From NCBI RefSeq assembly GCF_023101205.1, contig NZ_CP078078.1, positions 806,001 to 870,000 of the forward strand: DNA of 64,000 nt. Direction: 5' to 3'. This document shows positions 1 to 64,000 of the stretch, piece after piece (position 1 is the first letter of the stretch; each line of letters starts with the position of its first letter). The stretch comes from Microbacterium aurugineum. GTDB taxonomy: Bacteria; Actinomycetota; Actinomycetes; Actinomycetales; Microbacteriaceae. A program made the position numbers and the translations under genes. The notes beneath the pieces were generated by a model that was not told the origin of the DNA, did not search any database, and saw only the letters and a program-made list of their open reading frames with translations.

Positions 1-252
1 AACTACTGGGTCGATTTCGGGTTCCGTCGTTCGCACTGTTTCGGCGAGTTCGACGGAGAGGACAAGTACCGCAACGCCATCCTTCGCCGAGGACGGAGCG
101 TCGAGGAGGTCGTGCTCGAGGAGAAGCGCCGGGAAGACGCGATCCGAGGGGTGACCGGATGGCGGATGGTCCGGTGGGGGTCGTCCGACATCGCCTCCCC
201 GGATGCGCTCGGCGCCACGCTCTCCGCGTACGGCATCCGCCCTCCCGGGTAG
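1..252 (+). CDS. DUF559/AbiEi-like protein, C-terminal fragment (cut by window edge)
   Basis: Frame 1 is open from the first base to TAG at 250-252 and gives 83 residues. The readable motifs are VDFGFRR..CFGEFDGEDKY, then GRSVEEVVLEEKRRED.IR, then W.MVRWGSSDI. This layout matches the C-terminal nuclease-like (DUF559/Vsr-fold) region of the actinobacterial proteins annotated as AbiEi-type antitoxins or DUF559 proteins. The family name is a by-eye assignment. The start and N-terminal half lie outside the window, so no role can be given. The gene ends about 130 bases before the rplJ promoter. Confidence 0.6.
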   Translation, partial: NYWVDFGFRRSHCFGEFDGEDKYRNAILRRGRSVEEVVLEEKRREDAIRGVTGWRMVRWGSSDIASPDALGATLSAYGIRPPG

Positions 253-276
253 CCCGCGTCGACGCCCCCGCACGCC

Positions 277-339
277 GCCGAGACCCCGTCGGGTTCGCGG
301 GGCGCAGGAGGGGCCTCGGCGCTCAGCGGGGGTGTCGGC
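277..339. repeat. Imperfect hairpin related to the one at 35607-35688
   Basis: GCCGAGACCCC at 277-287 pairs, with one mismatch, with GGGGTGTCGGC at 329-339. The outer arms resemble the arms of the long hairpin after the GH65 gene. It sits just after the first, partial gene, where a terminator would be expected, but no T-run follows. Confidence 0.4.
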
Positions 340-384
340 ATTCGGAGACCGGGGACGGGGACCGGGAGGGGGGAGGGGGTGGAT

Positions 385-413
385 TTGGGGGAGGGGGATG
401 CGTCGGGTACAGT
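385..413 (+). promoter_or_regulatory. Promoter of rplJL
   Basis: TTGGGG at 385-390 and TACAGT at 408-413 are separated by 17 bases, a good sigma70/SigA match. Transcription would start near 420, giving a leader of about 190 bases before rplJ. Confidence 0.6.
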
Positions 414-419
414 TGTCGT

Positions 420-545
420 AACCGAAGACCGCTGGTCATCGTCGTGAGCACATGCGCACAACGATCGAAGCTCTGCACAGCAGGGGCCCGCGCAGGACAC
501 GAACTTTCCAAAGCTCCGTGCGCTTGCGCCGGAGCTTTTTCTATG
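420..545 (+). promoter_or_regulatory. Ribosomal protein L10 leader (rplJL autoregulation)
   Basis: The long leader before rplJ ends in a stem at 510-538 (AAAGCTCCG paired with CGGAGCTTT) followed by a short T-run, so it can act as a terminator or attenuator. Known L10 leaders bind the L10-L12 complex and repress translation of the operon. The position and the T-tailed hairpin fit that. I have not matched the conserved kink-turn base by base. Confidence 0.5.
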
Positions 546-606
546 CAGGTGGTCCAGGTCGGCGCCCCACCACCGTGCGGCGCCTCGTACACACCAAGGA
601 GTGACC

Positions 607-1095
607 ATGGCGCAGAAGGATGCATCGGTCGCCGAGCTCACGAAGTCATTCGAGAACTCGACTGCCGTTCTGCTGACCGAGTACCGCGGTCTGACGGTTG
701 CCCAGCTCAAGGAGCTGCGCAACAGCATCCGTCAGGACGCTGAGTACGCCGTGGTGAAGAACACGCTGACCAAGATCGCCGCCAACAAGGCTGGCATCTC
801 CGCGCTGGACGACGACCTCAAGGGTCCGTCGGCTGTCGCGTTCGTGCACGGTGACTTCGTCGCCACCGCCAAGGCTCTGCGTGACTTCGCCAAGGCCAAC
901 CCGCTTCTCGTGATCAAGTCCGGCATCTTCGAGGGCAACGCCCTCACCGCGGACGAGGTCAACAAGTACGCCGCGCTCGAGAGCCGTGAGGTTCTGCTGG
1001 CGAAGGCTGCGGGCATGATGAAGGCGACGATGGGCAAGGCTGCCGCCACCATCGACGCTCTTCGCGAAAAGCTGGAGACCGCAGAGGCCGCGTAA
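607..1095 (+). CDS. rplJ: 50S ribosomal protein L10
   Basis: This 162-residue protein is the base of the ribosomal stalk. It binds 23S rRNA and carries L7/L12 dimers on its C-terminal helix. The sequence opens [18 protein letters not shown], with the family's [14 protein letters not shown] and [10 protein letters not shown] segments, and ends in an Ala/Glu-rich helix (residues 130-162). The start is ATG 607, not the in-frame GTG at 601, because AAGGAG at 596-601 then has a normal 5-base spacing. It is followed 48 bases later by rplL, the usual pair. The leader upstream suggests autoregulation. Confidence 0.97.
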
Positions 1096-1143
1096 GCGAC
1101 CTGCGATCTCGTCTACAAACCCCATCTATCTAGGAGATACATC

Positions 1144-1527
1144 ATGGCGAAGCTTTCCACCGAGGAACTGCTCGAGCAGTTCGCCGGCCTGACCCTCATC
1201 GAGCTCAACGAGTTCGTGAAGGCGTTCGAGGAGAAGTTCGAGGTCACCGCTGCTGCTCCCGTCGCCGTTGCCGGCGCTGCGGGTGGCGCAGGCGCTGCAG
1301 AGGCTGAGGAAGAGAAGGACTCCTTCGACGTCATCCTCGAGGCCGCTGGTGACAAGAAGATCCAGGTCATCAAGACCGTCCGCGAGCTCACCTCGCTGGG
1401 TCTCGGCGAGGCCAAGGCCGTCGTCGACGGTGCCCCGAAGGCCGTCCTCGAGGGCGCCAACAAGGAGACCGCCGAGAAGGCCAAGGCTGCTCTCGAAGAG
1501 GCCGGCGCGACGGTTACCCTCAAGTAA
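1144..1527 (+). CDS. rplL: 50S ribosomal protein L7/L12
   Basis: A 127-residue acidic stalk protein that recruits translational GTPases to the ribosome. It has the N-terminal dimerisation helix ([32 protein letters not shown]), an Ala/Gly-rich hinge at about residues 37-55, and the C-terminal domain with [20 protein letters not shown] and VEGAPK-like VDGAPKAV. It is the second gene of the rplJL unit, and a 13-bp terminator follows directly. Length and motifs are typical. Confidence 0.97.
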
Positions 1528-1547
1528 TCACGCTTCAGCGTTTTCTG

Positions 1548-1577
1548 CGAAGGCCCCGGGTTCGCCCGGGGCCTTCG
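1548..1577 (+). terminator. Terminator of rplJL
   Basis: A perfect 13-bp stem (CGAAGGCCCCGGG at 1548-1560, its complement at 1565-1577) with a TTCG tetraloop. It lies 20 bases after the rplL stop and before the convergent lacI-type gene, so it probably works both ways. Confidence 0.85.
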
Positions 1578-1604
1578 TGCGTTCCGGGCCGTGCGTGGCC
1601 GTCG

Positions 1605-2609
1605 TCAGCGCGGGGGAGCGGTCGAGTTGCGCACCACGAGGGCGGAAGCGGCAGCCACATGCTCCTGCGGAGCGTCCGGCCGGTCGATCCGCTGCATCAG
1701 CAGGCGAACGGCTTCGTGACCCTGTTCCCTCGGGGACTGCCCGATCGTGGTGAGGGCGAACATGTCCGCGTGCTCGTGGTCATCGATACCCACGACGCTG
1801 AGCTCGGTGGGTACGGCGATGCCCAGGCGTCGGGCGGCGATGATCGCCCCGATCGCGGCCTCGTCGCACACGCCCACGATCGCGGTCGGTCGGTTTCGCC
1901 GATCGCCGAGCAGCCCCGCCGCCGCGGAGTAGCCTCCGGGCATGGTCGGGGCCGTGCCCGCGACCCGGGCGTGCGAAGCGAGTCCCGCGGCGCTCAACGC
2001 GTCGCGGTAGCCGTCGAGCCGCCGCGTGTCACCGAAGCTCCGTCCCATCGCGTCTGTCGGGCCGCCGACGAAGGCGATCTCGGTGTGGCCGAGCTCGATC
2101 AGATGCTCGGTCGCGATGCGTGCGGCCGCCGCATCATCGATCGAGACCGCGCTCGAGCCCTCGCCGTAGGGCCCGACGCTCACCAGCGGCCTTCCCGTGC
2201 GCTGCAGGCGCTCGAGCTCATGCGCGCTCGGCTGGATGCCGACGGCGATGATCCCGTCGAAACGACGGCCGGGCAGCACGTTCTCGAACAGCCGTTCCCT
2301 GGTCTGCGACCCCTCGGGCACACCGTAGAGGGAGAGGTCGTAGTCGAGGGCGAACAGCGACTCCTGGATCCCGGCGAGGAGTTCGGCGAAGAACCAGCGG
2401 TCGACGGGCGGCATGACGATCCCGACCGTCTGCGTCCGCCCCGTCGCGAGACTCGTCGCGGAGGAGTGCGCGACGTAGGCGAGTTCGCGGGCGGCGACCT
2501 CGACGCGCGTCCGCGTCTCGTCCGAGACATAGCCCCGTCCGCTCAGGGCGCGGCTCGCCGTGGCCTTCGACACCCCGGCACGCGACGCGACATCCGCGAT
2601 CGTGCTCAT
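1605..2609 (-). CDS. LacI-family transcriptional regulator of the adjacent sugar importer
   Basis: This 334-residue repressor has the LacI helix-turn-helix at residues 1-25 (MSTIADVASRAGVSKATASRALSG) and the hinge that follows. A periplasmic-binding-protein-like effector domain runs to the end (VGIVMPPVDRWFFAELLAGIQ, DGIIAVGIQ, VVGIDDHEHA). GGAGG lies 7-8 bases before the ATG. It is divergent from the sugar ABC importer, and three palindromes of LacI type with a central CG lie between them, so it most likely represses the importer and perhaps itself. The inducer cannot be read from sequence; an alpha- or beta-glucoside is a guess from the transporter family. Confidence 0.9.
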   Translation of the reverse strand: MSTIADVASRAGVSKATASRALSGRGYVSDETRTRVEVAARELAYVAHSSATSLATGRTQTVGIVMPPVDRWFFAELLAGIQESLFALDYDLSLYGVPEGSQTRERLFENVLPGRRFDGIIAVGIQPSAHELERLQRTGRPLVSVGPYGEGSSAVSIDDAAAARIATEHLIELGHTEIAFVGGPTDAMGRSFGDTRRLDGYRDALSAAGLASHARVAGTAPTMPGGYSAAAGLLGDRRNRPTAIVGVCDEAAIGAIIAARRLGIAVPTELSVVGIDDHEHADMFALTTIGQSPREQGHEAVRLLMQRIDRPDAPQEHVAAASALVVRNSTAPPR

Positions 2610-2695
2610 CGGTCCTCCTCGACCTGATCACGCGGTTTCGTGGGCGGCGGCGTAGCGCGCGCCGGGTGTCAGCGTAGCCCGCGGACGGGGAAAAA

Positions 2696-2707
2696 GGAAC
2701 CGGTTCC
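2696..2707. promoter_or_regulatory. LacI-type operator GGAACCGGTTCC
   Basis: A perfect 12-base palindrome with central CG in the divergent region, 87 bases from the regulator start. It is closely related to the site at 2820-2831. Confidence 0.6.
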
Positions 2708-2720
2708 AGGCCTGAGGTGA

Positions 2721-2732
2721 GGGAGCGCTCCC
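2721..2732. promoter_or_regulatory. LacI-type operator GGGAGCGCTCCC
   Basis: A perfect 12-base palindrome matching the core of actinobacterial CebR-type operators (GGGAGCGCTCCC). The same 12 bases recur at 55525-55536. Confidence 0.65.
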
Positions 2733-2784
2733 AAGCCCGGAGGTTCCACGCGCCGAATGGTTGCGAGCTTGTGACCCTTGCGTG

Positions 2785-2814
2785 TTGTGCGGGGGCGCAC
2801 AGGGACAGTAGGTT
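2785..2814 (+). promoter_or_regulatory. Promoter of the sugar ABC importer
   Basis: TTGTGC at 2785-2790 and TAGGTT at 2809-2814 are spaced by 18 bases. Transcription would start within the operator at 2820-2831, the classic arrangement for repression. Confidence 0.5.
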
Positions 2815-2819
2815 GGCCT

Positions 2820-2831
2820 GGAATCGGTTCC
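2820..2831. promoter_or_regulatory. LacI-type operator GGAATCGGTTCC
   Basis: A near-palindrome (one mismatched pair) overlapping the predicted transcription start of the importer. It differs from the 2696 site at one base. Confidence 0.55.
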
Positions 2832-2894
2832 CTAACGATGCCGCGGGGTGGCGTCGCACCAGGAGGGAACCTGTACTCGAAGAGGAGAATTCAC

Positions 2895-4208
2895 ATGGCT
2901 CTGTCACAGCGTTCCCGGCGTTACGCGCCGATCGCCCTGGGGGTCGCGGGCATCGCGCTCGCAGGCTGCGGGGCTCCCGGCGGTGCGCCGGGCACAGACG
3001 GTGGTGATGGTGGCGACGCCACTGTCACGATCTACGGCACGATCGTCGACTCGGAGGCGGAGCTCCTCCAGGAGTCCTGGAAGGACTGGGCCGACGAGAA
3101 CGGCATCACCATCAAGTACGAGGGCAGCCAGGACTTCGAGACGCAGCTCGGTACCCGCGCACAGGGCGGGAACCCGCCGGACATCGCGATCTTCCCGCAG
3201 CCCGGTCTGTTCGCCGACTTCGCCAAGCGCGACTTCCTCAAGCCTGCTCCCGAAGAGGTCGAGAAGAACGCCAACGAGTACTGGACCGAGGACTGGGTGA
3301 ACTACGGCACCGTCGACGGCACCTTCTACGGGGCGCCGCTGATGGCCAACGTCAAGGGCTGGATCTGGTACTCGCCGGCGAAGTTCGCGGAGTGGGGCGT
3401 CGAGGTTCCCAAGACGCTCGACGAGATGTCCGCGCTGACCGAGACGATCCAGACGGCGACCGGTACTCCCGCGTGGTGCGCCGGTTTCGAGTCCGGAACG
3501 GCGACCGGCTGGCCGGGAACGGACTGGGTCGAGGACTACGTGCTGCGTCAGTCCGGCCCGGACGTCTACGACCAGTGGGTCACCAACGACGTCAAGTTCA
3601 CCGACCCGCAGATCAAGTCGGCGTTCGACTCGGTCGGCGAGATCCTGCTGAACCCGGCGAACGTGAACGCCGGTTTCGGTGACGTGCGCTCGATCAACTC
3701 GACCGCATTCGGTGACGTCGCTCCCGCCCTCGCCGAGGGCACGTGCGCACTGACCCACCAGGCGTCCTTCCTCTCCGGCTTCTTCCCGGAGGGCACGGAG
3801 ATCGCTGAGGACGGCGACATCTGGGCGTTCATGCTCCCGGGTGAGTCCGAGGGTGACACGGCCGTGACCGGTGCCGGTGAGATCGTCGGCGGGTTCAGCG
3901 ACTCCGAGGCGACTCAGAAGGTGCTCGCGTACCTGTCCAGCCCCGAGTGGGCGAACAGCCGCGTCAGCCTCGGTGGCGTCACGTCCGCCAACAACGGACT
4001 CGACCCTGCGAACGCGAAGGACCCGATCCTCCAGGAGACCATCAAGATCCTGCAGGACCCGGACACGACCTTCCGCTTCGACGCGTCCGACCTGATGCCT
4101 GGTGCCGTCGGCGCCGGGACCTTCTGGAAGGGCATGGTCGCGTGGGTCAACGGCACCTCGACCGATGAGGTGCTCACGCAGATCGAGACCGGCTGGCCGA
4201 GCAGCTGA
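2895..4208 (+). CDS. Extracellular sugar-binding lipoprotein of an ABC importer
   Basis: This 437-residue solute-binding protein (family 1, carbohydrate) captures sugar outside the membrane and delivers it to the two permeases that follow. It has a twin-Arg-like basic start, a hydrophobic segment and a lipobox LAGC (lipidated Cys25), then VTIYGTIVDSEAELLQ and QGGNPPDIAIFPQPG, typical of binding proteins of the alpha-glucoside/ThuE-AglE class. The start is ATG 2895, placed by AGAGGAG upstream. Farther-upstream in-frame ATGs would put extra residues before the signal peptide. A stem-loop after the gene probably stabilises its message relative to the permease part. Confidence 0.9.
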   Translation: MALSQRSRRYAPIALGVAGIALAGCGAPGGAPGTDGGDGGDATVTIYGTIVDSEAELLQESWKDWADENGITIKYEGSQDFETQLGTRAQGGNPPDIAIFPQPGLFADFAKRDFLKPAPEEVEKNANEYWTEDWVNYGTVDGTFYGAPLMANVKGWIWYSPAKFAEWGVEVPKTLDEMSALTETIQTATGTPAWCAGFESGTATGWPGTDWVEDYVLRQSGPDVYDQWVTNDVKFTDPQIKSAFDSVGEILLNPANVNAGFGDVRSINSTAFGDVAPALAEGTCALTHQASFLSGFFPEGTEIAEDGDIWAFMLPGESEGDTAVTGAGEIVGGFSDSEATQKVLAYLSSPEWANSRVSLGGVTSANNGLDPANAKDPILQETIKILQDPDTTFRFDASDLMPGAVGAGTFWKGMVAWVNGTSTDEVLTQIETGWPSS

Positions 4209-4254
4209 TCCGGGGGAGGGGTCGTCCCGCACGGGGCGGCCCCTCAGCCCCCGC

Positions 4255-4278
4255 GGCGCGCACACCGACGTGCGCGCC
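4255..4278 (+). terminator. Intercistronic stem-loop after the binding-protein gene
   Basis: A perfect 9-bp stem (GGCGCGCAC with GTGCGCGCC) and a 6-base loop between the binding-protein and permease genes. Such hairpins usually raise binding-protein levels by partial termination or protection from 3' decay. No T-run follows, so read-through is expected. Confidence 0.55.
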
Positions 4279-4310
4279 GGTGATCCGGTCCGCGTGATGA
4301 AGGGGAATCC

Positions 4311-5450
4311 GTGAACGCGACTAATTTCTTCCGTTGGATCGGCTCGCTCCCGCCGGTCCTGCAGGCCGTCGCCGTGGTCATCGCTTTCGCGGTGGTCGTG
4401 GCGATCATCCTGCTCCTGGTGGACATCGCTCCGCGCAGGGGAAAGCTCTACACCTTCGTCCGATTGGCGATGTGCCTGCTCATCCCCCTCGTGGTGATGT
4501 TCTTCTTCAACTCCTATTACTGGGCGATGGGAGTGGCCGTCGCCGTCGGCGCTCTGTTCTTCTGGCTCGACTATCGCTCCCGCGATGGCGCGGGGTATCT
4601 GATCCAGCTCGTGGCCTTCATGGCTCCGGCGCTGCTGCTGCTGCTCGTCGGCCTCGTCCTGCCGTCGATCCAGACGATGTTCTCGTCGTTCATGAACTCC
4701 TCGGGCAACGAGTTCGTCGGTCTGAACAACTACCTGTGGATCTTCACGCAGTCCGACGGCATCACGGCCGTGATCAACACGATCGTCTGGGTGCTCCTGG
4801 TGCCGACGGTCTCCACGATCGTCGGCCTCGCCTACGCAGTGTTCATCGACCGCACCCGCGGCGAGAAGATCTACAAGGTCCTGGTCTTCATGCCGATGGC
4901 GATCTCCTTCGTCGGGGCGAGCATCATCTGGCGATTCATCTACGAGTACCGCGGGCCGCAGTACGAGCAGATCGGTCTCCTCAACCAGATCCTCGTGTGG
5001 CTCGGGGGCACGCCGCAGCAATGGCTGCTCAATGAGCCGTGGAACAACCTGTTCCTGATCGTCGTGCTCATCTGGGTGCAGACCGGTTTCGCGATGGTCG
5101 TGCTGTCGGCATCGATCAAGGGAGTGCCGGCGGAACTGCTGGAGGCGGCGGAGCTGGACGGCGCGAACGCCTGGCAGCGGTTCGTGTCGGTGACCGTCCC
5201 CGCGATCCGCCCCGCGCTCATCGTGGTCCTCACGACCATCTCGATCGCATCGCTGAAGGTGTTCGACATCGTGCGGACGATGACCGCCGGCAACTACGGC
5301 ACCTCGACTCTCGCGAACGAGATGTACACGCAGTTCTCGAAGTTCGAGGCGGGGCGCAGTGCCGCGCTCTCCGTCATCCTGTTCATCCTGGTGCTGCCGA
5401 TCGTGATCTACAACGCACGCCAGATCAAGAAGCAGCGGGAGATCCGATGA
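4311..5450 (+). CDS. Sugar ABC transporter permease (MalF-like, long N-terminus)
   Basis: This 379-residue membrane subunit has a binding-protein-dependent permease domain in its C-terminal two thirds, with an EAA loop (EAAELDGANAWQRFVSVTVPAIRP) that contacts the ATPase. The N-terminal ~120 residues hold extra membrane segments (for example QAVAVVIAFAVVVAIILLLV and YLIQLVAFMAPALLLLLVGL), as in AglF/alpha-glucoside permeases. GTG 4311 is supported by AAGGGGA eight bases upstream. The next permease overlaps its stop by the ATGA arrangement. It forms one transporter with its neighbours. Confidence 0.9.
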   Translation: MNATNFFRWIGSLPPVLQAVAVVIAFAVVVAIILLLVDIAPRRGKLYTFVRLAMCLLIPLVVMFFFNSYYWAMGVAVAVGALFFWLDYRSRDGAGYLIQLVAFMAPALLLLLVGLVLPSIQTMFSSFMNSSGNEFVGLNNYLWIFTQSDGITAVINTIVWVLLVPTVSTIVGLAYAVFIDRTRGEKIYKVLVFMPMAISFVGASIIWRFIYEYRGPQYEQIGLLNQILVWLGGTPQQWLLNEPWNNLFLIVVLIWVQTGFAMVVLSASIKGVPAELLEAAELDGANAWQRFVSVTVPAIRPALIVVLTTISIASLKVFDIVRTMTAGNYGTSTLANEMYTQFSKFEAGRSAALSVILFILVLPIVIYNARQIKKQREIR

Positions 5451-6409
5451 CCGACACCGTGAAGTCAGACGCCGCCCTCAGCACGCGCGCGATCACCACC
5501 GGCGGCGGGTTCGAGGGCGCCGCAGGCCGCACTCGCAAGAAGCTGTCCCGGCCGTGGGCATCGGTGGCGTCCATCGTCATCGCGTTCATGTGGACGATCC
5601 CGACGCTCGGACTGTTCATCTCGTCGTTCCGGCCGCGGGATCAGATCCAGACCACGGGATGGTGGACGTTCTTCGCCGATCCGCAGGTGACGATCGAGAA
5701 CTACGTCGACGTGCTGCAGTCCGGCACGACGCAGCTCACCATCCTGGAGTCGTTCGTCAACTCGATCGCGATCACGATCCCGGCGACCATCGTGCCGCTG
5801 ATGATCGCTTCCATGGCGGCCTACGCGTTCGCCTGGATCGACTTCAAGGGCCGCAACGCGCTGTTCATCTTCGTGTTCGCGCTGCAGATCGTGCCGATCC
5901 AGATGGCCCTGGTGCCGTTGCTGAGTTCGTTCTCCCGCGGGCTCAACCTCTTCGGGCTGCAGGTCACACTGCCGCTCGATGCGTCCCAGGGCTACGCGCA
6001 GGTGTGGATCGCGCACTCGATGTTCGCGCTTCCGCTGGCGATCTACCTGCTGCACAACTTCATGTCGGAGATCCCCGGCGAGATCATCGAGGCCGCACGC
6101 GTCGACGGTGCATCCCGCGGGCAGATCTTCTTCCGTGTGGTGCTTCCGCTGACGATGCCGGCGATCGCCTCGGTCGCGATCTTCCAGTTCCTCTGGGTCT
6201 GGAACGACCTGCTCGTGGCGCTGGTGTTCGCCGACGGAGCCGCGGCGCCGATCACGAAGCTGTTGGCCGAGATCACGGGCACGCGAGGAAACGACTGGTA
6301 CCTGCTCACGGCAGGCGCCTTCGTCTCGATCATCGTGCCGCTGATCGTGTTCTTCGCCCTCCAGCGCTACTTCGTCCGCGGCCTGCTGGCCGGATCGACG
6401 AAGGGCTGA
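5447..6409 (+). CDS. Sugar ABC transporter permease (MalG-like)
   Basis: The second membrane subunit has 320 residues and about six membrane segments. Its EAA loop is EAARVDGASRGQIFFRVVLPLTMPAIAS, and it ends in QRYFVRGLLAGSTKG, a MalG-family signature. ATG 5447 overlaps the stop of the first permease (ATGA), so translation is coupled. No ATPase gene follows. Importers of this type in actinobacteria usually share a chromosomal MsiK/UgpC-type ATPase, which I infer here. Confidence 0.92.
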   Translation: MTDTVKSDAALSTRAITTGGGFEGAAGRTRKKLSRPWASVASIVIAFMWTIPTLGLFISSFRPRDQIQTTGWWTFFADPQVTIENYVDVLQSGTTQLTILESFVNSIAITIPATIVPLMIASMAAYAFAWIDFKGRNALFIFVFALQIVPIQMALVPLLSSFSRGLNLFGLQVTLPLDASQGYAQVWIAHSMFALPLAIYLLHNFMSEIPGEIIEAARVDGASRGQIFFRVVLPLTMPAIASVAIFQFLWVWNDLLVALVFADGAAAPITKLLAEITGTRGNDWYLLTAGAFVSIIVPLIVFFALQRYFVRGLLAGSTKG

Positions 6410-6495
6410 CACACTTCGGAAGACAGAGGGGCCTTTCGTGAGAACGGATGCCGCGGTCGGGAGAAACACAACCCCGCCCGCGGCATCCGCGCGTC

Positions 6496-6501
6496 TACCC
6501 T
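6496..6501 (+). promoter_or_regulatory. -10 box of cbs (leaderless start)
   Basis: TACCCT is followed by exactly 6 bases and then the ATG of cbs, with no ribosome-binding site between. This fits a leaderless mRNA. Confidence 0.5.
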
Positions 6502-6507
6502 GAAGGC

Positions 6508-7884
6508 ATGAAGTACGCAGACTCCATCGTCGACCTCGTCGGCGACACGCCCCTCGTGAAGCTCCGTCACGTCACCGAGGGCGTCGCGTGCACGGTCCTC
6601 GTGAAGCTCGAGTACCTGAACCCGGGTGGCTCGTCGAAGGATCGGATCGCCGCGCGGATCATCGACGCCGCCGAAGCCGCCGGCGACCTGAAGCCGGGCG
6701 GGACGATCGTCGAACCGACCAGCGGCAACACCGGTGTGGGTCTGGCGCTCGTGGCCCAGCAGCGCGGCTACAAGTGCGTGTTCGTGCTGCCCGACAAGGT
6801 GGGCGAGGACAAGATCGACGTGCTGCGCGCGTACGGGGCGGAGGTCGTGGTGACGCCGACCTCGGTCGCGCCCGACAGCCCGGAGTCGTATTACAGCGTG
6901 AGCGATCGGCTGGCGCGGGAGATCCCCGGCGCGTTCAAACCGAACCAGTACGAGAACCCGAACGGCCCGCGCAGCCACTACGAGACCACGGGTCCGGAGA
7001 TCTGGCGCGACACCGACGGCGGGGTCACGCACTTCGTCGCCGGGGTCGGCACGGGCGGCACGATCACGGGCACCGGTCGCTACCTGCGGGAGATCTCGGA
7101 GGGCCGGGTGCGGATCGTCGGTGTCGACCCGGAGGGCAGCGTGTACAGCGGGGGTACCGGACGGCCGTACCTCGTCGAGGGCGTGGGGGAGGACATCTGG
7201 CCGGGCGCCTACGACCCCACCGTGCCGCACGAGATCGTCGCGGTGGGCGACGCCGACGCCTTCGCGATGACGCGGCGCCTCGCCCGCGAGGAGGGCATCC
7301 TCGTCGGCGGATCCAGCGGGATGGCGGTGGTCGGTGCGCTGCGCGTCGCACGGGACCTCCCGGCGGATGCCGTCATGGTCGTGCTGCTTCCCGACGGAGG
7401 CCGCGGCTACCTGGGCAAGATCTTCAACGATGGATGGATGCGCTCCTACGGGTTCAGCGATGTGGAGGACGGGGAAACCGTCGCCGACGTGCTCGCGGCA
7501 CGTCCGCACAGACGGGGAGCGGGGATCCCGGACCTCGTGCACGCCCACCCGACCGACACCGTGCTCGAGGCGATCGGCATGATGACCGAGTACGACGTCT
7601 CGCAGTTGGTCGTGCTCAGCGCCGAGCCGCCCGTCATGATGGGCGAGGTGCTCGGCGCGGTCGACGAGAAGGGGCTGCTCGACCTGCTGTTCCGCGGCGA
7701 GGCGAACGCGACCGACGCCGTGGGGGAGCACGTGGGGGAGCGGCTTCCGCTCGTCGGCATCCACGCCTCGGTCGCACAGGCGCGGGCCGCGCTCGCCGAG
7801 GCCGACGCGCTGCTGGTGACGGAGGACGGCAAGCCGCACACGGTGCTGACCCGCCAGGACCTGCTCGCGTACCTGTCCCGTTGA
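6508..7884 (+). CDS. cbs: Cystathionine beta-synthase
   Basis: This PLP enzyme condenses serine and homocysteine to cystathionine, the first step of reverse transsulfuration. It has 458 residues: an N-terminal fold-type II domain with the PLP lysine in NPGGSSKDRIAARI, the substrate loop PTSGNTGVGLALVA and the glycine loop GVGTGGTITGTGRYL. Two C-terminal CBS domains (about residues 335-458, VHAHPTDTVLEAIGMMTEYDVSQLVV onward) follow. The length and layout match the mycobacterial enzyme. ATG 6508 is chosen because it starts the conserved MKYADSIVDLVGDTPLVKL. metB follows 73 bases later with its own -10 box. Confidence 0.93.
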   Translation: MKYADSIVDLVGDTPLVKLRHVTEGVACTVLVKLEYLNPGGSSKDRIAARIIDAAEAAGDLKPGGTIVEPTSGNTGVGLALVAQQRGYKCVFVLPDKVGEDKIDVLRAYGAEVVVTPTSVAPDSPESYYSVSDRLAREIPGAFKPNQYENPNGPRSHYETTGPEIWRDTDGGVTHFVAGVGTGGTITGTGRYLREISEGRVRIVGVDPEGSVYSGGTGRPYLVEGVGEDIWPGAYDPTVPHEIVAVGDADAFAMTRRLAREEGILVGGSSGMAVVGALRVARDLPADAVMVVLLPDGGRGYLGKIFNDGWMRSYGFSDVEDGETVADVLAARPHRRGAGIPDLVHAHPTDTVLEAIGMMTEYDVSQLVVLSAEPPVMMGEVLGAVDEKGLLDLLFRGEANATDAVGEHVGERLPLVGIHASVAQARAALAEADALLVTEDGKPHTVLTRQDLLAYLSR

Positions 7885-7945
7885 CGTCTTCCGAGGAGCG
7901 GCGACCCGTGGCGTAACGGGACGTCCGCGGCTCCGGGCGCGGACG

Positions 7946-7951
7946 TAGGCT
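7946..7951 (+). promoter_or_regulatory. -10 box of metB (leaderless start)
   Basis: TAGGCT followed by 6 bases and then ATG 7958. No Shine-Dalgarno sequence fits in the gap. Confidence 0.5.
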
Positions 7952-7957
7952 GAGGTC

Positions 7958-9124
7958 ATGTCCGACCACGCCTTCGCCACCCGCGCCATCCACGCAGGAC
8001 AAGCTGCCGACCCGACGACGGGGGCGATCATCCCGCCGATCTACCAGTCCTCCACGCACGTGCAGGACGGTATCGGCGGCTTCCGCGAGGGTTACGAGTA
8101 CAACCGTGCGGGCAACCCCACGCGTTCCTCCCTGGAGACCCAGCTCGCGGCTCTCGAAGGCGGAGTGAGCGCGCTCTCCTTCGCCTCGGGGCTCGCGGCG
8201 GAGGACGCGCTGCTGCGGGGAATCCTGAAGCCGGGGGATCACGTCCTGCTCGGGAACGACGTGTACGGCGGCACCTACCGTCTGCTCACCCGGGTGCTGG
8301 CTCCCTGGGGTGTGGAGACGACGACGGTCGAGCTCTCGGACGTGGACCTGCTCCGTGCCGCGATCCGTCCGGAGACGAAGATCGTGTGGCTGGAGACGCC
8401 GAGCAACCCTCTGCTGAAGATCGTCGACATCGCCGTGATCACCGAGCTCGCGCATGCGGCCGGTGCGATCGTGGTCGTGGACAACACCTTCGCCTCTCCT
8501 GCGCTGCAGCAGCCCCTCGCGCTCGGTGCCGATCTGGTCGTGCACTCCACGACGAAGTACCTGGGCGGGCACTCCGACGTGCTCGGCGGTGCGGTCGTGT
8601 TCGGCGATGACCGCTACGTCGAGCAGGTCAAGTTCCAGCAGTTCGCCGTCGGTGCGGTGTCCGCTCCGATGGATGCGTGGCTGACGACCCGCGGCATCAA
8701 GACACTCGCGCTGCGCATGCGGCAGCATTCCGAGAACGCGCAGGCGATCGCGGAGTGGGCGGCGGCGAAGCCGGAGTTCTCGCAGGTGTACTTCCCGGGA
8801 CTCGCCTCGCACCCCGGGCATGAGATCGCCGCCGCGCAGATGAGCGGTTTCGGCGGCATGCTGTCGCTCGGGCTCGCTGCCGGCGTCGACGCTGCCCGTG
8901 CCTTCGCCGAGAGCACCTCGGTGTTCCAGCTCGCCGAGTCGCTCGGCGGCGTGGAGTCGCTCATCGGCTATCCATCGGACATGACGCATGCGTCGGTGCG
9001 CGGAACGGAGCTCGCCGTCCCGGAGAACGTCGTGCGGCTCTCCGTCGGCATCGAAGACCTCGGAGATCTGATCGCCGATCTGGACGAGGCGCTGGCGCGC
9101 GTGAGGCGCGTGCGGGAGCAATAA
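7958..9124 (+). CDS. metB: Cystathionine gamma-synthase / gamma-lyase-type PLP enzyme
   Basis: This 388-residue member of the Cys/Met metabolism PLP family has the YEYNRAGNPTR motif near residue 48, the substrate loop SGLAAEDALLRG, and the PLP lysine in VVHSTTKYLGGHSDVLGG (about residue 198). It probably makes cystathionine from O-acylhomoserine and cysteine, or splits it to cysteine (gamma-lyase). These activities cannot be told apart by eye. Its place directly behind cbs, as in mycobacteria, argues for work in the same sulfur pathway. Confidence 0.9.
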   Translation: MSDHAFATRAIHAGQAADPTTGAIIPPIYQSSTHVQDGIGGFREGYEYNRAGNPTRSSLETQLAALEGGVSALSFASGLAAEDALLRGILKPGDHVLLGNDVYGGTYRLLTRVLAPWGVETTTVELSDVDLLRAAIRPETKIVWLETPSNPLLKIVDIAVITELAHAAGAIVVVDNTFASPALQQPLALGADLVVHSTTKYLGGHSDVLGGAVVFGDDRYVEQVKFQQFAVGAVSAPMDAWLTTRGIKTLALRMRQHSENAQAIAEWAAAKPEFSQVYFPGLASHPGHEIAAAQMSGFGGMLSLGLAAGVDAARAFAESTSVFQLAESLGGVESLIGYPSDMTHASVRGTELAVPENVVRLSVGIEDLGDLIADLDEALARVRRVREQ

Positions 9125-9185
9125 CGTGCCTGCGGGGTGGTCGCGAGGGACGTATTTGATCCCGCGACGGGGGAGACGGACGCGC

Positions 9186-9191
9186 TAGCAT
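9186..9191 (+). promoter_or_regulatory. -10 box of the efflux-pump gene
   Basis: TAGCAT lies about 65 bases before GTG 9255. A leader of roughly 57 bases with GGAAGGA at its end would result. Confidence 0.4.
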
Positions 9192-9254
9192 GGGGGCTTC
9201 CCCCTTGGCGAAACGATTCGACAAGACCACCCCCTCGAACGCTGGAAGGACGTC

Positions 9255-10643
9255 GTGTCCGACGCGCCCCGCACTGACTCCATCCCCGTCGCACCGTCGG
9301 AGCAGCAGACCGAAGAGACTCCGCAGCCCGCGCGCACCGCGACCGGGAGCATCCGCACCTCCACGGCGACCGGGGCGATCCGCACCCTCGGCGCGAATCC
9401 CGCGACGGCACCGATCATGCTGCACCCGGGAGATGCGATCTCCCTCGGCAGGCGGACGCTCTACATCGTCCTGCTCGGAGCTCTGACCGCGCTCGGTCCG
9501 TTCACGATCGACCTCTATCTCCCGGCCTTCCCGGTGCTGGAGGAGGACTTCCAGACCACGGCTGCCGCGATCCAGCTGACCCTGACCGGAACGATGATCG
9601 GCTTCGCCCTGGGTCAGCTCGTCGTCGGGCCCCTCAGCGACAAGGTCGGGCGCCGGGTGCCGCTGATCGTGGTCACCGCCCTGCACGTCCTCGCGAGCGT
9701 GGGGGCGGCCCTCGCGCCGGACCTCGGCCTGCTCAGCGCGGCTCGGGTGCTGATGGGGGTGGGAGCGGCCGCCGGTGGAGTGGTGGCCATGGCGATCGTG
9801 CGCGACCTGTTCGGCGGGCGGCGACTGGTCATCATGCTCTCGCGTCTCGCGCTGGTGTCGGGCGTCGCACCGGTCATCGCACCGTTGATCGGCTCCTGGT
9901 TGCTGACCCTGATGCCCTGGCGGGGGATCTTCGGCGTGCTCGCGGCCTACGGCGTCGTGATGCTGCTGTCCACGCTCCTGTTCATCCCGGAGACGCTTCC
10001 GGTCGCGCGTCGGCAGGGCGGCGGCGCCACGATGGCGCAGCGCTACCGCTCGGTGCTCTCTGATCGCGTCTTCCTCGGCGTGCTCGTGATCGGCGGCATG
10101 ACCTTCTCCGGATTGTTCTCGTACCTCTCCGCGTCGCCGTTCCTCTTCCAGGTGACCCACGGGCTGGATGCCCAGCAGTACGGTCTGCTGTTCGCCGTGA
10201 ACTCGCTCGGTGTCGTCGCCGGGGTGCAGACGGCCTCACGGCTCGCCGCCCGCTTCGGACCGCAGTGGGTCATGGCCTACTCGACCGCTGTGCTGCTCCT
10301 GGCGGGTGTCGCGATCATCGTCACCGACCAGCTCGGACTCGGACTGTGGGGCACGGTTGTCCCGTTGTTCGTCTTCATGACGGCCTGCGGCTTCACGTTC
10401 CCCAACGTGCAGGTGCTGGCGCTCGACCGGCACGGCAAGGCTGCGGGGACGGCGGCATCCATCATCGGGGCGACGAACTTCGGCGTGGCGGGGCTCATCT
10501 CGCCGCTCGCGGGCTGGCTCTCGCACGACGCCGGGATCACGGCGACGACCATGGCCTCCGTGATGGTCGGTTGTGCCGCGATCGGCGTCCTGTCGCTGTG
10601 GTTCGTCGTGCGTCCGCGCACCGTGGGGATGCTCACTCCCTGA
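9255..10643 (+). CDS. Bcr/CflA-family multidrug efflux MFS transporter
   Basis: This 462-residue major facilitator has about 12 membrane segments after an unusual hydrophilic N-terminus of about 70 residues (SDAPRTDSIPVAPSEQQTEE..., Thr/Ala-rich). Motif A is clear (GQLVVGPLSDKVGRRVPL), and FTIDLYLPAFPVLEEDFQTT is typical of the Bcr/CflA drug-efflux group. GTG 9255 is preceded by GGAAGGA. A start farther inside would remove the hydrophilic tail but keep all membrane segments, so the exact start is less sure than the function. The substrate is unknown. Confidence 0.85.
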   Translation: MSDAPRTDSIPVAPSEQQTEETPQPARTATGSIRTSTATGAIRTLGANPATAPIMLHPGDAISLGRRTLYIVLLGALTALGPFTIDLYLPAFPVLEEDFQTTAAAIQLTLTGTMIGFALGQLVVGPLSDKVGRRVPLIVVTALHVLASVGAALAPDLGLLSAARVLMGVGAAAGGVVAMAIVRDLFGGRRLVIMLSRLALVSGVAPVIAPLIGSWLLTLMPWRGIFGVLAAYGVVMLLSTLLFIPETLPVARRQGGGATMAQRYRSVLSDRVFLGVLVIGGMTFSGLFSYLSASPFLFQVTHGLDAQQYGLLFAVNSLGVVAGVQTASRLAARFGPQWVMAYSTAVLLLAGVAIIVTDQLGLGLWGTVVPLFVFMTACGFTFPNVQVLALDRHGKAAGTAASIIGATNFGVAGLISPLAGWLSHDAGITATTMASVMVGCAAIGVLSLWFVVRPRTVGMLTP

Positions 10644-10674
10644 GTGCCCAGGCATCGTCCGACAGAATAGGACG

Positions 10675-11304
10675 ATGGACAGGCGGATGCTGCTGTGGTG
10701 GGGAGTGGGCCTCCTCGCGCTCGCAACAGCGCTCGGTGCGCTGGTCGTGTTCGCGTATCCGGAGACGCCGGGGTTCGACCGGTGGTGGAACGAGATGATC
10801 GCCGCAGCCCGTGCTGACGGCATGGTCGACTTCGCCCTCGTCCTGAACTGGATCGGCGGCGGCTGGGTGGCGATCTTCGCGGTGCCGCTGCTGACCATCA
10901 TCGCTCTCGTGCTCGCTCGCCGATGGCGGGCTGCGGCGTTCGCCGCCCTCTGCTTCGCCGCGAGTGCCGGTGCGGTGCAACTGCTCAAGCTGCTCTTCGG
11001 ACGGGCCCGCCCCGACGACATGCTGGTGGCGAGCGACTACGGTTCCTTCCCCTCGGGCCACACGGCGAACGCCGCGACGATCGCGCTCGTGGTCTGGGTG
11101 CTGTTCCCGCGGGTCTGGACGGCGATTCTCGGCGTGCTGTGGGTGCTCGCGATGGCACTCTCGCGCACCTTCCTGTCGGTGCACTGGGCCAGCGACACGC
11201 TCGGCGGCGCGCTCGTCGGCGCCGGGGTGGTCCTGGTCCTGGCCGCGTGGCTGCTCCCGTGGGTGCGCCAACCGAGGTCCGAGGTCGCGGCGCCGATAGG
11301 CTGA
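10675..11304 (+). CDS. PAP2-family membrane phosphatase
   Basis: A 209-residue membrane protein with the three acid-phosphatase motifs: KLLFGRARPDD, SFPSGHTANA and SRTFLSVHWASDTLGG. These supply the phosphate-binding Lys/Arg, the His of PSGH and the catalytic His-Asp. Family members remove phosphate from lipids such as undecaprenyl pyrophosphate or phosphatidic acid. The substrate here is open. ATG 10675 is taken because CAGAAT, a weak -10 box, ends 6 bases upstream. Confidence 0.85.
   Translation: MDRRMLLWWGVGLLALATALGALVVFAYPETPGFDRWWNEMIAAARADGMVDFALVLNWIGGGWVAIFAVPLLTIIALVLARRWRAAAFAALCFAASAGAVQLLKLLFGRARPDDMLVASDYGSFPSGHTANAATIALVVWVLFPRVWTAILGVLWVLAMALSRTFLSVHWASDTLGGALVGAGVVLVLAAWLLPWVRQPRSEVAAPIG
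11297..11302 (+). promoter_or_regulatory. -10 box of the GNAT gene
   Basis: TAGGCT overlaps the end of the PAP2 gene. A leader of about 24 bases with GAGGAG precedes GTG 11333. Confidence 0.4.
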
Positions 11305-11332
11305 ACGGGCCCGTCGTCCAGAGGAGTCCTTC

Positions 11333-11935
11333 GTGTCGCGCATCCGTCCCTACCGCCCCGCCGACCGCGCCGCGCTGTACGAGATCTGCGTGAAGACGGC
11401 TGACGCCGGCGTCGATGCGACCGGGGTGCTCTCCGACGATGCGCTCTGGGGAGACCTGTTCGCGGTCCCCTACGCCGAGCGGCATCCGGACCTCTCCTGG
11501 GTGGTCGAGAGCGACGACGGGCGCACGATCGGCTACATCGTGGCGACCGACGACACCGACGCCTTCTACACCTGGTTCCGCGAGGAGTGGTGGCCGACGC
11601 GTCAGGAGCGGTACCCCCGGCCGGCCGAGGTGGTCACCCGCGAGGATCGGATGGTCGACTACGGCTACAGTCGCGCGCCCGGCATCGAGCCGAATGCCGC
11701 AGACCACCCCGCCCACCTGCACATCGACCTTCTTCCGGAGACGCAGGGGCAAGGGCTCGGCCGTGCCCTCATCGAGACCCTGTTCGCCGAGCTAACGCGT
11801 CGGGGCATCCGGGGCTTGCATCTGGGCATCGACCCGAACAACGCGGGGGCCGCCGCGTTCTACGAACGCCTCGGAATGACGCGACTCCCGGCGGAACCGG
11901 GCGGACAGACCTACGGCGTGCGCTTCGACGCCTGA
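11333..11935 (+). CDS. GNAT-family N-acetyltransferase
   Basis: A 200-residue acetyltransferase using acetyl-CoA. The acetyl-CoA-binding motif is QGQGLGRALIETLFAEL (about residues 138-154), followed by LHLGIDPNNAGAAAFYERLGM, the usual C-terminal half. The N-terminal IRPYRPADRAALYEICVKTADAG resembles the subgroup near O-GlcNAcase-linked acetyltransferases. The acceptor is unknown. GTG 11333 follows GAGGAG. The hairpin at 12011-12054 can end its transcript. Confidence 0.85.
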   Translation: MSRIRPYRPADRAALYEICVKTADAGVDATGVLSDDALWGDLFAVPYAERHPDLSWVVESDDGRTIGYIVATDDTDAFYTWFREEWWPTRQERYPRPAEVVTREDRMVDYGYSRAPGIEPNAADHPAHLHIDLLPETQGQGLGRALIETLFAELTRRGIRGLHLGIDPNNAGAAAFYERLGMTRLPAEPGGQTYGVRFDA

Positions 11936-12010
11936 ACACCGCATCCCGCGGTGACGGCGGGACACCGGTGCTCACCGCGCTCGCTCCTCCCCGAATCCCC
12001 GGTGCCGGTT

Positions 12011-12054
12011 AAACATGAAAGAGCCCCCGCTGGCGCGGAGGCTCTTTCATGTTT
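12011..12054. terminator. Bidirectional terminator between the GNAT gene and tRNA-Ser
   Basis: A perfect 15-bp inverted repeat (AAACATGAAAGAGCC at 12011-12025, complement at 12040-12054) with a GC-rich loop. It starts at the CCA end of the tRNA and has A/T-rich arms, so it can terminate both the convergent GNAT mRNA and the tRNA transcript. Confidence 0.85.
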
Positions 12055-12141
12055 GGCGGTGACGGCGGGATTCGAACCCGCGGTTGCTTGCACAACACAC
12101 GCTTTCCAAGCGTGCTCCTTCGGCCGCTCGGACACGTCACC
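12054..12141 (-). tRNA. tRNA-Ser (anticodon GGA)
   Basis: On the minus strand the acceptor GGTGACG pairs with CGTCACC, followed by discriminator G and an encoded CCA. The anticodon arm CACGCTTGGAAAGCGTG gives GGA, and the T arm is CGGGTTCGAATCCCG. A long variable arm (TGTTGTGCAAGCAAC) fits a class II serine tRNA. It reads UCC/UCU codons. It directly flanks the RiPP cluster. Confidence 0.96.
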
Positions 12142-12252
12142 AAGGAACAACCTGTCCATCCTATCCGATCGGCGGAGCGCGACGTGACAGAGCGCTGTGG
12201 CGAAGCCCGGCATGCGGTCCTCTCCTGACCAGTATGACGCGTATGGAATATA

Positions 12253-12281
12253 TTGCTAGTTGTGTGAGTGCTCAATAGCCT
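12253..12281 (+). promoter_or_regulatory. Promoter of the daptide cluster
   Basis: TTGCTA at 12253-12258 and TAGCCT at 12276-12281 with a 17-base spacer lie in the most A/T-rich stretch of this region. Transcription would start near 12288, about 46 bases before the first gene. The region 12142-12333 holds nothing else that I can see, and no regulator gene is in the cluster. Confidence 0.5.
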
Positions 12282-12333
12282 CAGATGAGGACGGATCAAC
12301 TCCGTACCGCATCCGACGCTACTGGGGGAGACC

Positions 12334-13056
12334 ATGCGCGCCAGCTCGACCACGGCACGACCGGACAGTCACCGCACGGTGGCGGCATTCGAGCAGTACG
12401 TGACCGCGGAGCGCGCGATTCCGGGGTGCGCGGTGTTCTTCCTCGAGTCCGCGGTGCACCTCGACGAGGTGCGGGCGCTCGCCGAACGCGACGATGTGAT
12501 CTTCGTCCCTGCGGGGTCCCTCCCGAAAGTGGATCCGCGGGTCGTCCCGTTCGCCGGAGCGCTTCACTCGCCCGGCGACGAGATGAGCTTCGGCGGGCGC
12601 CACGCGTTCCAGCTGCAGGACTACCTCGCCGGTCGCTTCCGCTTCCGCGGAGGGCTCACGGTCGTCCGACAGGGGTCTGCGGAAGGACTCGCTGCATTCC
12701 TCCGTGATGCCGACACGGCCCGGGCGACCGGCATCTTCGCCGAACGGCTCCTCGACGGTGCCCTGCTGCTGGATTCCGCCGCGTCGTTCACCCGCGCGTA
12801 TCCGGTACCGGATTCTCTGGTGCGCGTGCACGTGACCGCGGACGGCGAGTACCGGGACGGCCCTGACGGACTCCTGCTCGGACGGGTGGGCGACGGGCGC
12901 GCAGACATCGAGGCCGTGGCCACCGAGAACGCCGGTCGTGGTCGAGCATTCGCGCGCATCGTGGACCCCCGGGTCCTCGAGGCGGATCTCGACGATCGGC
13001 CGTGGATCGAGTTGTACGTGTCGCTCGTGACGGCGAGTCGACGGGACCGCGTCTGA
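12334..13056 (+). CDS. Short paralogue of the daptide RiPP-recognition protein
   Basis: This 240-residue protein has no family I can name outside daptide-type clusters. It is clearly related to the next protein: DDVIFVPAG..RVVPFAGAL..GDEM.FGGRHAFQLQDYLAGRF (about residues 53-102) matches DDVILLPEG..RVVPYTGAL..GDEL.FGERGVELQDYVAAAF there. A second block, ARATGIFAERLLDGALLL, matches ARRTGVFPSALIDPRVLL. It lacks the last ~140 residues that hold the RRE-like region. GGGGGAG sits before ATG 12334, and its stop overlaps the next start (TGATG). I infer a partner or scaffold role with the full-length protein. Confidence 0.75.
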   Translation: MRASSTTARPDSHRTVAAFEQYVTAERAIPGCAVFFLESAVHLDEVRALAERDDVIFVPAGSLPKVDPRVVPFAGALHSPGDEMSFGGRHAFQLQDYLAGRFRFRGGLTVVRQGSAEGLAAFLRDADTARATGIFAERLLDGALLLDSAASFTRAYPVPDSLVRVHVTADGEYRDGPDGLLLGRVGDGRADIEAVATENAGRGRAFARIVDPRVLEADLDDRPWIELYVSLVTASRRDRV

Positions 13057-14105
13057 TGCGCGACGCACACCGCGGGCCCGGGGCGGACCTGGTCGGAGCC
13101 CGGGCGCTCCGGGAGTGGATCACCGGGATGCCGGACCGGTACGCGCGGGTGTTCCTGGTCGAAAGCGGCGCGCAGGCGGATCGTGTCGCAGGCGCAGCAG
13201 GACGAGACGATGTGATTCTTCTGCCCGAGGGGAGCGGGCCCTGTGCCGGACCGGCCCGTGTCGTCCCGTACACCGGCGCGCTGCAGGACATCGGGGATGA
13301 GTTGTTCTTCGGTGAGCGCGGCGTCGAACTCCAGGACTACGTCGCTGCGGCATTCCTGCAGTTCACCGGGCCGACCGCTCTCAGCCTCTTCGACGCGGTC
13401 AGCTGGCAGGCTCTCCTCGACGATGCCGAGCTCGCGCGACGGACGGGCGTGTTTCCCTCGGCACTGATCGATCCGCGAGTCCTCCTGGCGGACCGCGGCG
13501 CACTCACGGAACCGGGCGAGCTCGCGACCCCGAGCGCGATCAGAGTGCGGGCTGACGGCGCCGTCAGCGTCGGGGTCCAGGGCGATCCCCTCGGAACCGT
13601 CGACGAGCTGCCCGCCGTGCTCGCCGTGCCGCGACCCCGGGCCGTGGCCTTGGGAGGATCGGTGCCTCGAGAGGCGTTCGTCGCCGATCGGACGCTGCGC
13701 GAGGGGACGACGCGATACCTCTGCGCGACGGACCTCGTGAAGATGCTCCGCCTGGGCAACGGCGAGGCCCGCATCTCGGGGTTCGGGTGGGCGCTCGTCG
13801 ACGACGGCCTCGCGGATGCCGCCCCCTGGGCCGCGGATCCGTTCCTGATCGAGACCGCGGACGGCTTCGTCCTCGCAGACACGCGGACGTTGCGTCGACA
13901 GCTGCTGTCCCCGGTGGCCGCGCAGGTGGTCGCCGTCACACAGACGTCCACGACGCCGGAGGTCGCGGCGGAGCGCGTGGCTCGGCAGCTGGGCGGCTCC
14001 GTGGCCGACGCGCGAGCCCTGTGCCTCGAGGCCGTCACCATCCTCAACATCCGCTTCGGTACCCGAGCGGGCCTCGCTCGCCCGGCGAACGGCATCCGGC
14101 GTTGA
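13056..14105 (+). CDS. mpaB: Daptide biosynthesis RiPP-recognition protein (RRE at C-terminus)
   Basis: A 349-residue protein in two parts. Residues ~30-200 are shared with the preceding paralogue. The last part (about 261-335, FLIETADGFVLADTRTLRRQLLSP onward, then PEVAAERVARQLGGSVADARALCLEAVTIL) has the beta-strand/three-helix pattern of PqqD-like RiPP recognition elements, which hold the leader peptide. By position and partners it matches the recognition protein of the daptide (mpa) pathway; the letter B is from memory. The start is ATG 13056, overlapping the previous stop, rather than farther-upstream in-frame GTG/ATG codons inside the previous gene. The aminotransferase gene follows after 2 bases. 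Confidence 0.75.
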   Translation: MRDAHRGPGADLVGARALREWITGMPDRYARVFLVESGAQADRVAGAAGRDDVILLPEGSGPCAGPARVVPYTGALQDIGDELFFGERGVELQDYVAAAFLQFTGPTALSLFDAVSWQALLDDAELARRTGVFPSALIDPRVLLADRGALTEPGELATPSAIRVRADGAVSVGVQGDPLGTVDELPAVLAVPRPRAVALGGSVPREAFVADRTLREGTTRYLCATDLVKMLRLGNGEARISGFGWALVDDGLADAAPWAADPFLIETADGFVLADTRTLRRQLLSPVAAQVVAVTQTSTTPEVAAERVARQLGGSVADARALCLEAVTILNIRFGTRAGLARPANGIRR

Positions 14106-14107
14106 GC

Positions 14108-15361
14108 GTGCCGAACGCCGTGTGGAGCTCGATGCTCCCCGCGGATGCGACCTTCCCTCCCGATCGCGTCGCCGTCCGCGCCGCGGGACATCGCATCGAG
14201 TTCGCCGACGGATCCACACGCCTGTGCGCGACGAGCGGGCTCTGGAACGTTCCGCTCGGGTACGGGAATCCGGTCGTCGGCGAGGCCGTGGCCAGAGCCA
14301 CACACGATGCGTCGTACCTGACCCTGTTCCGCGCGTCGCATCGGTATGCCGAAGCCGCCGCGGAAGGTCTTCTCGACCTCGCGGACCCGACCAGGTACAG
14401 CCGCGTCATCTTCTCCACCTCGGGCGGCGCTGCGAACGATGCCGCCATGAAGCTCGCACGACAGTACTGGGCGCAGAAGGGCGCAGGATCCCGATCCCTC
14501 ATCGTCGGGCTGAAAGGCAGCTACCACGGCACGATGTACGGCAGCCACGCGCTCAGCGGAGACGACCTCCTGCAGTCCGTCTACTCCGTCGATCGCAGGT
14601 CGGTGCGCCACGTTTCGTCCAGCGATGAGGGTGAAGAGCTCGCCACCCTGTTGAAGCGGGAAGGGTCCCGAGTCGCCTCGGTCGTCGTGGAGCCCGTCCT
14701 GGGCAGTGGCGCATATGCGCTGACCGAGGCGTTCATCGATCGCCTCGTGCTGCTGCGTGAGGAATACGGGTTCCTGCTCGTGGCCGACGAGGTCGCGACG
14801 GGATTCGGGCGCACCGGCGCGATGCTCGCCACCGACGAGTGGCCGGCCGCTCCCGACGTCCTCCTCCTCTCGAAAGCACTGACGAACGGCGCGACGGGTG
14901 CAGCCGCGATCCTCGTGGGTCCCCGTGTCGCCTCCGAGTTCGCGCGAGGCGGGTGGACCTTCGTCCACGGGGAGACGCAGGCGGGAACGCCGGTGTGCGC
15001 GGCGGCCATCACCGCAGTGATGGAAGAGCTGCGTCGGATCGACGTGGAGACGACGACGAAGGCACTCGGGGCCGAGCTGTTCCGTCTGGCGACGGCGCTG
15101 AAGTCCGACGGATTGATCACGGAGGTCACGGGGCGGGGCTGCTTCGTGGGGATGGGGCTCCGCCACCACGATGAGCGCCGGCTGTCCTCCTCCGAGGTTC
15201 TCCGTGTGGTCTCCGCCATCGCCGACCACGGCGTCCTGGTGCAGCCCGGCCCCAGCTCCATCGAGCTGATCCCGGCCTACGGATTCACCTCGGAGGAACT
15301 CCGCACGGTGGATGCGGCCGTGCGCTCCGGCCTCGCGCGAGTGCAGGAAGCGGCAGCATGA
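14108..15361 (+). CDS. mpaD: Daptide class III aminotransferase
   Basis: A 417-residue PLP-dependent class III (omega) aminotransferase. Visible motifs: LGYGNPVVGEAV, STSGGAANDAAMK (phosphate-binding SGG near 105-107), GSYHGTMYG, VADEVATGFGRTG (Asp227 to the PLP nitrogen) and LLLSKALTNG (PLP Lys256). In the daptide pathway this enzyme aminates the C-terminal methyl ketone left after decarboxylation of Thr. The start is GTG 14108, 2 bases after the previous stop; ATG 14132 is the alternative, but would cut the N-terminal arm short. Its stop overlaps the dehydrogenase start (ATGA). Confidence 0.88.
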   Translation: MPNAVWSSMLPADATFPPDRVAVRAAGHRIEFADGSTRLCATSGLWNVPLGYGNPVVGEAVARATHDASYLTLFRASHRYAEAAAEGLLDLADPTRYSRVIFSTSGGAANDAAMKLARQYWAQKGAGSRSLIVGLKGSYHGTMYGSHALSGDDLLQSVYSVDRRSVRHVSSSDEGEELATLLKREGSRVASVVVEPVLGSGAYALTEAFIDRLVLLREEYGFLLVADEVATGFGRTGAMLATDEWPAAPDVLLLSKALTNGATGAAAILVGPRVASEFARGGWTFVHGETQAGTPVCAAAITAVMEELRRIDVETTTKALGAELFRLATALKSDGLITEVTGRGCFVGMGLRHHDERRLSSSEVLRVVSAIADHGVLVQPGPSSIELIPAYGFTSEELRTVDAAVRSGLARVQEAAA

Positions 15362-16542
15362 CCACGCACTTCACCGGACGCGTCCCGACCCTGTGGCACG
15401 GCCCCGGCGTCGCGCATCACGTGATGACGCACCTCACCGCGGGACGAGAGGTCCTCGTGATCGCGGACTCGGCGGTCACGGTTCCCTTCCGGGCCGGGGC
15501 TGCGGTGAGGACCATCACGGTGGACGCGCCGTCGGTGGATGTCACGTCGGTCTCCAGGATCGCGCGGCACATCGTTCGTCGGTCGCCCGAGGTCGTCGTG
15601 GCCGTCGGTGGGGGCAGCGTGCTCGACGCCAGCAAGATCGCCGCGCTCGCGCTCGCTCCGGGGAAGGTCTTCGACTATGCCATCGGTCATGCGGAGAAGT
15701 CCGCGCTGACCGTGCTGCCGGATGCGCCGCCGCCCGTGGAGATCATCGCCGTGCCGACGACTCTGGGCACCTCGTCGGAGACGAACAGCGTCGGCATCCT
15801 CAAGAACGGGAGCGGCTATCGGCTCATCGTCGGACGCTCGCTCAGACCCCGTCATGCCGTCATCGATCCACGCAACCTGGCGTCCCTCACCTACGGCGCC
15901 GTCCGTGAGGGAGCGCTGGAGGCGTTCCTGCGTCTCGCCGGTACGTCGACGAGTTCGCGACGAAGCGCCCGGGGGAACAGCGAGGCCGTCATCCTCGGGA
16001 GAGCCCTCCTCGAGACCGCCACCCAGGACGCCGGCTCGCCTGCGGGGCGGTTGCGCCTCGCACGGTTGAGCGCAGCCACCCAACGCGGTGCTGCTCTGCG
16101 CGGACAGGATCCCTACAGCGCTCGCCATTGGTATGTCGCGAACGAAGTGGCCTTCGTGCTCAGGACTCGCAAGATGGTCGCCACGGCAGCGGTGATCGCC
16201 GCGGTCTGGCGTCGCATCTGCGCGGGTGACACCCGCTGGGGAGATCGGCAGAGTCTCGAGGACTTCTGGTCGAGGGTCGCGAGCGGGGTGGCATTGCCGC
16301 TCGAACCGGCCGCGGGTATCGCCGCCCTCCTCGAACGCTGGGATATCCCGCTTCCGCCGCGACCGACCACGCGGGAGGTCGGCCGCATCTCGATGTCCAC
16401 CGAGGCGTCGTGGGGAGATCGCCGCCCGATGCTCACCGGCCTCGTCGCCGACGACATCCGTGAGGTCCTCCGCGGTTCCCGGTGGAGCGATCCGTGTGCC
16501 GGCGATCAACGTCGGCCCTCGACTGCCGTGCAGAGGAGGTGA
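15358..16542 (+). CDS. mpaC: Daptide dehydrogenase/oxidative decarboxylase (iron-ADH fold)
   Basis: A 394-residue protein of the iron-containing alcohol dehydrogenase fold. The NAD-binding GGGSVLDASK (residues 84-93) and PTTLGTSSE (133-141) are intact. In the daptide pathway this type of enzyme oxidises the C-terminal Thr side chain, and the beta-keto acid then loses CO2. In ordinary family members an Asp-x3-His pair sits in a DALTHAxE motif; here the equivalent stretch at 179-190 reads YGAVREGALEAF, so both ligands seem absent. The later His-rich motif is also poorly kept (VANEVAFVLRTRKMV). It may not bind iron or zinc. AGGAGG at its 3' end serves the first precursor. Confidence 0.83.
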   Translation: MTTHFTGRVPTLWHGPGVAHHVMTHLTAGREVLVIADSAVTVPFRAGAAVRTITVDAPSVDVTSVSRIARHIVRRSPEVVVAVGGGSVLDASKIAALALAPGKVFDYAIGHAEKSALTVLPDAPPPVEIIAVPTTLGTSSETNSVGILKNGSGYRLIVGRSLRPRHAVIDPRNLASLTYGAVREGALEAFLRLAGTSTSSRRSARGNSEAVILGRALLETATQDAGSPAGRLRLARLSAATQRGAALRGQDPYSARHWYVANEVAFVLRTRKMVATAAVIAAVWRRICAGDTRWGDRQSLEDFWSRVASGVALPLEPAAGIAALLERWDIPLPPRPTTREVGRISMSTEASWGDRRPMLTGLVADDIREVLRGSRWSDPCAGDQRRPSTAVQRR

Positions 16543-16546
16543 AGAG

Positions 16547-16681
16547 ATGATCAAGGACGTGGAAGAGCGACTCCGGTTCCAGGAGCTGGACGACATGGAG
16601 GCTCCCAGCTGGGAGAGCTTCTATCAGGGCGCCATCAGTGCGCTGATCCTCATCGGGATCGGCGCTGCCGCTGCGACGTGA
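16547..16681 (+). CDS. mpaA1: Daptide precursor peptide 1
   Basis: A 44-residue peptide. The leader is MIKDVEERLRFQELDDMEAP, and the core begins SWESFYQGAIS and ends LILIGIGAAAAT. The leader shares RFQELDDMEAP with the other precursors (consensus [ER]-F-x-E-L-[DE]-x-[MI]-[DE]-A). The core is a glycine/alanine-rich hydrophobic helix without Cys or Ser near its end and terminates in Thr, the residue converted to the N,N-dimethylated diamine in daptides. AGGAGG overlaps the mpaC stop 7 bases upstream, so it should be translated strongly. Numbering by gene order is mine. Confidence 0.88.
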   Translation: MIKDVEERLRFQELDDMEAPSWESFYQGAISALILIGIGAAAAT

Positions 16682-16723
16682 TCCCGTCGCCCGACGGAGA
16701 TCGAGACGAGGAAGGAGAGAGGT

Positions 16724-16849
16724 ATGAACACCGAAGTGCAGAGGCTCGAATTCACTGAGCTCGAGGCGATGGACGCTCTGAACAACACCGATGATTTCGT
16801 GCGGGGCTTCGCTGTCGGCGTCATCATCGGAATTCTCGCGCTGACCTAG
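16724..16849 (+). CDS. mpaA2: Daptide precursor peptide 2
   Basis: A 41-residue peptide with leader MNTEVQRLEFTELEAMDA and a core ending FAVGVIIGILALT. It is the most divergent of the three: the shared motif reads LEFTELEAMDAL, lacking the Pro, and the start of the core is acidic and polar (NNTDDFVRG). It still ends in Thr before TAG. GGAGAGAGG precedes ATG 16724. It lies 42 bases after precursor 1. Confidence 0.88.
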   Translation: MNTEVQRLEFTELEAMDALNNTDDFVRGFAVGVIIGILALT

Positions 16850-16883
16850 GAAGCGCATCGCCACGTGATGAAGGAGGTACGAA

Positions 16884-17003
16884 ATGCAGACTGATCTGCT
16901 GGAGTTCCAGGAACTCGAACGAATCGACGCGCCACTCGAGTGGTGGGAGCACGTCAGCTACATCATCGCCATCGTCGGCGGTGCCGCGGCGATCGCGACG
17001 TGA
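16884..17003 (+). CDS. mpaA3: Daptide precursor peptide 3
   Basis: A 39-residue peptide with leader MQTDLLEFQELERIDAP and core LEWWEHVSYIIAIVGG... ending AAAIAT. The leader motif LEFQELERIDAP is nearly that of precursor 1. The core carries two Trp and a His at its start and a hydrophobic Gly/Ala helix, again with C-terminal Thr before TGA. AAGGAGG lies 6-7 bases before ATG 16884. It is the last peptide gene before a strong stem-loop. Confidence 0.88.
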   Translation: MQTDLLEFQELERIDAPLEWWEHVSYIIAIVGGAAAIAT

Positions 17004-17009
17004 CCGGTC

Positions 17010-17041
17010 GGGGTGCGGGCGGTTCCGCGCGCCCGCACCCC
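17010..17041 (+). terminator. Stem-loop between the precursor genes and the methyltransferase gene
   Basis: A perfect 12-bp GC-rich stem (17010-17021 with 17030-17041) and an 8-base loop, 6 bases after the last precursor stop. There is no T-run, so it probably causes partial termination or protects the upstream mRNA, keeping precursor levels above those of the downstream enzymes. Confidence 0.65.
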
Positions 17042-17067
17042 CTCACTCCCGCGGAGAGGTGTGGTGA

Positions 17068-17907
17068 ATGTCAGGAACGATAACCGAAGCCATCGCGGCG
17101 CGACTCGACCGGGCGGGTGCGGTCCCTCGGGAACAGGACCTGTACACGGGCGAGGGGACCGACTTCTACGAGCGACTGGTCGGCGCCGATGCCGCGGAGA
17201 TCCGAGAGGTGCTGGCGCTCGCGAGAGAAGCCGCGGGTCCGGTCCTCGATGTGGCCGCCGGCAGCGGGAGGCTGACCATCCCGCTGGTGCGCTCCGGCCG
17301 ATCGGTGACCGCGCTCGATCTCTCCGACGACATGCTCTCGCACCTTCGTCGTGCCCTGCCCTACCATCCGAGGCTCGACTGTGTGATAGCCGACATGCGC
17401 GACTTCAGCCTGCCGCGTCCGTACGACCTCGTGGTCCTCGGTGCGACCTCCATCACCTTGTTGGACAGGGAGGGGAGGGCGCGCCTCTACGCGAGTGTGC
17501 GACGCCACCTCGCGCCGGGAGGGGTCTTCGCCTTCTCCGTCGCCGGAGGCGCCGCAGCGGAGAGCCTGACGGTGCCGAGCGAGCAGGAGATCCGTGTCCC
17601 CGGGCCCGGTCCCGGACCCGGCGGCGAGGAGACCTATCTGTTCTCGCAGCAGATGGAGGAGGACGGCGCGGCTCGCCTGGTCAACTGGGTGCGCCTCGCC
17701 GACGTCGTGGCGGGCGGCGACGTGCGCGTGCTCACGAGTCGGCTGCGTGTGCTCAGCCATGAGCTCCTCTCCAGCGAGCTCGTGGACGCCGGTTTCGCTG
17801 AACCTGCCGTCTCGCCCGTGCGGACGCACCCCGGAGCGGACATCCTTCTCCTCACGACGACGTGGGCCGGAACCCGGGATCGGGCGCGTGACGATGACAC
17901 CGCCTAG
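17068..17907 (+). CDS. mpaM: Daptide SAM-dependent methyltransferase
   Basis: A 279-residue class I methyltransferase. Motif I is VLDVAAGSGR (59-68), motif II ALDLSDDML (82-90), then CVIADMRDFSLPRPYDLVVLGATSI. In the daptide pathway it places two methyl groups on the new C-terminal amine, giving dimethyl-1,2-propanediamine. ATG 17068 follows GGAGAGGTGTGG. It is the first gene after the stem-loop, and its 3' end overlaps the protease gene by about 14 bases, so the downstream genes look translationally coupled. Confidence 0.87.
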   Translation: MSGTITEAIAARLDRAGAVPREQDLYTGEGTDFYERLVGADAAEIREVLALAREAAGPVLDVAAGSGRLTIPLVRSGRSVTALDLSDDMLSHLRRALPYHPRLDCVIADMRDFSLPRPYDLVVLGATSITLLDREGRARLYASVRRHLAPGGVFAFSVAGGAAAESLTVPSEQEIRVPGPGPGPGGEETYLFSQQMEEDGAARLVNWVRLADVVAGGDVRVLTSRLRVLSHELLSSELVDAGFAEPAVSPVRTHPGADILLLTTTWAGTRDRARDDDTA

Positions 17908-19588
17908 TTTCGCTCGGCGGCGAGACTCTCGCGCCCCGGTGCCGCTCACGGCCGAGGATCGTCCGCTTCTCGCCCCCGGTGTCGTGTTCGAGGAAGTGGG
18001 GGAGGCCGGGGTGTGGATCGCGCTGCTGCAGGGGGTGCCCTCGTCGAGGGTCTCGCGGGCCGTCGTCGATCTGCTGACGGCGATGGACGGCGAGACCACG
18101 CTCCGCGACCTGCGCACGCGCTTCGCCGCATCCGAGCCGCGGGAGGAGTTCCTCCTGCTCGTCCAGCGCTTCCGCGCCAGCGGGCTCCTGGCCGGTGACA
18201 CGAAGCCCCCGCCCGGCAGAGTGACCTACCGGCCCCCGTTCACGCTGCAGTTCGCGACGCTGCGTGCACCCGCGTTCTTCGACCGCTGGAATCGCCTGAT
18301 CGTCCCGCTCTCACGCCGAGGGGTTCTGGCATCCCTTCTGGTGGTGCTCTGCCTCGGCCTCGGCGCTGCGGCCCTGCAGACAGGTGAGGTGTGGGACGTC
18401 CTGACCATGCCGGTGTCGTTGCCCGGACTCGTGGGCGTCGTCATCGCGTTGTCCGTCATGACGCTGCTCCACGAGAGCGCTCATGGGCTCGCGCTCACAC
18501 GCTTCGGCGGCGAACCGCGCCGCGCAGGTTTCATGCTCTACTACCTCACCCCCGCCTTCTTCGTCGATGTGACCGACGGCTGGCGCCTCTCCGACCGGTG
18601 GCAACGTGTCGCGGTCGCGCTCGCCGGGCCGGCCGTGCACGCCGTCGCCGCCGCGGTCGCCCTCCTCGCCGCGCTCGCCCTTCCGGACCCTCTGATCCAC
18701 CAGGCGCTGTTGCTCCTCGCCGTGTCCTGCGTCGCGATCGTGCTGGTCAACCTGATTCCGTTCGTGCGATTCGACGGCTACATCGCGTTCATGAGTGCGC
18801 TCGACGAACCGAACCTCCGGGACCGGACGATTCACGACGGAGTGGACTTCCTGACCCGGATCCTGTTCGGCGGTCCGCGGACCGCACGGAGCCTCGATCG
18901 GTGGTGGAGCGTGCCGTTCGGTCTCGCCTGTCTCGTCGCCCCGATCGCGCTCGTGCTGTTCGCGGTCTCCCGCGTGGTGCGAGCGCTCGCCGGAGGCGGA
19001 CCGGTGCTGGGGGTCCTCGTCGTCGTCCTGGAAGCTGCCGTGGTGCTCGTCGGCATCGTGATCCTCTCGACGGCGCTGCGCCGCGTCCTTCGGTCAGGCG
19101 TCTCCCGGCTCCGCTTCGTCGCCGTCGGTGCGACGCTGATCGCGAGCATCGTGGTCGTGGGCGCCGTGATCCCGCTGCCGGTGACGGCGACGTACGGTTT
19201 CGTCACCCGCGGTGACCGTGTGCTCCTCGTGCAGCCGGGCACCGCCGCCGAGGCGGAGGTGCCGGACGGCGCCCCGGTCGAGCTGATGAGCGCCGGGCTC
19301 CTCGCGAGCGCGCGGGTCGGCGGGGGGACCATCAGGCCGGAGCCGCCGATGCCGACGGAGGTCCCCTGGGCGGTGCTCGTCCCCGTCGCGGCGGACGGCG
19401 TGGACGTCCCCGCAACGGTCATCGCCGGCGTGGACGTGGACGACGGCGGCGGGAGCACGCCGCCGACCGGACGGGCGCAGGTCGCGCTCGGCACGAGGAG
19501 TCTGTGGCAGACGCTCTGGGCGACCGGCGTGGTGTCGCCGCTGTCCGCCCTTCTGGACCAGAAGCACGAGAGGCAGGAAGATGACTGA
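17894..19588 (+). CDS. mpaP: Daptide membrane metalloprotease (M50-like) with N-terminal PqqD-like region
   Basis: A 564-residue membrane protein. Residues ~20-105 (PLTAEDRPLLAPGVVFEE... TLRDLRTRF... EFLLLVQRFRASGLL) follow the PqqD/RRE pattern. Membrane segments then carry the zinc site HESAH at 193-197 and NLIPFVRFDGY at 286-296, the second site-2-protease motif. The C-terminal ~150 residues form a soluble domain after the last membrane segment. It most likely removes the leader at or in the membrane before export. The start is ATG 17894 (GTG 17888 is possible), inside the end of mpaM. It overlaps the ABC ATPase gene by 8 bases. Confidence 0.82.
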   Translation: MTPPSFARRRDSRAPVPLTAEDRPLLAPGVVFEEVGEAGVWIALLQGVPSSRVSRAVVDLLTAMDGETTLRDLRTRFAASEPREEFLLLVQRFRASGLLAGDTKPPPGRVTYRPPFTLQFATLRAPAFFDRWNRLIVPLSRRGVLASLLVVLCLGLGAAALQTGEVWDVLTMPVSLPGLVGVVIALSVMTLLHESAHGLALTRFGGEPRRAGFMLYYLTPAFFVDVTDGWRLSDRWQRVAVALAGPAVHAVAAAVALLAALALPDPLIHQALLLLAVSCVAIVLVNLIPFVRFDGYIAFMSALDEPNLRDRTIHDGVDFLTRILFGGPRTARSLDRWWSVPFGLACLVAPIALVLFAVSRVVRALAGGGPVLGVLVVVLEAAVVLVGIVILSTALRRVLRSGVSRLRFVAVGATLIASIVVVGAVIPLPVTATYGFVTRGDRVLLVQPGTAAEAEVPDGAPVELMSAGLLASARVGGGTIRPEPPMPTEVPWAVLVPVAADGVDVPATVIAGVDVDDGGGSTPPTGRAQVALGTRSLWQTLWATGVVSPLSALLDQKHERQEDD

Positions 19589-20297
19589 ACACGCGATCGA
19601 GGTCCGAGGCCTCACGAAGAGGTACGGCCGCCGGACCGCCGTGGAAGACCTGTCCTTCGTCGTGCCGCGCGGGACGATCGTCGGGCTCCTGGGGCCGAAC
19701 GGCGCGGGCAAATCGACGACGCTGCGCACGATCGTCGGCTTGCTCCGGCCGACGAGCGGCGAGAGCCTCATCGACGGTGTTCCGTTCTCGGCGCTCGACA
19801 ACCCCGCATCGCACGTCGGTGTGCACATGGACGGCTTCGGTTTCGAGGCGGGCATCACTGCACGGCGGCACCTGGAGATCTGTCGGCTCGCGGCCGGTGC
19901 GCCGCGCGGCCGGACCGACGAGGTCCTCGAGGAGGTCGGGCTCACCGCCGACGCGCGTCGTCGCGTGAAGACGTTCTCGACGGGGATGGCTCAGCGGCTC
20001 GGCCTGGCCGCCGCCCTCATCGGGGCGCCGCCCACGCTCATCCTCGACGAACCGGCGAACGGCCTGGACCCCGACGGGATCCGCTGGCTGCGCAGGTTCC
20101 TCCGCCGCTTCGCCGAACGCGGCGGCACCGTGCTGGTCGCCAGTCATCAGCTGTCAGAGCTCGAACACATCGTGGATGAGGTCGTGGTCATCAAACGGCG
20201 AGCACTCTTCGCCGGACGACTCGGCGACCTGGTCACGAGCAACGGCGACTCCCTGGAGAGCAAGTACTTCGAACTCGTCGAGGAAGTGCCGGTATGA
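19581..20297 (+). CDS. ABC transporter ATP-binding protein of the daptide cluster
   Basis: A 238-residue ATPase with Walker A GPNGAGKST, signature SYGMA-like FSTGMAQRLGLAAAL, and Walker B LILDEPANGLDPDG. The H-loop is VLVASHQLSELEH. It belongs to the group that energises peptide or antibiotic exporters and immunity pumps with separate membrane subunits. ATG 19581 overlaps the protease stop, and the gene overlaps the next permease (ATGA). It probably exports the mature daptides and protects the host; no separate immunity gene is seen. Confidence 0.93.
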   Translation: MTEHAIEVRGLTKRYGRRTAVEDLSFVVPRGTIVGLLGPNGAGKSTTLRTIVGLLRPTSGESLIDGVPFSALDNPASHVGVHMDGFGFEAGITARRHLEICRLAAGAPRGRTDEVLEEVGLTADARRRVKTFSTGMAQRLGLAAALIGAPPTLILDEPANGLDPDGIRWLRRFLRRFAERGGTVLVASHQLSELEHIVDEVVVIKRRALFAGRLGDLVTSNGDSLESKYFELVEEVPV

Positions 20298-21022
20298 GGG
20301 GCACGATCCAGAGCGAGGCCCTGCGCTGCGTGAGCGGGCTCTCCCTCCTCGCCGTCTACCTCGTCGCGTTCCTCCTGCCCGCCTTCGTGCTGTTCTCCGA
20401 CGGATCGCGCCTCGACGTGGCCGGCCTCGATCCCGCCGCGGCGACCACTCGTCTCCTGGAACCTCTCGCCTGGTCGGCGGTCTCCGCGGCGTTCGTCGGC
20501 GCGTACGGCGTCACTCGTGAGTACTACTACGGCTCGATGGACCGGACCCTCACCAGCGTCGGATTCCGGCGTGCGTTCGCCGGAAAGCTCGTCGCGGGCG
20601 TCCTCGTCGCGCTCGCCCTGTCCGTCGGCCTCTTCGCCGTGTGGACCACGGGTGTCGCCGTCTTCTTGAGCCGGAGCGGTCTCTCGCTCACTCTGACGCC
20701 GGACGGGTGGCGCCTCTGCGCGGGAGCTCTGGTCGGCGGCGTGCTCGGTGCGCTCATCGGGGGCGCCATCGGCTGGATCACCCGCAACTACTACGTGACG
20801 GCCGTCTTCGTCCTCGTCCTGCCGATGGTGGGGGAACTCGCACTGCTGCGCACGGTGCCGGAGGTGGCGAAGTTCTCGCCCGGGCTGGCGCTCGCGGCCT
20901 TGGGCGTGCCCGGGTATCAGGGTCGCCTGCTCGAGTTCGGCCCGGCGCTCGTCGTCGCACTCGCGTTGACCGCGGGGCTGGTCGCGGTGGCGTGGACCGG
21001 TGGTCGCAGGAGGGCGGGATGA
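20294..21022 (+). CDS. ABC transporter membrane subunit 1 of the daptide cluster
   Basis: A 242-residue protein with about six membrane segments, starting with an amphipathic MRGTIQSEALRCVSG. The second hydrophobic block contains YGVTREYYYGSMDRTLTSVGFR, the cytoplasmic loop typical of ABC-2 type permeases (REYRYGTITRTL-like), which contacts the ATPase. It overlaps both neighbours by ATGA junctions. It differs clearly in sequence from the second permease, so the two likely form a heterodimer. Confidence 0.85.
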   Translation: MRGTIQSEALRCVSGLSLLAVYLVAFLLPAFVLFSDGSRLDVAGLDPAAATTRLLEPLAWSAVSAAFVGAYGVTREYYYGSMDRTLTSVGFRRAFAGKLVAGVLVALALSVGLFAVWTTGVAVFLSRSGLSLTLTPDGWRLCAGALVGGVLGALIGGAIGWITRNYYVTAVFVLVLPMVGELALLRTVPEVAKFSPGLALAALGVPGYQGRLLEFGPALVVALALTAGLVAVAWTGGRRRAG

Positions 21023-21747
21023 TCGTCCGCGCGCTCCGAGCCCACGCGCGCGGTGCGACCGGCGACATCGTCCTCCTCTGGGTGGTCGCGGCCGCCTTCG
21101 TGTTGTCGACTTCGATGGCGACGAGCGTTCCTGCGGAGCTCGCCGAGGCACCGGCCGGGGTTCGCGCCGCACTCAGTGCGCCGTTCAGCGCGGTGCTCGC
21201 GACCTATGGCGCGGTGCTCGCGGCGGTCTACGCTTCCTTCCGCTACACCGTCGACCGGCGGGATGGCGTCATCGCGCAGCGGCTGATGCTGCACCCCCGG
21301 TGGGTGACGCTGCTCAGCCGGACACTCGGGTCTGCTCTCGGCGGCGCCGTCGTCGCTCTCGCGGGACTCGCCGGTGGCCACATCGCGCTGGCCGTCGCGA
21401 TGGGCGGTGTCCCGGTGGGCTGGGCATCGGTGGGATCCGCACTGGCCGTCGGCGCAGGCGCCGGCCTCTGGGGACTGGGGGCGGGCATCGTCGTCCAGAA
21501 CCATCTCGTGGCGCTCTTCGTCGCGTCGATGTCTCTGGGCAGCGCCGTCCTCGTCGCGATGTTCTGGAGCGCCGCTGCCCACGGCTTCCCGCTGATCGCG
21601 CTGCTCGACGCTTTCGGGTTCGACGTCACGGCCGTGGGGGTGTCGCCAGCCGACGGATCCGGTGGCTCTGTGCCGGTCGCCGTCGGATGGATGCTGGCGG
21701 CTCTCGTCGCGGGGGGAGTCACCTTCATGAAACGCGATGTGACGTAG
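21019..21747 (+). CDS. ABC transporter membrane subunit 2 of the daptide cluster
   Basis: A 242-residue protein, exactly as long as subunit 1, with about six membrane segments. The loop FRYTVDRRDGVIAQRLMLHPRW lies in the place of the REYYYG loop of subunit 1, and the C-terminal hydrophobic segment ends FMKRDVT. ATG 21019 overlaps the previous stop. It is the last gene of the cluster. After it only 58 bases remain before the unrelated trhO gene with its own promoter. Confidence 0.83.
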   Translation: MIVRALRAHARGATGDIVLLWVVAAAFVLSTSMATSVPAELAEAPAGVRAALSAPFSAVLATYGAVLAAVYASFRYTVDRRDGVIAQRLMLHPRWVTLLSRTLGSALGGAVVALAGLAGGHIALAVAMGGVPVGWASVGSALAVGAGAGLWGLGAGIVVQNHLVALFVASMSLGSAVLVAMFWSAAAHGFPLIALLDAFGFDVTAVGVSPADGSGGSVPVAVGWMLAALVAGGVTFMKRDVT

Positions 21748-21793
21748 CGGTCTCGAGCCGCACCGGGGTTCGGAACCGCTCGGGGTGACGACG

Positions 21794-21799
21794 TAGGAT
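21794..21799 (+). promoter_or_regulatory. -10 box of trhO (leaderless start)
   Basis: TAGGAT followed by 6 bases and then GTG 21806. Confidence 0.5.
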
Positions 21800-21805
21800 C
21801 CCTAG

Positions 21806-22696
21806 GTGGCAACCCCCAAGATCGTCCTCTTCTATGCGTTCACGCCCCTCGCCGATCCCGAGGCCGTCCGTGTCTGGCAACGCGACCTCGGCGAGGCGCT
21901 CGGCCTGCGTGGGCGCCTGCTCATCTCGAAGGACGGGATCAACGGCACCCTCGGCGGCGATATCGGCGTGTTGAAGAAGTGGCTGCGATCGTTCCGCTCC
22001 TACGGCCCGTTCGCCGATGCGGACATCAAGTGGAGTGAGGGGACGGGGCTGGATGCTGAGGGGCGCAGCCTCGATTTCCCCAAGCTCAGCGTGAAGGTGC
22101 GCGATGAGATCGTCTCATTCGGTGCGCCCGGTGAACTGCGCGTCGATGAACACGGGGTCGTCGGCGGAGGCACCCGGCTGACGCCCGAAGAGCTGCACGG
22201 ACTGATCGACGAGCGCGGAGACGAGGTGGTCTTCTTCGACGGCCGGAACGCCCTCGAGGCGCAGATCGGGAGGTTCCGCGGCGCGGTCGTGCCCGACACC
22301 GAGACGACCAGGGACTTCGTGAGACTGCTCGACTCCGGCGCCTACGACGATCTCAAGGGCAAACCCGTCGTCACCTACTGCACCGGCGGCATCCGCTGCG
22401 AGGTGCTGTCGAGCCTGATGACGGCGCGCGGCTTCGGCGAGGTGTACCAGCTCGAGGGCGGCATCGTCCGCTACGGCGAGAAGTACGGCGACGACGGGCT
22501 GTGGGACGGATCGCTCTACGTGTTCGACGGCCGCGGTTCGGTCGACTTCTCGGACCATGCGCGCGTCATCGGGGAGTGCGTCGGATGCGGGGTGCCGACC
22601 AAGCGCACCGCGAACTGCCCCGACCTGTCGTGCCGCTCGCAGTTCGTGGTGTGCGACACCTGCGTGGCCGTGCCCTGCACGGCCCATGCCACGTGA
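21806..22696 (+). CDS. trhO: tRNA uridine(34) hydroxylase (rhodanese family)
   Basis: A 296-residue protein that hydroxylates U34 in certain tRNAs using O2 (TrhO/YceA family). The N-terminal acylphosphatase-like part is [20 protein letters not shown]. The rhodanese domain has its catalytic loop [12 protein letters not shown] (Cys near residue 191), and a C-terminal Cys-rich part ([19 protein letters not shown]...CDTC) may bind zinc. GTG 21806 stands 6 bases after a -10 box. It marks the return to core genes after the RiPP cluster. Confidence 0.92.
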
Positions 22697-22729
22697 CCGC
22701 GCAGGAGACGCGCCCGCGTGCGGGCATGC

Positions 22730-24997
22730 TCAGACGGCGACCCCGGGTTCCGCGGCGCGGGGAGCGTACAGTGACCGGGGCAGCAGCGTCGCCCGCACAC
22801 GCGTCGGCCCATCCACACTCCGGCGCAATGCCTGCAGCACCTCGCTGAGCGGTTCGGTGAGATCCGTCTGCAGCTCGGCCGATCGCGCGTAGTTCGTCTG
22901 CTCGACCGCATCCGTCAGCCGTCGCATCGTCTCCGCGTCCACATGACGGTCGCGCACCAGGCCGGCAGCACGGACCCGCGGGGTGTCGGCGTCGGAGACC
23001 GGCAGCTGCAGGTCGATCAGGGTGTCGCGGAGCTCGGCCCAGGCTGCCGCGGGATCGCCGCGCCTCGCCTGCGTGAATCGTCTGCGACGCTCGATGATGC
23101 GGATCAGTGCCGGTACCAGGAGCAGCGCCACGGCGCCGAAAGCGATGAGCACGACCGGCGTCGGATCGAGACGACGCTGCGCGGCGCCGTCGGCCGAGTC
23201 GCCCCCGGCGTCCGCACGGTCGATCTCCGGTCCCGAGGTCTCCTCGCTCTGCGGGGCCGTGGTCGGTGCGGGGGTGGCGGGTGATCCGGACTCGCCGCCC
23301 TGCGTCACTCCCGCACGGAACGCGGTGGGCACGCCCAAGGATGCGGTCGGCTCGAACGGCACCCAGCCGATACCGGGGAAGAGCACCTCCGGCCAGGAAT
23401 GCAGCTGATCGCTGGTCACGGAGAAGACCGATTCGCTGCCGCGCTTCTCGTCGGTGAGCGAGCCGGGAAGATAGCCGACGACGATGCGCACCTGCATCCC
23501 CAGGCTCTCCGCCATGAGCGCGAATGCCCCTGCGAAGTGCACGCAGTACCCCGATCGCACGTCGAGGAACTGCGCCACGGCTTCGGCGCCGGTGCCGTCG
23601 AAGCCTTCCTCCACCGGCGTCTCCAGCGAGTACGCGAACTGCGAGCGGAACCAGTTCTGCAGGGCGATCAGCCGGTCGTAGTCGGTGCTCGCGGCGGCCG
23701 TCACCTCGGCGGCACGCTCCGCGATGATCTCGGGCAGCTCCACCGGCTCGGCGTCGGGATCGACCACGGGCGATGCCGCATCGATCGCACGGATCTGCTC
23801 GAGCGTCGGAACGAGGCGGGAGGAGGTGACGGTGTAGTCGTTCCCCACCGCGTCGGCGCTGCGCGAGAAGAGGGTGCGGTTGAGCGGGGACACCCGCCAC
23901 GAGCCGCTGAGCCCCTGCACGTCGGTCGCCGGGTACGGGACCGGCAGCCACGAACTCGACATGCGGAGCACGCGGATGGACGTGTTCTCCTCCTCCGTCG
24001 CGATCTCCGGTCCCCACTCCGGAGTGCCGAACCCGTCGTCCTGCGACTGCAGATCGCCCCGGTCCGGCTGCCACACCCGGCCGTCGAATCGAGAGAGTGT
24101 CGTCAGCCGCAGATACGGGGCCACGTCGGTCTTCGCCGCGATGGTCAGCACTTCGACCGGATTGGGCTGACGCAGATCATCGCCCAGACGCAACGAGGCA
24201 TCGACCGTGACCCCGACGCCGGTGCCCGCCATGCTCGTCGCGACCGGTAGTGCGGGAGCGATCACCAGGGTCGTCACCAGAGCGGCGGCTCCGACACCGA
24301 CGGCGACCGAGAGCGAGGACCTGCGGGGGGATTCCGGATGCCGCCTCGCGGTGTACCGGAAGAGGAAGAGTGCGACGAGGGCGAACAGCACGAACCACAC
24401 GACGTTCGTGTCGCCGAGGGTGATGATCATCGGCACGGCGCCGACGATCCCTGTCAGCAGGGTCGCCAGCACCGCGGAGCGATGCGTCACCAGGTGATCG
24501 ACCAGGAGCGCGACGCCCGCGAAGCCGGAGGCCATGGCGGCGGTGAGAGCCGGCGAGGCATCCAACGGCGCGGAGCCGAACACGATCGCTTCGAGGGCCG
24601 CAGCGCCGAGGGTGCCGAACACGGCGACGGTCGTCGGTGTCGGGAACACGCCGAAGAGCGCGGTATCGCCGGCCACCAGCAGCGTGACCATCGCGACCGC
24701 GACGATGATCTGACCGAGGAACGTCCCGGCGTCCCGGAGCCAGGCTGTCCGTCGGCGCAGCAGTCGCCGCAGGAGCATGCCCCCACCCGCTACGGCGAGG
24801 ATCACGATGAGGACCGAAGACGACCACGCTCCAGGGGAGATCACCGAGGTGTACGGCCACATCGCCACGATCGTCGCCGTCGCGGCCAGCACACCGGGAC
24901 CGACGACACCGGTCGGCTCCTCCTCGTCGCGGTGCCACGTCGGCGCCGTGTGCGCGGGGGGCGCGGTCGCCTTCGGGCGCTGCTCAGCGCGGAACAT
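22730..24997 (-). CDS. Transglutaminase-like membrane protein (TgpA/DUF3488 with DUF4129)
   Basis: A 755-residue protein. After a hydrophilic N-terminus come about six to eight membrane segments. An extracellular transglutaminase-like domain follows, with the catalytic Cys in VRSGYCVHFAGAFALMAESLG and the His/Asp in DQLHSWPEVLFPG. One more membrane segment (VVLIAFGAVALLLVPALIR) and a C-terminal DUF4129-type cytoplasmic region end it. The start is ATG 24997, inside the end of the DUF58 gene (14-base overlap). With DUF58 and MoxR genes it forms a common bacterial cluster. The role is uncertain; cell-envelope protein processing is the usual suggestion. Confidence 0.85.
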   Translation of the reverse strand: MFRAEQRPKATAPPAHTAPTWHRDEEEPTGVVGPGVLAATATIVAMWPYTSVISPGAWSSSVLIVILAVAGGGMLLRRLLRRRTAWLRDAGTFLGQIIVAVAMVTLLVAGDTALFGVFPTPTTVAVFGTLGAAALEAIVFGSAPLDASPALTAAMASGFAGVALLVDHLVTHRSAVLATLLTGIVGAVPMIITLGDTNVVWFVLFALVALFLFRYTARRHPESPRRSSLSVAVGVGAAALVTTLVIAPALPVATSMAGTGVGVTVDASLRLGDDLRQPNPVEVLTIAAKTDVAPYLRLTTLSRFDGRVWQPDRGDLQSQDDGFGTPEWGPEIATEEENTSIRVLRMSSSWLPVPYPATDVQGLSGSWRVSPLNRTLFSRSADAVGNDYTVTSSRLVPTLEQIRAIDAASPVVDPDAEPVELPEIIAERAAEVTAAASTDYDRLIALQNWFRSQFAYSLETPVEEGFDGTGAEAVAQFLDVRSGYCVHFAGAFALMAESLGMQVRIVVGYLPGSLTDEKRGSESVFSVTSDQLHSWPEVLFPGIGWVPFEPTASLGVPTAFRAGVTQGGESGSPATPAPTTAPQSEETSGPEIDRADAGGDSADGAAQRRLDPTPVVLIAFGAVALLLVPALIRIIERRRRFTQARRGDPAAAWAELRDTLIDLQLPVSDADTPRVRAAGLVRDRHVDAETMRRLTDAVEQTNYARSAELQTDLTEPLSEVLQALRRSVDGPTRVRATLLPRSLYAPRAAEPGVAV

Positions 24998-26174
24998 CGC
25001 CGACTCCGATCCGCGCCGAGACGGCGTCCTCCCACGCGTCCGCGATGACGGGCCCGAGCGTCGCCACCGTCCAGCCGTGTGGAGTGGCCGCCTCCGCGGC
25101 GCCGGGGAGAAGCTCCGTGCTGAACAGCATCGGCGCGGCGGCTCCGGCCGGACGCAGCCGGGCGGCATCCTCCTCATCGAGCCGACCGGTGATGAAGACC
25201 AGAGGCCCGGGCGGGGTGCCGCCGATGAGTGCCGCCAGATCACGGCCCTCACCCCGGGGGGCGACCATCGCGAGCGCCACCAGCAGTCCGTCGCGATCGT
25301 CCTCGTGCCCGCGGAGCGCACCGAGCAGCGTGCCGGCGCTGTCGATCACGTCGACGCTGTACCCCTCGGAGGCGAGGTGCACGGCCGCGGAGGCGCAGAG
25401 CGACACGGCGGTTTCGAAGGCCGGGTCGGCATCGGCGCCGGGCGCATCCCAGCGGCCCGCACTGCGATCGAGGACGACGACCGCGTCGGGGCTGGATTCC
25501 TCCTCCTCCTGGCGCACCATGAGCTGTCCGCGGTGGGCGGTCGCACGCCAGTGGATGCGGCGCATCGAGTCTCCGGGGATGTACCCCCGCGGCGAGAGGT
25601 TGTCGCTGCCCTGCCCGAGGCGCGTCGATGAGGTGTGGGCGGTTCCGCCGGCGGCTCCGACGCGCACGGCCAGCGGGGCGAGGGCGAAGACCTCGGGGAC
25701 GACGGTGATGCTGCGGGTCTCGCCGAACGCTTGCTCGCGCTGTGCGAGGCCGAACGGATCGACGGTGCGCAGCATCAGCGGGCCGAGCGGCCAGACACCC
25801 CGTCGCACACCGGTGATCGGGTACGTCAGCTGACCGGACTCGGGGGGATACTCACCGCCGGAATCGCCGGCGACCGCCGCGGGGAGGATGTCGTGCCAGA
25901 GCCCGTGCGGCACCCGCAGTGCGCGGAGTGAGATCCGCACCGTCACGCGCGACGTCTCCGACACGGTGAGCAGATCGGTGGAGATCTGACGCGTGACCGT
26001 CCCCGAGCGGCGGGGCAGGCGGACGGCGAGGAGCGAGAAGAGCGTGAGGGCGGCCAGGAGCAGCCCGATGTAGAGCAGGATGCGGGTGCCGAAGACGTTG
26101 GCGGCGATCACGCAGCACAGGGCGGCGACGAGCGCGCCGGCTCCACGGCCGGTGAGAGGTCGGCGTCTTCGCAT
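24984..26174 (-). CDS. DUF58 domain-containing membrane protein
   Basis: A 396-residue protein with two N-terminal membrane segments (GAGALVAALCCVIAANVFG, LLYIGLLLAALTLFSLLAV) and a DUF58 domain. The signature RIHWRATAHRGQLMVRQEEEES (about residues 200-222) precedes a VWA-like fold (AVVVLDRS). ATG 26174 is used; it begins MRRRRPLTGRGAG directly before the first membrane helix. It lies 11 bases after moxR and overlaps the transglutaminase gene. DUF58 proteins work with MoxR ATPases, mechanism not established. Confidence 0.87.
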   Translation of the reverse strand: MRRRRPLTGRGAGALVAALCCVIAANVFGTRILLYIGLLLAALTLFSLLAVRLPRRSGTVTRQISTDLLTVSETSRVTVRISLRALRVPHGLWHDILPAAVAGDSGGEYPPESGQLTYPITGVRRGVWPLGPLMLRTVDPFGLAQREQAFGETRSITVVPEVFALAPLAVRVGAAGGTAHTSSTRLGQGSDNLSPRGYIPGDSMRRIHWRATAHRGQLMVRQEEEESSPDAVVVLDRSAGRWDAPGADADPAFETAVSLCASAAVHLASEGYSVDVIDSAGTLLGALRGHEDDRDGLLVALAMVAPRGEGRDLAALIGGTPPGPLVFITGRLDEEDAARLRPAGAAAPMLFSTELLPGAAEAATPHGWTVATLGPVIADAWEDAVSARIGVGDVPR

Positions 26175-26185
26175 GACCGACCCGA

Positions 26186-27175
<990 letters not shown>

Positions 27176-27341
27176 GCGTTCCCTCTCACATCGGCGCTGC
27201 GGTGCGCGTTACTCGATCGTAACCCGGCGGCGCGGTCCCCGCTCTGGAAGCTTCCCCTGAGAGGGCGGTCGGCGGCGTCCGTGACCCACCCGGTCCGTCG
27301 AGCGCGCTCGAGCGGTGTCGTCGCACCCCACGTGCTCGGGT

Positions 27342-27347
27342 TAGGAT
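27342..27347 (+). promoter_or_regulatory. -10 box of the SRP RNA gene
   Basis: TAGGAT lies 7 bases before the predicted 5' end of the RNA. I see no strong -35 box at the right distance. Confidence 0.5.
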
Positions 27348-27354
27348 GGTTGAC

Positions 27355-27446
27355 GGCTCTCCGCGTGACAGCATCCAGGCCAATTCCCCCAGGGCGGAAA
27401 CGCAGCAAGGGTAACCGGGCTCTGCTGGGTGCGCGGAGAGTCTTTT
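27355..27446 (+). ncRNA. ffs: Signal recognition particle RNA (4.5S type)
   Basis: The ends GGCTCTCCGCG and CGCGGAGAGTC pair into a closing helix. The apical part holds the conserved SRP domain IV pattern (CCAGG...GGGCGGAAACGCAGCAAGGGTAACC), where Ffh binds the GGAA loop region. A T-run (TCTTTTT) at the end completes an intrinsic terminator. This is the short bacterial form of about 90 bases. The remaining 27176-27341 contains nothing I recognise. Confidence 0.92.
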
Positions 27447-27498
27447 TCATGTGCGGGTGCCCTGTCGTGACGCCCACTCGAACGTCAGCGGCACCTGA

Positions 27499-27504
27499 GA
27501 CAAT
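27499..27504 (+). promoter_or_regulatory. -10 box of the rhomboid gene (leaderless start)
   Basis: GACAAT, with the conserved A and T, followed by 6 bases and then GTG 27511. Confidence 0.4.
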
Positions 27505-27510
27505 CGTCCG

Positions 27511-28119
27511 GTGACCGTCTCGCCGCCTCCGAAGGCGCAGCATCCGCTCGGCCGATTCGCCCTGCCGGTGCTCCTCCTCGTCGCGATGTGGATCGTGCAG
27601 TTCGCCGATGCGGTCCTTCCGGGGTCGTTCACCGGTTTCGGCCTGAGGTCCTGGGATGTCTCGGGTCTGGGCGGCATCGTGCTCGGTCCGCTCCTGCATG
27701 CGAACTGGCAGCACCTCATCGCGAACTCCGTACCCTTCCTGGTGCTCGGATGCCTGGTCGCCGTCGAAGGTGCCCGGAGGTTCTGGGCCGTCACAGCCAT
27801 CGTCGCGATCGTGGGCGGCATCGGGACCTGGGTCGTGAACGCTCCGGGGACGCTGACGGTCGGCGCCTCCGGGCTCGTGTTCGGCTACTTCGGATACGTC
27901 GTGATGCGGGTGTTCGCCCCCGGACGCGTCGCCCACCGCATCCTCTACGCCGTGATCGCGCTGGTCGTGATCGCGCTGTACGGCGGCTCGATGGTGGCCG
28001 GAGTGTTCGGCGCCGCAGAGGGCATCTCCTGGCAGGGGCACCTGTTCGGCGCGATCGGCGGGGGTGTGGCGGCGTTCGCCGGTCGCCCCCGCACGGCGCG
28101 CGGCAGCGTGGCGACATGA
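27511..28119 (+). CDS. Rhomboid-family intramembrane serine protease
   Basis: A 202-residue membrane protein with the rhomboid catalytic pair: Ser in VGASGLVFGYFG (about residue 119) and His in SWQGHLFGAIGG (about residue 179). The first conserved block HANWQHLIANSVPFLVLG is also present. It cleaves membrane segments of unknown targets. GTG 27511 lies 6 bases after GACAAT. Its stop overlaps the next gene (ATGA). Confidence 0.88.
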   Translation: MTVSPPPKAQHPLGRFALPVLLLVAMWIVQFADAVLPGSFTGFGLRSWDVSGLGGIVLGPLLHANWQHLIANSVPFLVLGCLVAVEGARRFWAVTAIVAIVGGIGTWVVNAPGTLTVGASGLVFGYFGYVVMRVFAPGRVAHRILYAVIALVVIALYGGSMVAGVFGAAEGISWQGHLFGAIGGGVAAFAGRPRTARGSVAT

Positions 28120-28814
28120 CCCCGGGGCGCACGGCCTCCCGGCCGAAAGGTCGAGCGGCGACGAAGAAGACCGCGAAGAGCCGCAAGAGCGCGACGCGGC
28201 GACGCAAGACCGGCGCGCGCAGACGTGCCGCGATCCGGGCGCGCCGGAGGAAGATCCTGCAACGGGTGCTGCTCTCCGCGGCGGCGGTCGTCGTCCTCGG
28301 GGGACTGCTCGCGCTGATCCCGCTGGGGCTCGCCCGCGATCCCGCCCCGTTCTGCCTCGACGAACCCCGGACGTTCCCGGAGGCGGGCATCCGCGGCTGG
28401 AGCGGGGAACAGCTCGACAATGCCGCGACGATCATCCGGACGGCGGGCGACCTCGGGTTCCGCCGCGACGGGCAGATCCTCGGGGTGATGACGGCGATGG
28501 GCGAGAGCAGCCTGCGCAACATCGACTACGGCGACTGGGAGACGAGCGGGTTCACCAACCCCGACGGATCGCGCACGACCAGCATCGGACTCTTCCAGCA
28601 GCAGGAGTGGTGGGGGAGCGTCGAGCAGCGCATGGATCCGCAGACCGCCGCGACGCTGTTCTACGACCGGCTGGGCCGCCTGCCCGGATGGCAGGAGCTG
28701 GAGCCCTCGCACGCGATCCACCGGGTGCAGATCAACACCGATCGCGACTACTACGCGCGCTTCCAGGAAGATGCCGCCGCCGTCGTCGACGCACTGTCCG
28801 GTCCGTGCGAGTGA
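28116..28814 (+). CDS. Secreted or membrane-anchored muramidase-like protein
   Basis: A 232-residue protein. The first ~45 residues are extremely basic (KKTAKSRKSATRRRK...), followed by one membrane segment (VLLSAAAVVVLGGLLALIPL). The extracellular part reads ILGVMTAMGESSLRNIDYGDW and TSIGLFQQQ.WWGSVEQRMDPQTAATLFYDRL. The ES...GLFQ pattern is that of lysozyme-like transglycosylases, with a candidate catalytic Glu in MGESSL. The exact enzyme class is uncertain. It is coupled to the rhomboid gene. Confidence 0.7.
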   Translation: MTPGRTASRPKGRAATKKTAKSRKSATRRRKTGARRRAAIRARRRKILQRVLLSAAAVVVLGGLLALIPLGLARDPAPFCLDEPRTFPEAGIRGWSGEQLDNAATIIRTAGDLGFRRDGQILGVMTAMGESSLRNIDYGDWETSGFTNPDGSRTTSIGLFQQQEWWGSVEQRMDPQTAATLFYDRLGRLPGWQELEPSHAIHRVQINTDRDYYARFQEDAAAVVDALSGPCE

Positions 28815-28866
28815 GACCCTGCGTTTCTCCCGGTGGTTTCCCCGGCGGCTTCCCGAACGCCGCGCC

Positions 28867-28872
28867 TAAGCT
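28867..28872 (+). promoter_or_regulatory. -10 box of pta (leaderless start)
   Basis: TAAGCT followed by 6 bases and then GTG 28879. Confidence 0.5.
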
Positions 28873-28878
28873 GGGCTC

Positions 28879-30996
28879 GTGGCGCGGAGCATCTACATCA
28901 CCTCGGCCGAAGGTCATACCGGCAAGTCGACGATCGCCCTCGGGGCGCTCGACGCCCTGATGCGCGTCTCGCCGCGGGTGGGGGTGTTCCGCCCGATCGC
29001 GCGGTCCACGACCGAGCGCGACGAGATCCTCGAACTGCTGCTCGCCCACGACGGCGTACACCTCGATTACGAGGACTGCATCGGCGTGACGTACGACGAT
29101 GTGCGCTCCGACCCGGAGAGCGCGCTGTCGACGATCGTCGCGCGGTTCAAGTCCGTCGAGGCGCAGTGCGATTCCGTCGTCGTCATCGGCAGCGACTACA
29201 CGGATGTCGCGAGCCCCGCCGAGCTCGGGTTCAACGCGCGGATCGCCGCCAACCTCGGTGTCCCCGTGCTGCTCGTGCTCAGCGGTCGCGATCAGCAGCG
29301 CCAGGCCGAACAGCTCGGCACCACGACCGCCCGTGAGGCCGCGGCGATCGGACAGATCGCCGCACTCGCGCTGTCCGAGCTCTCGGAGGAGCGTGCGGAG
29401 TTGTTCGCCGTCGCGGTGAACCGTGCCGACCCCGATGCGCTGGACGCCGTCATCGACGCGGTCCACGCCGTGCTCCCCGAGGACCGCACGCCGGTGTGGG
29501 CGATCCCCGAGGACCGTGCGCTCGTGGCCCCGTCGATCCGTGACATCCTCGCCGCCGTCGACGGCACGCTGTTCACGGGCGACGAGGACCGGTTGACCAG
29601 GGAGGCGCTGACGATCGTCGTCGCCGGCATGTCGATGGTCAACGTGCTGCCCCGGCTCACCGAGGAGGCGGTCGTGGTGATCCCGGCCGACCGCACCGAG
29701 GTGCTGCTGGCCGCCCTGCTCGCCGATGCGTCCGGCACCTTCCCCCGCATCGCCGGCATCATCCTGAACGGCCCGTTCCCTCTTCCCGAGCAGATCGTGC
29801 GCCTGCTCGACGGCTTCGCGTCGTCGGTGCCGATCATCACGACCGATCTGGGCACCTACGACACCGCCGTGCGTGTGATGAGCACCCGCGGGCGCCTCTC
29901 TGTGGATTCGCGCAGCCGCTACGACCGCGCGCTCGGCCTTTTCCAGGCGCACGTCGACATCGTGGAGCTGACCGAGCAGCTCGGGCTCGCTGAGGCACAC
30001 GTGGTGACCCCGCTGATGTTCCAGTACGGCCTCATCGAGCGTGCACGCGCACATCGGCGTCGCATCGTCCTCCCCGAGGGCGACGACGACCGCATCCTGC
30101 GGGCCGCGGCGACGCTTCTCGCGAGGGAGGTCGCGGATCTGACGATCCTCGGCGACGAGGCGGCCGTCCGTGCCCGCGCCGTCGAGCTGGGCATCGACAT
30201 CGCGGCGGCCCAGGTGCTGAGCCCCACCGACCCTGAACTGGTCGAGAGGTTCGCCGCCGAGTACGCGCGGCTGCGGGCGCACAAGGGCATCACCCTCGCC
30301 CAAGCGGCGGACACGGTGACCGACGTGTCGTACTTCGGCACGATGATGGTGCATCTCGGTCTGGCCGACGGCATGGTTTCCGGCGCGGCGCACACCACGG
30401 CGCACACGATCCGTCCGTCGTTCGAGATCATCAAGACCAAGCCGGGCGTGAACGTGGTCTCCAGCGTGTTCCTCATGGCGCTCGCCGATCGTGTGCTCGT
30501 CTACGGAGACTGCGCGGTGATCCCCGATCCGACGAGCGCGCAGCTCGCCGACATCGCGATCTCCTCCGCCGAGACCGCCCGCCAGTTCGGCATCGATCCG
30601 CGCGTGGCCATGCTGTCGTACTCGACCGGGGAGTCCGGCTCCGGGGCCGACGTCGACAAGGTGCGCGCCGCGACCGCGCTCGTCCGCGAGCGTGCCCCCG
30701 AGCTCCCGGTCGAAGGGCCGATCCAGTACGACGCGGCGGCGGATGCGGCGGTGGCCAAGGCCAAGCTCCCGGACTCGGCGGTCGCCGGCCGGGCGACCGT
30801 GTTCGTGTTCCCCGACCTCAACACCGGTAACAACACGTACAAGGCCGTGCAGCGCTCAGCAGGAGCCGTCGCCATCGGACCGGTGCTCCAGGGGCTCAAC
30901 AAGCCCATCAACGACCTGTCCCGCGGCGCGCTCGTCGATGACATCGTCAACACGGTCGCGATCACGGCGATCCAGGCGCAGGGAGATGAGGCATGA
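28879..30996 (+). CDS. pta: Phosphate acetyltransferase
   Basis: A 705-residue long-form Pta that interconverts acetyl-CoA and acetyl phosphate. The N-terminal BioD-like P-loop part (IYITSAEGHTGKSTIALGALDALM) is followed by a DRTGG-type region. The C-terminal catalytic PTA_PTB domain runs from about residue 380 (MFQYGLIERARAHRRRIVLPEGDDDRILRAA), with VSGAAHTTAHTIRPSFEIIKT and FPDLNTGNNTYKAVQR. ackA overlaps by ATGA, giving the classic acetate operon. Confidence 0.95.
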   Translation: MARSIYITSAEGHTGKSTIALGALDALMRVSPRVGVFRPIARSTTERDEILELLLAHDGVHLDYEDCIGVTYDDVRSDPESALSTIVARFKSVEAQCDSVVVIGSDYTDVASPAELGFNARIAANLGVPVLLVLSGRDQQRQAEQLGTTTAREAAAIGQIAALALSELSEERAELFAVAVNRADPDALDAVIDAVHAVLPEDRTPVWAIPEDRALVAPSIRDILAAVDGTLFTGDEDRLTREALTIVVAGMSMVNVLPRLTEEAVVVIPADRTEVLLAALLADASGTFPRIAGIILNGPFPLPEQIVRLLDGFASSVPIITTDLGTYDTAVRVMSTRGRLSVDSRSRYDRALGLFQAHVDIVELTEQLGLAEAHVVTPLMFQYGLIERARAHRRRIVLPEGDDDRILRAAATLLAREVADLTILGDEAAVRARAVELGIDIAAAQVLSPTDPELVERFAAEYARLRAHKGITLAQAADTVTDVSYFGTMMVHLGLADGMVSGAAHTTAHTIRPSFEIIKTKPGVNVVSSVFLMALADRVLVYGDCAVIPDPTSAQLADIAISSAETARQFGIDPRVAMLSYSTGESGSGADVDKVRAATALVRERAPELPVEGPIQYDAAADAAVAKAKLPDSAVAGRATVFVFPDLNTGNNTYKAVQRSAGAVAIGPVLQGLNKPINDLSRGALVDDIVNTVAITAIQAQGDEA

Positions 30997-32213
30997 GCGC
31001 GATCCTGGTGATCAACAGCGGGTCGTCGTCGCTGAAGTACAGCCTGATCGACATCGAACAGGAGGACCTGCTCGCGAGCGGACTGATCGAGCGCATCGGG
31101 CAGGAGTCCAGTCCCGTGGCGCACACCGTCCGCCCCGCCGTGGACGCCGCCGCCGTGCCGACGATGCTCGACGCGACGTACCGCAGCGAGCAGCCGATCG
31201 CCGACCACGCCGCCGCCTTCGAGGTGATGCGGGAGCAGTTCGCCGCGCACGGGCCCTCGCTCGACGAGCGTCGCCCTGTCGCGGTCGGACACCGCGTGGT
31301 CCACGGCGGTGCGCGCTTCTACGCCCCGACCCTGATCGACGCCGACGTGGAGCGTCAGATCGACGAGCTCGCGGTGCTCGCCCCCCTGCACAACCCCGCG
31401 AACCTCGCCGGGATCCAGGCCGCACGCGCCGTGTTCGATCAGGTTCCGCACGTGGCCGTGTTCGACACCGCGTTCCATCAGACGCTTCCGCCCGCCGCGT
31501 ACACCTATGCGATCGACGCAGCGCTCGCCGCCGAGCATCGGGTGCGGCGATACGGCTTCCACGGCACGAGCCATCAGTACGTGAGCGAGGCGGCGGCGGC
31601 ATTCCTCGGGCGCGACCTCGCCGAGCTCCGGCAGCTCGTCTTCCACCTCGGCAACGGCGCCTCCGTGACCGCGATCGAGGGCGGGCGCTCGGTGGAGACG
31701 TCGATGGGGCTCACCCCGCTCGAGGGCCTGGTGATGGGCACGCGGTCGGGAGACATCGATCCGGCGGCCCTCGTCCACCTCTCCCGCCGTGCCGGGTACT
31801 CGATCGACGACCTCGACTCGCTGCTCAACACCCGCAGCGGTCTCGCCGGACTCGCCGGCCGCAGCGACATGCGCGACATCCTCGCCGGTGTGGATGCCGG
31901 AGACGAGTCCGCCGTGCTCGCCTTCGACGTATACGTGCACCGCCTGCGGGCTTACGCCGGGGCGTACATCGCACAGCTCGGCGGAGTGGACGTCATCTCG
32001 TTCACGGCCGGTGTGGGCGAGAACGCCGCGCCAGTGCGGGCCGCTGCGCTGGCGACGCTCGGTTTCGCGGGCGTCGAGATCGATCCGGCGAGGAACGACG
32101 CTCGTGAGCGCGGCATCCGTCGGATCTCCACGGACGCCTCCGCGGTGCCGGTGCTCGTCGTGCCGACCGATGAGGAACTGCAGATCGCCAGGCAGACGGC
32201 CGAGCTCCTCTGA
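30993..32213 (+). CDS. ackA: Acetate kinase
   Basis: A 406-residue ASKHA-fold kinase that makes acetate and ATP from acetyl phosphate or the reverse. Motifs include VINSGSSSLKYSLID at the start, VGHRVVHGG, the catalytic FDTAFHQTLP, RYGFHGTSHQYV, HLGNGASVTAI and SFTAGVGENA near the end. It is translationally coupled to pta. Together with acs elsewhere in the window it allows acetate to be both excreted and re-used. Confidence 0.96.
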   Translation: MSAILVINSGSSSLKYSLIDIEQEDLLASGLIERIGQESSPVAHTVRPAVDAAAVPTMLDATYRSEQPIADHAAAFEVMREQFAAHGPSLDERRPVAVGHRVVHGGARFYAPTLIDADVERQIDELAVLAPLHNPANLAGIQAARAVFDQVPHVAVFDTAFHQTLPPAAYTYAIDAALAAEHRVRRYGFHGTSHQYVSEAAAAFLGRDLAELRQLVFHLGNGASVTAIEGGRSVETSMGLTPLEGLVMGTRSGDIDPAALVHLSRRAGYSIDDLDSLLNTRSGLAGLAGRSDMRDILAGVDAGDESAVLAFDVYVHRLRAYAGAYIAQLGGVDVISFTAGVGENAAPVRAAALATLGFAGVEIDPARNDARERGIRRISTDASAVPVLVVPTDEELQIARQTAELL

Positions 32214-32251
32214 TCCGCTCGCGGGGGTTACCCCGTGACGCGATGCCGCAT

Positions 32252-32257
32252 TACGCT
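32252..32257 (+). promoter_or_regulatory. -10 box of the beta-phosphoglucomutase/GH65 operon
   Basis: TACGCT, with TTACCC 18 bases upstream as a weak -35. A leader of about 50 bases with TGGAGG follows before GTG 32314. Confidence 0.4.
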
Positions 32258-32313
32258 TGAGCGGTGGCACGGAGAGGTGCCGGCCCCCTGATCGCCCTTC
32301 TCCTGGAGGCTCT

Positions 32314-33072
32314 GTGCCAGACGCACTGCCCGACCTGTTCCACGCCGACGGCGTGCTCTTCGACCTCGACGGCGTCCTCACCCCGACCGCCGAGGTCCAC
32401 ATGCGCGCCTGGCAGGCCGTGTTCGACGATGTGTTCGCCCGGTGGAGCATCACCCCGCCGTACACGGATGCCGATTACTACGACTACGTCGACGGCAAGA
32501 AGCGCTACGACGGCGTCGCGAGTCTGCTGCGCAGCCGTAACATCGAAGTCCCCTGGGGACACGTCGATGACGACCCGTCCGCCGAGACGATCTGCGGCAT
32601 CGGCAACCGCAAGAACGCCGCCTTCGCAGCGTCTCTGCGCGCGCAGGGCATCGTTGCGTACCCGGGGTCGCTCGCGCTCGTCGAGAGCCTGCGTGCCGCC
32701 GGGATCCCGCTCGGCGTCGTGTCGAGCTCGAAGAACGCCGAGGAGGTGCTGGCCGCCGCCGGCATCCGCTCCCTCTTCCGGGTCGTGGTCGACGGCGTCG
32801 TGGCGGAGCGCGATGGTCTCGCGTCCAAGCCGGCCGCCGACATGTTCGCCGCCGGCGCCGCGGCCCTCGGGGTCGACCCGAGCCGCTCCGTCGCCGTCGA
32901 GGATGCCACCTCCGGTGCCGCCTCCGCCTCCGCAGCCGGCTACCGCACCGTGATCGGCGTCGATCGCGGGGCCGGTGCCGACGCCCTGCGAGCCGCCGGC
33001 GCCACGATCGTCGTCGACGACCTCGCCGTCTTCGTCCCCGCCACCCGTACCGACATCCCGGAGACCGCATGA
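32314..33072 (+). CDS. Beta-phosphoglucomutase-type HAD hydrolase
   Basis: A 252-residue HAD-superfamily protein with the catalytic DGVLFDLDGVLTPTAEVH (nucleophile Asp and general acid Asp), VVSSSKNAEEVL and VEDATSGAASASAAG. The Asp-x-Asp-G-V-L-T-pattern and its coupling to a GH65 gene (ATGA overlap) point to conversion of beta-glucose 1-phosphate into glucose 6-phosphate. Proteins with this exact neighbour are often annotated as pgmB-like. GTG 32314 after TGGAGG is chosen over upstream in-frame starts, which lie before the -10 box or lack an SD. Confidence 0.88.
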   Translation: MPDALPDLFHADGVLFDLDGVLTPTAEVHMRAWQAVFDDVFARWSITPPYTDADYYDYVDGKKRYDGVASLLRSRNIEVPWGHVDDDPSAETICGIGNRKNAAFAASLRAQGIVAYPGSLALVESLRAAGIPLGVVSSSKNAEEVLAAAGIRSLFRVVVDGVVAERDGLASKPAADMFAAGAAALGVDPSRSVAVEDATSGAASASAAGYRTVIGVDRGAGADALRAAGATIVVDDLAVFVPATRTDIPETA

Positions 33073-35576
33073 TCGACCGCGACCGCTTCCCCGTCGACGC
33101 GTGGCGTCTGATCGACACGCACTACTCGGAGGAAGGCGTCAGCGAGACGCTGTTCTCCGTGGGCAACGGCTACCTCGGCCTCCGCGGCAACCACATCGAG
33201 GGTCGGGGTGCCCAGGAGCACGGGACCTTCATCAACGGACTGCACGAGACCTGGACGATCCGGCACGCCGAGCAGGCCTATGGATTCGCGGAGGTCGGGC
33301 AGACGATCGTCAACGCCCCCGACGCGAAGGTCATGCGTGTGTACGTCGACGACGAGCCGATCTCGCTCGACGACGCCGACGTGCGCGAATACCGGCGCAC
33401 CCTCGACATGCGCACCGGTGTCCTGGAGCGCCTGGTGGTGTGGGAGACCCCGTCGGGCAAGCGCGTGCGCATGCGTGACGAGCGCATCGTGAGTTTCGAG
33501 GAGCGCCACCTCGCCGTCCTCCGGCTCGAGGTCGTCGTCGAGAACGCCGATGCCCCGGTCACGATCAGCTGCCAGCTGCTGAACCGCCAGGACGGAGCCG
33601 GTGTGTACGCCGGGACGCCGATCGGCACGAAGGCGGCCGCTTTCGACCCGCGCAAGGCCGAGAAGATCGCCGACCGCGTGCTGGAGCCGGCCGAGCACTG
33701 GCAGGACGGACTGCGCTCGGCGCTGTCGTACCGGGTCGCAGACTCCGGGATGACCGTCGCCGTGGTCGCCGACCACATCGTCGAGACCGAGAACGAGTAC
33801 AACGCACGCACGCTCGTGGAGCCCGACATCGCGAAGAACGTGTTCCGCGTGCAGGCCAAGGCCGGCGTCCCGATCACGGTCACGAAGCTCGTCAGCTACC
33901 ACACCTCACGCGGGGTGCCGCCGCGTGAACTCGTCGACCGCTGCCGTCGTTCGCTCGACCGTGCGGCGGATGAGGGCGTCGAGACGGTGTTCCGGCGTCA
34001 GCGGGAGTGGCTCGACGCGTTCTGGGAGCGCAGCGACGTGCAGATCGGCGGGCGCGACGACCTGCAGCAGGCCACTCGCTGGTGCCTGTTCCAACTCGCG
34101 CAGGCATCGGCGCGCGCCGACGGCGCCGGGGTCCCCGCCAAGGGCGTCTCCGGGTCGGGGTACAGCGGCCACTACTTCTGGGACACGGAGATCTACGTGC
34201 TCCCGTTCCTGACCTACACGACGCCGCGGTGGGCGTACAACGCGCTCCGCGCCCGCGCGGGCATGCTCCCCGCTGCGCGTCGTCGTGCGGCACAGCTCAA
34301 CGAGGCGGGAGCGCTCTTCCCCTGGCGCACCATCAACGGCGAGGAAGCCTCCGCCTACTACGCCGCAGGCACCGCGCAGTACCACATCAACGCCGACATC
34401 AGCTTCGCGCTGGGCAAGTACGTGCGGGCCACGGGGGACGAGGAGTTCCTGCGGCGCGAGGGCGCCGACATCGCGATCGAGACCGCACGGCTGTGGGCGA
34501 CCCTCGGGTTCTGGCGCGCCTCGCGTCTGGTGGACGAGGTGGATTCCGGAGACGGCATCGAGACCTTCCACATCCACGGCGTCACGGGCCCGGACGAATA
34601 CACGACGGTCGTCAACGACAACCTGTACACGAACGTGATGGCGCGCTACAACCTCCGCTATGCGGCCAAGGTGGTGCGCGAGATCAAGGAGAGCCACCCG
34701 GAGGACTACGTCAAGCTCGTCGACCGGACGGGGCTCGGTCCCGGTGAGGCCGAGGCGTGGGAGCGGGCGGCGTCGGCGATGTTCATCCCGTACAGCGAGG
34801 GTCTCGGCATCCATCCGCAGGACTCGCTCTTCCTCGAGCGCGAGGTCTGGGATCTCGCCAACACCCCCTCCGAGCAGCGGCCGCTGCTGTTGCACTTCCA
34901 CCCCCTGGTGATCTACCGGTTCCAGGTGCTCAAGCAGGCGGACGTCGTGCTCGCGCTGTTCCTGCAGGGCAACCACTTCACGCCCGAGGAGAAGAAGGCC
35001 GACTTCGACTACTACGACCCGCTGACCACGGGCGACTCCACCCTGTCGGCGGTCGTGCAGTCGATCATGGCCGCCGAGGTGGGCTACCAGGACCTCGCCA
35101 GGAAGTACTTCGAGCAGTCGCTGTTCGTCGACCTGCACGACCTGCACCACAACGCCGCGGATGGTGTGCACGTGGCCTCCGCCGGTGGGGTGTGGACCGC
35201 GCTGGTGTGCGGCTTCGGCGGCATGCGCGACTACGCGGGCGACCTCAGCTTCGATCCGCGGCTTCCGGTGGACTGGCCCTCTCTCTCGTTCCCGCTGCAG
35301 TGGCAGGGGTCCACGATGCAGGTGACCGTGACGAGGGACGAGCTCCGCGTGGAGGTGCGCAGTGGTCCGCCGGTGCCGTTCAGCGTGCGCGACACCGCCT
35401 ACTTCGCCACCGTGGAGGACGCCGCCGTCGTGCCCCTCGCTGATCAGGGGCCGATGCTCCCGGGGCGCCCGACCCTGCGGCAGTTCGCCGATGCACGACG
35501 CGAGGACGGCACGCGCATGTCGGCATCCGTTCCGGTGATCACGACCGCGGTCCCGGTGATCGAACCGACCGACTGA
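33069..35576 (+). CDS. Glycoside hydrolase family 65 phosphorylase (maltose/trehalose/kojibiose type)
   Basis: An 835-residue inverting phosphorylase that splits an alpha-linked glucose disaccharide with phosphate to beta-glucose 1-phosphate and glucose. The N-terminal beta-sandwich (about 1-270) is followed by the (alpha/alpha)6 barrel with YSGHYFWDTEIYVLPFL. The catalytic acid Glu lies in HGVTGPDEYTTVVNDNLYTNVMA (about residue 505), and a C-terminal beta domain ends the protein. The product would pass to the coupled beta-phosphoglucomutase. Which disaccharide is used cannot be told without alignment of the specificity loop. Confidence 0.92.
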   Translation: MIDRDRFPVDAWRLIDTHYSEEGVSETLFSVGNGYLGLRGNHIEGRGAQEHGTFINGLHETWTIRHAEQAYGFAEVGQTIVNAPDAKVMRVYVDDEPISLDDADVREYRRTLDMRTGVLERLVVWETPSGKRVRMRDERIVSFEERHLAVLRLEVVVENADAPVTISCQLLNRQDGAGVYAGTPIGTKAAAFDPRKAEKIADRVLEPAEHWQDGLRSALSYRVADSGMTVAVVADHIVETENEYNARTLVEPDIAKNVFRVQAKAGVPITVTKLVSYHTSRGVPPRELVDRCRRSLDRAADEGVETVFRRQREWLDAFWERSDVQIGGRDDLQQATRWCLFQLAQASARADGAGVPAKGVSGSGYSGHYFWDTEIYVLPFLTYTTPRWAYNALRARAGMLPAARRRAAQLNEAGALFPWRTINGEEASAYYAAGTAQYHINADISFALGKYVRATGDEEFLRREGADIAIETARLWATLGFWRASRLVDEVDSGDGIETFHIHGVTGPDEYTTVVNDNLYTNVMARYNLRYAAKVVREIKESHPEDYVKLVDRTGLGPGEAEAWERAASAMFIPYSEGLGIHPQDSLFLEREVWDLANTPSEQRPLLLHFHPLVIYRFQVLKQADVVLALFLQGNHFTPEEKKADFDYYDPLTTGDSTLSAVVQSIMAAEVGYQDLARKYFEQSLFVDLHDLHHNAADGVHVASAGGVWTALVCGFGGMRDYAGDLSFDPRLPVDWPSLSFPLQWQGSTMQVTVTRDELRVEVRSGPPVPFSVRDTAYFATVEDAAVVPLADQGPMLPGRPTLRQFADARREDGTRMSASVPVITTAVPVIEPTD

Positions 35577-35606
35577 CCTTCCCTCCTCCTCTCCTTTCTC
35601 TTTTGT

Positions 35607-35688
35607 GCCGAGACCCCCGCTGGTCGTCGGCGCCCCCGCTTGCGTGCGCCGAAGCGAGGGGGCGCGGACGACCAGCGGGGGTCTCGGC
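35607..35688. repeat. Long near-perfect intergenic hairpin
   Basis: A perfect 22-bp outer stem (35607-35628 with 35667-35688) continues into an 8-bp inner stem (35630-35637 with 35658-35665) and a small apical pairing. No T-run follows. It ends the GH65 transcript region and lies 75 bases before dnaX. Its arms resemble those at 277-339, so it may be a copy of a dispersed hairpin element. Confidence 0.7.
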
Positions 35689-35751
35689 GGCGTGTGTGGA
35701 CGGATCGGGCCAGGATGCCGGTCTCCCGAAGCGAAGGTCGGTGGCACGCCG

Positions 35752-35757
35752 TAGGCT
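35752..35757 (+). promoter_or_regulatory. -10 box of dnaX (leaderless start)
   Basis: TAGGCT followed by 6 bases and then GTG 35764. Confidence 0.5.
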
Positions 35758-35763
35758 GTTGAG

Positions 35764-38037
35764 GTGACCACAGCCCTCTACCGCCGCTACCGACCCGAGA
35801 CCTTCGGCGAGATGATCGGGCAGTCCCAGGTGACCGATCCGCTGATGACGGCTCTGCGCGGCGATCGAGTCGGCCATGCGTACCTGTTCTCCGGTCCTCG
35901 CGGCTGTGGCAAGACGACCTCTGCCCGCATCCTCGCGCGCTGCCTGAACTGCGCTGAGGGGCCGACCGATGTTCCCTGCGGCGTGTGCCCGAGCTGCGTC
36001 GAGCTGTCGCGTGCCGGCGGCGGATCCCTCGACGTCGTCGAGATCGACGCGGCGAGCCACAACGGTGTCGACGACGCACGAGATCTGCGTGAACGGGCGA
36101 CGTTCGCCCCCAGCCGCGACCGGTACAAGATCTTCATCCTCGACGAGGCGCACATGGTGACGCCGCAGGGCTTCAACGCGCTGCTCAAGCTCGTCGAAGA
36201 ACCGCCGGAGCACGTCAAGTTCATCTTCGCGACCACCGAGCCCGAGAAGGTCCTCGGCACGATCCGCTCCCGCACGCATCACTACCCGTTCCGGCTCGTG
36301 CCGCCCGCCGCCATGCTCGAATACGTGGCCAAGCTGTGCGCCGAAGAGGGCGTGATCGTCGAACAGGGCGTCCTCCCGCTCGTGGTCCGCGCCGGTGGTG
36401 GCTCGCCTCGAGATACGCTGTCGCTGCTCGACCAGCTGATCGCCGGATCCGACGCCCCGGCCGACTCCGAGACGGTGACGGTGGGATACGCGCGTGCCGT
36501 GTCGCTGCTCGGCTATACACATGCCGCCCTCCTCGACGAGATCGTCGACGCGCTCGCCGCAGGAGACGCGGCCGCCGCCTTCCCGGCGATCGACCGTGTG
36601 GTGCAGACGGGTCAGGATCCGCGCCGCTTCGTCGACGACCTGCTCGAACGCCTGCGAGACCTCATCGTCATCGCGGCGGTCGGAGCCGGCGCCTCGGCGG
36701 TCCTCCGCGGCATCGCCGAAGACGATCTGGAGCGCATGCGTGCCCAGGCGGCCACCTTCGGGTCGGCGCGGCTCTCGCGCACGGCCGATGTGGTCAGCGC
36801 CGCCCTCGACGACATGTCGGGTGCGACCTCTCCGCGCCTTCACCTCGAACTCATGGTGGCTCGCGTGCTCGCCGCTGCGGCGGAGGCGTCGACGTCGGAT
36901 CCGGCCCCCGCGGCCGCGCCCGAGCGCGCGGCCGCACCGGCCCGCTCGACTCCCGCGGCTGTCTCGACTCCTGCAGCTGTCGCGACTCCTGCCGCCGTCT
37001 CGCCCCCGGCACCCGCCACGGGCTCCCCGGCTGCTGCCCCGGTGGCGACGCCGGCTGCTGCCTCCGCTGCCCCCGCTGCTGCGCAGACCGCCCCCGCCGA
37101 GGAGCCCGCCGCGCGCACCGAGAACGAAGCGCCGAGCCCCGCACCGGTACCCGAGGCGGCACCCGCACCCGCACCCGAGGCGGCACCCGCACCGGAGCCC
37201 GCCGTCGCGCAGGGTCCCGTCACCCTCGAACGCATCACCGCCTCGTGGCCCGCCGTGCTGACCCGGCTCGAGAGCATCAGCCGCACGTCCTGGTTGCTGG
37301 CGACCGCGGTGCAACCGCTCGCCTACGCCACCGACACCGAGGTCCTGACGCTCGGCTTCACGAGCCAGCATGATGTCGCGAAGTTCAAGGGCACCACTCC
37401 GGGCTCCGGACCCTCGGACCATCTGCGGTCGGCGATCGAGAGCGAGCTGGGCGTGCGGGTCAAGTACCTGCCCGCACCGATGCCCACCGGTGGAGCTCCG
37501 CGGCAGTCCGCGGCGTCCGGCCCGTCGGCACCCGCCGATCCTGCTCCCGCATCGGAGCCTGCGTCAGCGGGTTCCTCCCGTCCGCAGGTCCGCAGCGCGT
37601 CGGCCTCCACCGTGACGGAGTGGGCCGTCGCGCCGATCCCGTCCGCCGTGGAGCAGCCGAGCGTGCCGCCCGCAGCCGCCGCTCCGCTTCCGGTCGACGA
37701 CGAGCCCGAAGAGGTCGAAGCGGCGGCAGCCGCACCCCTGCCGCCGTCCGATGGTGCTGTCGATCGCGACGCACCGCCGCTTCCCAGTGATGACGAGGCC
37801 CCGGCATATGACGATGAGCCGCCCTACGACCCGTCGTACGAACCGCCGGTGGCGCGTCAGGCTCCGCCCGAACGGTCGGCACCGGCGCAGCGCACGGCGA
37901 CAGCCCCTCCGGTCGTCATCGAGCGCGCTCCCACTGCCGGGGGAGTGCAGCGCTACGGTGAGGCCGTGATCCGCCAGGTGCTCGGCGCGACGTTCCTGCG
38001 CGAAGAGCCCTACGAGCCCCCGACGAGGTTCTCCTGA
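35764..38037 (+). CDS. dnaX: DNA polymerase III subunit gamma/tau
   Basis: A 757-residue clamp-loader subunit. The AAA+ domain (about 1-240) has Walker [14 protein letters not shown], the zinc Cys cluster [19 protein letters not shown], Walker [13 protein letters not shown] and sensor [16 protein letters not shown]. The clamp-loader collar follows, then an Ala/Pro-rich linker (about 375-480) and a tau-like C-terminal part. No obvious slippery site for a short gamma form was searched for in detail. recR overlaps by TGATG. GTG 35764 follows a -10 box by 6 bases. Confidence 0.94.
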
Positions 38038-38630
38038 TGTATGACGGCATCGTTCAGGAGCTGATCGACGAGTTCGGTCGGCTCCCCGGCATCGGCCCGA
38101 AGTCCGCACAGCGGATCGCGTTCCACATCCTCCAGACGCCGACGTTCGACGTCGCGCGTCTCGCCGAGCTGTTGAGCGAGATCCGACTCCGCGTGCGGTT
38201 CTGTGAGATCTGCGGCAACGTGGCCGAGCAGGAGCGATGCGGGATCTGCCGTGATCCGCGTCGCAGCCAGGCGCTGATCTGCGTGGTCGAAGACGCGAAG
38301 GATGTCGCCGCGATCGAGCGCACCCGGGAGTTCCGCGGGCTCTATCACGTCCTCGGCGGGGCCATCAGCCCCATCGCCGGCATCGGTCCCGACGACCTCC
38401 GGATCGCGCAGCTCATGACGCGTCTCGCCGATGGCACGGTGCAGGAGGTGATCCTCGCCACCAACCCGAACCTCGAGGGGGAGGCGACGGCGAGCTACCT
38501 GAGCCGACTGCTGACCACCATGCAGATCACCGTGTCCCGTCTCGCCTCCGGTCTGCCCGTCGGCGGCGACCTGGAGTACGCCGACGAGGTCACGCTCGGG
38601 CGCGCGTTCGAGGGCCGGCGCGTCCTGTGA
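38037..38630 (+). CDS. recR: Recombination mediator protein RecR
   Basis: A 197-residue RecR. It has the helix-hairpin-helix [24 protein letters not shown], the zinc finger [16 protein letters not shown], and the Toprim domain ([31 protein letters not shown]). With RecO/RecF it loads RecA onto SSB-covered DNA gaps. The start overlaps the dnaX stop, the classic dnaX-recR pair. Confidence 0.96.
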
Positions 38631-39544
38631 CGCCCAGCGCGGGTTTCTCGCGTCGCGGCTGGCTGCTCTTCGGGGCCATGGCCCTGCTGTGGGGCGTGCC
38701 GTACCTGTTCATCAGTGTCGCGGTCGAGTCGATCTCCCCGCCGGCGATCGTGGCCGGACGCACGCTGATCGCCGCGGTGCTGCTGCTGCCGTTCGCGATC
38801 CGGAGTGGCGCGCTGCGGGCCGCTCTGAAGCACTGGCCCTGGGTCCTCGCCTTCGGCGCGGTCGAGATGGCCGGTCCCTTCCTCCTGCTGGGCCATGCCG
38901 AGATGACGCTGACCTCCGGGATGACCGGGCTGCTGGTGGCAACGGTGCCGTTGTTCGCCGCTCTGATCGCCCTCGGCGGGGGCGACCGCGGGGTGCTCCG
39001 GCCCGCCCGCGCAATCGGCCTGCTCGTCGGATTCCTCGGTGTCGCCGTCGTGGTCGCAGGCCCGGGACTCTTCGGGGGCGAAGTGAGCCTTCTCGCTGCG
39101 GGGGAGGTGCTCCTGGTGGCCGTGCTGTACGCGACGGCTCCCTTCATCGTCGCTCGCAAGCTCAACGCCGTCCCGTCTCTGGGCACCATCACGCTGTCGC
39201 TGCTCATGATCGGGATCTTCTACCTCCCGATCGGCCTGCTCACGCAGCATCAGGTGCCCACGCTGCCGTCGATCGGGGCGCTGCTCGCGCTGGCCGTGAT
39301 CTGCACGGCGGTGGCGTTCCTCGCGTTCTTCGCGCTCATCCGCGAGGTGGGGCCGGTACGTGCTCCGCTGTTCACGTACGTCAACCCGGTGGTCGCGATC
39401 GTCCTCGGGGCGATCGTCCTCGCCGAACCGTTGACGCCGGGTCTGCTCCTCGGGTTCCCGCTGATCATCGTCGGGTGCTGGTTCGCCGCCACGGGCGGTC
39501 GCCTGCGCCCGGTGTCTGCGCAGGCGCTCCCACCGACGCTCTGA
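38627..39544 (+). CDS. DMT-family exporter (EamA type)
   Basis: A 305-residue membrane protein with ten membrane segments in two EamA repeats ([21 protein letters not shown] at the start; [22 protein letters not shown] opening the second). The substrate is unknown; family members export amino acids or metabolites. GTG 38627 overlaps the recR stop (GTGA), so it is coupled to dnaX-recR. Aspartokinase follows with its own -10 box. Confidence 0.88.
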
Positions 39545-39612
39545 TCGCCGAGGCACCGTTCCTCGCCGTCGGAAGCGATGACACATGCGCAGCAGGGCAT
39601 ACGCGCCGATCA

Positions 39613-39618
39613 TAGAAT
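39613..39618 (+). promoter_or_regulatory. -10 box of the aspartokinase gene
   Basis: TAGAAT, about 40 bases before GTG 39658. The leader ends with CAGGGAG as ribosome-binding site. Confidence 0.45.
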
Positions 39619-39657
39619 GAGCGTGGGCGGATCCGCCCGACATCCCAGGGAGTGATC

Positions 39658-40938
39658 GTGGCCCTCATCGTGCAGAAGTACGGCGGCTCGTCCGTCGCCG
39701 ACGCAGAGAGCATCAAGCGCGTCGCCAAGCGCATCGTCGACACGCGTCGTGCCGGTCATGACGTGGTCGTGGCGGTCAGCGCCATGGGTGACACGACCGA
39801 TGAGCTGTTGGAGCTCGCGGACGAGGTCGCCCCGATCCCCGCACCGCGTGAGCTCGACATGCTGCTCTCCAGCGGAGAACGCATCTCGATGGCGCTGCTG
39901 GCCATGGCGATCCACTCGATGGGATTCGAGGCGCGGTCATTCACCGGCAGCCAGGCGGGCATGATCACGGATTCCCAGCACGGTGCCGCACGCATCGTCG
40001 ACGTGACGCCGATTCGTCTGCGCGAAGCCCTCGATGAGGGGGCGATCGTGATCGTCGCCGGGTTCCAGGGCTTCAACCGCGACACCAGGGACATCACGAC
40101 GCTCGGCCGTGGAGGATCCGACACCACGGCCGTCGCTCTCGCCGCCGCGCTCGATGCCGACGTGTGCGAGATCTACAGTGACGTGGACGGCATCTTCACT
40201 GCGGACCCGCGCGTCATCCCGAAGGCGCAGAAGCTCGATCACGTCTCCAGCGAGGAGATGCTCGAGCTGGCCGCCAACGGCGCCAAGGTGCTGTACATCC
40301 GCGCCGTCGAGTACGCACGCCGTCACGGCGTCCTCATTCATGCTCGGTCGACCTTCTCGTCGGCCGAGGGCACATACGTTCTGGGCGAGGGCATGAAGAA
40401 CCCGCGCGAAGCCGAGGGAGCAGTCATGGAAGAACCGATCGTCGCCGGTGTCGCCACCGACTTCAGCCAGGCCAAGATCACGGTCGCGGGCGTGCCCGAC
40501 GTGCCGGGCAAGGCCGCGGAGATCTTCAAGATCGTCGCGAAGTCGGGCGCGAACGTCGACATGATCGTGCAGAACGTCTCTGCGACCGGACGCACCGACA
40601 TCTCCTTCACGGTTCCCAAGGCGGATGCGGCGGCTGCGCTCAAGGCGCTCGCCGGCGATCAGACCGAAGTCGGGTTCCAGAACCTGATCCACGACGATCA
40701 GATCGGCAAGCTCTCGGTCGTCGGCGCGGGAATGCGCACGCACTCGGGGGTCTCGGCGACCCTCTTCGAGGCGCTGTCGGCCGGCGGCATCAACATCGAG
40801 ATGATCTCCACCTCGGAGATCCGCATCTCGGTGGTGCTGCGCGACACCGACCTGACCGAGGCAGCGCGGACGGTGCACACCGCCTACGGACTCGACGGCG
40901 ACGCCGAAGCCACGGTCCACGCCGGCACCGGCCGCTGA
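39658..40938 (+). CDS. lysC: Aspartate kinase
   Basis: A 426-residue enzyme that phosphorylates aspartate, the first step to lysine, threonine and methionine. It starts [25 protein letters not shown] (kinase KYGGSS), has [24 protein letters not shown], and two C-terminal ACT domains (about 265-426) for lysine/threonine feedback. GTG 39658 is chosen over GTG 39652 because AGGGAG then has a proper spacing and the protein begins as in relatives. asd follows 180 bases later. In this family an internal start can give the separate beta chain; a candidate is not tested here. Confidence 0.94.
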
Positions 40939-41016
40939 TCTCTGCCGATCGTCGCCGTTTTCCTGACACAGGTGAGTGGTCTCGGAGCGCAGAGCCGACG
41001 GTCCGTCGCGGCACGG

Positions 41017-42189
<1,173 letters not shown>

Positions 42190-42197
42190 TCTCTTCG

Positions 42198-42224
42198 CCG
42201 CGGACACCGTCGCATGGTCCGCGG
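42198..42224 (+). terminator. Stem-loop after asd
   Basis: CCGCGGAC at 42198-42205 pairs with GTCCGCGG at 42217-42224 around an 11-base loop. No T-run; a possible terminator between asd and mqo. Confidence 0.4.
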
Positions 42225-42240
42225 TGGCGTGCCCGCGAAC

Positions 42241-42246
42241 TAGACT
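42241..42246 (+). promoter_or_regulatory. -10 box of mqo (leaderless start)
   Basis: TAGACT followed by 6 bases and then GTG 42253. Confidence 0.5.
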
Positions 42247-42252
42247 GGTTCG

Positions 42253-43725
42253 GTGACTGAAAACGTCGATGTCGTCCTGATCGGCGGTGGCATCATGAGC
42301 GCCACCCTGGGTACTCTGCTGCACGAACTGCAGCCGGAGTGGAAGATCGTCGCCTTCGAGCGACTCTCCGATGTGGCCCAGGAGAGCTCGAACCCGTGGA
42401 ACAACGCCGGCACGGGTCACGCCGCCCTGTGTGAGCTGAACTACATGCCGCAGCAGGGGGATGCCCCGCTGGACCCCGCCAAGGCGGTGTCGATCAACGA
42501 GCAGTTCCAGCAGAGTCGCCAGTTCTGGTCGTCGCTCGTGGACCGTGGTGTGCTCGATGCGCCGTCGACGTTCATCAACGCGACTCCGCACATGACGTTC
42601 GTCCGCGGTGAGAAGGACGTCGCCTACCTCAAGGCACGCTACGAGGTGCTCAAGGAGCAGCCGCTGTTCGCGGGCATCGAGTACAGCGAGGACTCGCGCG
42701 TCATCAACACCTGGGCGCCTCTGCTGATGCAGCAGCGCCGCAAGGGCGAGCCGTTCGCCGCGACCCGCGTTCCCGCAGGAACCGACGTCGACTTCGGCGC
42801 GCTCGCCCACCAGCTCTTCGACCACCTCACCGAGTCGGGCGTGACGCTGCGCACCAACCACGAGGTGCGCAGCCTGAAGAAGCAGAAGGACGGGACCTGG
42901 CTGGTCAAGTACCGCAACAGCATCGGCCACACGCCGAACGAGGTCAAGGCGCGCTTCGTGTTCGTCGGCGCCGGTGGCTGGGCCCTCAAGCTCCTGCAGA
43001 ACTCCGGGATCCCCGAGATCAAGGGATACGGTGTCTTCCCGATCGGCGGACAGTTCCTCAAGACCACGAACCCGAAGATCGTGGCGCAGCACAAGGCGAA
43101 GGTGTATTCGCAGGCCTCGGTCGGTGCGCCGCCGATGTCGGTCCCGCACCTCGACACCCGCGTCGTCGATGGGGAGTCCTCGCTCATGTTCGGGCCGTTC
43201 GCGACGTTCAGTCCGAAGTTCCTGAAGAACGGATCGATGCTCGACATCGTGTCGCAGGTGCGGGCGCACAACCTGCTCCCGATGCTGCAGGTGGCGGTGA
43301 AGAACCCCGACCTCATCACCTACCTGGTGGGCGAGCTGCTGAAGAACCACACCAAGAAGGTCGACAGTCTGCGGACCTTCATGCCGACGGCGAAGGATGA
43401 GGACTGGACCCTCATCGACGCCGGTCAGCGTGCGCAGGTGATGAAGAAGGACCCGGAGAAGGGCGGCATCCTGCAGTTCGGCACGGAAGTGGTCTCGTCT
43501 GCGGATGGCTCGATCGCCGGGCTCCTCGGTGCCTCGCCCGGCGCGTCCACGGCGGTCCCGATCATGCTGGGTCTGTTGAAGACCTGCTTCCCGTCGGAGT
43601 ACCCCGCCTGGGAGCCCGAGCTTCGCGCCCTGATCCCCACGTTCGGCCAGAAGCTGAACACGGATGCGGCGCTCGCGGAGGAATCCACGGAGGCGACCGC
43701 CGCCACCCTCGGCATCAACGCCTGA
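42253..43725 (+). CDS. mqo: Malate:quinone oxidoreductase
   Basis: A 490-residue FAD enzyme at the membrane that oxidises malate to oxaloacetate and passes electrons to quinone. The FAD-binding start is VDVVLIGGGIMSATLGTLLHELQP, followed by the family signature SSNPWNNAGTGHAALCELNYMP and QQ.ADGSIAGLLGASPGASTAV near the end. It replaces or supplements NAD-dependent malate dehydrogenase in the TCA cycle of many actinobacteria. tdk follows after 9 bases and is probably co-transcribed. Confidence 0.95.
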   Translation: MTENVDVVLIGGGIMSATLGTLLHELQPEWKIVAFERLSDVAQESSNPWNNAGTGHAALCELNYMPQQGDAPLDPAKAVSINEQFQQSRQFWSSLVDRGVLDAPSTFINATPHMTFVRGEKDVAYLKARYEVLKEQPLFAGIEYSEDSRVINTWAPLLMQQRRKGEPFAATRVPAGTDVDFGALAHQLFDHLTESGVTLRTNHEVRSLKKQKDGTWLVKYRNSIGHTPNEVKARFVFVGAGGWALKLLQNSGIPEIKGYGVFPIGGQFLKTTNPKIVAQHKAKVYSQASVGAPPMSVPHLDTRVVDGESSLMFGPFATFSPKFLKNGSMLDIVSQVRAHNLLPMLQVAVKNPDLITYLVGELLKNHTKKVDSLRTFMPTAKDEDWTLIDAGQRAQVMKKDPEKGGILQFGTEVVSSADGSIAGLLGASPGASTAVPIMLGLLKTCFPSEYPAWEPELRALIPTFGQKLNTDAALAEESTEATAATLGINA

Positions 43726-43734
43726 GCTCGACCC

Positions 43735-44388
43735 GTGGCGAAGCTCTACTTCCGCTACGGCGCGATGAACTCCGGCAAGTCGACCGCCCTGCTCCAAGCC
43801 GCGTACAACTACGAGGAGCGCGGACAGCACGTGCTGCTCGCGAAGCCGGAGATCGACACCAAGGGTGCGGCCGAGATCGAGAGTCGGCTCGGCGTCACCC
43901 GTCAGGTCGACTTCCTCGTCGGGCAGGCCGACGACGCCCGCGAGCTGTTCACCCAGCATCGTGACCGCCTCCGTCGTTCCACGGATGAAGAACTGCTCCC
44001 CGGCGGGCCCGTGGATGTGGCATGCCTCCTCGTCGACGAGGCACAGTTCCTCACTCCGTCGCAGGTCGACGATCTCTTCCGGATCGCTGTGGAGGACGGG
44101 GTGCCGGTGATGGCATACGGCATCCGGAACGACTTCCTCACGCACGCTTTCCCCGGATCCGCGCGGCTGCTCGCGATCGCGCACTCGCTCGAGGAGCTCA
44201 AGACCATCTGCCGGTGCGGGCGGAAGGCCGTGTTCAACGGCCGGGTGGTCGGCGGGCGCTTCGTCTTCGACGGCGATCAGGTCGCGATCGACGAGGGCGC
44301 GGTCGGAACGGCTTCCCCCGAGCTGACGACCTACGAGTCGCTGTGCGGGACGTGCTACCTCGACGAATCGGGTGGGCGCCTGGGCTGA
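43735..44388 (+). CDS. tdk: Thymidine kinase (type II)
   Basis: A 217-residue salvage enzyme making dTMP from thymidine. The P-loop is YGAMNSGKSTALLQAAYNYEERG, Walker B CLLVDEAQFLTPSQVDDL, and the zinc-binding Cys pairs CRCGRKA and CGTC. The lasso region with YESLCGTCY binds substrate. GTG 43735 lies 9 bases after mqo; no strong SD is seen. Confidence 0.93.
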   Translation: MAKLYFRYGAMNSGKSTALLQAAYNYEERGQHVLLAKPEIDTKGAAEIESRLGVTRQVDFLVGQADDARELFTQHRDRLRRSTDEELLPGGPVDVACLLVDEAQFLTPSQVDDLFRIAVEDGVPVMAYGIRNDFLTHAFPGSARLLAIAHSLEELKTICRCGRKAVFNGRVVGGRFVFDGDQVAIDEGAVGTASPELTTYESLCGTCYLDESGGRLG

Positions 44389-44437
44389 GCCCCCTCCCGG
44401 TCCTGCTCCCGCGGTGGTTTCGCCGCCCCCTCGCGTT

Positions 44438-44517
44438 CACAACTCCGCAGATCCTCGACCGGATCCTGCGGTGACGCCGCTCCGCAGGGGGTTTCGTGAA
44501 TTCCTTGCGGAGTTGTG
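44438..44517. repeat. Nested inverted repeats between tdk and the GntR gene
   Basis: CACAACTCCGCA at 44438-44449 is the complement of 44506-44517. Inside it CCGCAGATCC (44445-44454) pairs, with one bulge, with GGATCCTGCGG (44461-44471), and CTCCGCAG recurs at 44480. The region can form alternative hairpins. It may terminate the mqo-tdk transcript; no T-run is present. Confidence 0.45.
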
Positions 44518-44550
44518 CACCTGAACGAACCCGAGGCTGCCTGTGTTGCG

Positions 44551-44597
44551 TGGTCTGACCACAGGAGGATACGCTGTGGTCAGACCACAGGAGGATC
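44551..44597 (+). promoter_or_regulatory. Double GntR/FadR-type operator with -10 box between the copies
   Basis: TGGTCTGACCACAGGAGGAT (44551-44570) is repeated with one change (T to A in the palindrome centre) at 44578-44597. Each starts with the palindrome TGGTC-n-GACCA, the LldR/PdhR-type site. TACGCT at 44570-44575 fits a -10 box between them, and the second copy includes the ribosome-binding AGGAGG of the regulator gene. This arrangement predicts autorepression. Confidence 0.75.
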
Positions 44598-44598
44598 G

Positions 44599-45321
44599 AT
44601 GGGTGAACAGCCGGCGCGCGCCTGGCAGCTCGTGCTCGAACACATCGAGCGCGACCTCCTCGACGCTCGTCTGGGCCCGGGGGACAGGCTCCCTTCGGAG
44701 CGTGACCTCGCGAGCGAGCTCGGTGTCGGGCGCTCCAGCGTCCGTGAGGCGTTCCGTGTGCTCGAGGTGATGGGTCTCATCCGCACCGCGACAGGTTCGG
44801 GTCCGCAGTCCGGCGCCATCGTCATCGCGACCCCGACCGGAGGGATGTCCGCGCTCCTCCGGCTGCAGGTCGCCGCGCAGGGCTTCCCGTTGGACGACGT
44901 GGTGCGCACGCGCCTGGTCCTCGAAGACGCGGTGGTGACGGCTCTCGCCGCATCCGCAGATCGCGACACGACACGCGCGCACCAGCTGCTCGAGGCGATG
45001 GACGCGACAGGCCTTGCTGCCGCGGAGTTCCTCGCCCTCGACGCCCAATTGCATCTCTCCCTCGCTGAAGCCAGCGGCAACACGGTCATCGCCGCGATGA
45101 TGGCGGGCCTGCGTTCATCCATCGAGTCCTACGTGCAGGCGGGCGTCGCCGCGATCCCCGACTGGGAAGCGATGGCGGAGCGGCTGCGCACCGAACACCG
45201 GGCCCTGGTCGCCGCGATCGACGAGGGTGATGGCGATGCCGCTCGCGCTCTCGTCCATTCGCACATCACCGGCTACTACACGTCCGCGGGGCTGACCCGC
45301 GACCTCCATCCCCTGAACTGA
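44599..45321 (+). CDS. GntR/FadR-family regulator (LldR-like) of the lactate gene
   Basis: A 240-residue regulator with an N-terminal winged helix ([51 protein letters not shown]) and a C-terminal FCD effector domain with the usual His/Asp pattern (about 90-225). The start is ATG 44599 after AGGAGG; an in-frame upstream ATG at 44515 would lie before the -10 box. It stands 10 bases before lldD, and the TGGTCnGACCA sites upstream match LldR/PdhR-type operators, so control by lactate or a related acid is likely. Confidence 0.88.
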
Positions 45322-45331
45322 GAGGCACACC

Positions 45332-46597
45332 ATGGTGCAGCGCCAGCTCCCGAATCCCGTCGAACTCCTCGACCTCATGAAGTTCAAGAAGCCGGAGTTC
45401 GACGGCCGCAAGCGCCGTCTCGATGCCGCGCTCACGATCGACGATCTTCGTCTGATCGCCAAGCGCCGCACGCCCAAGGCGGCTTTCGACTACACCGATG
45501 GCGCCGCCGAGGGCGAACTCTCGCTCTCGCGCGCCCGGCAGGCGTTCCAGGACGTGGAGTTCCACCCGGGCATCCTGCGGCCCGCTCCCGACGTCGACAC
45601 GAGCGTCGAGATCCTCGGCGGCCCCTCCGCGCTGCCCTTCGGGATCGCGCCCACGGGCTTCACCCGGTTGATGCAGACCGAGGGCGAGGTCGCCGGTGCC
45701 GGAGCCGCCGGCGCTGCGGGCATCCCGTTCACGCTGTCCACCCTCGGCACCACGTCGATCGAGGGCGTCACGGCCGCCAACCCGCATGGGCGCAACTGGT
45801 TCCAGCTCTACGTCATGCGCGACCGGGAGATCTCGTACGAGCTCACCCGCCGCGCCGCCGCGTCCGGCTTCGACACCCTCCAGTTCACAGTGGACACCCC
45901 GGTCGCGGGTGCCCGTCTGCGGGACAAGCGGAACGGCTTCAGCATCCCGCCGCAGCTCACGCTCGGCACGATCATCAACGCGATCCCGCGGCCGTGGTGG
46001 TGGTTCGACTTCCTGACGACTCCGAAGCTGGAGTTCGCCTCCTTGAGCACCACGGGCGGAACGGTCGGTGAGCTGCTGGACGCCGCGATGGACCCGACGA
46101 TCAGCTACGACGATCTCGACGTGATCCGTGACATCTGGCCAGGGAAGATCGTGATCAAGGGCGTGCAGAACGTCGAGGACTCGGTGCGCCTGCGTGATGC
46201 GGGAGTCGACGGCATCGTGCTCTCGAACCACGGCGGACGACAGCTCGATCGTGCGCCGATTCCGTTCCATCTCCTGCCCGAGGTGCGACGGGCCGTCGGC
46301 GACGACTTCACGGTCATGATCGACACCGGCATCATGAACGGTGCCGACATCGTCGCCGCCGTGGCGCTCGGGGCGGACTTCACCCTGATCGGGCGCGCGT
46401 ACCTCTACGGCTTGATGGCCGGCGGGCGCCAGGGGGTCGACCGGACGATCGCGATCCTGCGCAGTGAGATCGAGCGCACGATGCGTCTGCTGGGGGTCTC
46501 CTCACTTGCGGAGCTCGAACCGGGACACGTCACTCAGCTCACGCGCCTGGTGCCCGTGGCGAGGGCGGCTGCGGACGCGCGCACGCGCACGCGCTGA
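45332..46597 (+). CDS. lldD: FMN-dependent alpha-hydroxy-acid (L-lactate) dehydrogenase
   Basis: A 421-residue FMN enzyme of the lactate dehydrogenase/glycolate oxidase family. [19 protein letters not shown], the FMN-binding [23 protein letters not shown], and the catalytic [22 protein letters not shown] (His and Arg) are all present. It probably oxidises L-lactate to pyruvate with a quinone acceptor. Regulation by the preceding FadR-type protein supports lactate, but mandelate or glycolate is possible. ATG 45332 follows GAGAGG. Confidence 0.88.
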
Positions 46598-46628
46598 GCG
46601 GGAGTGGCGGGGCGACCCCCGGACAGGC

Positions 46629-47471
46629 TCAGGCCTGCGGGGCGACGGCCCTGCGGCGCGGCGGCCACGGCACCAGCATCGACGTCGTCCGGCGATACTC
46701 GGCGTAGGCCGGATACTTCGACGCGGTGATCGACTCGGTGAAGACCGTCGAGCCGATGAAGAGCACCGTCAGCAGGGCAGGGCCGATGATCGTCGGATTC
46801 AGGACGCCACCGAGCACACCCGCGCCCGCCGCAGTGGCGGCCGTCGCACCGATCGCGTAGAGGGCCCACCACTGTGCCTGCTCGAAGAAGAAGTTCGGGT
46901 GTCGGCTGTAGCGGAACAGCCCGGTGGTCGCGAAGCCGGGGGAGAGGGAGCCGCCCGCCCGCTTCTTGCGCTGATGGAAGGCCCACTGCTGCTGGTCGGC
47001 GATGGTCTCGCCGACCAGGAAGGCGAGGAACGCCGCGATGAAGAGCGCGTCCCACCCCGTGAGCGCCGAGGGGTTCTGCGCGGCGACGAGGGCCGGCAAG
47101 GTGATGAGGACGAGCAGTGTCATCTGATAGCCGATGATGAACAGCAGGTTGAAGATCTGGAACTGCCAGGGCCGCATGCGTGCGCGAAGAATCGCCCAGC
47201 GGTAGTCCTCCATGCCCGTGTAGCCGCCCTTGCGCGCGAAGTTGAAGGTCAGGCGGGCTCCCCAGGCGGTCACGAGCACCCCCATCAGCACGACGCGCGC
47301 CGATCCGTCGCCCTGTGCGAAGGCACCGGCGACGAAGATCCACACGTAGGCCACGGGCACGATCGACCAGGCGCGGTCGACCCACGAGGTGTCGCGGGTG
47401 GCCAGGGACAGGATCCAGCAGGCCGCGCTGGTGGCCGCGGCGACGATGATCACGATCAACAAGGCGTCCAT
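46629..47471 (-). CDS. DUF1295 membrane protein (steroid reductase/isoprenylcysteine methyltransferase fold)
   Basis: A 280-residue protein with about six membrane segments and the C-terminal signature FATTGLFRYSRHPNFFFEQAQWW, shared by DUF1295 and 5-alpha-reductase C-terminal domains. Substrate unknown. Its ATG stands 6 bases after TAGCAT on the minus strand, a leaderless arrangement. It is convergent with lldD; the 31-base gap holds no clear hairpin. Confidence 0.85.
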   Translation of the reverse strand: MDALLIVIIVAAATSAACWILSLATRDTSWVDRAWSIVPVAYVWIFVAGAFAQGDGSARVVLMGVLVTAWGARLTFNFARKGGYTGMEDYRWAILRARMRPWQFQIFNLLFIIGYQMTLLVLITLPALVAAQNPSALTGWDALFIAAFLAFLVGETIADQQQWAFHQRKKRAGGSLSPGFATTGLFRYSRHPNFFFEQAQWWALYAIGATAATAAGAGVLGGVLNPTIIGPALLTVLFIGSTVFTESITASKYPAYAEYRRTTSMLVPWPPRRRAVAPQA

Positions 47472-47477
47472 GTCGCC

Positions 47478-47483
47478 ATGCTA
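47478..47483 (-). promoter_or_regulatory. -10 box of the DUF1295 gene (leaderless start)
   Basis: TAGCAT on the minus strand followed by 6 bases and the ATG at 47471. Confidence 0.45.
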
Positions 47484-47524
47484 GGGCCACGCGGTGACGT
47501 CGTGCCGTGCGACACCGCGGCGGC

Positions 47525-48280
47525 TCAGAGCGAGCGCAGGAGCTCGTCGAGCTTATCGGCGGTGTCTTCCCAGCCGTCGACGGCGACCGACGGCACGCCG
47601 ATGGCCAGCACCGGGTAGTCGTTCCCGCCCTCGTCGAGCCGGTCGCCGTAGAACAGCATGTCCGTGAGCGGGATCCCGGTGTGAGCGGCGAGCTGCGTCA
47701 TCCCGAAGGCCTTGTCGATGCCGGCGCGGGTGATGTCGATCGAGGTCGATCCGCCGGAGCGCACCTCGAGGCCGGGGAGGCGGGCGGCGACCGCATCCCG
47801 CAGAGCCGCGCGCTTCGCCCCGGTCGGATCCCAGTCGTGCTTGGCTTCGCGCGGGGCGCGCTGGCCCAGCGCAGAGAAGGTGATCTGCGATCCGCGGTCC
47901 TCGAGGATCTCGCCCCAGGGGTCCGCTTCCCAGAGCCCGAGACGCTCGGCCTCTTCGCGCAGAGCGGTCAGGGCCGCCTGCTTCTCGTCATCGCTGAGGT
48001 CGTGCGCGTAGACGGGCACGAAGTCCGCCCCGTCGTGGCGCAGATACCGCGTGCCGCAGGTGGGCAGCAGATGGAGTCGTGCGAGCGCAGCAGGGTCCGC
48101 GTCACCGAGGCGGGCGACGACTTGCGAGCGGAACTGCGCCTCGTTGCCGCCCGAGATGATCGCGACGTCGACGGTGCGCAGCAGGGCCCGCAGCTGTTCG
48201 GCGATGCGCGGGTCGATCACTCCCTTGGACGGCGCGAGCGTGTCGTCGAGATCGAAGGCGACGAGGACAGGCGTGGTCAT
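47525..48280 (-). CDS. HAD-superfamily hydrolase (type IIB, sugar-phosphatase/PMM-like)
   Basis: A 251-residue HAD phosphatase with the nucleophile motif VLVAFDLDDTLAPSKG at the N-terminus, IISGGNEAQF (motif II Ser-Gly-Gly), the Lys in GIDKAFGM, and LFYGDRLDEGGNDYPV (acidic motif IV). The cap fits the eukaryotic phosphomannomutase-like group, often annotated as phosphomannomutase or sucrose-phosphatase-like. Substrate not known. It overlaps the VanZ gene upstream by ATGA. Confidence 0.83.
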   Translation of the reverse strand: MTTPVLVAFDLDDTLAPSKGVIDPRIAEQLRALLRTVDVAIISGGNEAQFRSQVVARLGDADPAALARLHLLPTCGTRYLRHDGADFVPVYAHDLSDDEKQAALTALREEAERLGLWEADPWGEILEDRGSQITFSALGQRAPREAKHDWDPTGAKRAALRDAVAARLPGLEVRSGGSTSIDITRAGIDKAFGMTQLAAHTGIPLTDMLFYGDRLDEGGNDYPVLAIGVPSVAVDGWEDTADKLDELLRSL

Positions 48281-48753
48281 GGTGTCTCCAGCCTAGAAGG
48301 TGGGCGCGGGGAGGCTCGCGGGGCGAACAGCAGGGTGCACATGACAGCGAGGGCCACGCCGAACACGGCGCCCGTGGAGTTCGCCAGGACATCGGTGAGG
48401 GTCGCCGCACGATGGGGGAGTGCGAGGTGCTGAACTGTCTCGATCGCCAGGGAGAGCGCCGGTCCGACGAGCAGTGCGAGAGGCCAGACACGGCGGGGGA
48501 GCAGCACGAAGGCGAGGATGCCGACCGGGATGAAGACGAGGATGTTCGCCAGGATCTCGAGGCGGGTGAAGTCGAGCGACGCCCAGCCGAGGCGATGGGC
48601 CATGCCGAGGATCACGTCGAGCAGATTGGGCATCGTGTGTTCGACGCGTGAGGGCGTCAGCGTGAGCGCCGCGAGGACGAGGAGGAACGGGATGCCGAGG
48701 GCGAGAGCCCAGGCGCGGGTGAACCGGCGCGGCGGCGGGAGCAGAGACCCCAT
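48277..48753 (-). CDS. VanZ-family membrane protein
   Basis: A 158-residue membrane protein with four to five hydrophobic segments and the VanZ-like ILVFIPVGILAFVLLPRRVW...SLAIETVQHLALPHRAATLTDVLANSTGAVFGVAL. In other bacteria VanZ proteins affect lipid distribution or glycopeptide tolerance; the role here is unknown. The start is ATG 48753 with AGGGAA before it; upstream in-frame codons lie within the terminator of tRNA-Pro. It is co-transcribed with the HAD gene. Confidence 0.85.
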   Translation of the reverse strand: MGSLLPPPRRFTRAWALALGIPFLLVLAALTLTPSRVEHTMPNLLDVILGMAHRLGWASLDFTRLEILANILVFIPVGILAFVLLPRRVWPLALLVGPALSLAIETVQHLALPHRAATLTDVLANSTGAVFGVALAVMCTLLFAPRASPRPPSRLETP

Positions 48754-48785
48754 TCGTTCCCTTCGTGCGCGAAGCCGATACAGAG

Positions 48786-48809
48786 AAGGCCGCCCCTGAG
48801 GGCGGCCTT
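48786..48809. terminator. Terminator of tRNA-Pro
   Basis: A perfect 10-bp stem (AAGGCCGCCC at 48786-48795 with 48800-48809) and a 4-base loop, 11 bases after the tRNA 3' end in the minus direction. Confidence 0.8.
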
Positions 48810-48818
48810 CCGGTGTCA

Positions 48819-48896
<78 letters not shown>

Positions 48897-48952
48897 TTTG
48901 CAACCCTCCGAGTCTACAGGGAAATGCTCCGTGCGCCGAATCGAGACCGGGA

Positions 48953-49894
48953 TCAGTTCCGGGCCGTGAGGGTGAGCAGCGTCGCCTCGGGGCGGCACGC
49001 GAAGCGGACCGGGGCGTAGATCGAGTGACCGCACCCCGCGCTGACGTTGAGCGGGACCGTGCGCCTGCCGTGCGACCAGGTGCTGAGGCCCTTGGCCTGT
49101 TTGAGCGGGATATCGCAGTTTGCGACGAGCGCACCGTATCCGGGCAGGCAGACCTGACCGCCGTGTGTGTGGCCGCCGAGGATCGCATCGGCGCCGAGGT
49201 CGGTGAATCCGTTGAGCACGCGCTGGTAGGGGGCGTGGGTGACGCCCAGCAACGGTGTCGATGCGTCGCGCGGACCGAGGGCACCGATCGCGTCGGGGAG
49301 CACATCGAGGCGGTCCCAGTCCCGGTGCGCGTCATTCACGCCGAAGGCGTCGACCACCGTGCCGGCGACCGTGAGGCGCGCTGCGGAGTTGTTGAGGTCG
49401 GTCCACCCCAGCTCGTCGGTGAAGTACCGGTCCATCGCCGCAGTGTCCAGCGGCGTCGGCTCATGGTGCTTCTTCGACGGACCGAGGAAGTAACGCAGCG
49501 GGTTGCGCGGGGAGGGAGCGGTGACGTCGTTCGACCCGTGCACGAAGACGCCCGGGATACCGGCGAGCGGATCGAACGCCCGGCGGATGCCGGCGAGGCC
49601 GTCGAGGTGGCCGAGGTTGTCGCCGGTGTTGACGATCAGATCGGGCTTCAACTCCGCGAGCGATGCCAGCCAATCCTGCTTCCGATGCTGCCACGGCGCC
49701 ATGTGCGCATCCGAGAGGTGCAGGATGCGGATCGGAGCTGAACCGGCGGGGAGGGCGGGGGCGGTGACCTCGCGCACCGTGAACAGGTAGCGCTCGATGC
49801 CGATGCCCCAGACGGCGGCAGCAGCACCGACGGCCCCCACCGCGCCGAGCGCGATGAGGGCCGGGTGGGCCGTGCGGCGCGAGGCTACTCGCAC
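48953..49894 (-). CDS. Metallophosphoesterase, membrane-anchored
   Basis: A 313-residue protein with one N-terminal membrane segment ([22 protein letters not shown]) and a calcineurin-like domain: [31 protein letters not shown] (Asn-Asp in place of GNHD), [11 protein letters not shown] and [10 protein letters not shown]. Substrate unknown; many relatives act on lipid- or nucleotide-phosphates. The start is GTG 49894, which overlaps the PBP stop by 10 bases and starts just before the membrane helix. Confidence 0.88.
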
Positions 49895-52446
49895 GTCACT
49901 CGCACGGCGGTGGACTTGCTCGTGGCGGTGCCGGGTGCCGGATCCGTGGAGCTCACGACAGCGTTCGGCGGGTTGCACGAGTTGTCGAAGTCGATCGACG
50001 TGAAGCCGGCGGCACCCAGCGCGGCCGCCGCGTCCGCACGGGACATCCCGGCCAGGTTCCCCGGAACCGTGGTCCCCTGCCCGTTGCTGGGGGAGATCGT
50101 CACGGTCGTGCCTCCTGCGGCCTGCCCGGAGGGGTCCTGGGCGACGACGATGTTCGTCGGCTGGTCGCTGTCGACAGCCGGCCCGTCGGTGACCGAGAAG
50201 CCTCGGCTCTCCAGCGTCGACCGCGCTTCGTCCATCGTCATCCCGACGACGTTCGGCACCTCGGTGAGTACCCGCCGGGTCAGGTTGTTGTCGGGGCGGG
50301 GGAAAGCGTCTCCGCCGTAGGCGCCGTTGGCCGCAGCCTGCGCTGCCTTCGCCAGCGGGTACCGCATGTTGTTGAGCAGGTGGTCACCGGCTCGCTTCTG
50401 GTAGATGTCGGACTGGCCCTTCCAGCGCCCGGCCCACACCGCGGTCGTGACCTTGGTGCTGGACTCGATCATCATGGTCGACCAACGGTCGTGGGTTCCG
50501 GTCTTGCCGATGAGCGGGGTTCCGTCGAACGGGTTGGCGCGGGCACCGGTGCCGCCGCCGGACATCACACCCTGAAGCGCGTAGGCGGCGGTCGCCGCGA
50601 CCTCCTTCGAGATGACGCCGTCGGTGCAGGACGACTTCGGGAGCTCGCGGTCCTTGCCGTCGGGGCCGACCACGCGGTCGATCGCACGCGGTGTGCAGTA
50701 CTTGCCGCCGCTGGCGACCGTGGCGTAGGCGTTGGCCATGGCGATCGGGGAGATGTTCTTCGGGCCGAGCACGTCGTACGGCACGTTCTCGTCCGTGACC
50801 TTCTTGCCGCTCGCGAGGGTGACGCCCATGCGGTCGGCGACCTGGTTGATCTCGCAGATGTCCAGCTTCGAGGCCATCGCGAAGTAGCCGCTGTTCAGGG
50901 ACTGTCGGGTGAAGTCCATGACGCTCGCGGTGTAGCCGCCGCCGCCGCCGAAGTTGCCGATCTCCTTGGTGTTGGTGGTCTGTGGGCTCTCGCACACGGG
51001 GATCTTCAGGTTCGTCTGCACCCGGCCGTTGAGGACCTCGTTGACGGAGTGGCCCTTCTCGAGCCAGTCGATCAGGGTGAAGAGCTTGTAGACCGATCCG
51101 ACCTGGAACCCGCCCGAGTTGCCGTGCGTCGTGTCTCCGGCGAAGACCAGCGAGCTCTTCGCCAGGTCGTCCGTCGTGGTCTCATCGAACTGCGTGTTCT
51201 GCGTGATCGACAGGATGCGTCCGGTGCCCACCTCGATCGATACTCCGGCAGCACCGAAGTAGTCGTTGTCGTAGTTGGCCGGCACGATGTCCTTCATCGC
51301 CTGCGCGGCGGGGTCCTGGATGCGGTAGTCCAGCGAGGTGTAGATCTTGAGGCCCCCGCGACGGAGCAGGTCGGCCCGGTCCTGCGGCTCCTTGCCGAAT
51401 GCCTCGTCGTTCAGCACGATCGACTTCACGTACTGGCAGAAGTAGGCGTTGGCGCCCGCGGAGGCACAACCCTGCGTGGGCGGGTTGAGCGAGGGAGTGA
51501 TCTCGGAGGCGTCGGCCTCGTCGTACTGCGCTTGGGTGATCTTGCCGTCCGCGAGCATGCGGCCGAGCACGTAGTGACGCCGATCCTTCGTGAGGGCGTA
51601 GCCGCTCTCGGCAGTGTTGAGCGCCTCACCCTTCGAATTCGTGATGGTGCCCTCGGGCTTGTCGATGCGGTACGTGTTGGGGTTCTGCACGATGCCCGCC
51701 AGCGTCGCCGCCTGCGCGACCGTGAGCTTCGCCGAGGTCGTGTTGAAGTAGTAGTTGGCCGCGGCCTCGATGCCGTAGACCGTTCCGCCGAAGTTCGCGA
51801 TGTTCAGGTAGCCGAGGAGGATATCGTTCTTCGAGAACTCCTTCTCGATCTGGATCGCGTAGCGCATCTCCTGGAGCTTGCGCTCGATGCCGTCGGCGCC
51901 CGTCGCGTTCGTCGCGTCCTTCCAGCACTGCTGCAGATCCTCGTTGTGCGTCTCCGAGGTCGTGTCGACCTTCTGCTCGCACTCCTGGATCAGCACGTTC
52001 TTCACGTACTGCTGGCTGATGGTCGATGCACCGCGGCTGGAGGTGCCGCGGACGTTGTCGATCAGCGCCTTCACCGTCGCGCCGACGTTGACGCCGCCGT
52101 GGCTGTAGAAGCTCTTGTCCTCACTGGACAGGATCGCGTCGTAGAGCACTGGGGAGACCTGCTCGTAGGTCACGGGCACACGATTCTGCTCGTAGAACGA
52201 CGCGAGGGCGACGTTCTTGCCGTCGGGCGTCGTGGCGTAGATCGTGGACTGCTCCATCGGCGTACCCGGGTTGAGGTTCTCGGGGAGCTGGTCGAAGAGC
52301 GTGAGGGCCTGGGTGCCGGCGAGGCCGGTCATCGTGAGGACGGGCGTGACGCTCGCTGCGACCAGGAGTCCGGCGACGGCACTCAGCCCGACGAGCCCGA
52401 CGAGTCCGCCGAGCACGCCTCTCACCGTGCGATTCTTTTGGGGCAT
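49885..52446 (-). CDS. ponA: Bifunctional penicillin-binding protein with two PASTA domains
   Basis: An 853-residue class A PBP that polymerises and cross-links peptidoglycan. One N-terminal membrane helix (VLGGLVGLVGLSAVAGLLVAA) is followed by the GT51 domain (ILSSEDKSFYSHGGVN, RGASTISQQYVKN). The transpeptidase has SVYK in QVGSVYKLFT, SLNS and KTGTHD. Two PASTA domains end it (VPNVVGMTMDEARSTLESRGF and a second to the C-terminus). The start is ATG 52446, 7 bases after TACGAT on the minus strand; the upstream ATG at 52506 precedes this box. The metallophosphoesterase gene is coupled downstream. Confidence 0.93.
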   Translation of the reverse strand: MPQKNRTVRGVLGGLVGLVGLSAVAGLLVAASVTPVLTMTGLAGTQALTLFDQLPENLNPGTPMEQSTIYATTPDGKNVALASFYEQNRVPVTYEQVSPVLYDAILSSEDKSFYSHGGVNVGATVKALIDNVRGTSSRGASTISQQYVKNVLIQECEQKVDTTSETHNEDLQQCWKDATNATGADGIERKLQEMRYAIQIEKEFSKNDILLGYLNIANFGGTVYGIEAAANYYFNTTSAKLTVAQAATLAGIVQNPNTYRIDKPEGTITNSKGEALNTAESGYALTKDRRHYVLGRMLADGKITQAQYDEADASEITPSLNPPTQGCASAGANAYFCQYVKSIVLNDEAFGKEPQDRADLLRRGGLKIYTSLDYRIQDPAAQAMKDIVPANYDNDYFGAAGVSIEVGTGRILSITQNTQFDETTTDDLAKSSLVFAGDTTHGNSGGFQVGSVYKLFTLIDWLEKGHSVNEVLNGRVQTNLKIPVCESPQTTNTKEIGNFGGGGGYTASVMDFTRQSLNSGYFAMASKLDICEINQVADRMGVTLASGKKVTDENVPYDVLGPKNISPIAMANAYATVASGGKYCTPRAIDRVVGPDGKDRELPKSSCTDGVISKEVAATAAYALQGVMSGGGTGARANPFDGTPLIGKTGTHDRWSTMMIESSTKVTTAVWAGRWKGQSDIYQKRAGDHLLNNMRYPLAKAAQAAANGAYGGDAFPRPDNNLTRRVLTEVPNVVGMTMDEARSTLESRGFSVTDGPAVDSDQPTNIVVAQDPSGQAAGGTTVTISPSNGQGTTVPGNLAGMSRADAAAALGAAGFTSIDFDNSCNPPNAVVSSTDPAPGTATSKSTAVRVTCE

Positions 52447-52453
52447 ACGCTTG

Positions 52454-52459
52454 ATCGTA
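52454..52459 (-). promoter_or_regulatory. -10 box of the PBP gene (leaderless start)
   Basis: TACGAT on the minus strand followed by 7 bases and the ATG at 52446. Confidence 0.4.
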
Positions 52460-52535
52460 GGGGAGTTCCCTGAATACCGCCTTTGACGAGCCCGACGCGG
52501 AATCACGGCGTCGCGCCCCGATCGACAGGAGTGCC

Positions 52536-52760
52536 ATGACCACGTGGGAGTACCTCACCACGCCGCTGCTCATCCACAACACCGCCGCGATCCTCAACAA
52601 CTGGGGCAAGCAGGGCTGGGAGCTCGTCCAGGTCGTGCAGGGCCCCGAGGGTGGGCTCGTCGCCTACCTCAAGCGCCCTGTCACGGCCGAGGCTTCTGCC
52701 AACGCCGGCCTCGCTGCGGCGGAACAGGCCGCCCGCCAGTTCGAGGGGGAGCAGGCATGA
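52536..52760 (+). CDS. DUF4177 small protein
   Basis: A 74-residue protein, MTTWEYLTTPLLIHNTAAILNNWGKQGWELV at the start. The WEY...LN..G..GWELV pattern is that of DUF4177. An Ala-rich tail follows the domain. Function unknown. ACAGGAG precedes ATG 52536. It overlaps the RidA gene by ATGA and is divergent from the PBP gene. Confidence 0.85.
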   Translation: MTTWEYLTTPLLIHNTAAILNNWGKQGWELVQVVQGPEGGLVAYLKRPVTAEASANAGLAAAEQAARQFEGEQA

Positions 52761-53215
52761 CCGTCGCTTCCCGCCTGGCCGAGCTCGGCATCGAGCTGCC
52801 CGCGGTCGCCGCACCGGTGGCCGCCTACGTGCCCGCGGTCGTGCACGGCGGGCTCGTGTACACCTCGGGCCAGCTGCCGTTCGTCGAAGGCGCGCTCCCC
52901 GCCGTGGGCAAGGTCGGTGCGGAGGTCTCCGCCGAGGATGCGAAGACCTACGCGCGGACCTGTGCGCTGAACGCCCTCGCCGCGGCAGCGGATGCCGCGG
53001 GTGGACTCGACCGCATCGCCGGTGTGCTGCGCGTGGGCGGATTCGTCGCCTCCGCCGAAGGCTTCACCGGGCAGCCCGGGGTCATCAACGGTGCCAGCGA
53101 TGTGCTCGGCGAGATCTTCGGGGACGCCGGACGCCACGCCCGCGCAGCCGTCGGCGTCGCGGAGCTTCCCCTCGGCAGTCCGGTCGAGGTCGAGGTGGCC
53201 TTCCGCCTCGCTTGA
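52757..53215 (+). CDS. RidA-family protein (enamine/imine deaminase)
   Basis: A 152-residue protein of the YjgF/YER057c/UK114 family; members hydrolyse reactive enamines and imines from PLP enzymes. GLVYTSGQLPFVEGALPAVGKVG opens the core and GASDVLGEIFGDAGRHARAAVGVAELPLGSPVEVEV closes it; the usual catalytic Arg lies in the GRHARAAVG segment. Translation is coupled to the DUF4177 gene. A 19-bp hairpin ends the transcript. Confidence 0.88.
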   Translation: MTVASRLAELGIELPAVAAPVAAYVPAVVHGGLVYTSGQLPFVEGALPAVGKVGAEVSAEDAKTYARTCALNALAAAADAAGGLDRIAGVLRVGGFVASAEGFTGQPGVINGASDVLGEIFGDAGRHARAAVGVAELPLGSPVEVEVAFRLA

Positions 53216-53238
53216 CCCGCCGCCCCGCCCGCGTGCGG

Positions 53239-53284
53239 GATCGAAAACGCGCCTCCCGGAAGCCCGGGAGGCGCGTTTTCGATC
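53239..53284. terminator. Bidirectional terminator between RidA and acs
   Basis: A perfect 19-bp inverted repeat (53239-53257 with 53266-53284) and an 8-base gap that can pair further. Both sides carry an A/T-rich base (GATCGAAAA), so it works for the two convergent genes. It ends 10 bases before the acs stop. Confidence 0.9.
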
Positions 53285-53294
53285 TTTCAGGGGC

Positions 53295-55262
<1,968 letters not shown>

Positions 55263-55331
55263 CGGCAGGCGCTCCTTTGCGGCATTCGGTCGTTCGAGCA
55301 TGGTCGTGGGGTGGACGACCAGGTCAGGGTG

Positions 55332-55337
55332 AATCTA
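55332..55337 (-). promoter_or_regulatory. Possible -10 box of acs
   Basis: TAGATT on the minus strand, 70 bases before the acs ATG, with a weak TTCGAG 15 bases farther upstream. Confidence 0.3.
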
Positions 55338-55387
55338 TCCCCGCGGACTCCCCTCGAATACTGCCGAAAGTCGGTAGTGGTTTCGGT

Positions 55388-55416
55388 TTTGTGAGGACGG
55401 TTGCCTTGCGTACACT
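55388..55416 (+). promoter_or_regulatory. Plus-strand promoter-like pair before the Tad genes
   Basis: TTTGTG (55388-55393) and TACACT (55411-55416) with a 17-base spacer. The transcript would have a leader of about 240 bases before the tadA-like gene. I see no convincing gene in 55420-55664 apart from the palindrome at 55525. Confidence 0.45.
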
Positions 55417-55524
55417 CGACGACAGCCGAGATCTCATTCCGGCCTTGGTGCGCCCGATTCCCCCGATCGTGGCCCACCGTGGGCGGCATCTCATTCCCCC
55501 CGTGAGGTGTCGCCCATTTCGTTT

Positions 55525-55536
55525 GGGAGCGCTCCC
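55525..55536. promoter_or_regulatory. LacI-type palindrome GGGAGCGCTCCC
   Basis: Identical to the operator at 2721-2732. It lies between acs and the Tad genes, about 110 bases after a promoter-like pair. Confidence 0.5.
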
Positions 55537-55652
55537 GCGTGACGGCTCCCGCGATGCCCGATCGACTCCTGCACGGGCGTTGCCGGATGGCACTTCTACA
55601 CAGGCCTCGCTCCGCCCGTACTCGACCACGTTCTCGTGCCGGGGGTGCCGCC

Positions 55653-55658
55653 TAGCGT
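55653..55658 (+). promoter_or_regulatory. -10 box of the tadA-like gene (leaderless start)
   Basis: TAGCGT followed by 6 bases and then ATG 55665. Confidence 0.4.
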
Positions 55659-55664
55659 CGCTGT

Positions 55665-56666
55665 ATGCCCGATTCGTTCGTCATCCAGCCCCGGGGAGCG
55701 GCCTCCGCCCGGACGGACTCCCTCCTCGACCCTTTGCACCTCGATCCCGCGTTCGGTCCCCTTCTCGCCCACATCGACGACACCGTGACCGATGTCTTCG
55801 TGAACGGCACGGCCGGGCTGTTCGTCGACCGCGGCAGCGGCGCGGAACCGGCGACGCAGTGGCGGGCCTCCGAGCGAGAAGTCAGGGATCTGGCGGTCGC
55901 TCTCGTCGGTCTTGGCGGACGACACCTCGATGATCAAGCGCCGTGCGTGGACGTCCGTCTCGCTTCCGGCATCCGCGTGCATGCCGTGCTCGCGCCGGTC
56001 TCGACGACGGGAACGGCGCTCTCGATCCGCATCCCGAGGGTGCGCGCGGCGGATCTCGCGGCGCTCGCCGCCGTCGGCGCCTTCGACGCGCGCCAGCAGG
56101 CCTGGCTGCTCGGGCTCGTCGCCGACCGGGCGAACATCCTCATCACCGGGGGCACCGGAACGGGAAAGACGACGTTGCTGTCCGCGCTGCTCTCCGAGGT
56201 CCCGCCGACCGAGCGCATCGTCACGATCGAGGATGTGGCGGAGTTGCGTCCCCGGCACCCGCACCACGTCGCGCTCGAAGCCCGCCAGGCGAATCTGGAG
56301 GGGGCGGGCGGGATCACCCTTGCTCGCCTGGTGCGGGAGTCCCTGCGTATGCGGCCCGATCGGCTGGTGGTCGGGGAGTGTCGAGGGGAGGAGGTGCGTG
56401 AGTTGCTCAGCGCGCTCAACACCGGGCACGACGGGGGAGCGGGCACGATGCACGCCAGCGGTCTGCGCGACGTGCCCGCCCGACTCGAGGCGCTCGGTGC
56501 GCTCGCGGGAATGGATGCCACCGCGCTCGCACGGCAGGCGGTGAGCGCGTTCTCCGTGGTTCTCCATCTCGATCGAACCCCGGATGGTGTCCGTCGGATA
56601 CGCCAGGCCGGTCGCCTCGTGCTCGTGGCCGATCGCCTGGATATCGAGGAGGTGTCTCCGTGGTGA
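55665..56666 (+). CDS. TadA/CpaF-type secretion ATPase
   Basis: A 333-residue traffic ATPase that powers a Flp/Tad pilus or related secretion apparatus. The N-terminal domain (DDTVTDVFVNG) is followed by Walker A ITGGTGTGKTTLLSALLSEVP, Asp box RIVTIEDVAELRPRHPHHVALEAR, Walker B-like LRMRPDRLVVGECRGEEVRELLSALNTGHDGGAGTMHAS and His box. It belongs to the actinobacterial 'helicase/secretion neighbourhood' ATPases. No TadZ-like gene precedes it. It overlaps the next gene by 7 bases. Confidence 0.92.
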   Translation: MPDSFVIQPRGAASARTDSLLDPLHLDPAFGPLLAHIDDTVTDVFVNGTAGLFVDRGSGAEPATQWRASEREVRDLAVALVGLGGRHLDDQAPCVDVRLASGIRVHAVLAPVSTTGTALSIRIPRVRAADLAALAAVGAFDARQQAWLLGLVADRANILITGGTGTGKTTLLSALLSEVPPTERIVTIEDVAELRPRHPHHVALEARQANLEGAGGITLARLVRESLRMRPDRLVVGECRGEEVRELLSALNTGHDGGAGTMHASGLRDVPARLEALGALAGMDATALARQAVSAFSVVLHLDRTPDGVRRIRQAGRLVLVADRLDIEEVSPW

Positions 56667-57562
56667 TCCGACTCAGGCAGGCGCACCGCAATGAGTCGGC
56701 AGGCGCCGCGGAAGCCGCGACATCGGTGCAGACGCTGGCGGTGCTGTTGCAGGCGGGCGCGGTTCCTCTCACTGCGTGGCGACATCTCGCAGGCACCGGC
56801 GACCCGCATGCGGTGGCCGTGGTCGGGCGGGTCGACGAGGGCGTCCCTCTCCTCTCGGCGATCGAAGCCGAGCGGGGGGCGTGGACCGATCTCGCAGCCG
56901 CGTGGGAGATCGCGACGACCGTCGGCGCACCTCTCGCGGAGGTGCTCCGGATCATCGCGGAGTCGCTGCGCGATGCCGCCTCGGCAGCCGACGACGTCCG
57001 CATCGCCCTCGCGGAACCCGCCGGAACAGCCCGTCTGCTGCTCTGGATGCCGCTCGCGGGGCTCCTTCTCGGATTCGCGCTCGGCTTCGACACCCTCGGC
57101 GTCATCGTCGGCAACCCCCTCGGCGCCGGGTGCGTGGTCGTGGGCCTGCTCCTGGTGCTGGCGGCGCGACAGTGGACGAAGGGACTTCTGCGGCAGGCGA
57201 AGCCAGGGCCGGGCACGCCAGGGATGCGCGCGGAACTCGTGGCCGTCGCGCTCGCCGGAGGAGCGTCCATCGACCGGGCGCTTGCACTCGTGGACGACAG
57301 CTCCGCTTCCGGAGGGAGTGACGAGCGGATCCGCGCCGTGCTCGATCTGTCCCGAGCGGCGGGGGTGCCCGCGGTGGAACTGCTCCGCGCGTCCGCGGCG
57401 CAGGACCGCCATGCCGCTCGGGTCGGAGGCCGTCTCCGCGCGGCGAAGCTCTCGACACGACTCCTGATCCCTCTCGGAGTGTGCACCCTGCCGGCGTTCC
57501 TCCTGCTCGGTGTGGCCCCGATGCTCCTGAGCGTCCTGTCATCGACACCCTTGCCGTTGTGA
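56660..57562 (+). CDS. TadB/TadC-like membrane protein, apparently fused halves
   Basis: A 300-residue membrane platform protein. The first half (to about 175) has a GspF-like helical part (SVQTLAVLLQAGAVPLTAWRHLA... ATTVGAPLAEVLRIIAESLRD) and two membrane helices, as in TadB. The second half repeats the pattern (RAELVAVALAGGASIDRALALV... AAGVPAVELLRASAAQD) and ends LIPLGVCTLPAFLLLGVAPMLLSVL as in TadC. The mycobacterial locus uses two genes. GTG 56660 follows GAGGAGGTG and overlaps the ATPase gene. Confidence 0.8.
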   Translation: MVIRLRQAHRNESAGAAEAATSVQTLAVLLQAGAVPLTAWRHLAGTGDPHAVAVVGRVDEGVPLLSAIEAERGAWTDLAAAWEIATTVGAPLAEVLRIIAESLRDAASAADDVRIALAEPAGTARLLLWMPLAGLLLGFALGFDTLGVIVGNPLGAGCVVVGLLLVLAARQWTKGLLRQAKPGPGTPGMRAELVAVALAGGASIDRALALVDDSSASGGSDERIRAVLDLSRAAGVPAVELLRASAAQDRHAARVGGRLRAAKLSTRLLIPLGVCTLPAFLLLGVAPMLLSVLSSTPLPL

Positions 57563-57618
57563 TCGCCCCCGTGGCTATCCGTCCTCCATACGAACATCTC
57601 AGAGAAAGAAGGAACACC

Positions 57619-57816
57619 ATGACGACCATTCCCCGACTCGACCGGCGCAGGGCGGCGATGCTGTTCGGCGACGACACCGGTGCGGCCACAGCGGAGTACG
57701 CGATCACGACCATGGCGGCTGTCGCGTTCGCCGGTCTCCTCGTCGTGATCATGAGATCCGATGAAGTCCGCGGCATCCTGACGGATCTCGTGCGGCGCGC
57801 CCTGACCGTGTCGTGA
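57619..57816 (+). CDS. DUF4244 small pilin-like protein
   Basis: A 65-residue peptide with a basic start, GAATAEYAITTMAAVAFAGLLVVIM and a short C-terminus. The A-E-Y motif before one hydrophobic helix is that of Flp-type pilins and DUF4244 proteins: a prepilin peptidase would cut before it, keeping the Glu. It lies between the TadC-like and TadE-like genes, as in mycobacteria. AGAAGGA precedes ATG 57619. Confidence 0.87.
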   Translation: MTTIPRLDRRRAAMLFGDDTGAATAEYAITTMAAVAFAGLLVVIMRSDEVRGILTDLVRRALTVS

Positions 57817-57830
57817 GGAGGCTGCGGATC

Positions 57831-58202
57831 ATGGCCCGGCGGCGACGACGGACGACATCGCTCATCACCATCGGGGGAGAGCGGGGATCGGTCGCGGCAG
57901 AGCTCGCGCTCGCCGTGCCCGCTGTGGTGCTGGCGCTGCTGCTGGGCGCGGGTGCGCTCGGAGCGGCGTCGCGTCAGGTCGCGCTGCAGGATGCGTCGGC
58001 CGATGCCGCTCGCCTGCTCGGTCGGGGAGAAGGACTCGGCGCCGCGGAGGGGGTTGTGCGTGCGGCGGTCCCCGGCGCCGGGGTATCCGCGTCGCGCCGC
58101 GGTGAGCTCGTCTGCGTCACCTCGTCGGTGGAGGTCTCGTGGGGTGCGGCGGTGCGGATGCCCTTGCGGGCGTCGAGCTGCGCGCTCGACGGAGGACTCT
58201 GA
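57831..58202 (+). CDS. TadE-like pseudopilin
   Basis: A 123-residue protein with a basic start, ERGSVAAELALAVPAVVLALLLGAGALGAASRQVALQDASADAARLLGRG, the TadE pattern of Glu in an A-E-x-A motif followed by a hydrophobic helix. The C-terminal part has two Cys. ATG 57831 is chosen as it stands 9 bases after GAGGAGG; a GTG at 57813 overlapping the previous stop is possible. Confidence 0.82.
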   Translation: MARRRRRTTSLITIGGERGSVAAELALAVPAVVLALLLGAGALGAASRQVALQDASADAARLLGRGEGLGAAEGVVRAAVPGAGVSASRRGELVCVTSSVEVSWGAAVRMPLRASSCALDGGL

Positions 58203-58531
58203 TGGCGGGCACGGCGCTCGCTGCGGGCGTCCTCGCCGTGGCGGCCGCGCTGTCCCTCGGCTTGGCGGCCGTGGCCGGTGCTTCGGTGACGGGGCAGCGG
58301 GCGGCGGCCGCTGCGGATGCCGCGGCACTCGCCGCGGCCGATGCCGCCAGCGGCGCCGTGCCGACCTCGACGGAGCCGTGCGCCCTCGCCGCGACGGTCG
58401 CAGAGGCGGCCGGTGCCGACCTCACCGGATGCGTTCTGGAGGGCTTCGTGGCGACCGTGGAGGTGCAGGCGGCGTACGCTGGACTCGCAGCCGTCTCCCG
58501 AGCCCGTGCCGGGCCACCCGAGGGACAGTGA
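58202..58531 (+). CDS. TadE/Rv3654c-like secreted protein
   Basis: A 109-residue protein starting with a hydrophobic segment (GTALAAGVLAVAAALSLGLAAVAGASV) followed by an Ala-rich helical part (QRAAAAADAAALAAADAASG) and two Cys. It matches the last small protein of the 'helicase/secretion neighbourhood' (Rv3654c type). It overlaps the TadE gene by one base, so the four genes after the ATPase form one unit. Confidence 0.8.
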   Translation: MAGTALAAGVLAVAAALSLGLAAVAGASVTGQRAAAAADAAALAAADAASGAVPTSTEPCALAATVAEAAGADLTGCVLEGFVATVEVQAAYAGLAAVSRARAGPPEGQ

Positions 58532-58549
58532 CGGCCGCGCGACCTCGCT

Positions 58550-58573
58550 CACTGTGAATGACCCCACACAGTG
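58550..58573. promoter_or_regulatory. Inverted repeat before topA
   Basis: CACTGTG (58550-58556) and CACAGTG (58567-58573) around 10 bases, directly upstream of the -10 box at 58579-58584. It could be an operator or an end signal for the Tad transcript. Confidence 0.4.
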
Positions 58574-58578
58574 GTGTG

Positions 58579-58584
58579 TATGGT
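58579..58584 (+). promoter_or_regulatory. -10 box of topA
   Basis: TATGGT, 24 bases before TTG 58609. GAAAGGA (58594-58600) lies between and serves as ribosome-binding site. Confidence 0.45.
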
Positions 58585-58608
58585 GTGCTTCGAAGAAAGG
58601 ACGCACCC

Positions 58609-61485
58609 TTGGCTGAAGGCAAGAAGCTCGTCATCGTCGAGTCCCCGACGAAGATGCGGTCTATTCAGGGATACCTCGGCGACGGCTACGAGGTGCTCAG
58701 CTCCGTCGGCCACATCCGCGACCTCGCCGACAAGAAGGACATTCCGGCGGAGGACAAGCAGGCCTACGGGAAGTACTCGATCGACATCGACAACGGGTTC
58801 GACCCGTACTACGTCGTGTCCGATCGCAAGACCAAGACGGTCGCCGAGCTCAAGCGCGCCCTCAAGAGTGCCGACGAACTCCTGCTCGCGACAGATGAGG
58901 ACCGCGAAGGCGAGGCGATCGCCTGGCACCTTCTGGAGACCCTCAAGCCCAAGGTCCCGGTCAAGCGCATGGTCTTCCATGAGATCACCAAGGATGCGAT
59001 CCAGGCGGCCGTCGGCAACACCCGCGAGCTCGACCACGACCTCGTCGATGCCCAGGAGACCCGCCGCATCCTCGACCGTCTGTACGGCTGGGACGTCTCC
59101 CCGGTGCTCTGGTACAAGGTCAAGACCGGAATCTCCGCAGGACGCGTCCAGTCGGCGGCGACCCGACTCATCGTCGACCGGGAGCGTGAGCGCATGGCGT
59201 TCACCTCCGCCGAGTACTGGGACGTCGACGCCGCAGCCGCGGCGACCGGCACGTCCTTCAAGATCCGCCTCGTCCGCGTCGACGGCGGCCAGCTCGCACG
59301 AGGCGCCGACTTCGACGACGACGGGAAGCTCAAGAAGGCCGTCGTCGTCCTCGATGAAGCCGCGGCTTCCGCTCTCGCCGAGGCGATCGACGCGGTCGGC
59401 TCCGGCTCCGTCACCAAGGTCGAGGCCAAGCCGGGAACGCGCAGCCCCTACGCGCCCTTCACGACCTCGACGATGCAGCAGGAGGCCGGGCGCAAGCTCT
59501 CCATGGGAGCCAAGCAGGCGATGGGTGTCGCCCAGCGGCTGTACGAGAAGGGGTACATCACCTATATGCGTACCGACTCCACGTCGCTGAGCACCCAGGC
59601 GGTGCAGGCGGCGCGGAGCCAGGCGGTGGCCCTCTACGGTGATGCCGCCGTGCCGCTGAAGCCGCGGGTCTACAAGTCCAAGAGCAAGAACGCGCAGGAG
59701 GCGCACGAGGCCATCCGTCCCTCGGGCGACAACTTCCGGACGCCGGCATCGCTGTCGTCCGAGCTCGATCGCGATGAGCAGCGCCTCTACGACCTCATCT
59801 GGAAGCGCACGGTTGCCAGCCAGATGGCCGACGCGAAGTACGAGACCACCACGGTCACCATCGCCGTCGATGCCGCGGGGAAGAAGGCCGAGTTCACGGC
59901 GTCCGGAACCGTCTACACCTTCAAGGGCTTCCTCGAGGCCTACGAGGAGGGGCGGGACGAGAAGCGCGGTGACGCGGATGCCGCAGAGAACCAGTCGCTC
60001 CCGGCCGTCGCCGTGGGCGATCAGCTCGCGGTGTCGGACGCTGAGGCGAAGGGCCACCGCACCACGCCGAAGCCGCGCTACACCGAGGCTTCGCTCGTCA
60101 AGGTGCTCGAGGAGAAGGGCATCGGTCGTCCCTCCACTTTCGCGTCGATCCCCGAGACGATCCTCGACCGCGGCTACGCCGTCAAGCGCGGCCAGGCCCT
60201 GGTGCCGACGTGGCTGGCGTTCAGCGTGGTGCGTCTGCTCGAAGAGCATTTCGCGGACCTCGTCGACTACGACTTCACGGCAGCGCTCGAAGACGACCTC
60301 GACACCATCGCGCGCGGTGAACAGAACCGTGTCGAATGGCTCAAGTCGTTCTACTTCGGCTCGGACTCGCACGTCGGTCTCCGTCAGGTCGTCGACAACC
60401 TCGGCGAGATCGATGCGCGTGCGCTGAACTCCACGCGCATCACCGACACGGCCACTCTCCGCTTCGGCAAGTACGGCCCGTACCTCGAGGTCGCCGACCC
60501 CGAGAACCCGGAGGCGAAGCCGCGCATCGTGAACGTGCCGGAGGAGCTGGCGCCCGACGAGCTGACAGCGGAGAAGGCACAGGAGCTCATCGATGCTCCT
60601 GTCGCGGGCGACCGTGTGCTCGGGGAGAACCCGGCGAACGGCAAGATCGTCGTCGTCAAGGACGGCCGCTTCGGGCCTTATGTGCAGGAGAACGATCCGG
60701 TGGCGGAAGACGCCGCGATCGATGAAGCGACCGGAGAGGTCGTCGAGGCCCCGAAGCCGAAGCGCGGAGCGAAGAAGGACGCGGCACCCAAGCCGCGGAC
60801 GGCATCGCTCTTCCGTTCGATGTCCGTCGATGAGATCGACCTCGACACGGCGCTGCAGCTGCTCAGCCTCCCGCGCGTGGTGGGTGTCGACCCGGAATCC
60901 GGTGATGAGATCACGGCGCAGAACGGCCGCTTCGGTCCGTACTTGAAGAAGGGCACCGACTCCCGCTCCCTCGAGAGCGAGTCGCAGATCTTCAGCATCA
61001 CGCTCGAGCAGGCGCTCGAGATCTACGCGCAGCCGAAATACGGTGCCGGTCGACGGGCGTCGAGCGCGCTCGCCGAGTTCGAGGCCGATCCCGTCAGCGG
61101 CAAGCCGATCCGCATTCGCGACGGTCGTTTCGGGGCGTACGTCACCGACGGAGAGACCAACGTGACCATCCCGCGTGGTCAGACCGTCGAAGACATCACC
61201 TTCGAGATCGCGGTGCAGATGCTCGCCGACAAGCGCGCCAAGGGGCCGGCCCCCAAGCGGGGAGCAGCGAAGAAGGCTCCGGCGAAGAAGGCGCCAGCCA
61301 AGAAGGCGGCGGCCAAGGCGACCTCCGCGAAGAAGGCTCCCGCGAAGAAGGCCCCGGCGAAGAAGGCCCCGGCGAAGAAGACGACAGCGGCGACATCGGC
61401 CGCGCGGTCGGCGGCGGCGAAGAAGGCGGCGGCCACCCGTGCGGCGAACGCGGCCGCGAAGGCCGCCGAGAAGGCGGACTCGTGA
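58609..61485 (+). CDS. topA: DNA topoisomerase I
   Basis: A 958-residue type IA topoisomerase that relaxes negative supercoils. The Toprim start is KKLVIVESPTKMRSIQGYLGDGYEV with DEDREGEAIAWHL, and the active-site Tyr lies in GYITYMRTDSTSLS. Four C-terminal repeats follow (FGKYGPYLEV, GRFGPYVQ, GRFGPYLKK, GRFGAYVTDG), without zinc fingers, as in actinobacteria. A Lys/Ala-rich tail (61250-61480) ends it. The start is TTG 58609 after GAAAGGA; an in-frame ATG at 58558 would lie before the -10 box. tmk overlaps by GTGA. Confidence 0.95.
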   Translation: MAEGKKLVIVESPTKMRSIQGYLGDGYEVLSSVGHIRDLADKKDIPAEDKQAYGKYSIDIDNGFDPYYVVSDRKTKTVAELKRALKSADELLLATDEDREGEAIAWHLLETLKPKVPVKRMVFHEITKDAIQAAVGNTRELDHDLVDAQETRRILDRLYGWDVSPVLWYKVKTGISAGRVQSAATRLIVDRERERMAFTSAEYWDVDAAAAATGTSFKIRLVRVDGGQLARGADFDDDGKLKKAVVVLDEAAASALAEAIDAVGSGSVTKVEAKPGTRSPYAPFTTSTMQQEAGRKLSMGAKQAMGVAQRLYEKGYITYMRTDSTSLSTQAVQAARSQAVALYGDAAVPLKPRVYKSKSKNAQEAHEAIRPSGDNFRTPASLSSELDRDEQRLYDLIWKRTVASQMADAKYETTTVTIAVDAAGKKAEFTASGTVYTFKGFLEAYEEGRDEKRGDADAAENQSLPAVAVGDQLAVSDAEAKGHRTTPKPRYTEASLVKVLEEKGIGRPSTFASIPETILDRGYAVKRGQALVPTWLAFSVVRLLEEHFADLVDYDFTAALEDDLDTIARGEQNRVEWLKSFYFGSDSHVGLRQVVDNLGEIDARALNSTRITDTATLRFGKYGPYLEVADPENPEAKPRIVNVPEELAPDELTAEKAQELIDAPVAGDRVLGENPANGKIVVVKDGRFGPYVQENDPVAEDAAIDEATGEVVEAPKPKRGAKKDAAPKPRTASLFRSMSVDEIDLDTALQLLSLPRVVGVDPESGDEITAQNGRFGPYLKKGTDSRSLESESQIFSITLEQALEIYAQPKYGAGRRASSALAEFEADPVSGKPIRIRDGRFGAYVTDGETNVTIPRGQTVEDITFEIAVQMLADKRAKGPAPKRGAAKKAPAKKAPAKKAAAKATSAKKAPAKKAPAKKAPAKKTTAATSAARSAAAKKAAATRAANAAAKAAEKADS
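61262..61480 (+). repeat. Lys-Ala-Pro tail repeats of topA
   Basis: Tandem imperfect codon blocks for KKAPA units (AAGAAGGCTCCGGCG-like) make up the last ~70 codons of topA. They encode the basic tail that binds DNA and aids processivity in actinobacterial TopA. Copy number is expected to vary between strains. Confidence 0.8.
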
Positions 61486-62111
61486 CCTCAGGCCGCGGGG
61501 TGTGGATCACACTCGAAGGCGGCGACGGGTCCGGCAAGACCACGCAGTCGAACCTGCTCGCCGAGTGGCTCGTGGCTGCGGGTCGCACGGTCGTGCGCAC
61601 GCGGGAACCGGGCGGCTCCGAGGTCGGCCAGCTGATCCGTGACATCGTGCTGCATCACCGTGGTGACATCGCGCCGCGCGCGGAGGCGCTGCTGTACGCG
61701 GCCGACCGTGCGCATCACGTCGCGACCGTCGTGCGACCGGCGCTCGAGCGTGGCGACGTCGTGCTGCAGGACCGCTACCTCGATTCGTCCGTGGCGTATC
61801 AGGGAGCCGGGCGCGTGCTCGATGCGAAAGAGATCCGCGACCTGTCGCTCTGGGCCGCGGAAGGTGCCCTTCCCGACTTGACCGTGCTTCTCGACCTCGA
61901 TCCCGCGGCAGCACGCACCCGTCTCGACTCGGCGGACAAGCCGTTCGACCGCCTCGAGGCCGAGCAGGAAGAGTTCCACGGCCGGGTCCGCGATGCCTAC
62001 CTCGCGCTCGCCGACGCCGAGCCCGACAGGTTCCTGGTTCTGGACGCCGCTGCCTCTCCCGAGAGCATCGTCGAACGGATCCGCGCGCGGGTCGGAGAGC
62101 TGCTCGGCTGA
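61482..62111 (+). CDS. tmk: Thymidylate kinase
   Basis: A 209-residue kinase making dTDP from dTMP. The P-loop is TLEGGDGSGKTTQSNLLAEWL, the DR-x motif QDRYLDSSVAYQGAGR, and the lid region holds RLDSADKPFDRLEAEQEEFHGRVRDAY. Its GTG overlaps the topA stop, and holB follows with its own -10 box. tmk-holB is a common bacterial pair. Confidence 0.94.
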   Translation: MTSGRGVWITLEGGDGSGKTTQSNLLAEWLVAAGRTVVRTREPGGSEVGQLIRDIVLHHRGDIAPRAEALLYAADRAHHVATVVRPALERGDVVLQDRYLDSSVAYQGAGRVLDAKEIRDLSLWAAEGALPDLTVLLDLDPAAARTRLDSADKPFDRLEAEQEEFHGRVRDAYLALADAEPDRFLVLDAAASPESIVERIRARVGELLG

Positions 62112-62170
62112 TCAGGCCGCGGCTCTCCGCGCGGGGAGGTCAGGGTCCCGACGAGGTCGGTGGTCCCGAT

Positions 62171-62176
62171 TAGGCT
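62171..62176 (+). promoter_or_regulatory. -10 box of holB (leaderless start)
   Basis: TAGGCT followed by 6 bases and then ATG 62183. Confidence 0.5.
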
Positions 62177-62182
62177 GAGTAC

Positions 62183-63340
62183 ATGCCCCAGACCGTTCCC
62201 GCTCCCTTCCCGTGGGTGGATGTGTGGGGGCAGGACGCCGCGGTCGACACGCTCCGTGCCGCCGCCTCCGATCCCGCCGCGCTGTCGCACGCCTGGCTGA
62301 TCACCGGTCCACCCGGATCAGGAAGATCGACCCTGGCCTATGCCTTCGCGGCCGCGCTGATTGCCGATCACCCCGACGACGAGAACGTGATGCGGCAAGT
62401 GCTGGCGGGCACGCATCCCGACGTCACCGCGCTGCGCACCGACAAGGTCATCATCACGATCGCCGAGGCCCGAGGCCTGGTGGAGCGCTCCTACTTCGCC
62501 CCCTCCGCCGGGCGATATCGCGTGATCGTGGTCGAAGACGCCGACCGCATGGTCGAGCGCACGTCCAACGTGCTCCTGAAGGCGCTCGAGGAGCCGCCGG
62601 AGCAGACGGTCTGGATCCTGTGCGCCCCCAGCGAGGCCGACCTCCTGCCCACGATCCGCTCTCGCGTGCGGTCGTTGCGGCTGACGGAACCGGACGTCGA
62701 CGATGTCGCGCGTCTCATCAGCCTGCGCACGGGGGCGGACGAGGCCATCGCCGAGCAGGCCGCTCGGCACGCGCAGCGCCACATCGGCATGGCCCAGAGG
62801 CTCGCGACCGACGATGCGGCGCGCCGTCGCCGCGACGAGACGCTGCGATCCGTCCTCGGTGTACGCGGTGTCGGCGATGCCGTCGAGGTCGCCGGCCGGA
62901 TCATCCAGGCCGCGACGGAGGATGCGAAGGCGCTCACGGCCGAGCGTGATGCGAGCGAACGCGCCTCCCTGCTGCGCACGATCGGCATCGCGGAGGGGCA
63001 GGCGGTGCCGCCGGCGCTGCGCACCCAGCTGTCCGCGCTCGAAGACGATCAGAAGAAGCGCGCCACCCGGAGTCTGCGCGACGGGATCGACCGGGTGCTC
63101 ACCGACCTGCAATCGCTGTTCCGTGACGTCGTGATGCTGCAGTTCGACCGTGGCGGCGACCTCATCAACCGAGAACTCCGTCCCGAACTCGAGGAGCTCG
63201 CGGCCGTCTGGCCCGTGACCCGTACTCTTGTCGTACTTGACCACCTAGCCGAGACGCGGCAGTCCCTGGAGCGCAATGTCGCTCCGCTGCTCGCCCTGGA
63301 GAGCTTGCTCGTGACGATCGCGAGCGGGAGGAAACCGTGA
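62183..63340 (+). CDS. holB: DNA polymerase III subunit delta'
   Basis: A 385-residue clamp-loader subunit. The AAA+ part starts VWGQDAAVDTLRAAA with a degenerate Walker A (GPPGSGRST, Arg for Lys), then RVIVVEDADRMVERTSNVLLKALEEPPEQTVWILCAPSEADLLPTIRSRVR. The actinobacterial holB has the same changed P-loop, so it probably lacks ATPase activity. It works with the dnaX product. The next gene overlaps by GTGA. Confidence 0.9.
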   Translation: MPQTVPAPFPWVDVWGQDAAVDTLRAAASDPAALSHAWLITGPPGSGRSTLAYAFAAALIADHPDDENVMRQVLAGTHPDVTALRTDKVIITIAEARGLVERSYFAPSAGRYRVIVVEDADRMVERTSNVLLKALEEPPEQTVWILCAPSEADLLPTIRSRVRSLRLTEPDVDDVARLISLRTGADEAIAEQAARHAQRHIGMAQRLATDDAARRRRDETLRSVLGVRGVGDAVEVAGRIIQAATEDAKALTAERDASERASLLRTIGIAEGQAVPPALRTQLSALEDDQKKRATRSLRDGIDRVLTDLQSLFRDVVMLQFDRGGDLINRELRPELEELAAVWPVTRTLVVLDHLAETRQSLERNVAPLLALESLLVTIASGRKP

Positions 63341-64000
63341 ACAACCGATCGACTTCCCGCTTCCGGCGTGCCCTCGGGGTCATCGCCGGCCTCGCCGCGG
63401 CTTCCGTCGCCCTCTCCGGCTGCCTCTACGCGATGATCCCCGAGCAGTCCTCGCGGCCGTCCACGACCGCCGCTCCCGATACCGAGGGTGTGGCAGAAGA
63501 CCTGCTGCCGTTCTACTCGCAGGAATTGACCTGGACCGAGTGCGGCACCGGCTTCGACTGCACCGACGTCACGGCTCCGCTCGACTGGGAGAACCCGGCA
63601 GCGGGCGACATCACGCTCGCGGTCGTGCGCCACCGGGCGGAGGGGACCCCGGTCGGCTCGCTGCTGACCAACCCCGGTGGCCCTGGTGCCAGCGGTGTGG
63701 ACCTCGTCCTGAACAACCTCGGATTCGCCGTCGGGGCCGACCTCATCGAGAACTTCGATGTGATCGGCTTCGACCCGCGCGGAGTCGGCGACTCGACCGC
63801 GGTGACCTGCTACGACGCCCCCGAGATGGACGACTACCTCTACGGCATCCCCGCCGCCGCCCGCGGTACCGCGGAGTGGGAGGCCGAACTGCTCGACGCG
63901 CATAAATCGTTCGCCGAAGCGTGCGATGCGAACAGCGGCGGGATCCTGCCCTACGTCACCACCGTCAACGCCGCCCGCGACATGGATCTGATCCGTGCCG
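63337..64000 (+). CDS. Secreted alpha/beta-hydrolase (tripeptidyl aminopeptidase-like), truncated by window end
   Basis: A 221-residue N-terminal part of a lipoprotein. The signal ends in the lipobox ALSGC (Cys about residue 29). After it come LTWTECGTGFDCTDVTAPLDWENP and the oxyanion segment TNPGGPGASGVDLVLNN, then VIGFDPRGVGDSTAVTCYD, as in the secreted tripeptidyl aminopeptidases and related actinobacterial alpha/beta-hydrolases. The catalytic Ser (usually GxSYG) lies beyond the window. GTG 63337 overlaps the holB stop; GGGAGGAAA precedes it. Confidence 0.85.
   Translation, partial: MNNRSTSRFRRALGVIAGLAAASVALSGCLYAMIPEQSSRPSTTAAPDTEGVAEDLLPFYSQELTWTECGTGFDCTDVTAPLDWENPAAGDITLAVVRHRAEGTPVGSLLTNPGGPGASGVDLVLNNLGFAVGADLIENFDVIGFDPRGVGDSTAVTCYDAPEMDDYLYGIPAAARGTAEWEAELLDAHKSFAEACDANSGGILPYVTTVNAARDMDLIRA

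Follow-up and report, generated by a model that had tools for sequence, protein, structure and literature searches.

We report that positions 12334-21747 of the window, the 64,000-nucleotide stretch of the Microbacterium aurugineum genome analysed here, hold on the plus strand a complete daptide operon, which ends in three ABC transporter genes and which encodes, upstream of a full-length DapB (B2), a second DapB (B1) without the C-terminal RRE domain. Very likely the operon is functional and belongs to the mpa kind of daptide cluster, with a B1 of foreign lineage.

The cluster site is bounded on the left by a tRNA-Ser (GGA) gene identified by ARAGORN (12054-12141, minus strand) and on the right by a rhodanese-domain gene (21806-22696, plus strand; PF17773, PF12368 and PF00581), which comes after the daptide cluster in 15/15 Microbacterium loci. 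The first-pass annotation had begun the cluster at 12253. The first coding base is instead 12334, and 12253 falls in a weak candidate promoter (CTGACC-18-TATATT, 12225-12254, plus strand) that matched 9 of 12 bases in a consensus scan; the 10 kb region contains two such sites, one on each strand, against a mean of 0.3 in shuffles. The annotation was right that the genes lie on one strand and overlap; the overlaps are mostly between stop and start codons. B1 (12334-13056, 240 aa) is followed by B2 (13056-14105, 349 aa), DapD (14102-15361), DapC (15358-16542), the three precursor genes, DapM (17068-17907), DapP (17894-19588), an ABC transporter ATPase (19581-20297) and ABC transporter membrane proteins 1 (20294-21022) and 2 (21019-21747), all on the plus strand. 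Reading of the sequence placed the start of DapD at TTG 14102 or GTG 14108 and that of DapP at ATG 17894. The ATPase matched PF00005 (99.1 bits), its nearest NCBIfam model being TIGR03740 (188.9 bits, below the cut-off of 309.75). A Pfam search gave no match for the two membrane proteins, each of which is kept in 15/15 Microbacterium loci. The daptide gene set as a whole is repeated in 15 named Microbacterium loci, with L014 frame-broken.

Assignment to the daptide class came from profile matches. DapD, a class III PLP aminotransferase, scored 568.9 bits with NF041821 (cut-off 450) and 216.1 with PF00202; DapC, an oxidative decarboxylase of the iron-ADH fold, scored 332 bits with NF041822 (cut-off 300) and 73.2 with PF00465; B2, with an N-terminal domain and a C-terminal RRE, scored 252.2 bits with NF041823 (cut-off 150); and DapM, a SAM methyltransferase, scored 260.8 bits with NF041820 (cut-off 175). 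DapP, an intramembrane M50-type leader protease with HESAH and FDGY in its translation, scored 391.2 bits with NF041824 (cut-off 300), a score for the whole protein including its RRE part. Precursors, DapB, DapC, DapD, DapM and DapP, the parts that define a daptide cluster, were thus all found above their NCBIfam cut-offs. The annotation's gene inventory (aminotransferase, dehydrogenase, methyltransferase, protease and ABC exporter) and its reading as a daptide cluster are borne out, the dehydrogenase, the aminotransferase and the RRE protein all showing similarity to daptide families. Its single RRE-type protein corresponds to B2; there are two DapB-family genes, and B1 had escaped notice.

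The three short precursors, A1 (16547-16681, 44 aa), A2 (16724-16849, 41 aa) and A3 (16884-17003, 39 aa), all on the plus strand, have in common a leader motif, FxEL(D/E)x(M/I)(D/E)A, and a C-terminal Thr, as first described. Their leaders resemble the ELExMEAP type of daptide precursors, except that A2 lacks the Pro. They matched the MpaA1 (NF041805, 94.1 bits), MpaA2 (NF041806, 95.6 bits) and MpaA3 (NF041807, 83.8 bits) models, each with a cut-off of 40; since every precursor passed the cut-off of its own model, chance resemblance is excluded. The predicted cores are SWESFYQGAISALILIGIGAAAAT (A1), NNTDDFVRGFAVGVIIGILALT (A2) and LEWWEHVSYIIAIVGGAAAIAT (A3), with predicted [M+H]+ values of 2393.32 for A1, 2353.31 for A3 and, for A2, whose cut site is unsure, 2288.31 (cleavage after Leu) or 2401.40 (cleavage before it); the modified products would be 17 Da lighter than the bare cores. 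Strain CBA3102 encodes an identical set of three precursors. When applied to the mpa-like locus L013 the same predictions gave 2363.31, 2232.27 and 2339.29, reproducing the published mpa masses of 2363, 2232 and 2339 and so supporting our core and cut-site assignments; strain LCT-H2, the source of L013, stands in here for DSM 15019 on the strength of mass and leader match. The window masses equal none of the published three, and with respect to the type cluster the earlier suggestion that the products may be undescribed therefore stands. Of the three products that of A2 is the least certain, because A2 has Leu before the cut where the mpa precursors have Pro, and a P(-1)A change is reported to have lowered processing of MpaA1 (PMC10036551). 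The cluster would add three predicted daptides near to, yet distinct from, the characterised mpa daptides.

B1 covers positions 10-232 of the 331 in NF041823 (139.4 bits, below the cut-off of 150), the match stopping where the RRE domain would follow. It is modelled as a self-contained fold with confidence (AlphaFold2, pLDDT 87.2, pTM 0.87), ending after a helix at 225-234; B2 carries an RRE-like fold, with RRE-like strands and helices at 239-329. The B1 stop overlaps the B2 start in TGATG. Sequencing error was rejected as the cause of truncation in the window's clade, where four proteins (P0001, P0002, P0003 and P0004) end alike and the TGATG overlap of the window is clean. One further protein, P0022, lies on a 1151-base contig, and sequencing error may explain its truncation.

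In the DapB tree, a branch with 100/100 support unites 18 B1 proteins with the sole DapB of five genomes that carry a divergent daptide cluster, with a warning of long branches meeting at G214_B. Identities between the window and these five genomes are 51-59% (B1), 31-34% (B2), 50-51% (DapD) and 32-36% (DapC). Tree and identities together led us to reject a recent tandem duplication of B2 as the origin of B1, and on these sequence grounds B1 is very probably no such copy. Rather, B1 is very likely a DapB from another daptide-cluster lineage, retained upstream of B2, that has lost its RRE and kept a constrained N-terminal domain. In the other Microbacterium genomes concerned (G121, G269, G236, G286 and G108), the divergent cluster sits at the chromosomal site that the operon takes in the window. 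It resembles the window in having a GNAT gene upstream in 2/5 fetched stretches and the rhodanese gene downstream in 4/5, the missing ones possibly lying outside the stretch or contig. Its precursors differ from those of the window (e.g. FEELESMDTP-DFWTWYAAVKIG...), and its own DapB, unlike B1, retains the RRE.

The RRE has been lost more than once among relatives of B1: losses in this lineage fall in three clades plus one doubtful case. On contigs of at least 5 kb, 8 of 40 B1-lineage proteins, a number that includes the sole DapB proteins of divergent clusters and counts P0032 as full-length though its RRE contains an out-of-frame stretch, are without an RRE, compared with 0 clean losses among 72 proteins of the other lineage. 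A Fisher test that left out the broken B2-type proteins P0178 and P0180 (8/40 vs 0/70) gave p 2e-4, which is optimistic since the rows are related. As the query of the homologue search was an RRE-less protein, remnants without the N-domain, such as P0066 and P0067, are under-counted.

By its pattern of substitution B1 is under purifying selection, with a constraint like that of B2 within its own clade: against G126, dN/dS is 0.288 for B1 and 0.283 for B2, and nonsynonymous change in B1 is below expectation (Fisher p 3e-8). This counts against the somewhat unlikely reading that B1 is a decaying relic whose protein is idle and whose sole purpose is to let translation run on into B2 by way of TGATG. 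Also against it are the confident fold predicted for the RRE-less protein and the retention of the N-domain in three RRE-less clades that have diverged in sequence. Leaving gaps aside, the 15 RRE-less proteins compared show no change at 50 of the 93 N-domain columns that are conserved. What speaks for a relic, besides the stop/start overlap and the recurrence of RRE loss, is that B1 is missing from L010, L011, L013 and L015, which carry the other cluster genes, and that in comparisons with more distant genomes RRE-less B1 has a higher dN/dS than B2 (0.46 vs 0.33 for G156 and 0.41 vs 0.33 for G193). Among conserved positions, the RRE-less proteins have also lost 105 and 138 and, in fewer cases, 93, 99, 101, 102 and 135; the disappearance of this otherwise conserved patch could mean decay, in a comparison that left out P0022, P0066 and P0067 and whose sites were selected from the very data in which the pattern appears. 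Constraint is much stronger in the flanking housekeeping genes (dN/dS 0.04-0.08).

A quite unlikely alternative casts B1 as a brake that binds DapC without substrate and so lowers or times daptide output. The kept N-terminal domain, the missing leader-binding domain and the inactivity in print of MpaB without its RRE (PMC10036551) would suit a brake, but the evidence here fits a helper equally, and where a full-length B1 adjoins B2, both domains of that B1 are under constraint (dN/dS 0.30 and 0.32), which does not suggest an inhibitor.

We tentatively favour a leader-independent role for B1, as an accessory subunit that would bind DapC or the B2-DapC pair. An unlikely but more specific proposal is that the DapB N-terminal domain activates DapC by itself, separably from leader binding; B1 would then be a natural RRE-free form recruited from the rival same-site cluster, its RRE shed repeatedly because B1 would serve B2-DapC as a structural partner and might, in addition, spare leader competition with B2. 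With the headless protein one can ask, in a natural setting, whether DapB only delivers substrate or whether its unannotated N-terminal domain also activates DapC. Nature has repeated the truncation reported to abolish MpaB activity, but in a second copy, with the remaining domain kept under selection. Counting against a function for B1 are the inactive RRE-less MpaB, the reported sufficiency of mpaABCDMP for the mpa products (PMC10036551) and the lack of B1 in mpa-like L013.

A link between B1 and precursor A2 was also considered. Leu(-1) before the A2 cut occurs in 18/18 two-DapB genomes compared with 12/38 single-DapB loci with a recognisable A2, a count in which the pattern mislabelled A2 in G192, G211 and G193 (separate reading gave the correct A2) and in which G157, whose contig breaks off about 480 bases upstream, is scored as single-DapB. 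The link was rejected, as supported tree branches hold one independent pair (sign test p 1).

The published pathway (PMC10036551, PMC12338566) accounts for the roles of the core genes, and it is highly probable, by homology with the mpa and Thermobifida enzymes, that the chemical steps are the same here. The RRE of B2 would bind the precursor leader and B2 would pass the C-terminal Thr to DapC, which would remove CO2 and leave a ketone; DapD would place an amine on the ketone, DapM would dimethylate it and DapP would remove the leader. The ABC transporter would export the peptides and/or protect the cell, the predicted outcome being three hydrophobic peptides, each with two amine ends. DapC does not keep two positions that are metal ligands in iron-dependent ADHs. 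That absence could point to a silent cluster or to peptides without the amine end, which is highly improbable given that the genes read show no frame break, that G016 of the same species has genes 97-100% identical, and that TfDapC is described as active despite having lost metal coordination (PMC12338566).

Among known systems the closest is the mpa cluster of Microbacterium paraoxydans DSM 15019 (PMC10036551), which has the same core genes, although window DapB to DapP show 57-73% identity to those of L013, which has a single DapB. The mpa cluster has been cloned into the laboratory host Streptomyces albus J1074. The MpaB truncation was artificial; that of B1 is natural. The tfDap and saDap clusters (PMC12338566 and PMC12670281) follow the same DapB, DapC, DapD, DapM and DapP logic; unlike them, the operon genes read in the window include no YcaO, lanthipeptide dehydratase or luciferase-like gene. 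A second or RRE-less DapB was found neither in literature searches nor in main-text passages of PMC10036551, PMC12338566, PMC12670281 and PMC12710340. Co-resident RiPP pathways described in PMC13381572 likewise place two related RRE systems in one host; there the RREs discriminate leaders, whereas in the window one adaptor has dropped its RRE. The daptide class is thus a known one, and this copy is distinct from the type cluster, with an extra, RRE-less DapB.

The genes at this locus had been put forward as a complete daptide cluster in the first-pass annotation, and the NCBIfam models bore this out: DapB (252.2 bits against a cut-off of 150), the aminotransferase DapD (568.9 against 450), the decarboxylase DapC (332 against 300), the methyltransferase DapM (260.8 against 175) and the leader protease DapP (391.2 against 300) all passed, as did the precursor models MpaA1, MpaA2 and MpaA3 (94.1, 95.6 and 83.8 bits; cut-off 40 each). 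Pfam was concordant for aminotransferase, iron-ADH, methyltransferase and ABC ATPase domains, and for M50 too, just at its cut-off. In the excerpted published accounts, DapB and DapC yield the ketone, DapD the amine (with L-Lys as the amine donor of TfDapD) and DapM the dimethylamine, and the leader is taken off by the protease (PMC10036551, PMC12338566, PMC12670281). We infer that the window enzymes carry out these steps. The cluster is genuine and complete, and new within the already described daptide class. In the segment that holds metal ligands in iron-dependent ADHs, DapC (15358-16542) carries Glu and Arg; an aligned chain of the iron-ADH family, 9knp, has Asp and His there. The string EGALEAFLR made up 24 of the 30 pattern matches in the 69 stretches scanned.

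The genome is a single contig of 3.63 Mb, in which the window is G000:C1:806001-870000. The cluster site is bordered by a tRNA-Ser(GGA) gene (12054-12141) and a rhodanese-domain gene (21806-22696), between which lie twelve genes on the same strand, namely two for DapB (B1, 12334-13056, and B2, 13056-14105), those for DapD, DapC, three precursors, DapM and DapP, and three transporter genes, most neighbors overlapping at their stop and start codons. The closest named relative by cluster, in a comparison from which the source genome's own records were possibly excluded, was Microbacterium sp. CBA3102 (DapC 97%). A 697-aa open reading frame elsewhere in the window (50380-52473) had no Pfam match and may not be a gene.

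What sets the window cluster apart as a variant is B1, a natural DapB without the leader-binding domain (RRE). A DapB match turned up in 68 of the 366 Microbacterium genomes searched, above the cut-off in 65 of them, and in none of 14 control genomes; 68 stretches were fetched from the 67 genomes other than the window's. An adjacent DapB pair occurred in 18 of the 68, the window's among them. A tree was built from 82 DapB proteins, after removal of four divergent ones and without a G085 fragment and one G225 piece, and in it a 100/100 branch separated the 18 B1 proteins, together with the sole DapB of genomes G121, G269, G236, G286 and G108, from the other 59 rows, and on the shared side these sole DapBs were not split off from the B1 proteins. 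In the five genomes the daptide cluster is divergent and its core genes follow the window's order, with a GNAT gene found upstream in two of the five stretches and the rhodanese gene downstream in four. Its DapB is 51-59% identical to B1 and 31-34% to B2, with DapD at 50-51% and DapC at 32-36%. Judged by this grouping and these identities, B1 is by sequence a member of the divergent cluster's DapB lineage. Among 398 Microbacteriaceae genomes drawn evenly, few of them Microbacterium, the other eight matching genomes reached only 28-38% to B1.

Two histories fit this placement: capture of B1 through recombination at the common site, and survival of B1 after replacement of a cluster. Gain and loss of B1 take at least six changes on the B2-lineage tree, and in G070 the site holds no cluster, with GNAT, tRNA-Ser, about 1.1 kb and then rhodanese. 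An active role for B1 is opposed by its absence from some clusters that keep the remaining genes, the mpa-like locus L013 included, and by the results of PMC10036551, in which mpaABCDMP was enough for products and truncated MpaB was inactive. A proposed link between B1 and precursor A2, which failed on the tree, also counts against such a role.

With B1 as query, the RRE was absent from 16 of 67 proteins. Fifteen of these form three clades (9, 3 and 3 rows); the remaining one, P0022, lies on a contig too short for trust. Since the tree needs four changes of RRE label, P0022's counted, the domain was lost three or more times. On contigs of at least 5 kb, 8 of 40 B1-type proteins had no RRE, and in B2-type proteins it was missing or broken in 2 of 72 (P0178 and P0180), both frame-broken genes and not clean deletions. 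RRE-less B1 occurred in four of the 18 two-DapB genomes (G000, which is the window's, G016, G126 and G156), with two loss events behind them by the tree; the G156 protein, P0054, sits in a separate clade and its tail is different.

Full-length B1-type proteins have 93 conserved N-domain columns, of which 50 were unchanged in the 15 RRE-less proteins compared when gaps were disregarded. Each of positions 105 and 138 was altered in 12 of 15 RRE-less against 4 of 49 full-length proteins, with all three clades affected; positions 93, 99, 101, 102 and 135 were altered in two or three RRE-less clades and position 32 in one. They map in or beside two loops of the B1 model (97-107 and 133-136), its less certain part (pLDDT of block 101-110 was 75, against 92 for the block of equal number in B2). 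On the simplest reading, these changes would reflect a lost contact with the RRE; on the other reading, the lost contact was with DapC.

Between the window and G126, dN/dS was 0.288 for B1 and 0.283 for B2, 0.10-0.33 for the remaining cluster genes, and 0.08 and 0.04 for the flanking GNAT and rhodanese genes; in B1, 42 of 526 nonsynonymous and 47 of 194 synonymous sites differed (Fisher p 3e-8). Against more distant genomes RRE-less B1 was under weaker constraint than B2 (0.46 vs 0.33 for G156, 0.41 vs 0.33 for G193, 0.32 vs 0.28 for G194). Both domains of full-length B1 beside a B2 were constrained (pooled dN/dS 0.30 and 0.32; 9 pairs). The RRE of B2 in genomes with full-length B1 evolved at 0.45, against 0.25 in sole type I DapBs (7 pairs), comparisons that use overlapping pairs and small samples. 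This somewhat faster rate may hint at labor shared with B1, a weak hint because the RRE of the divergent clusters' sole DapB also stood at 0.40 (4 pairs).

The divergent daptide cluster has three short Thr-ending precursors of other types (L100, reverse complement, 5905-6334, for example MDLLIEELPTMDAPSEWSDFVNGVGMGIAIVVIAAGLT and MDLSFEEIETMDAPEPWYIIVGDIVILIGAVVAIT; L094:6000-6447), of which the motif scan caught only one. The divergent daptide-like Microbacterium clusters L057 and L111 have LEAP/MEAP-G(W/F)W precursors. In L111 (frame 4271-6572), L112 and L113, also divergent, methyltransferase and aminotransferase matches share a single open frame, which suggests a natural DapM-DapD fusion. 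In the two-DapB cluster L109 (G225; also L014) the genes for B2, DapP and the final transporter protein are each broken across two frames; the cluster is either decaying or badly assembled. L084 (G246) has a full DapB match and a rhodanese neighbor; further cluster genes were not found within the fetched stretch.

A scan limited to a single genome per species yielded 16 loci; of these, 15 were daptide clusters in Microbacterium, with L014 frame-broken; in L016 the match was confined to a short stretch of DapC. For L013 (strain LCT-H2) the predicted Dmp peptides, with the C-terminal residue aminated and dimethylated, are 2363.31, 2232.27 and 2339.29, and PMC10036551 gives measured m/z values of 2363, 2232 and 2339 for the mpa products; the Pro(-5) named there for mpa is present in the L013 leader. 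Because of these matches L013 can serve as a proxy for the type cluster mpa, and the agreement supports our cut-site and mass rules. The window peptides are predicted at 2393.32 and 2353.31, with A2 at 2288.31 if cut after Leu(-1). The suggestion that this copy and its products might be new held up in the comparison with mpa: the predicted masses differ, and the window cluster is not the type cluster, the mpa-like L013 being 57-73% identical to it across DapB to DapP.
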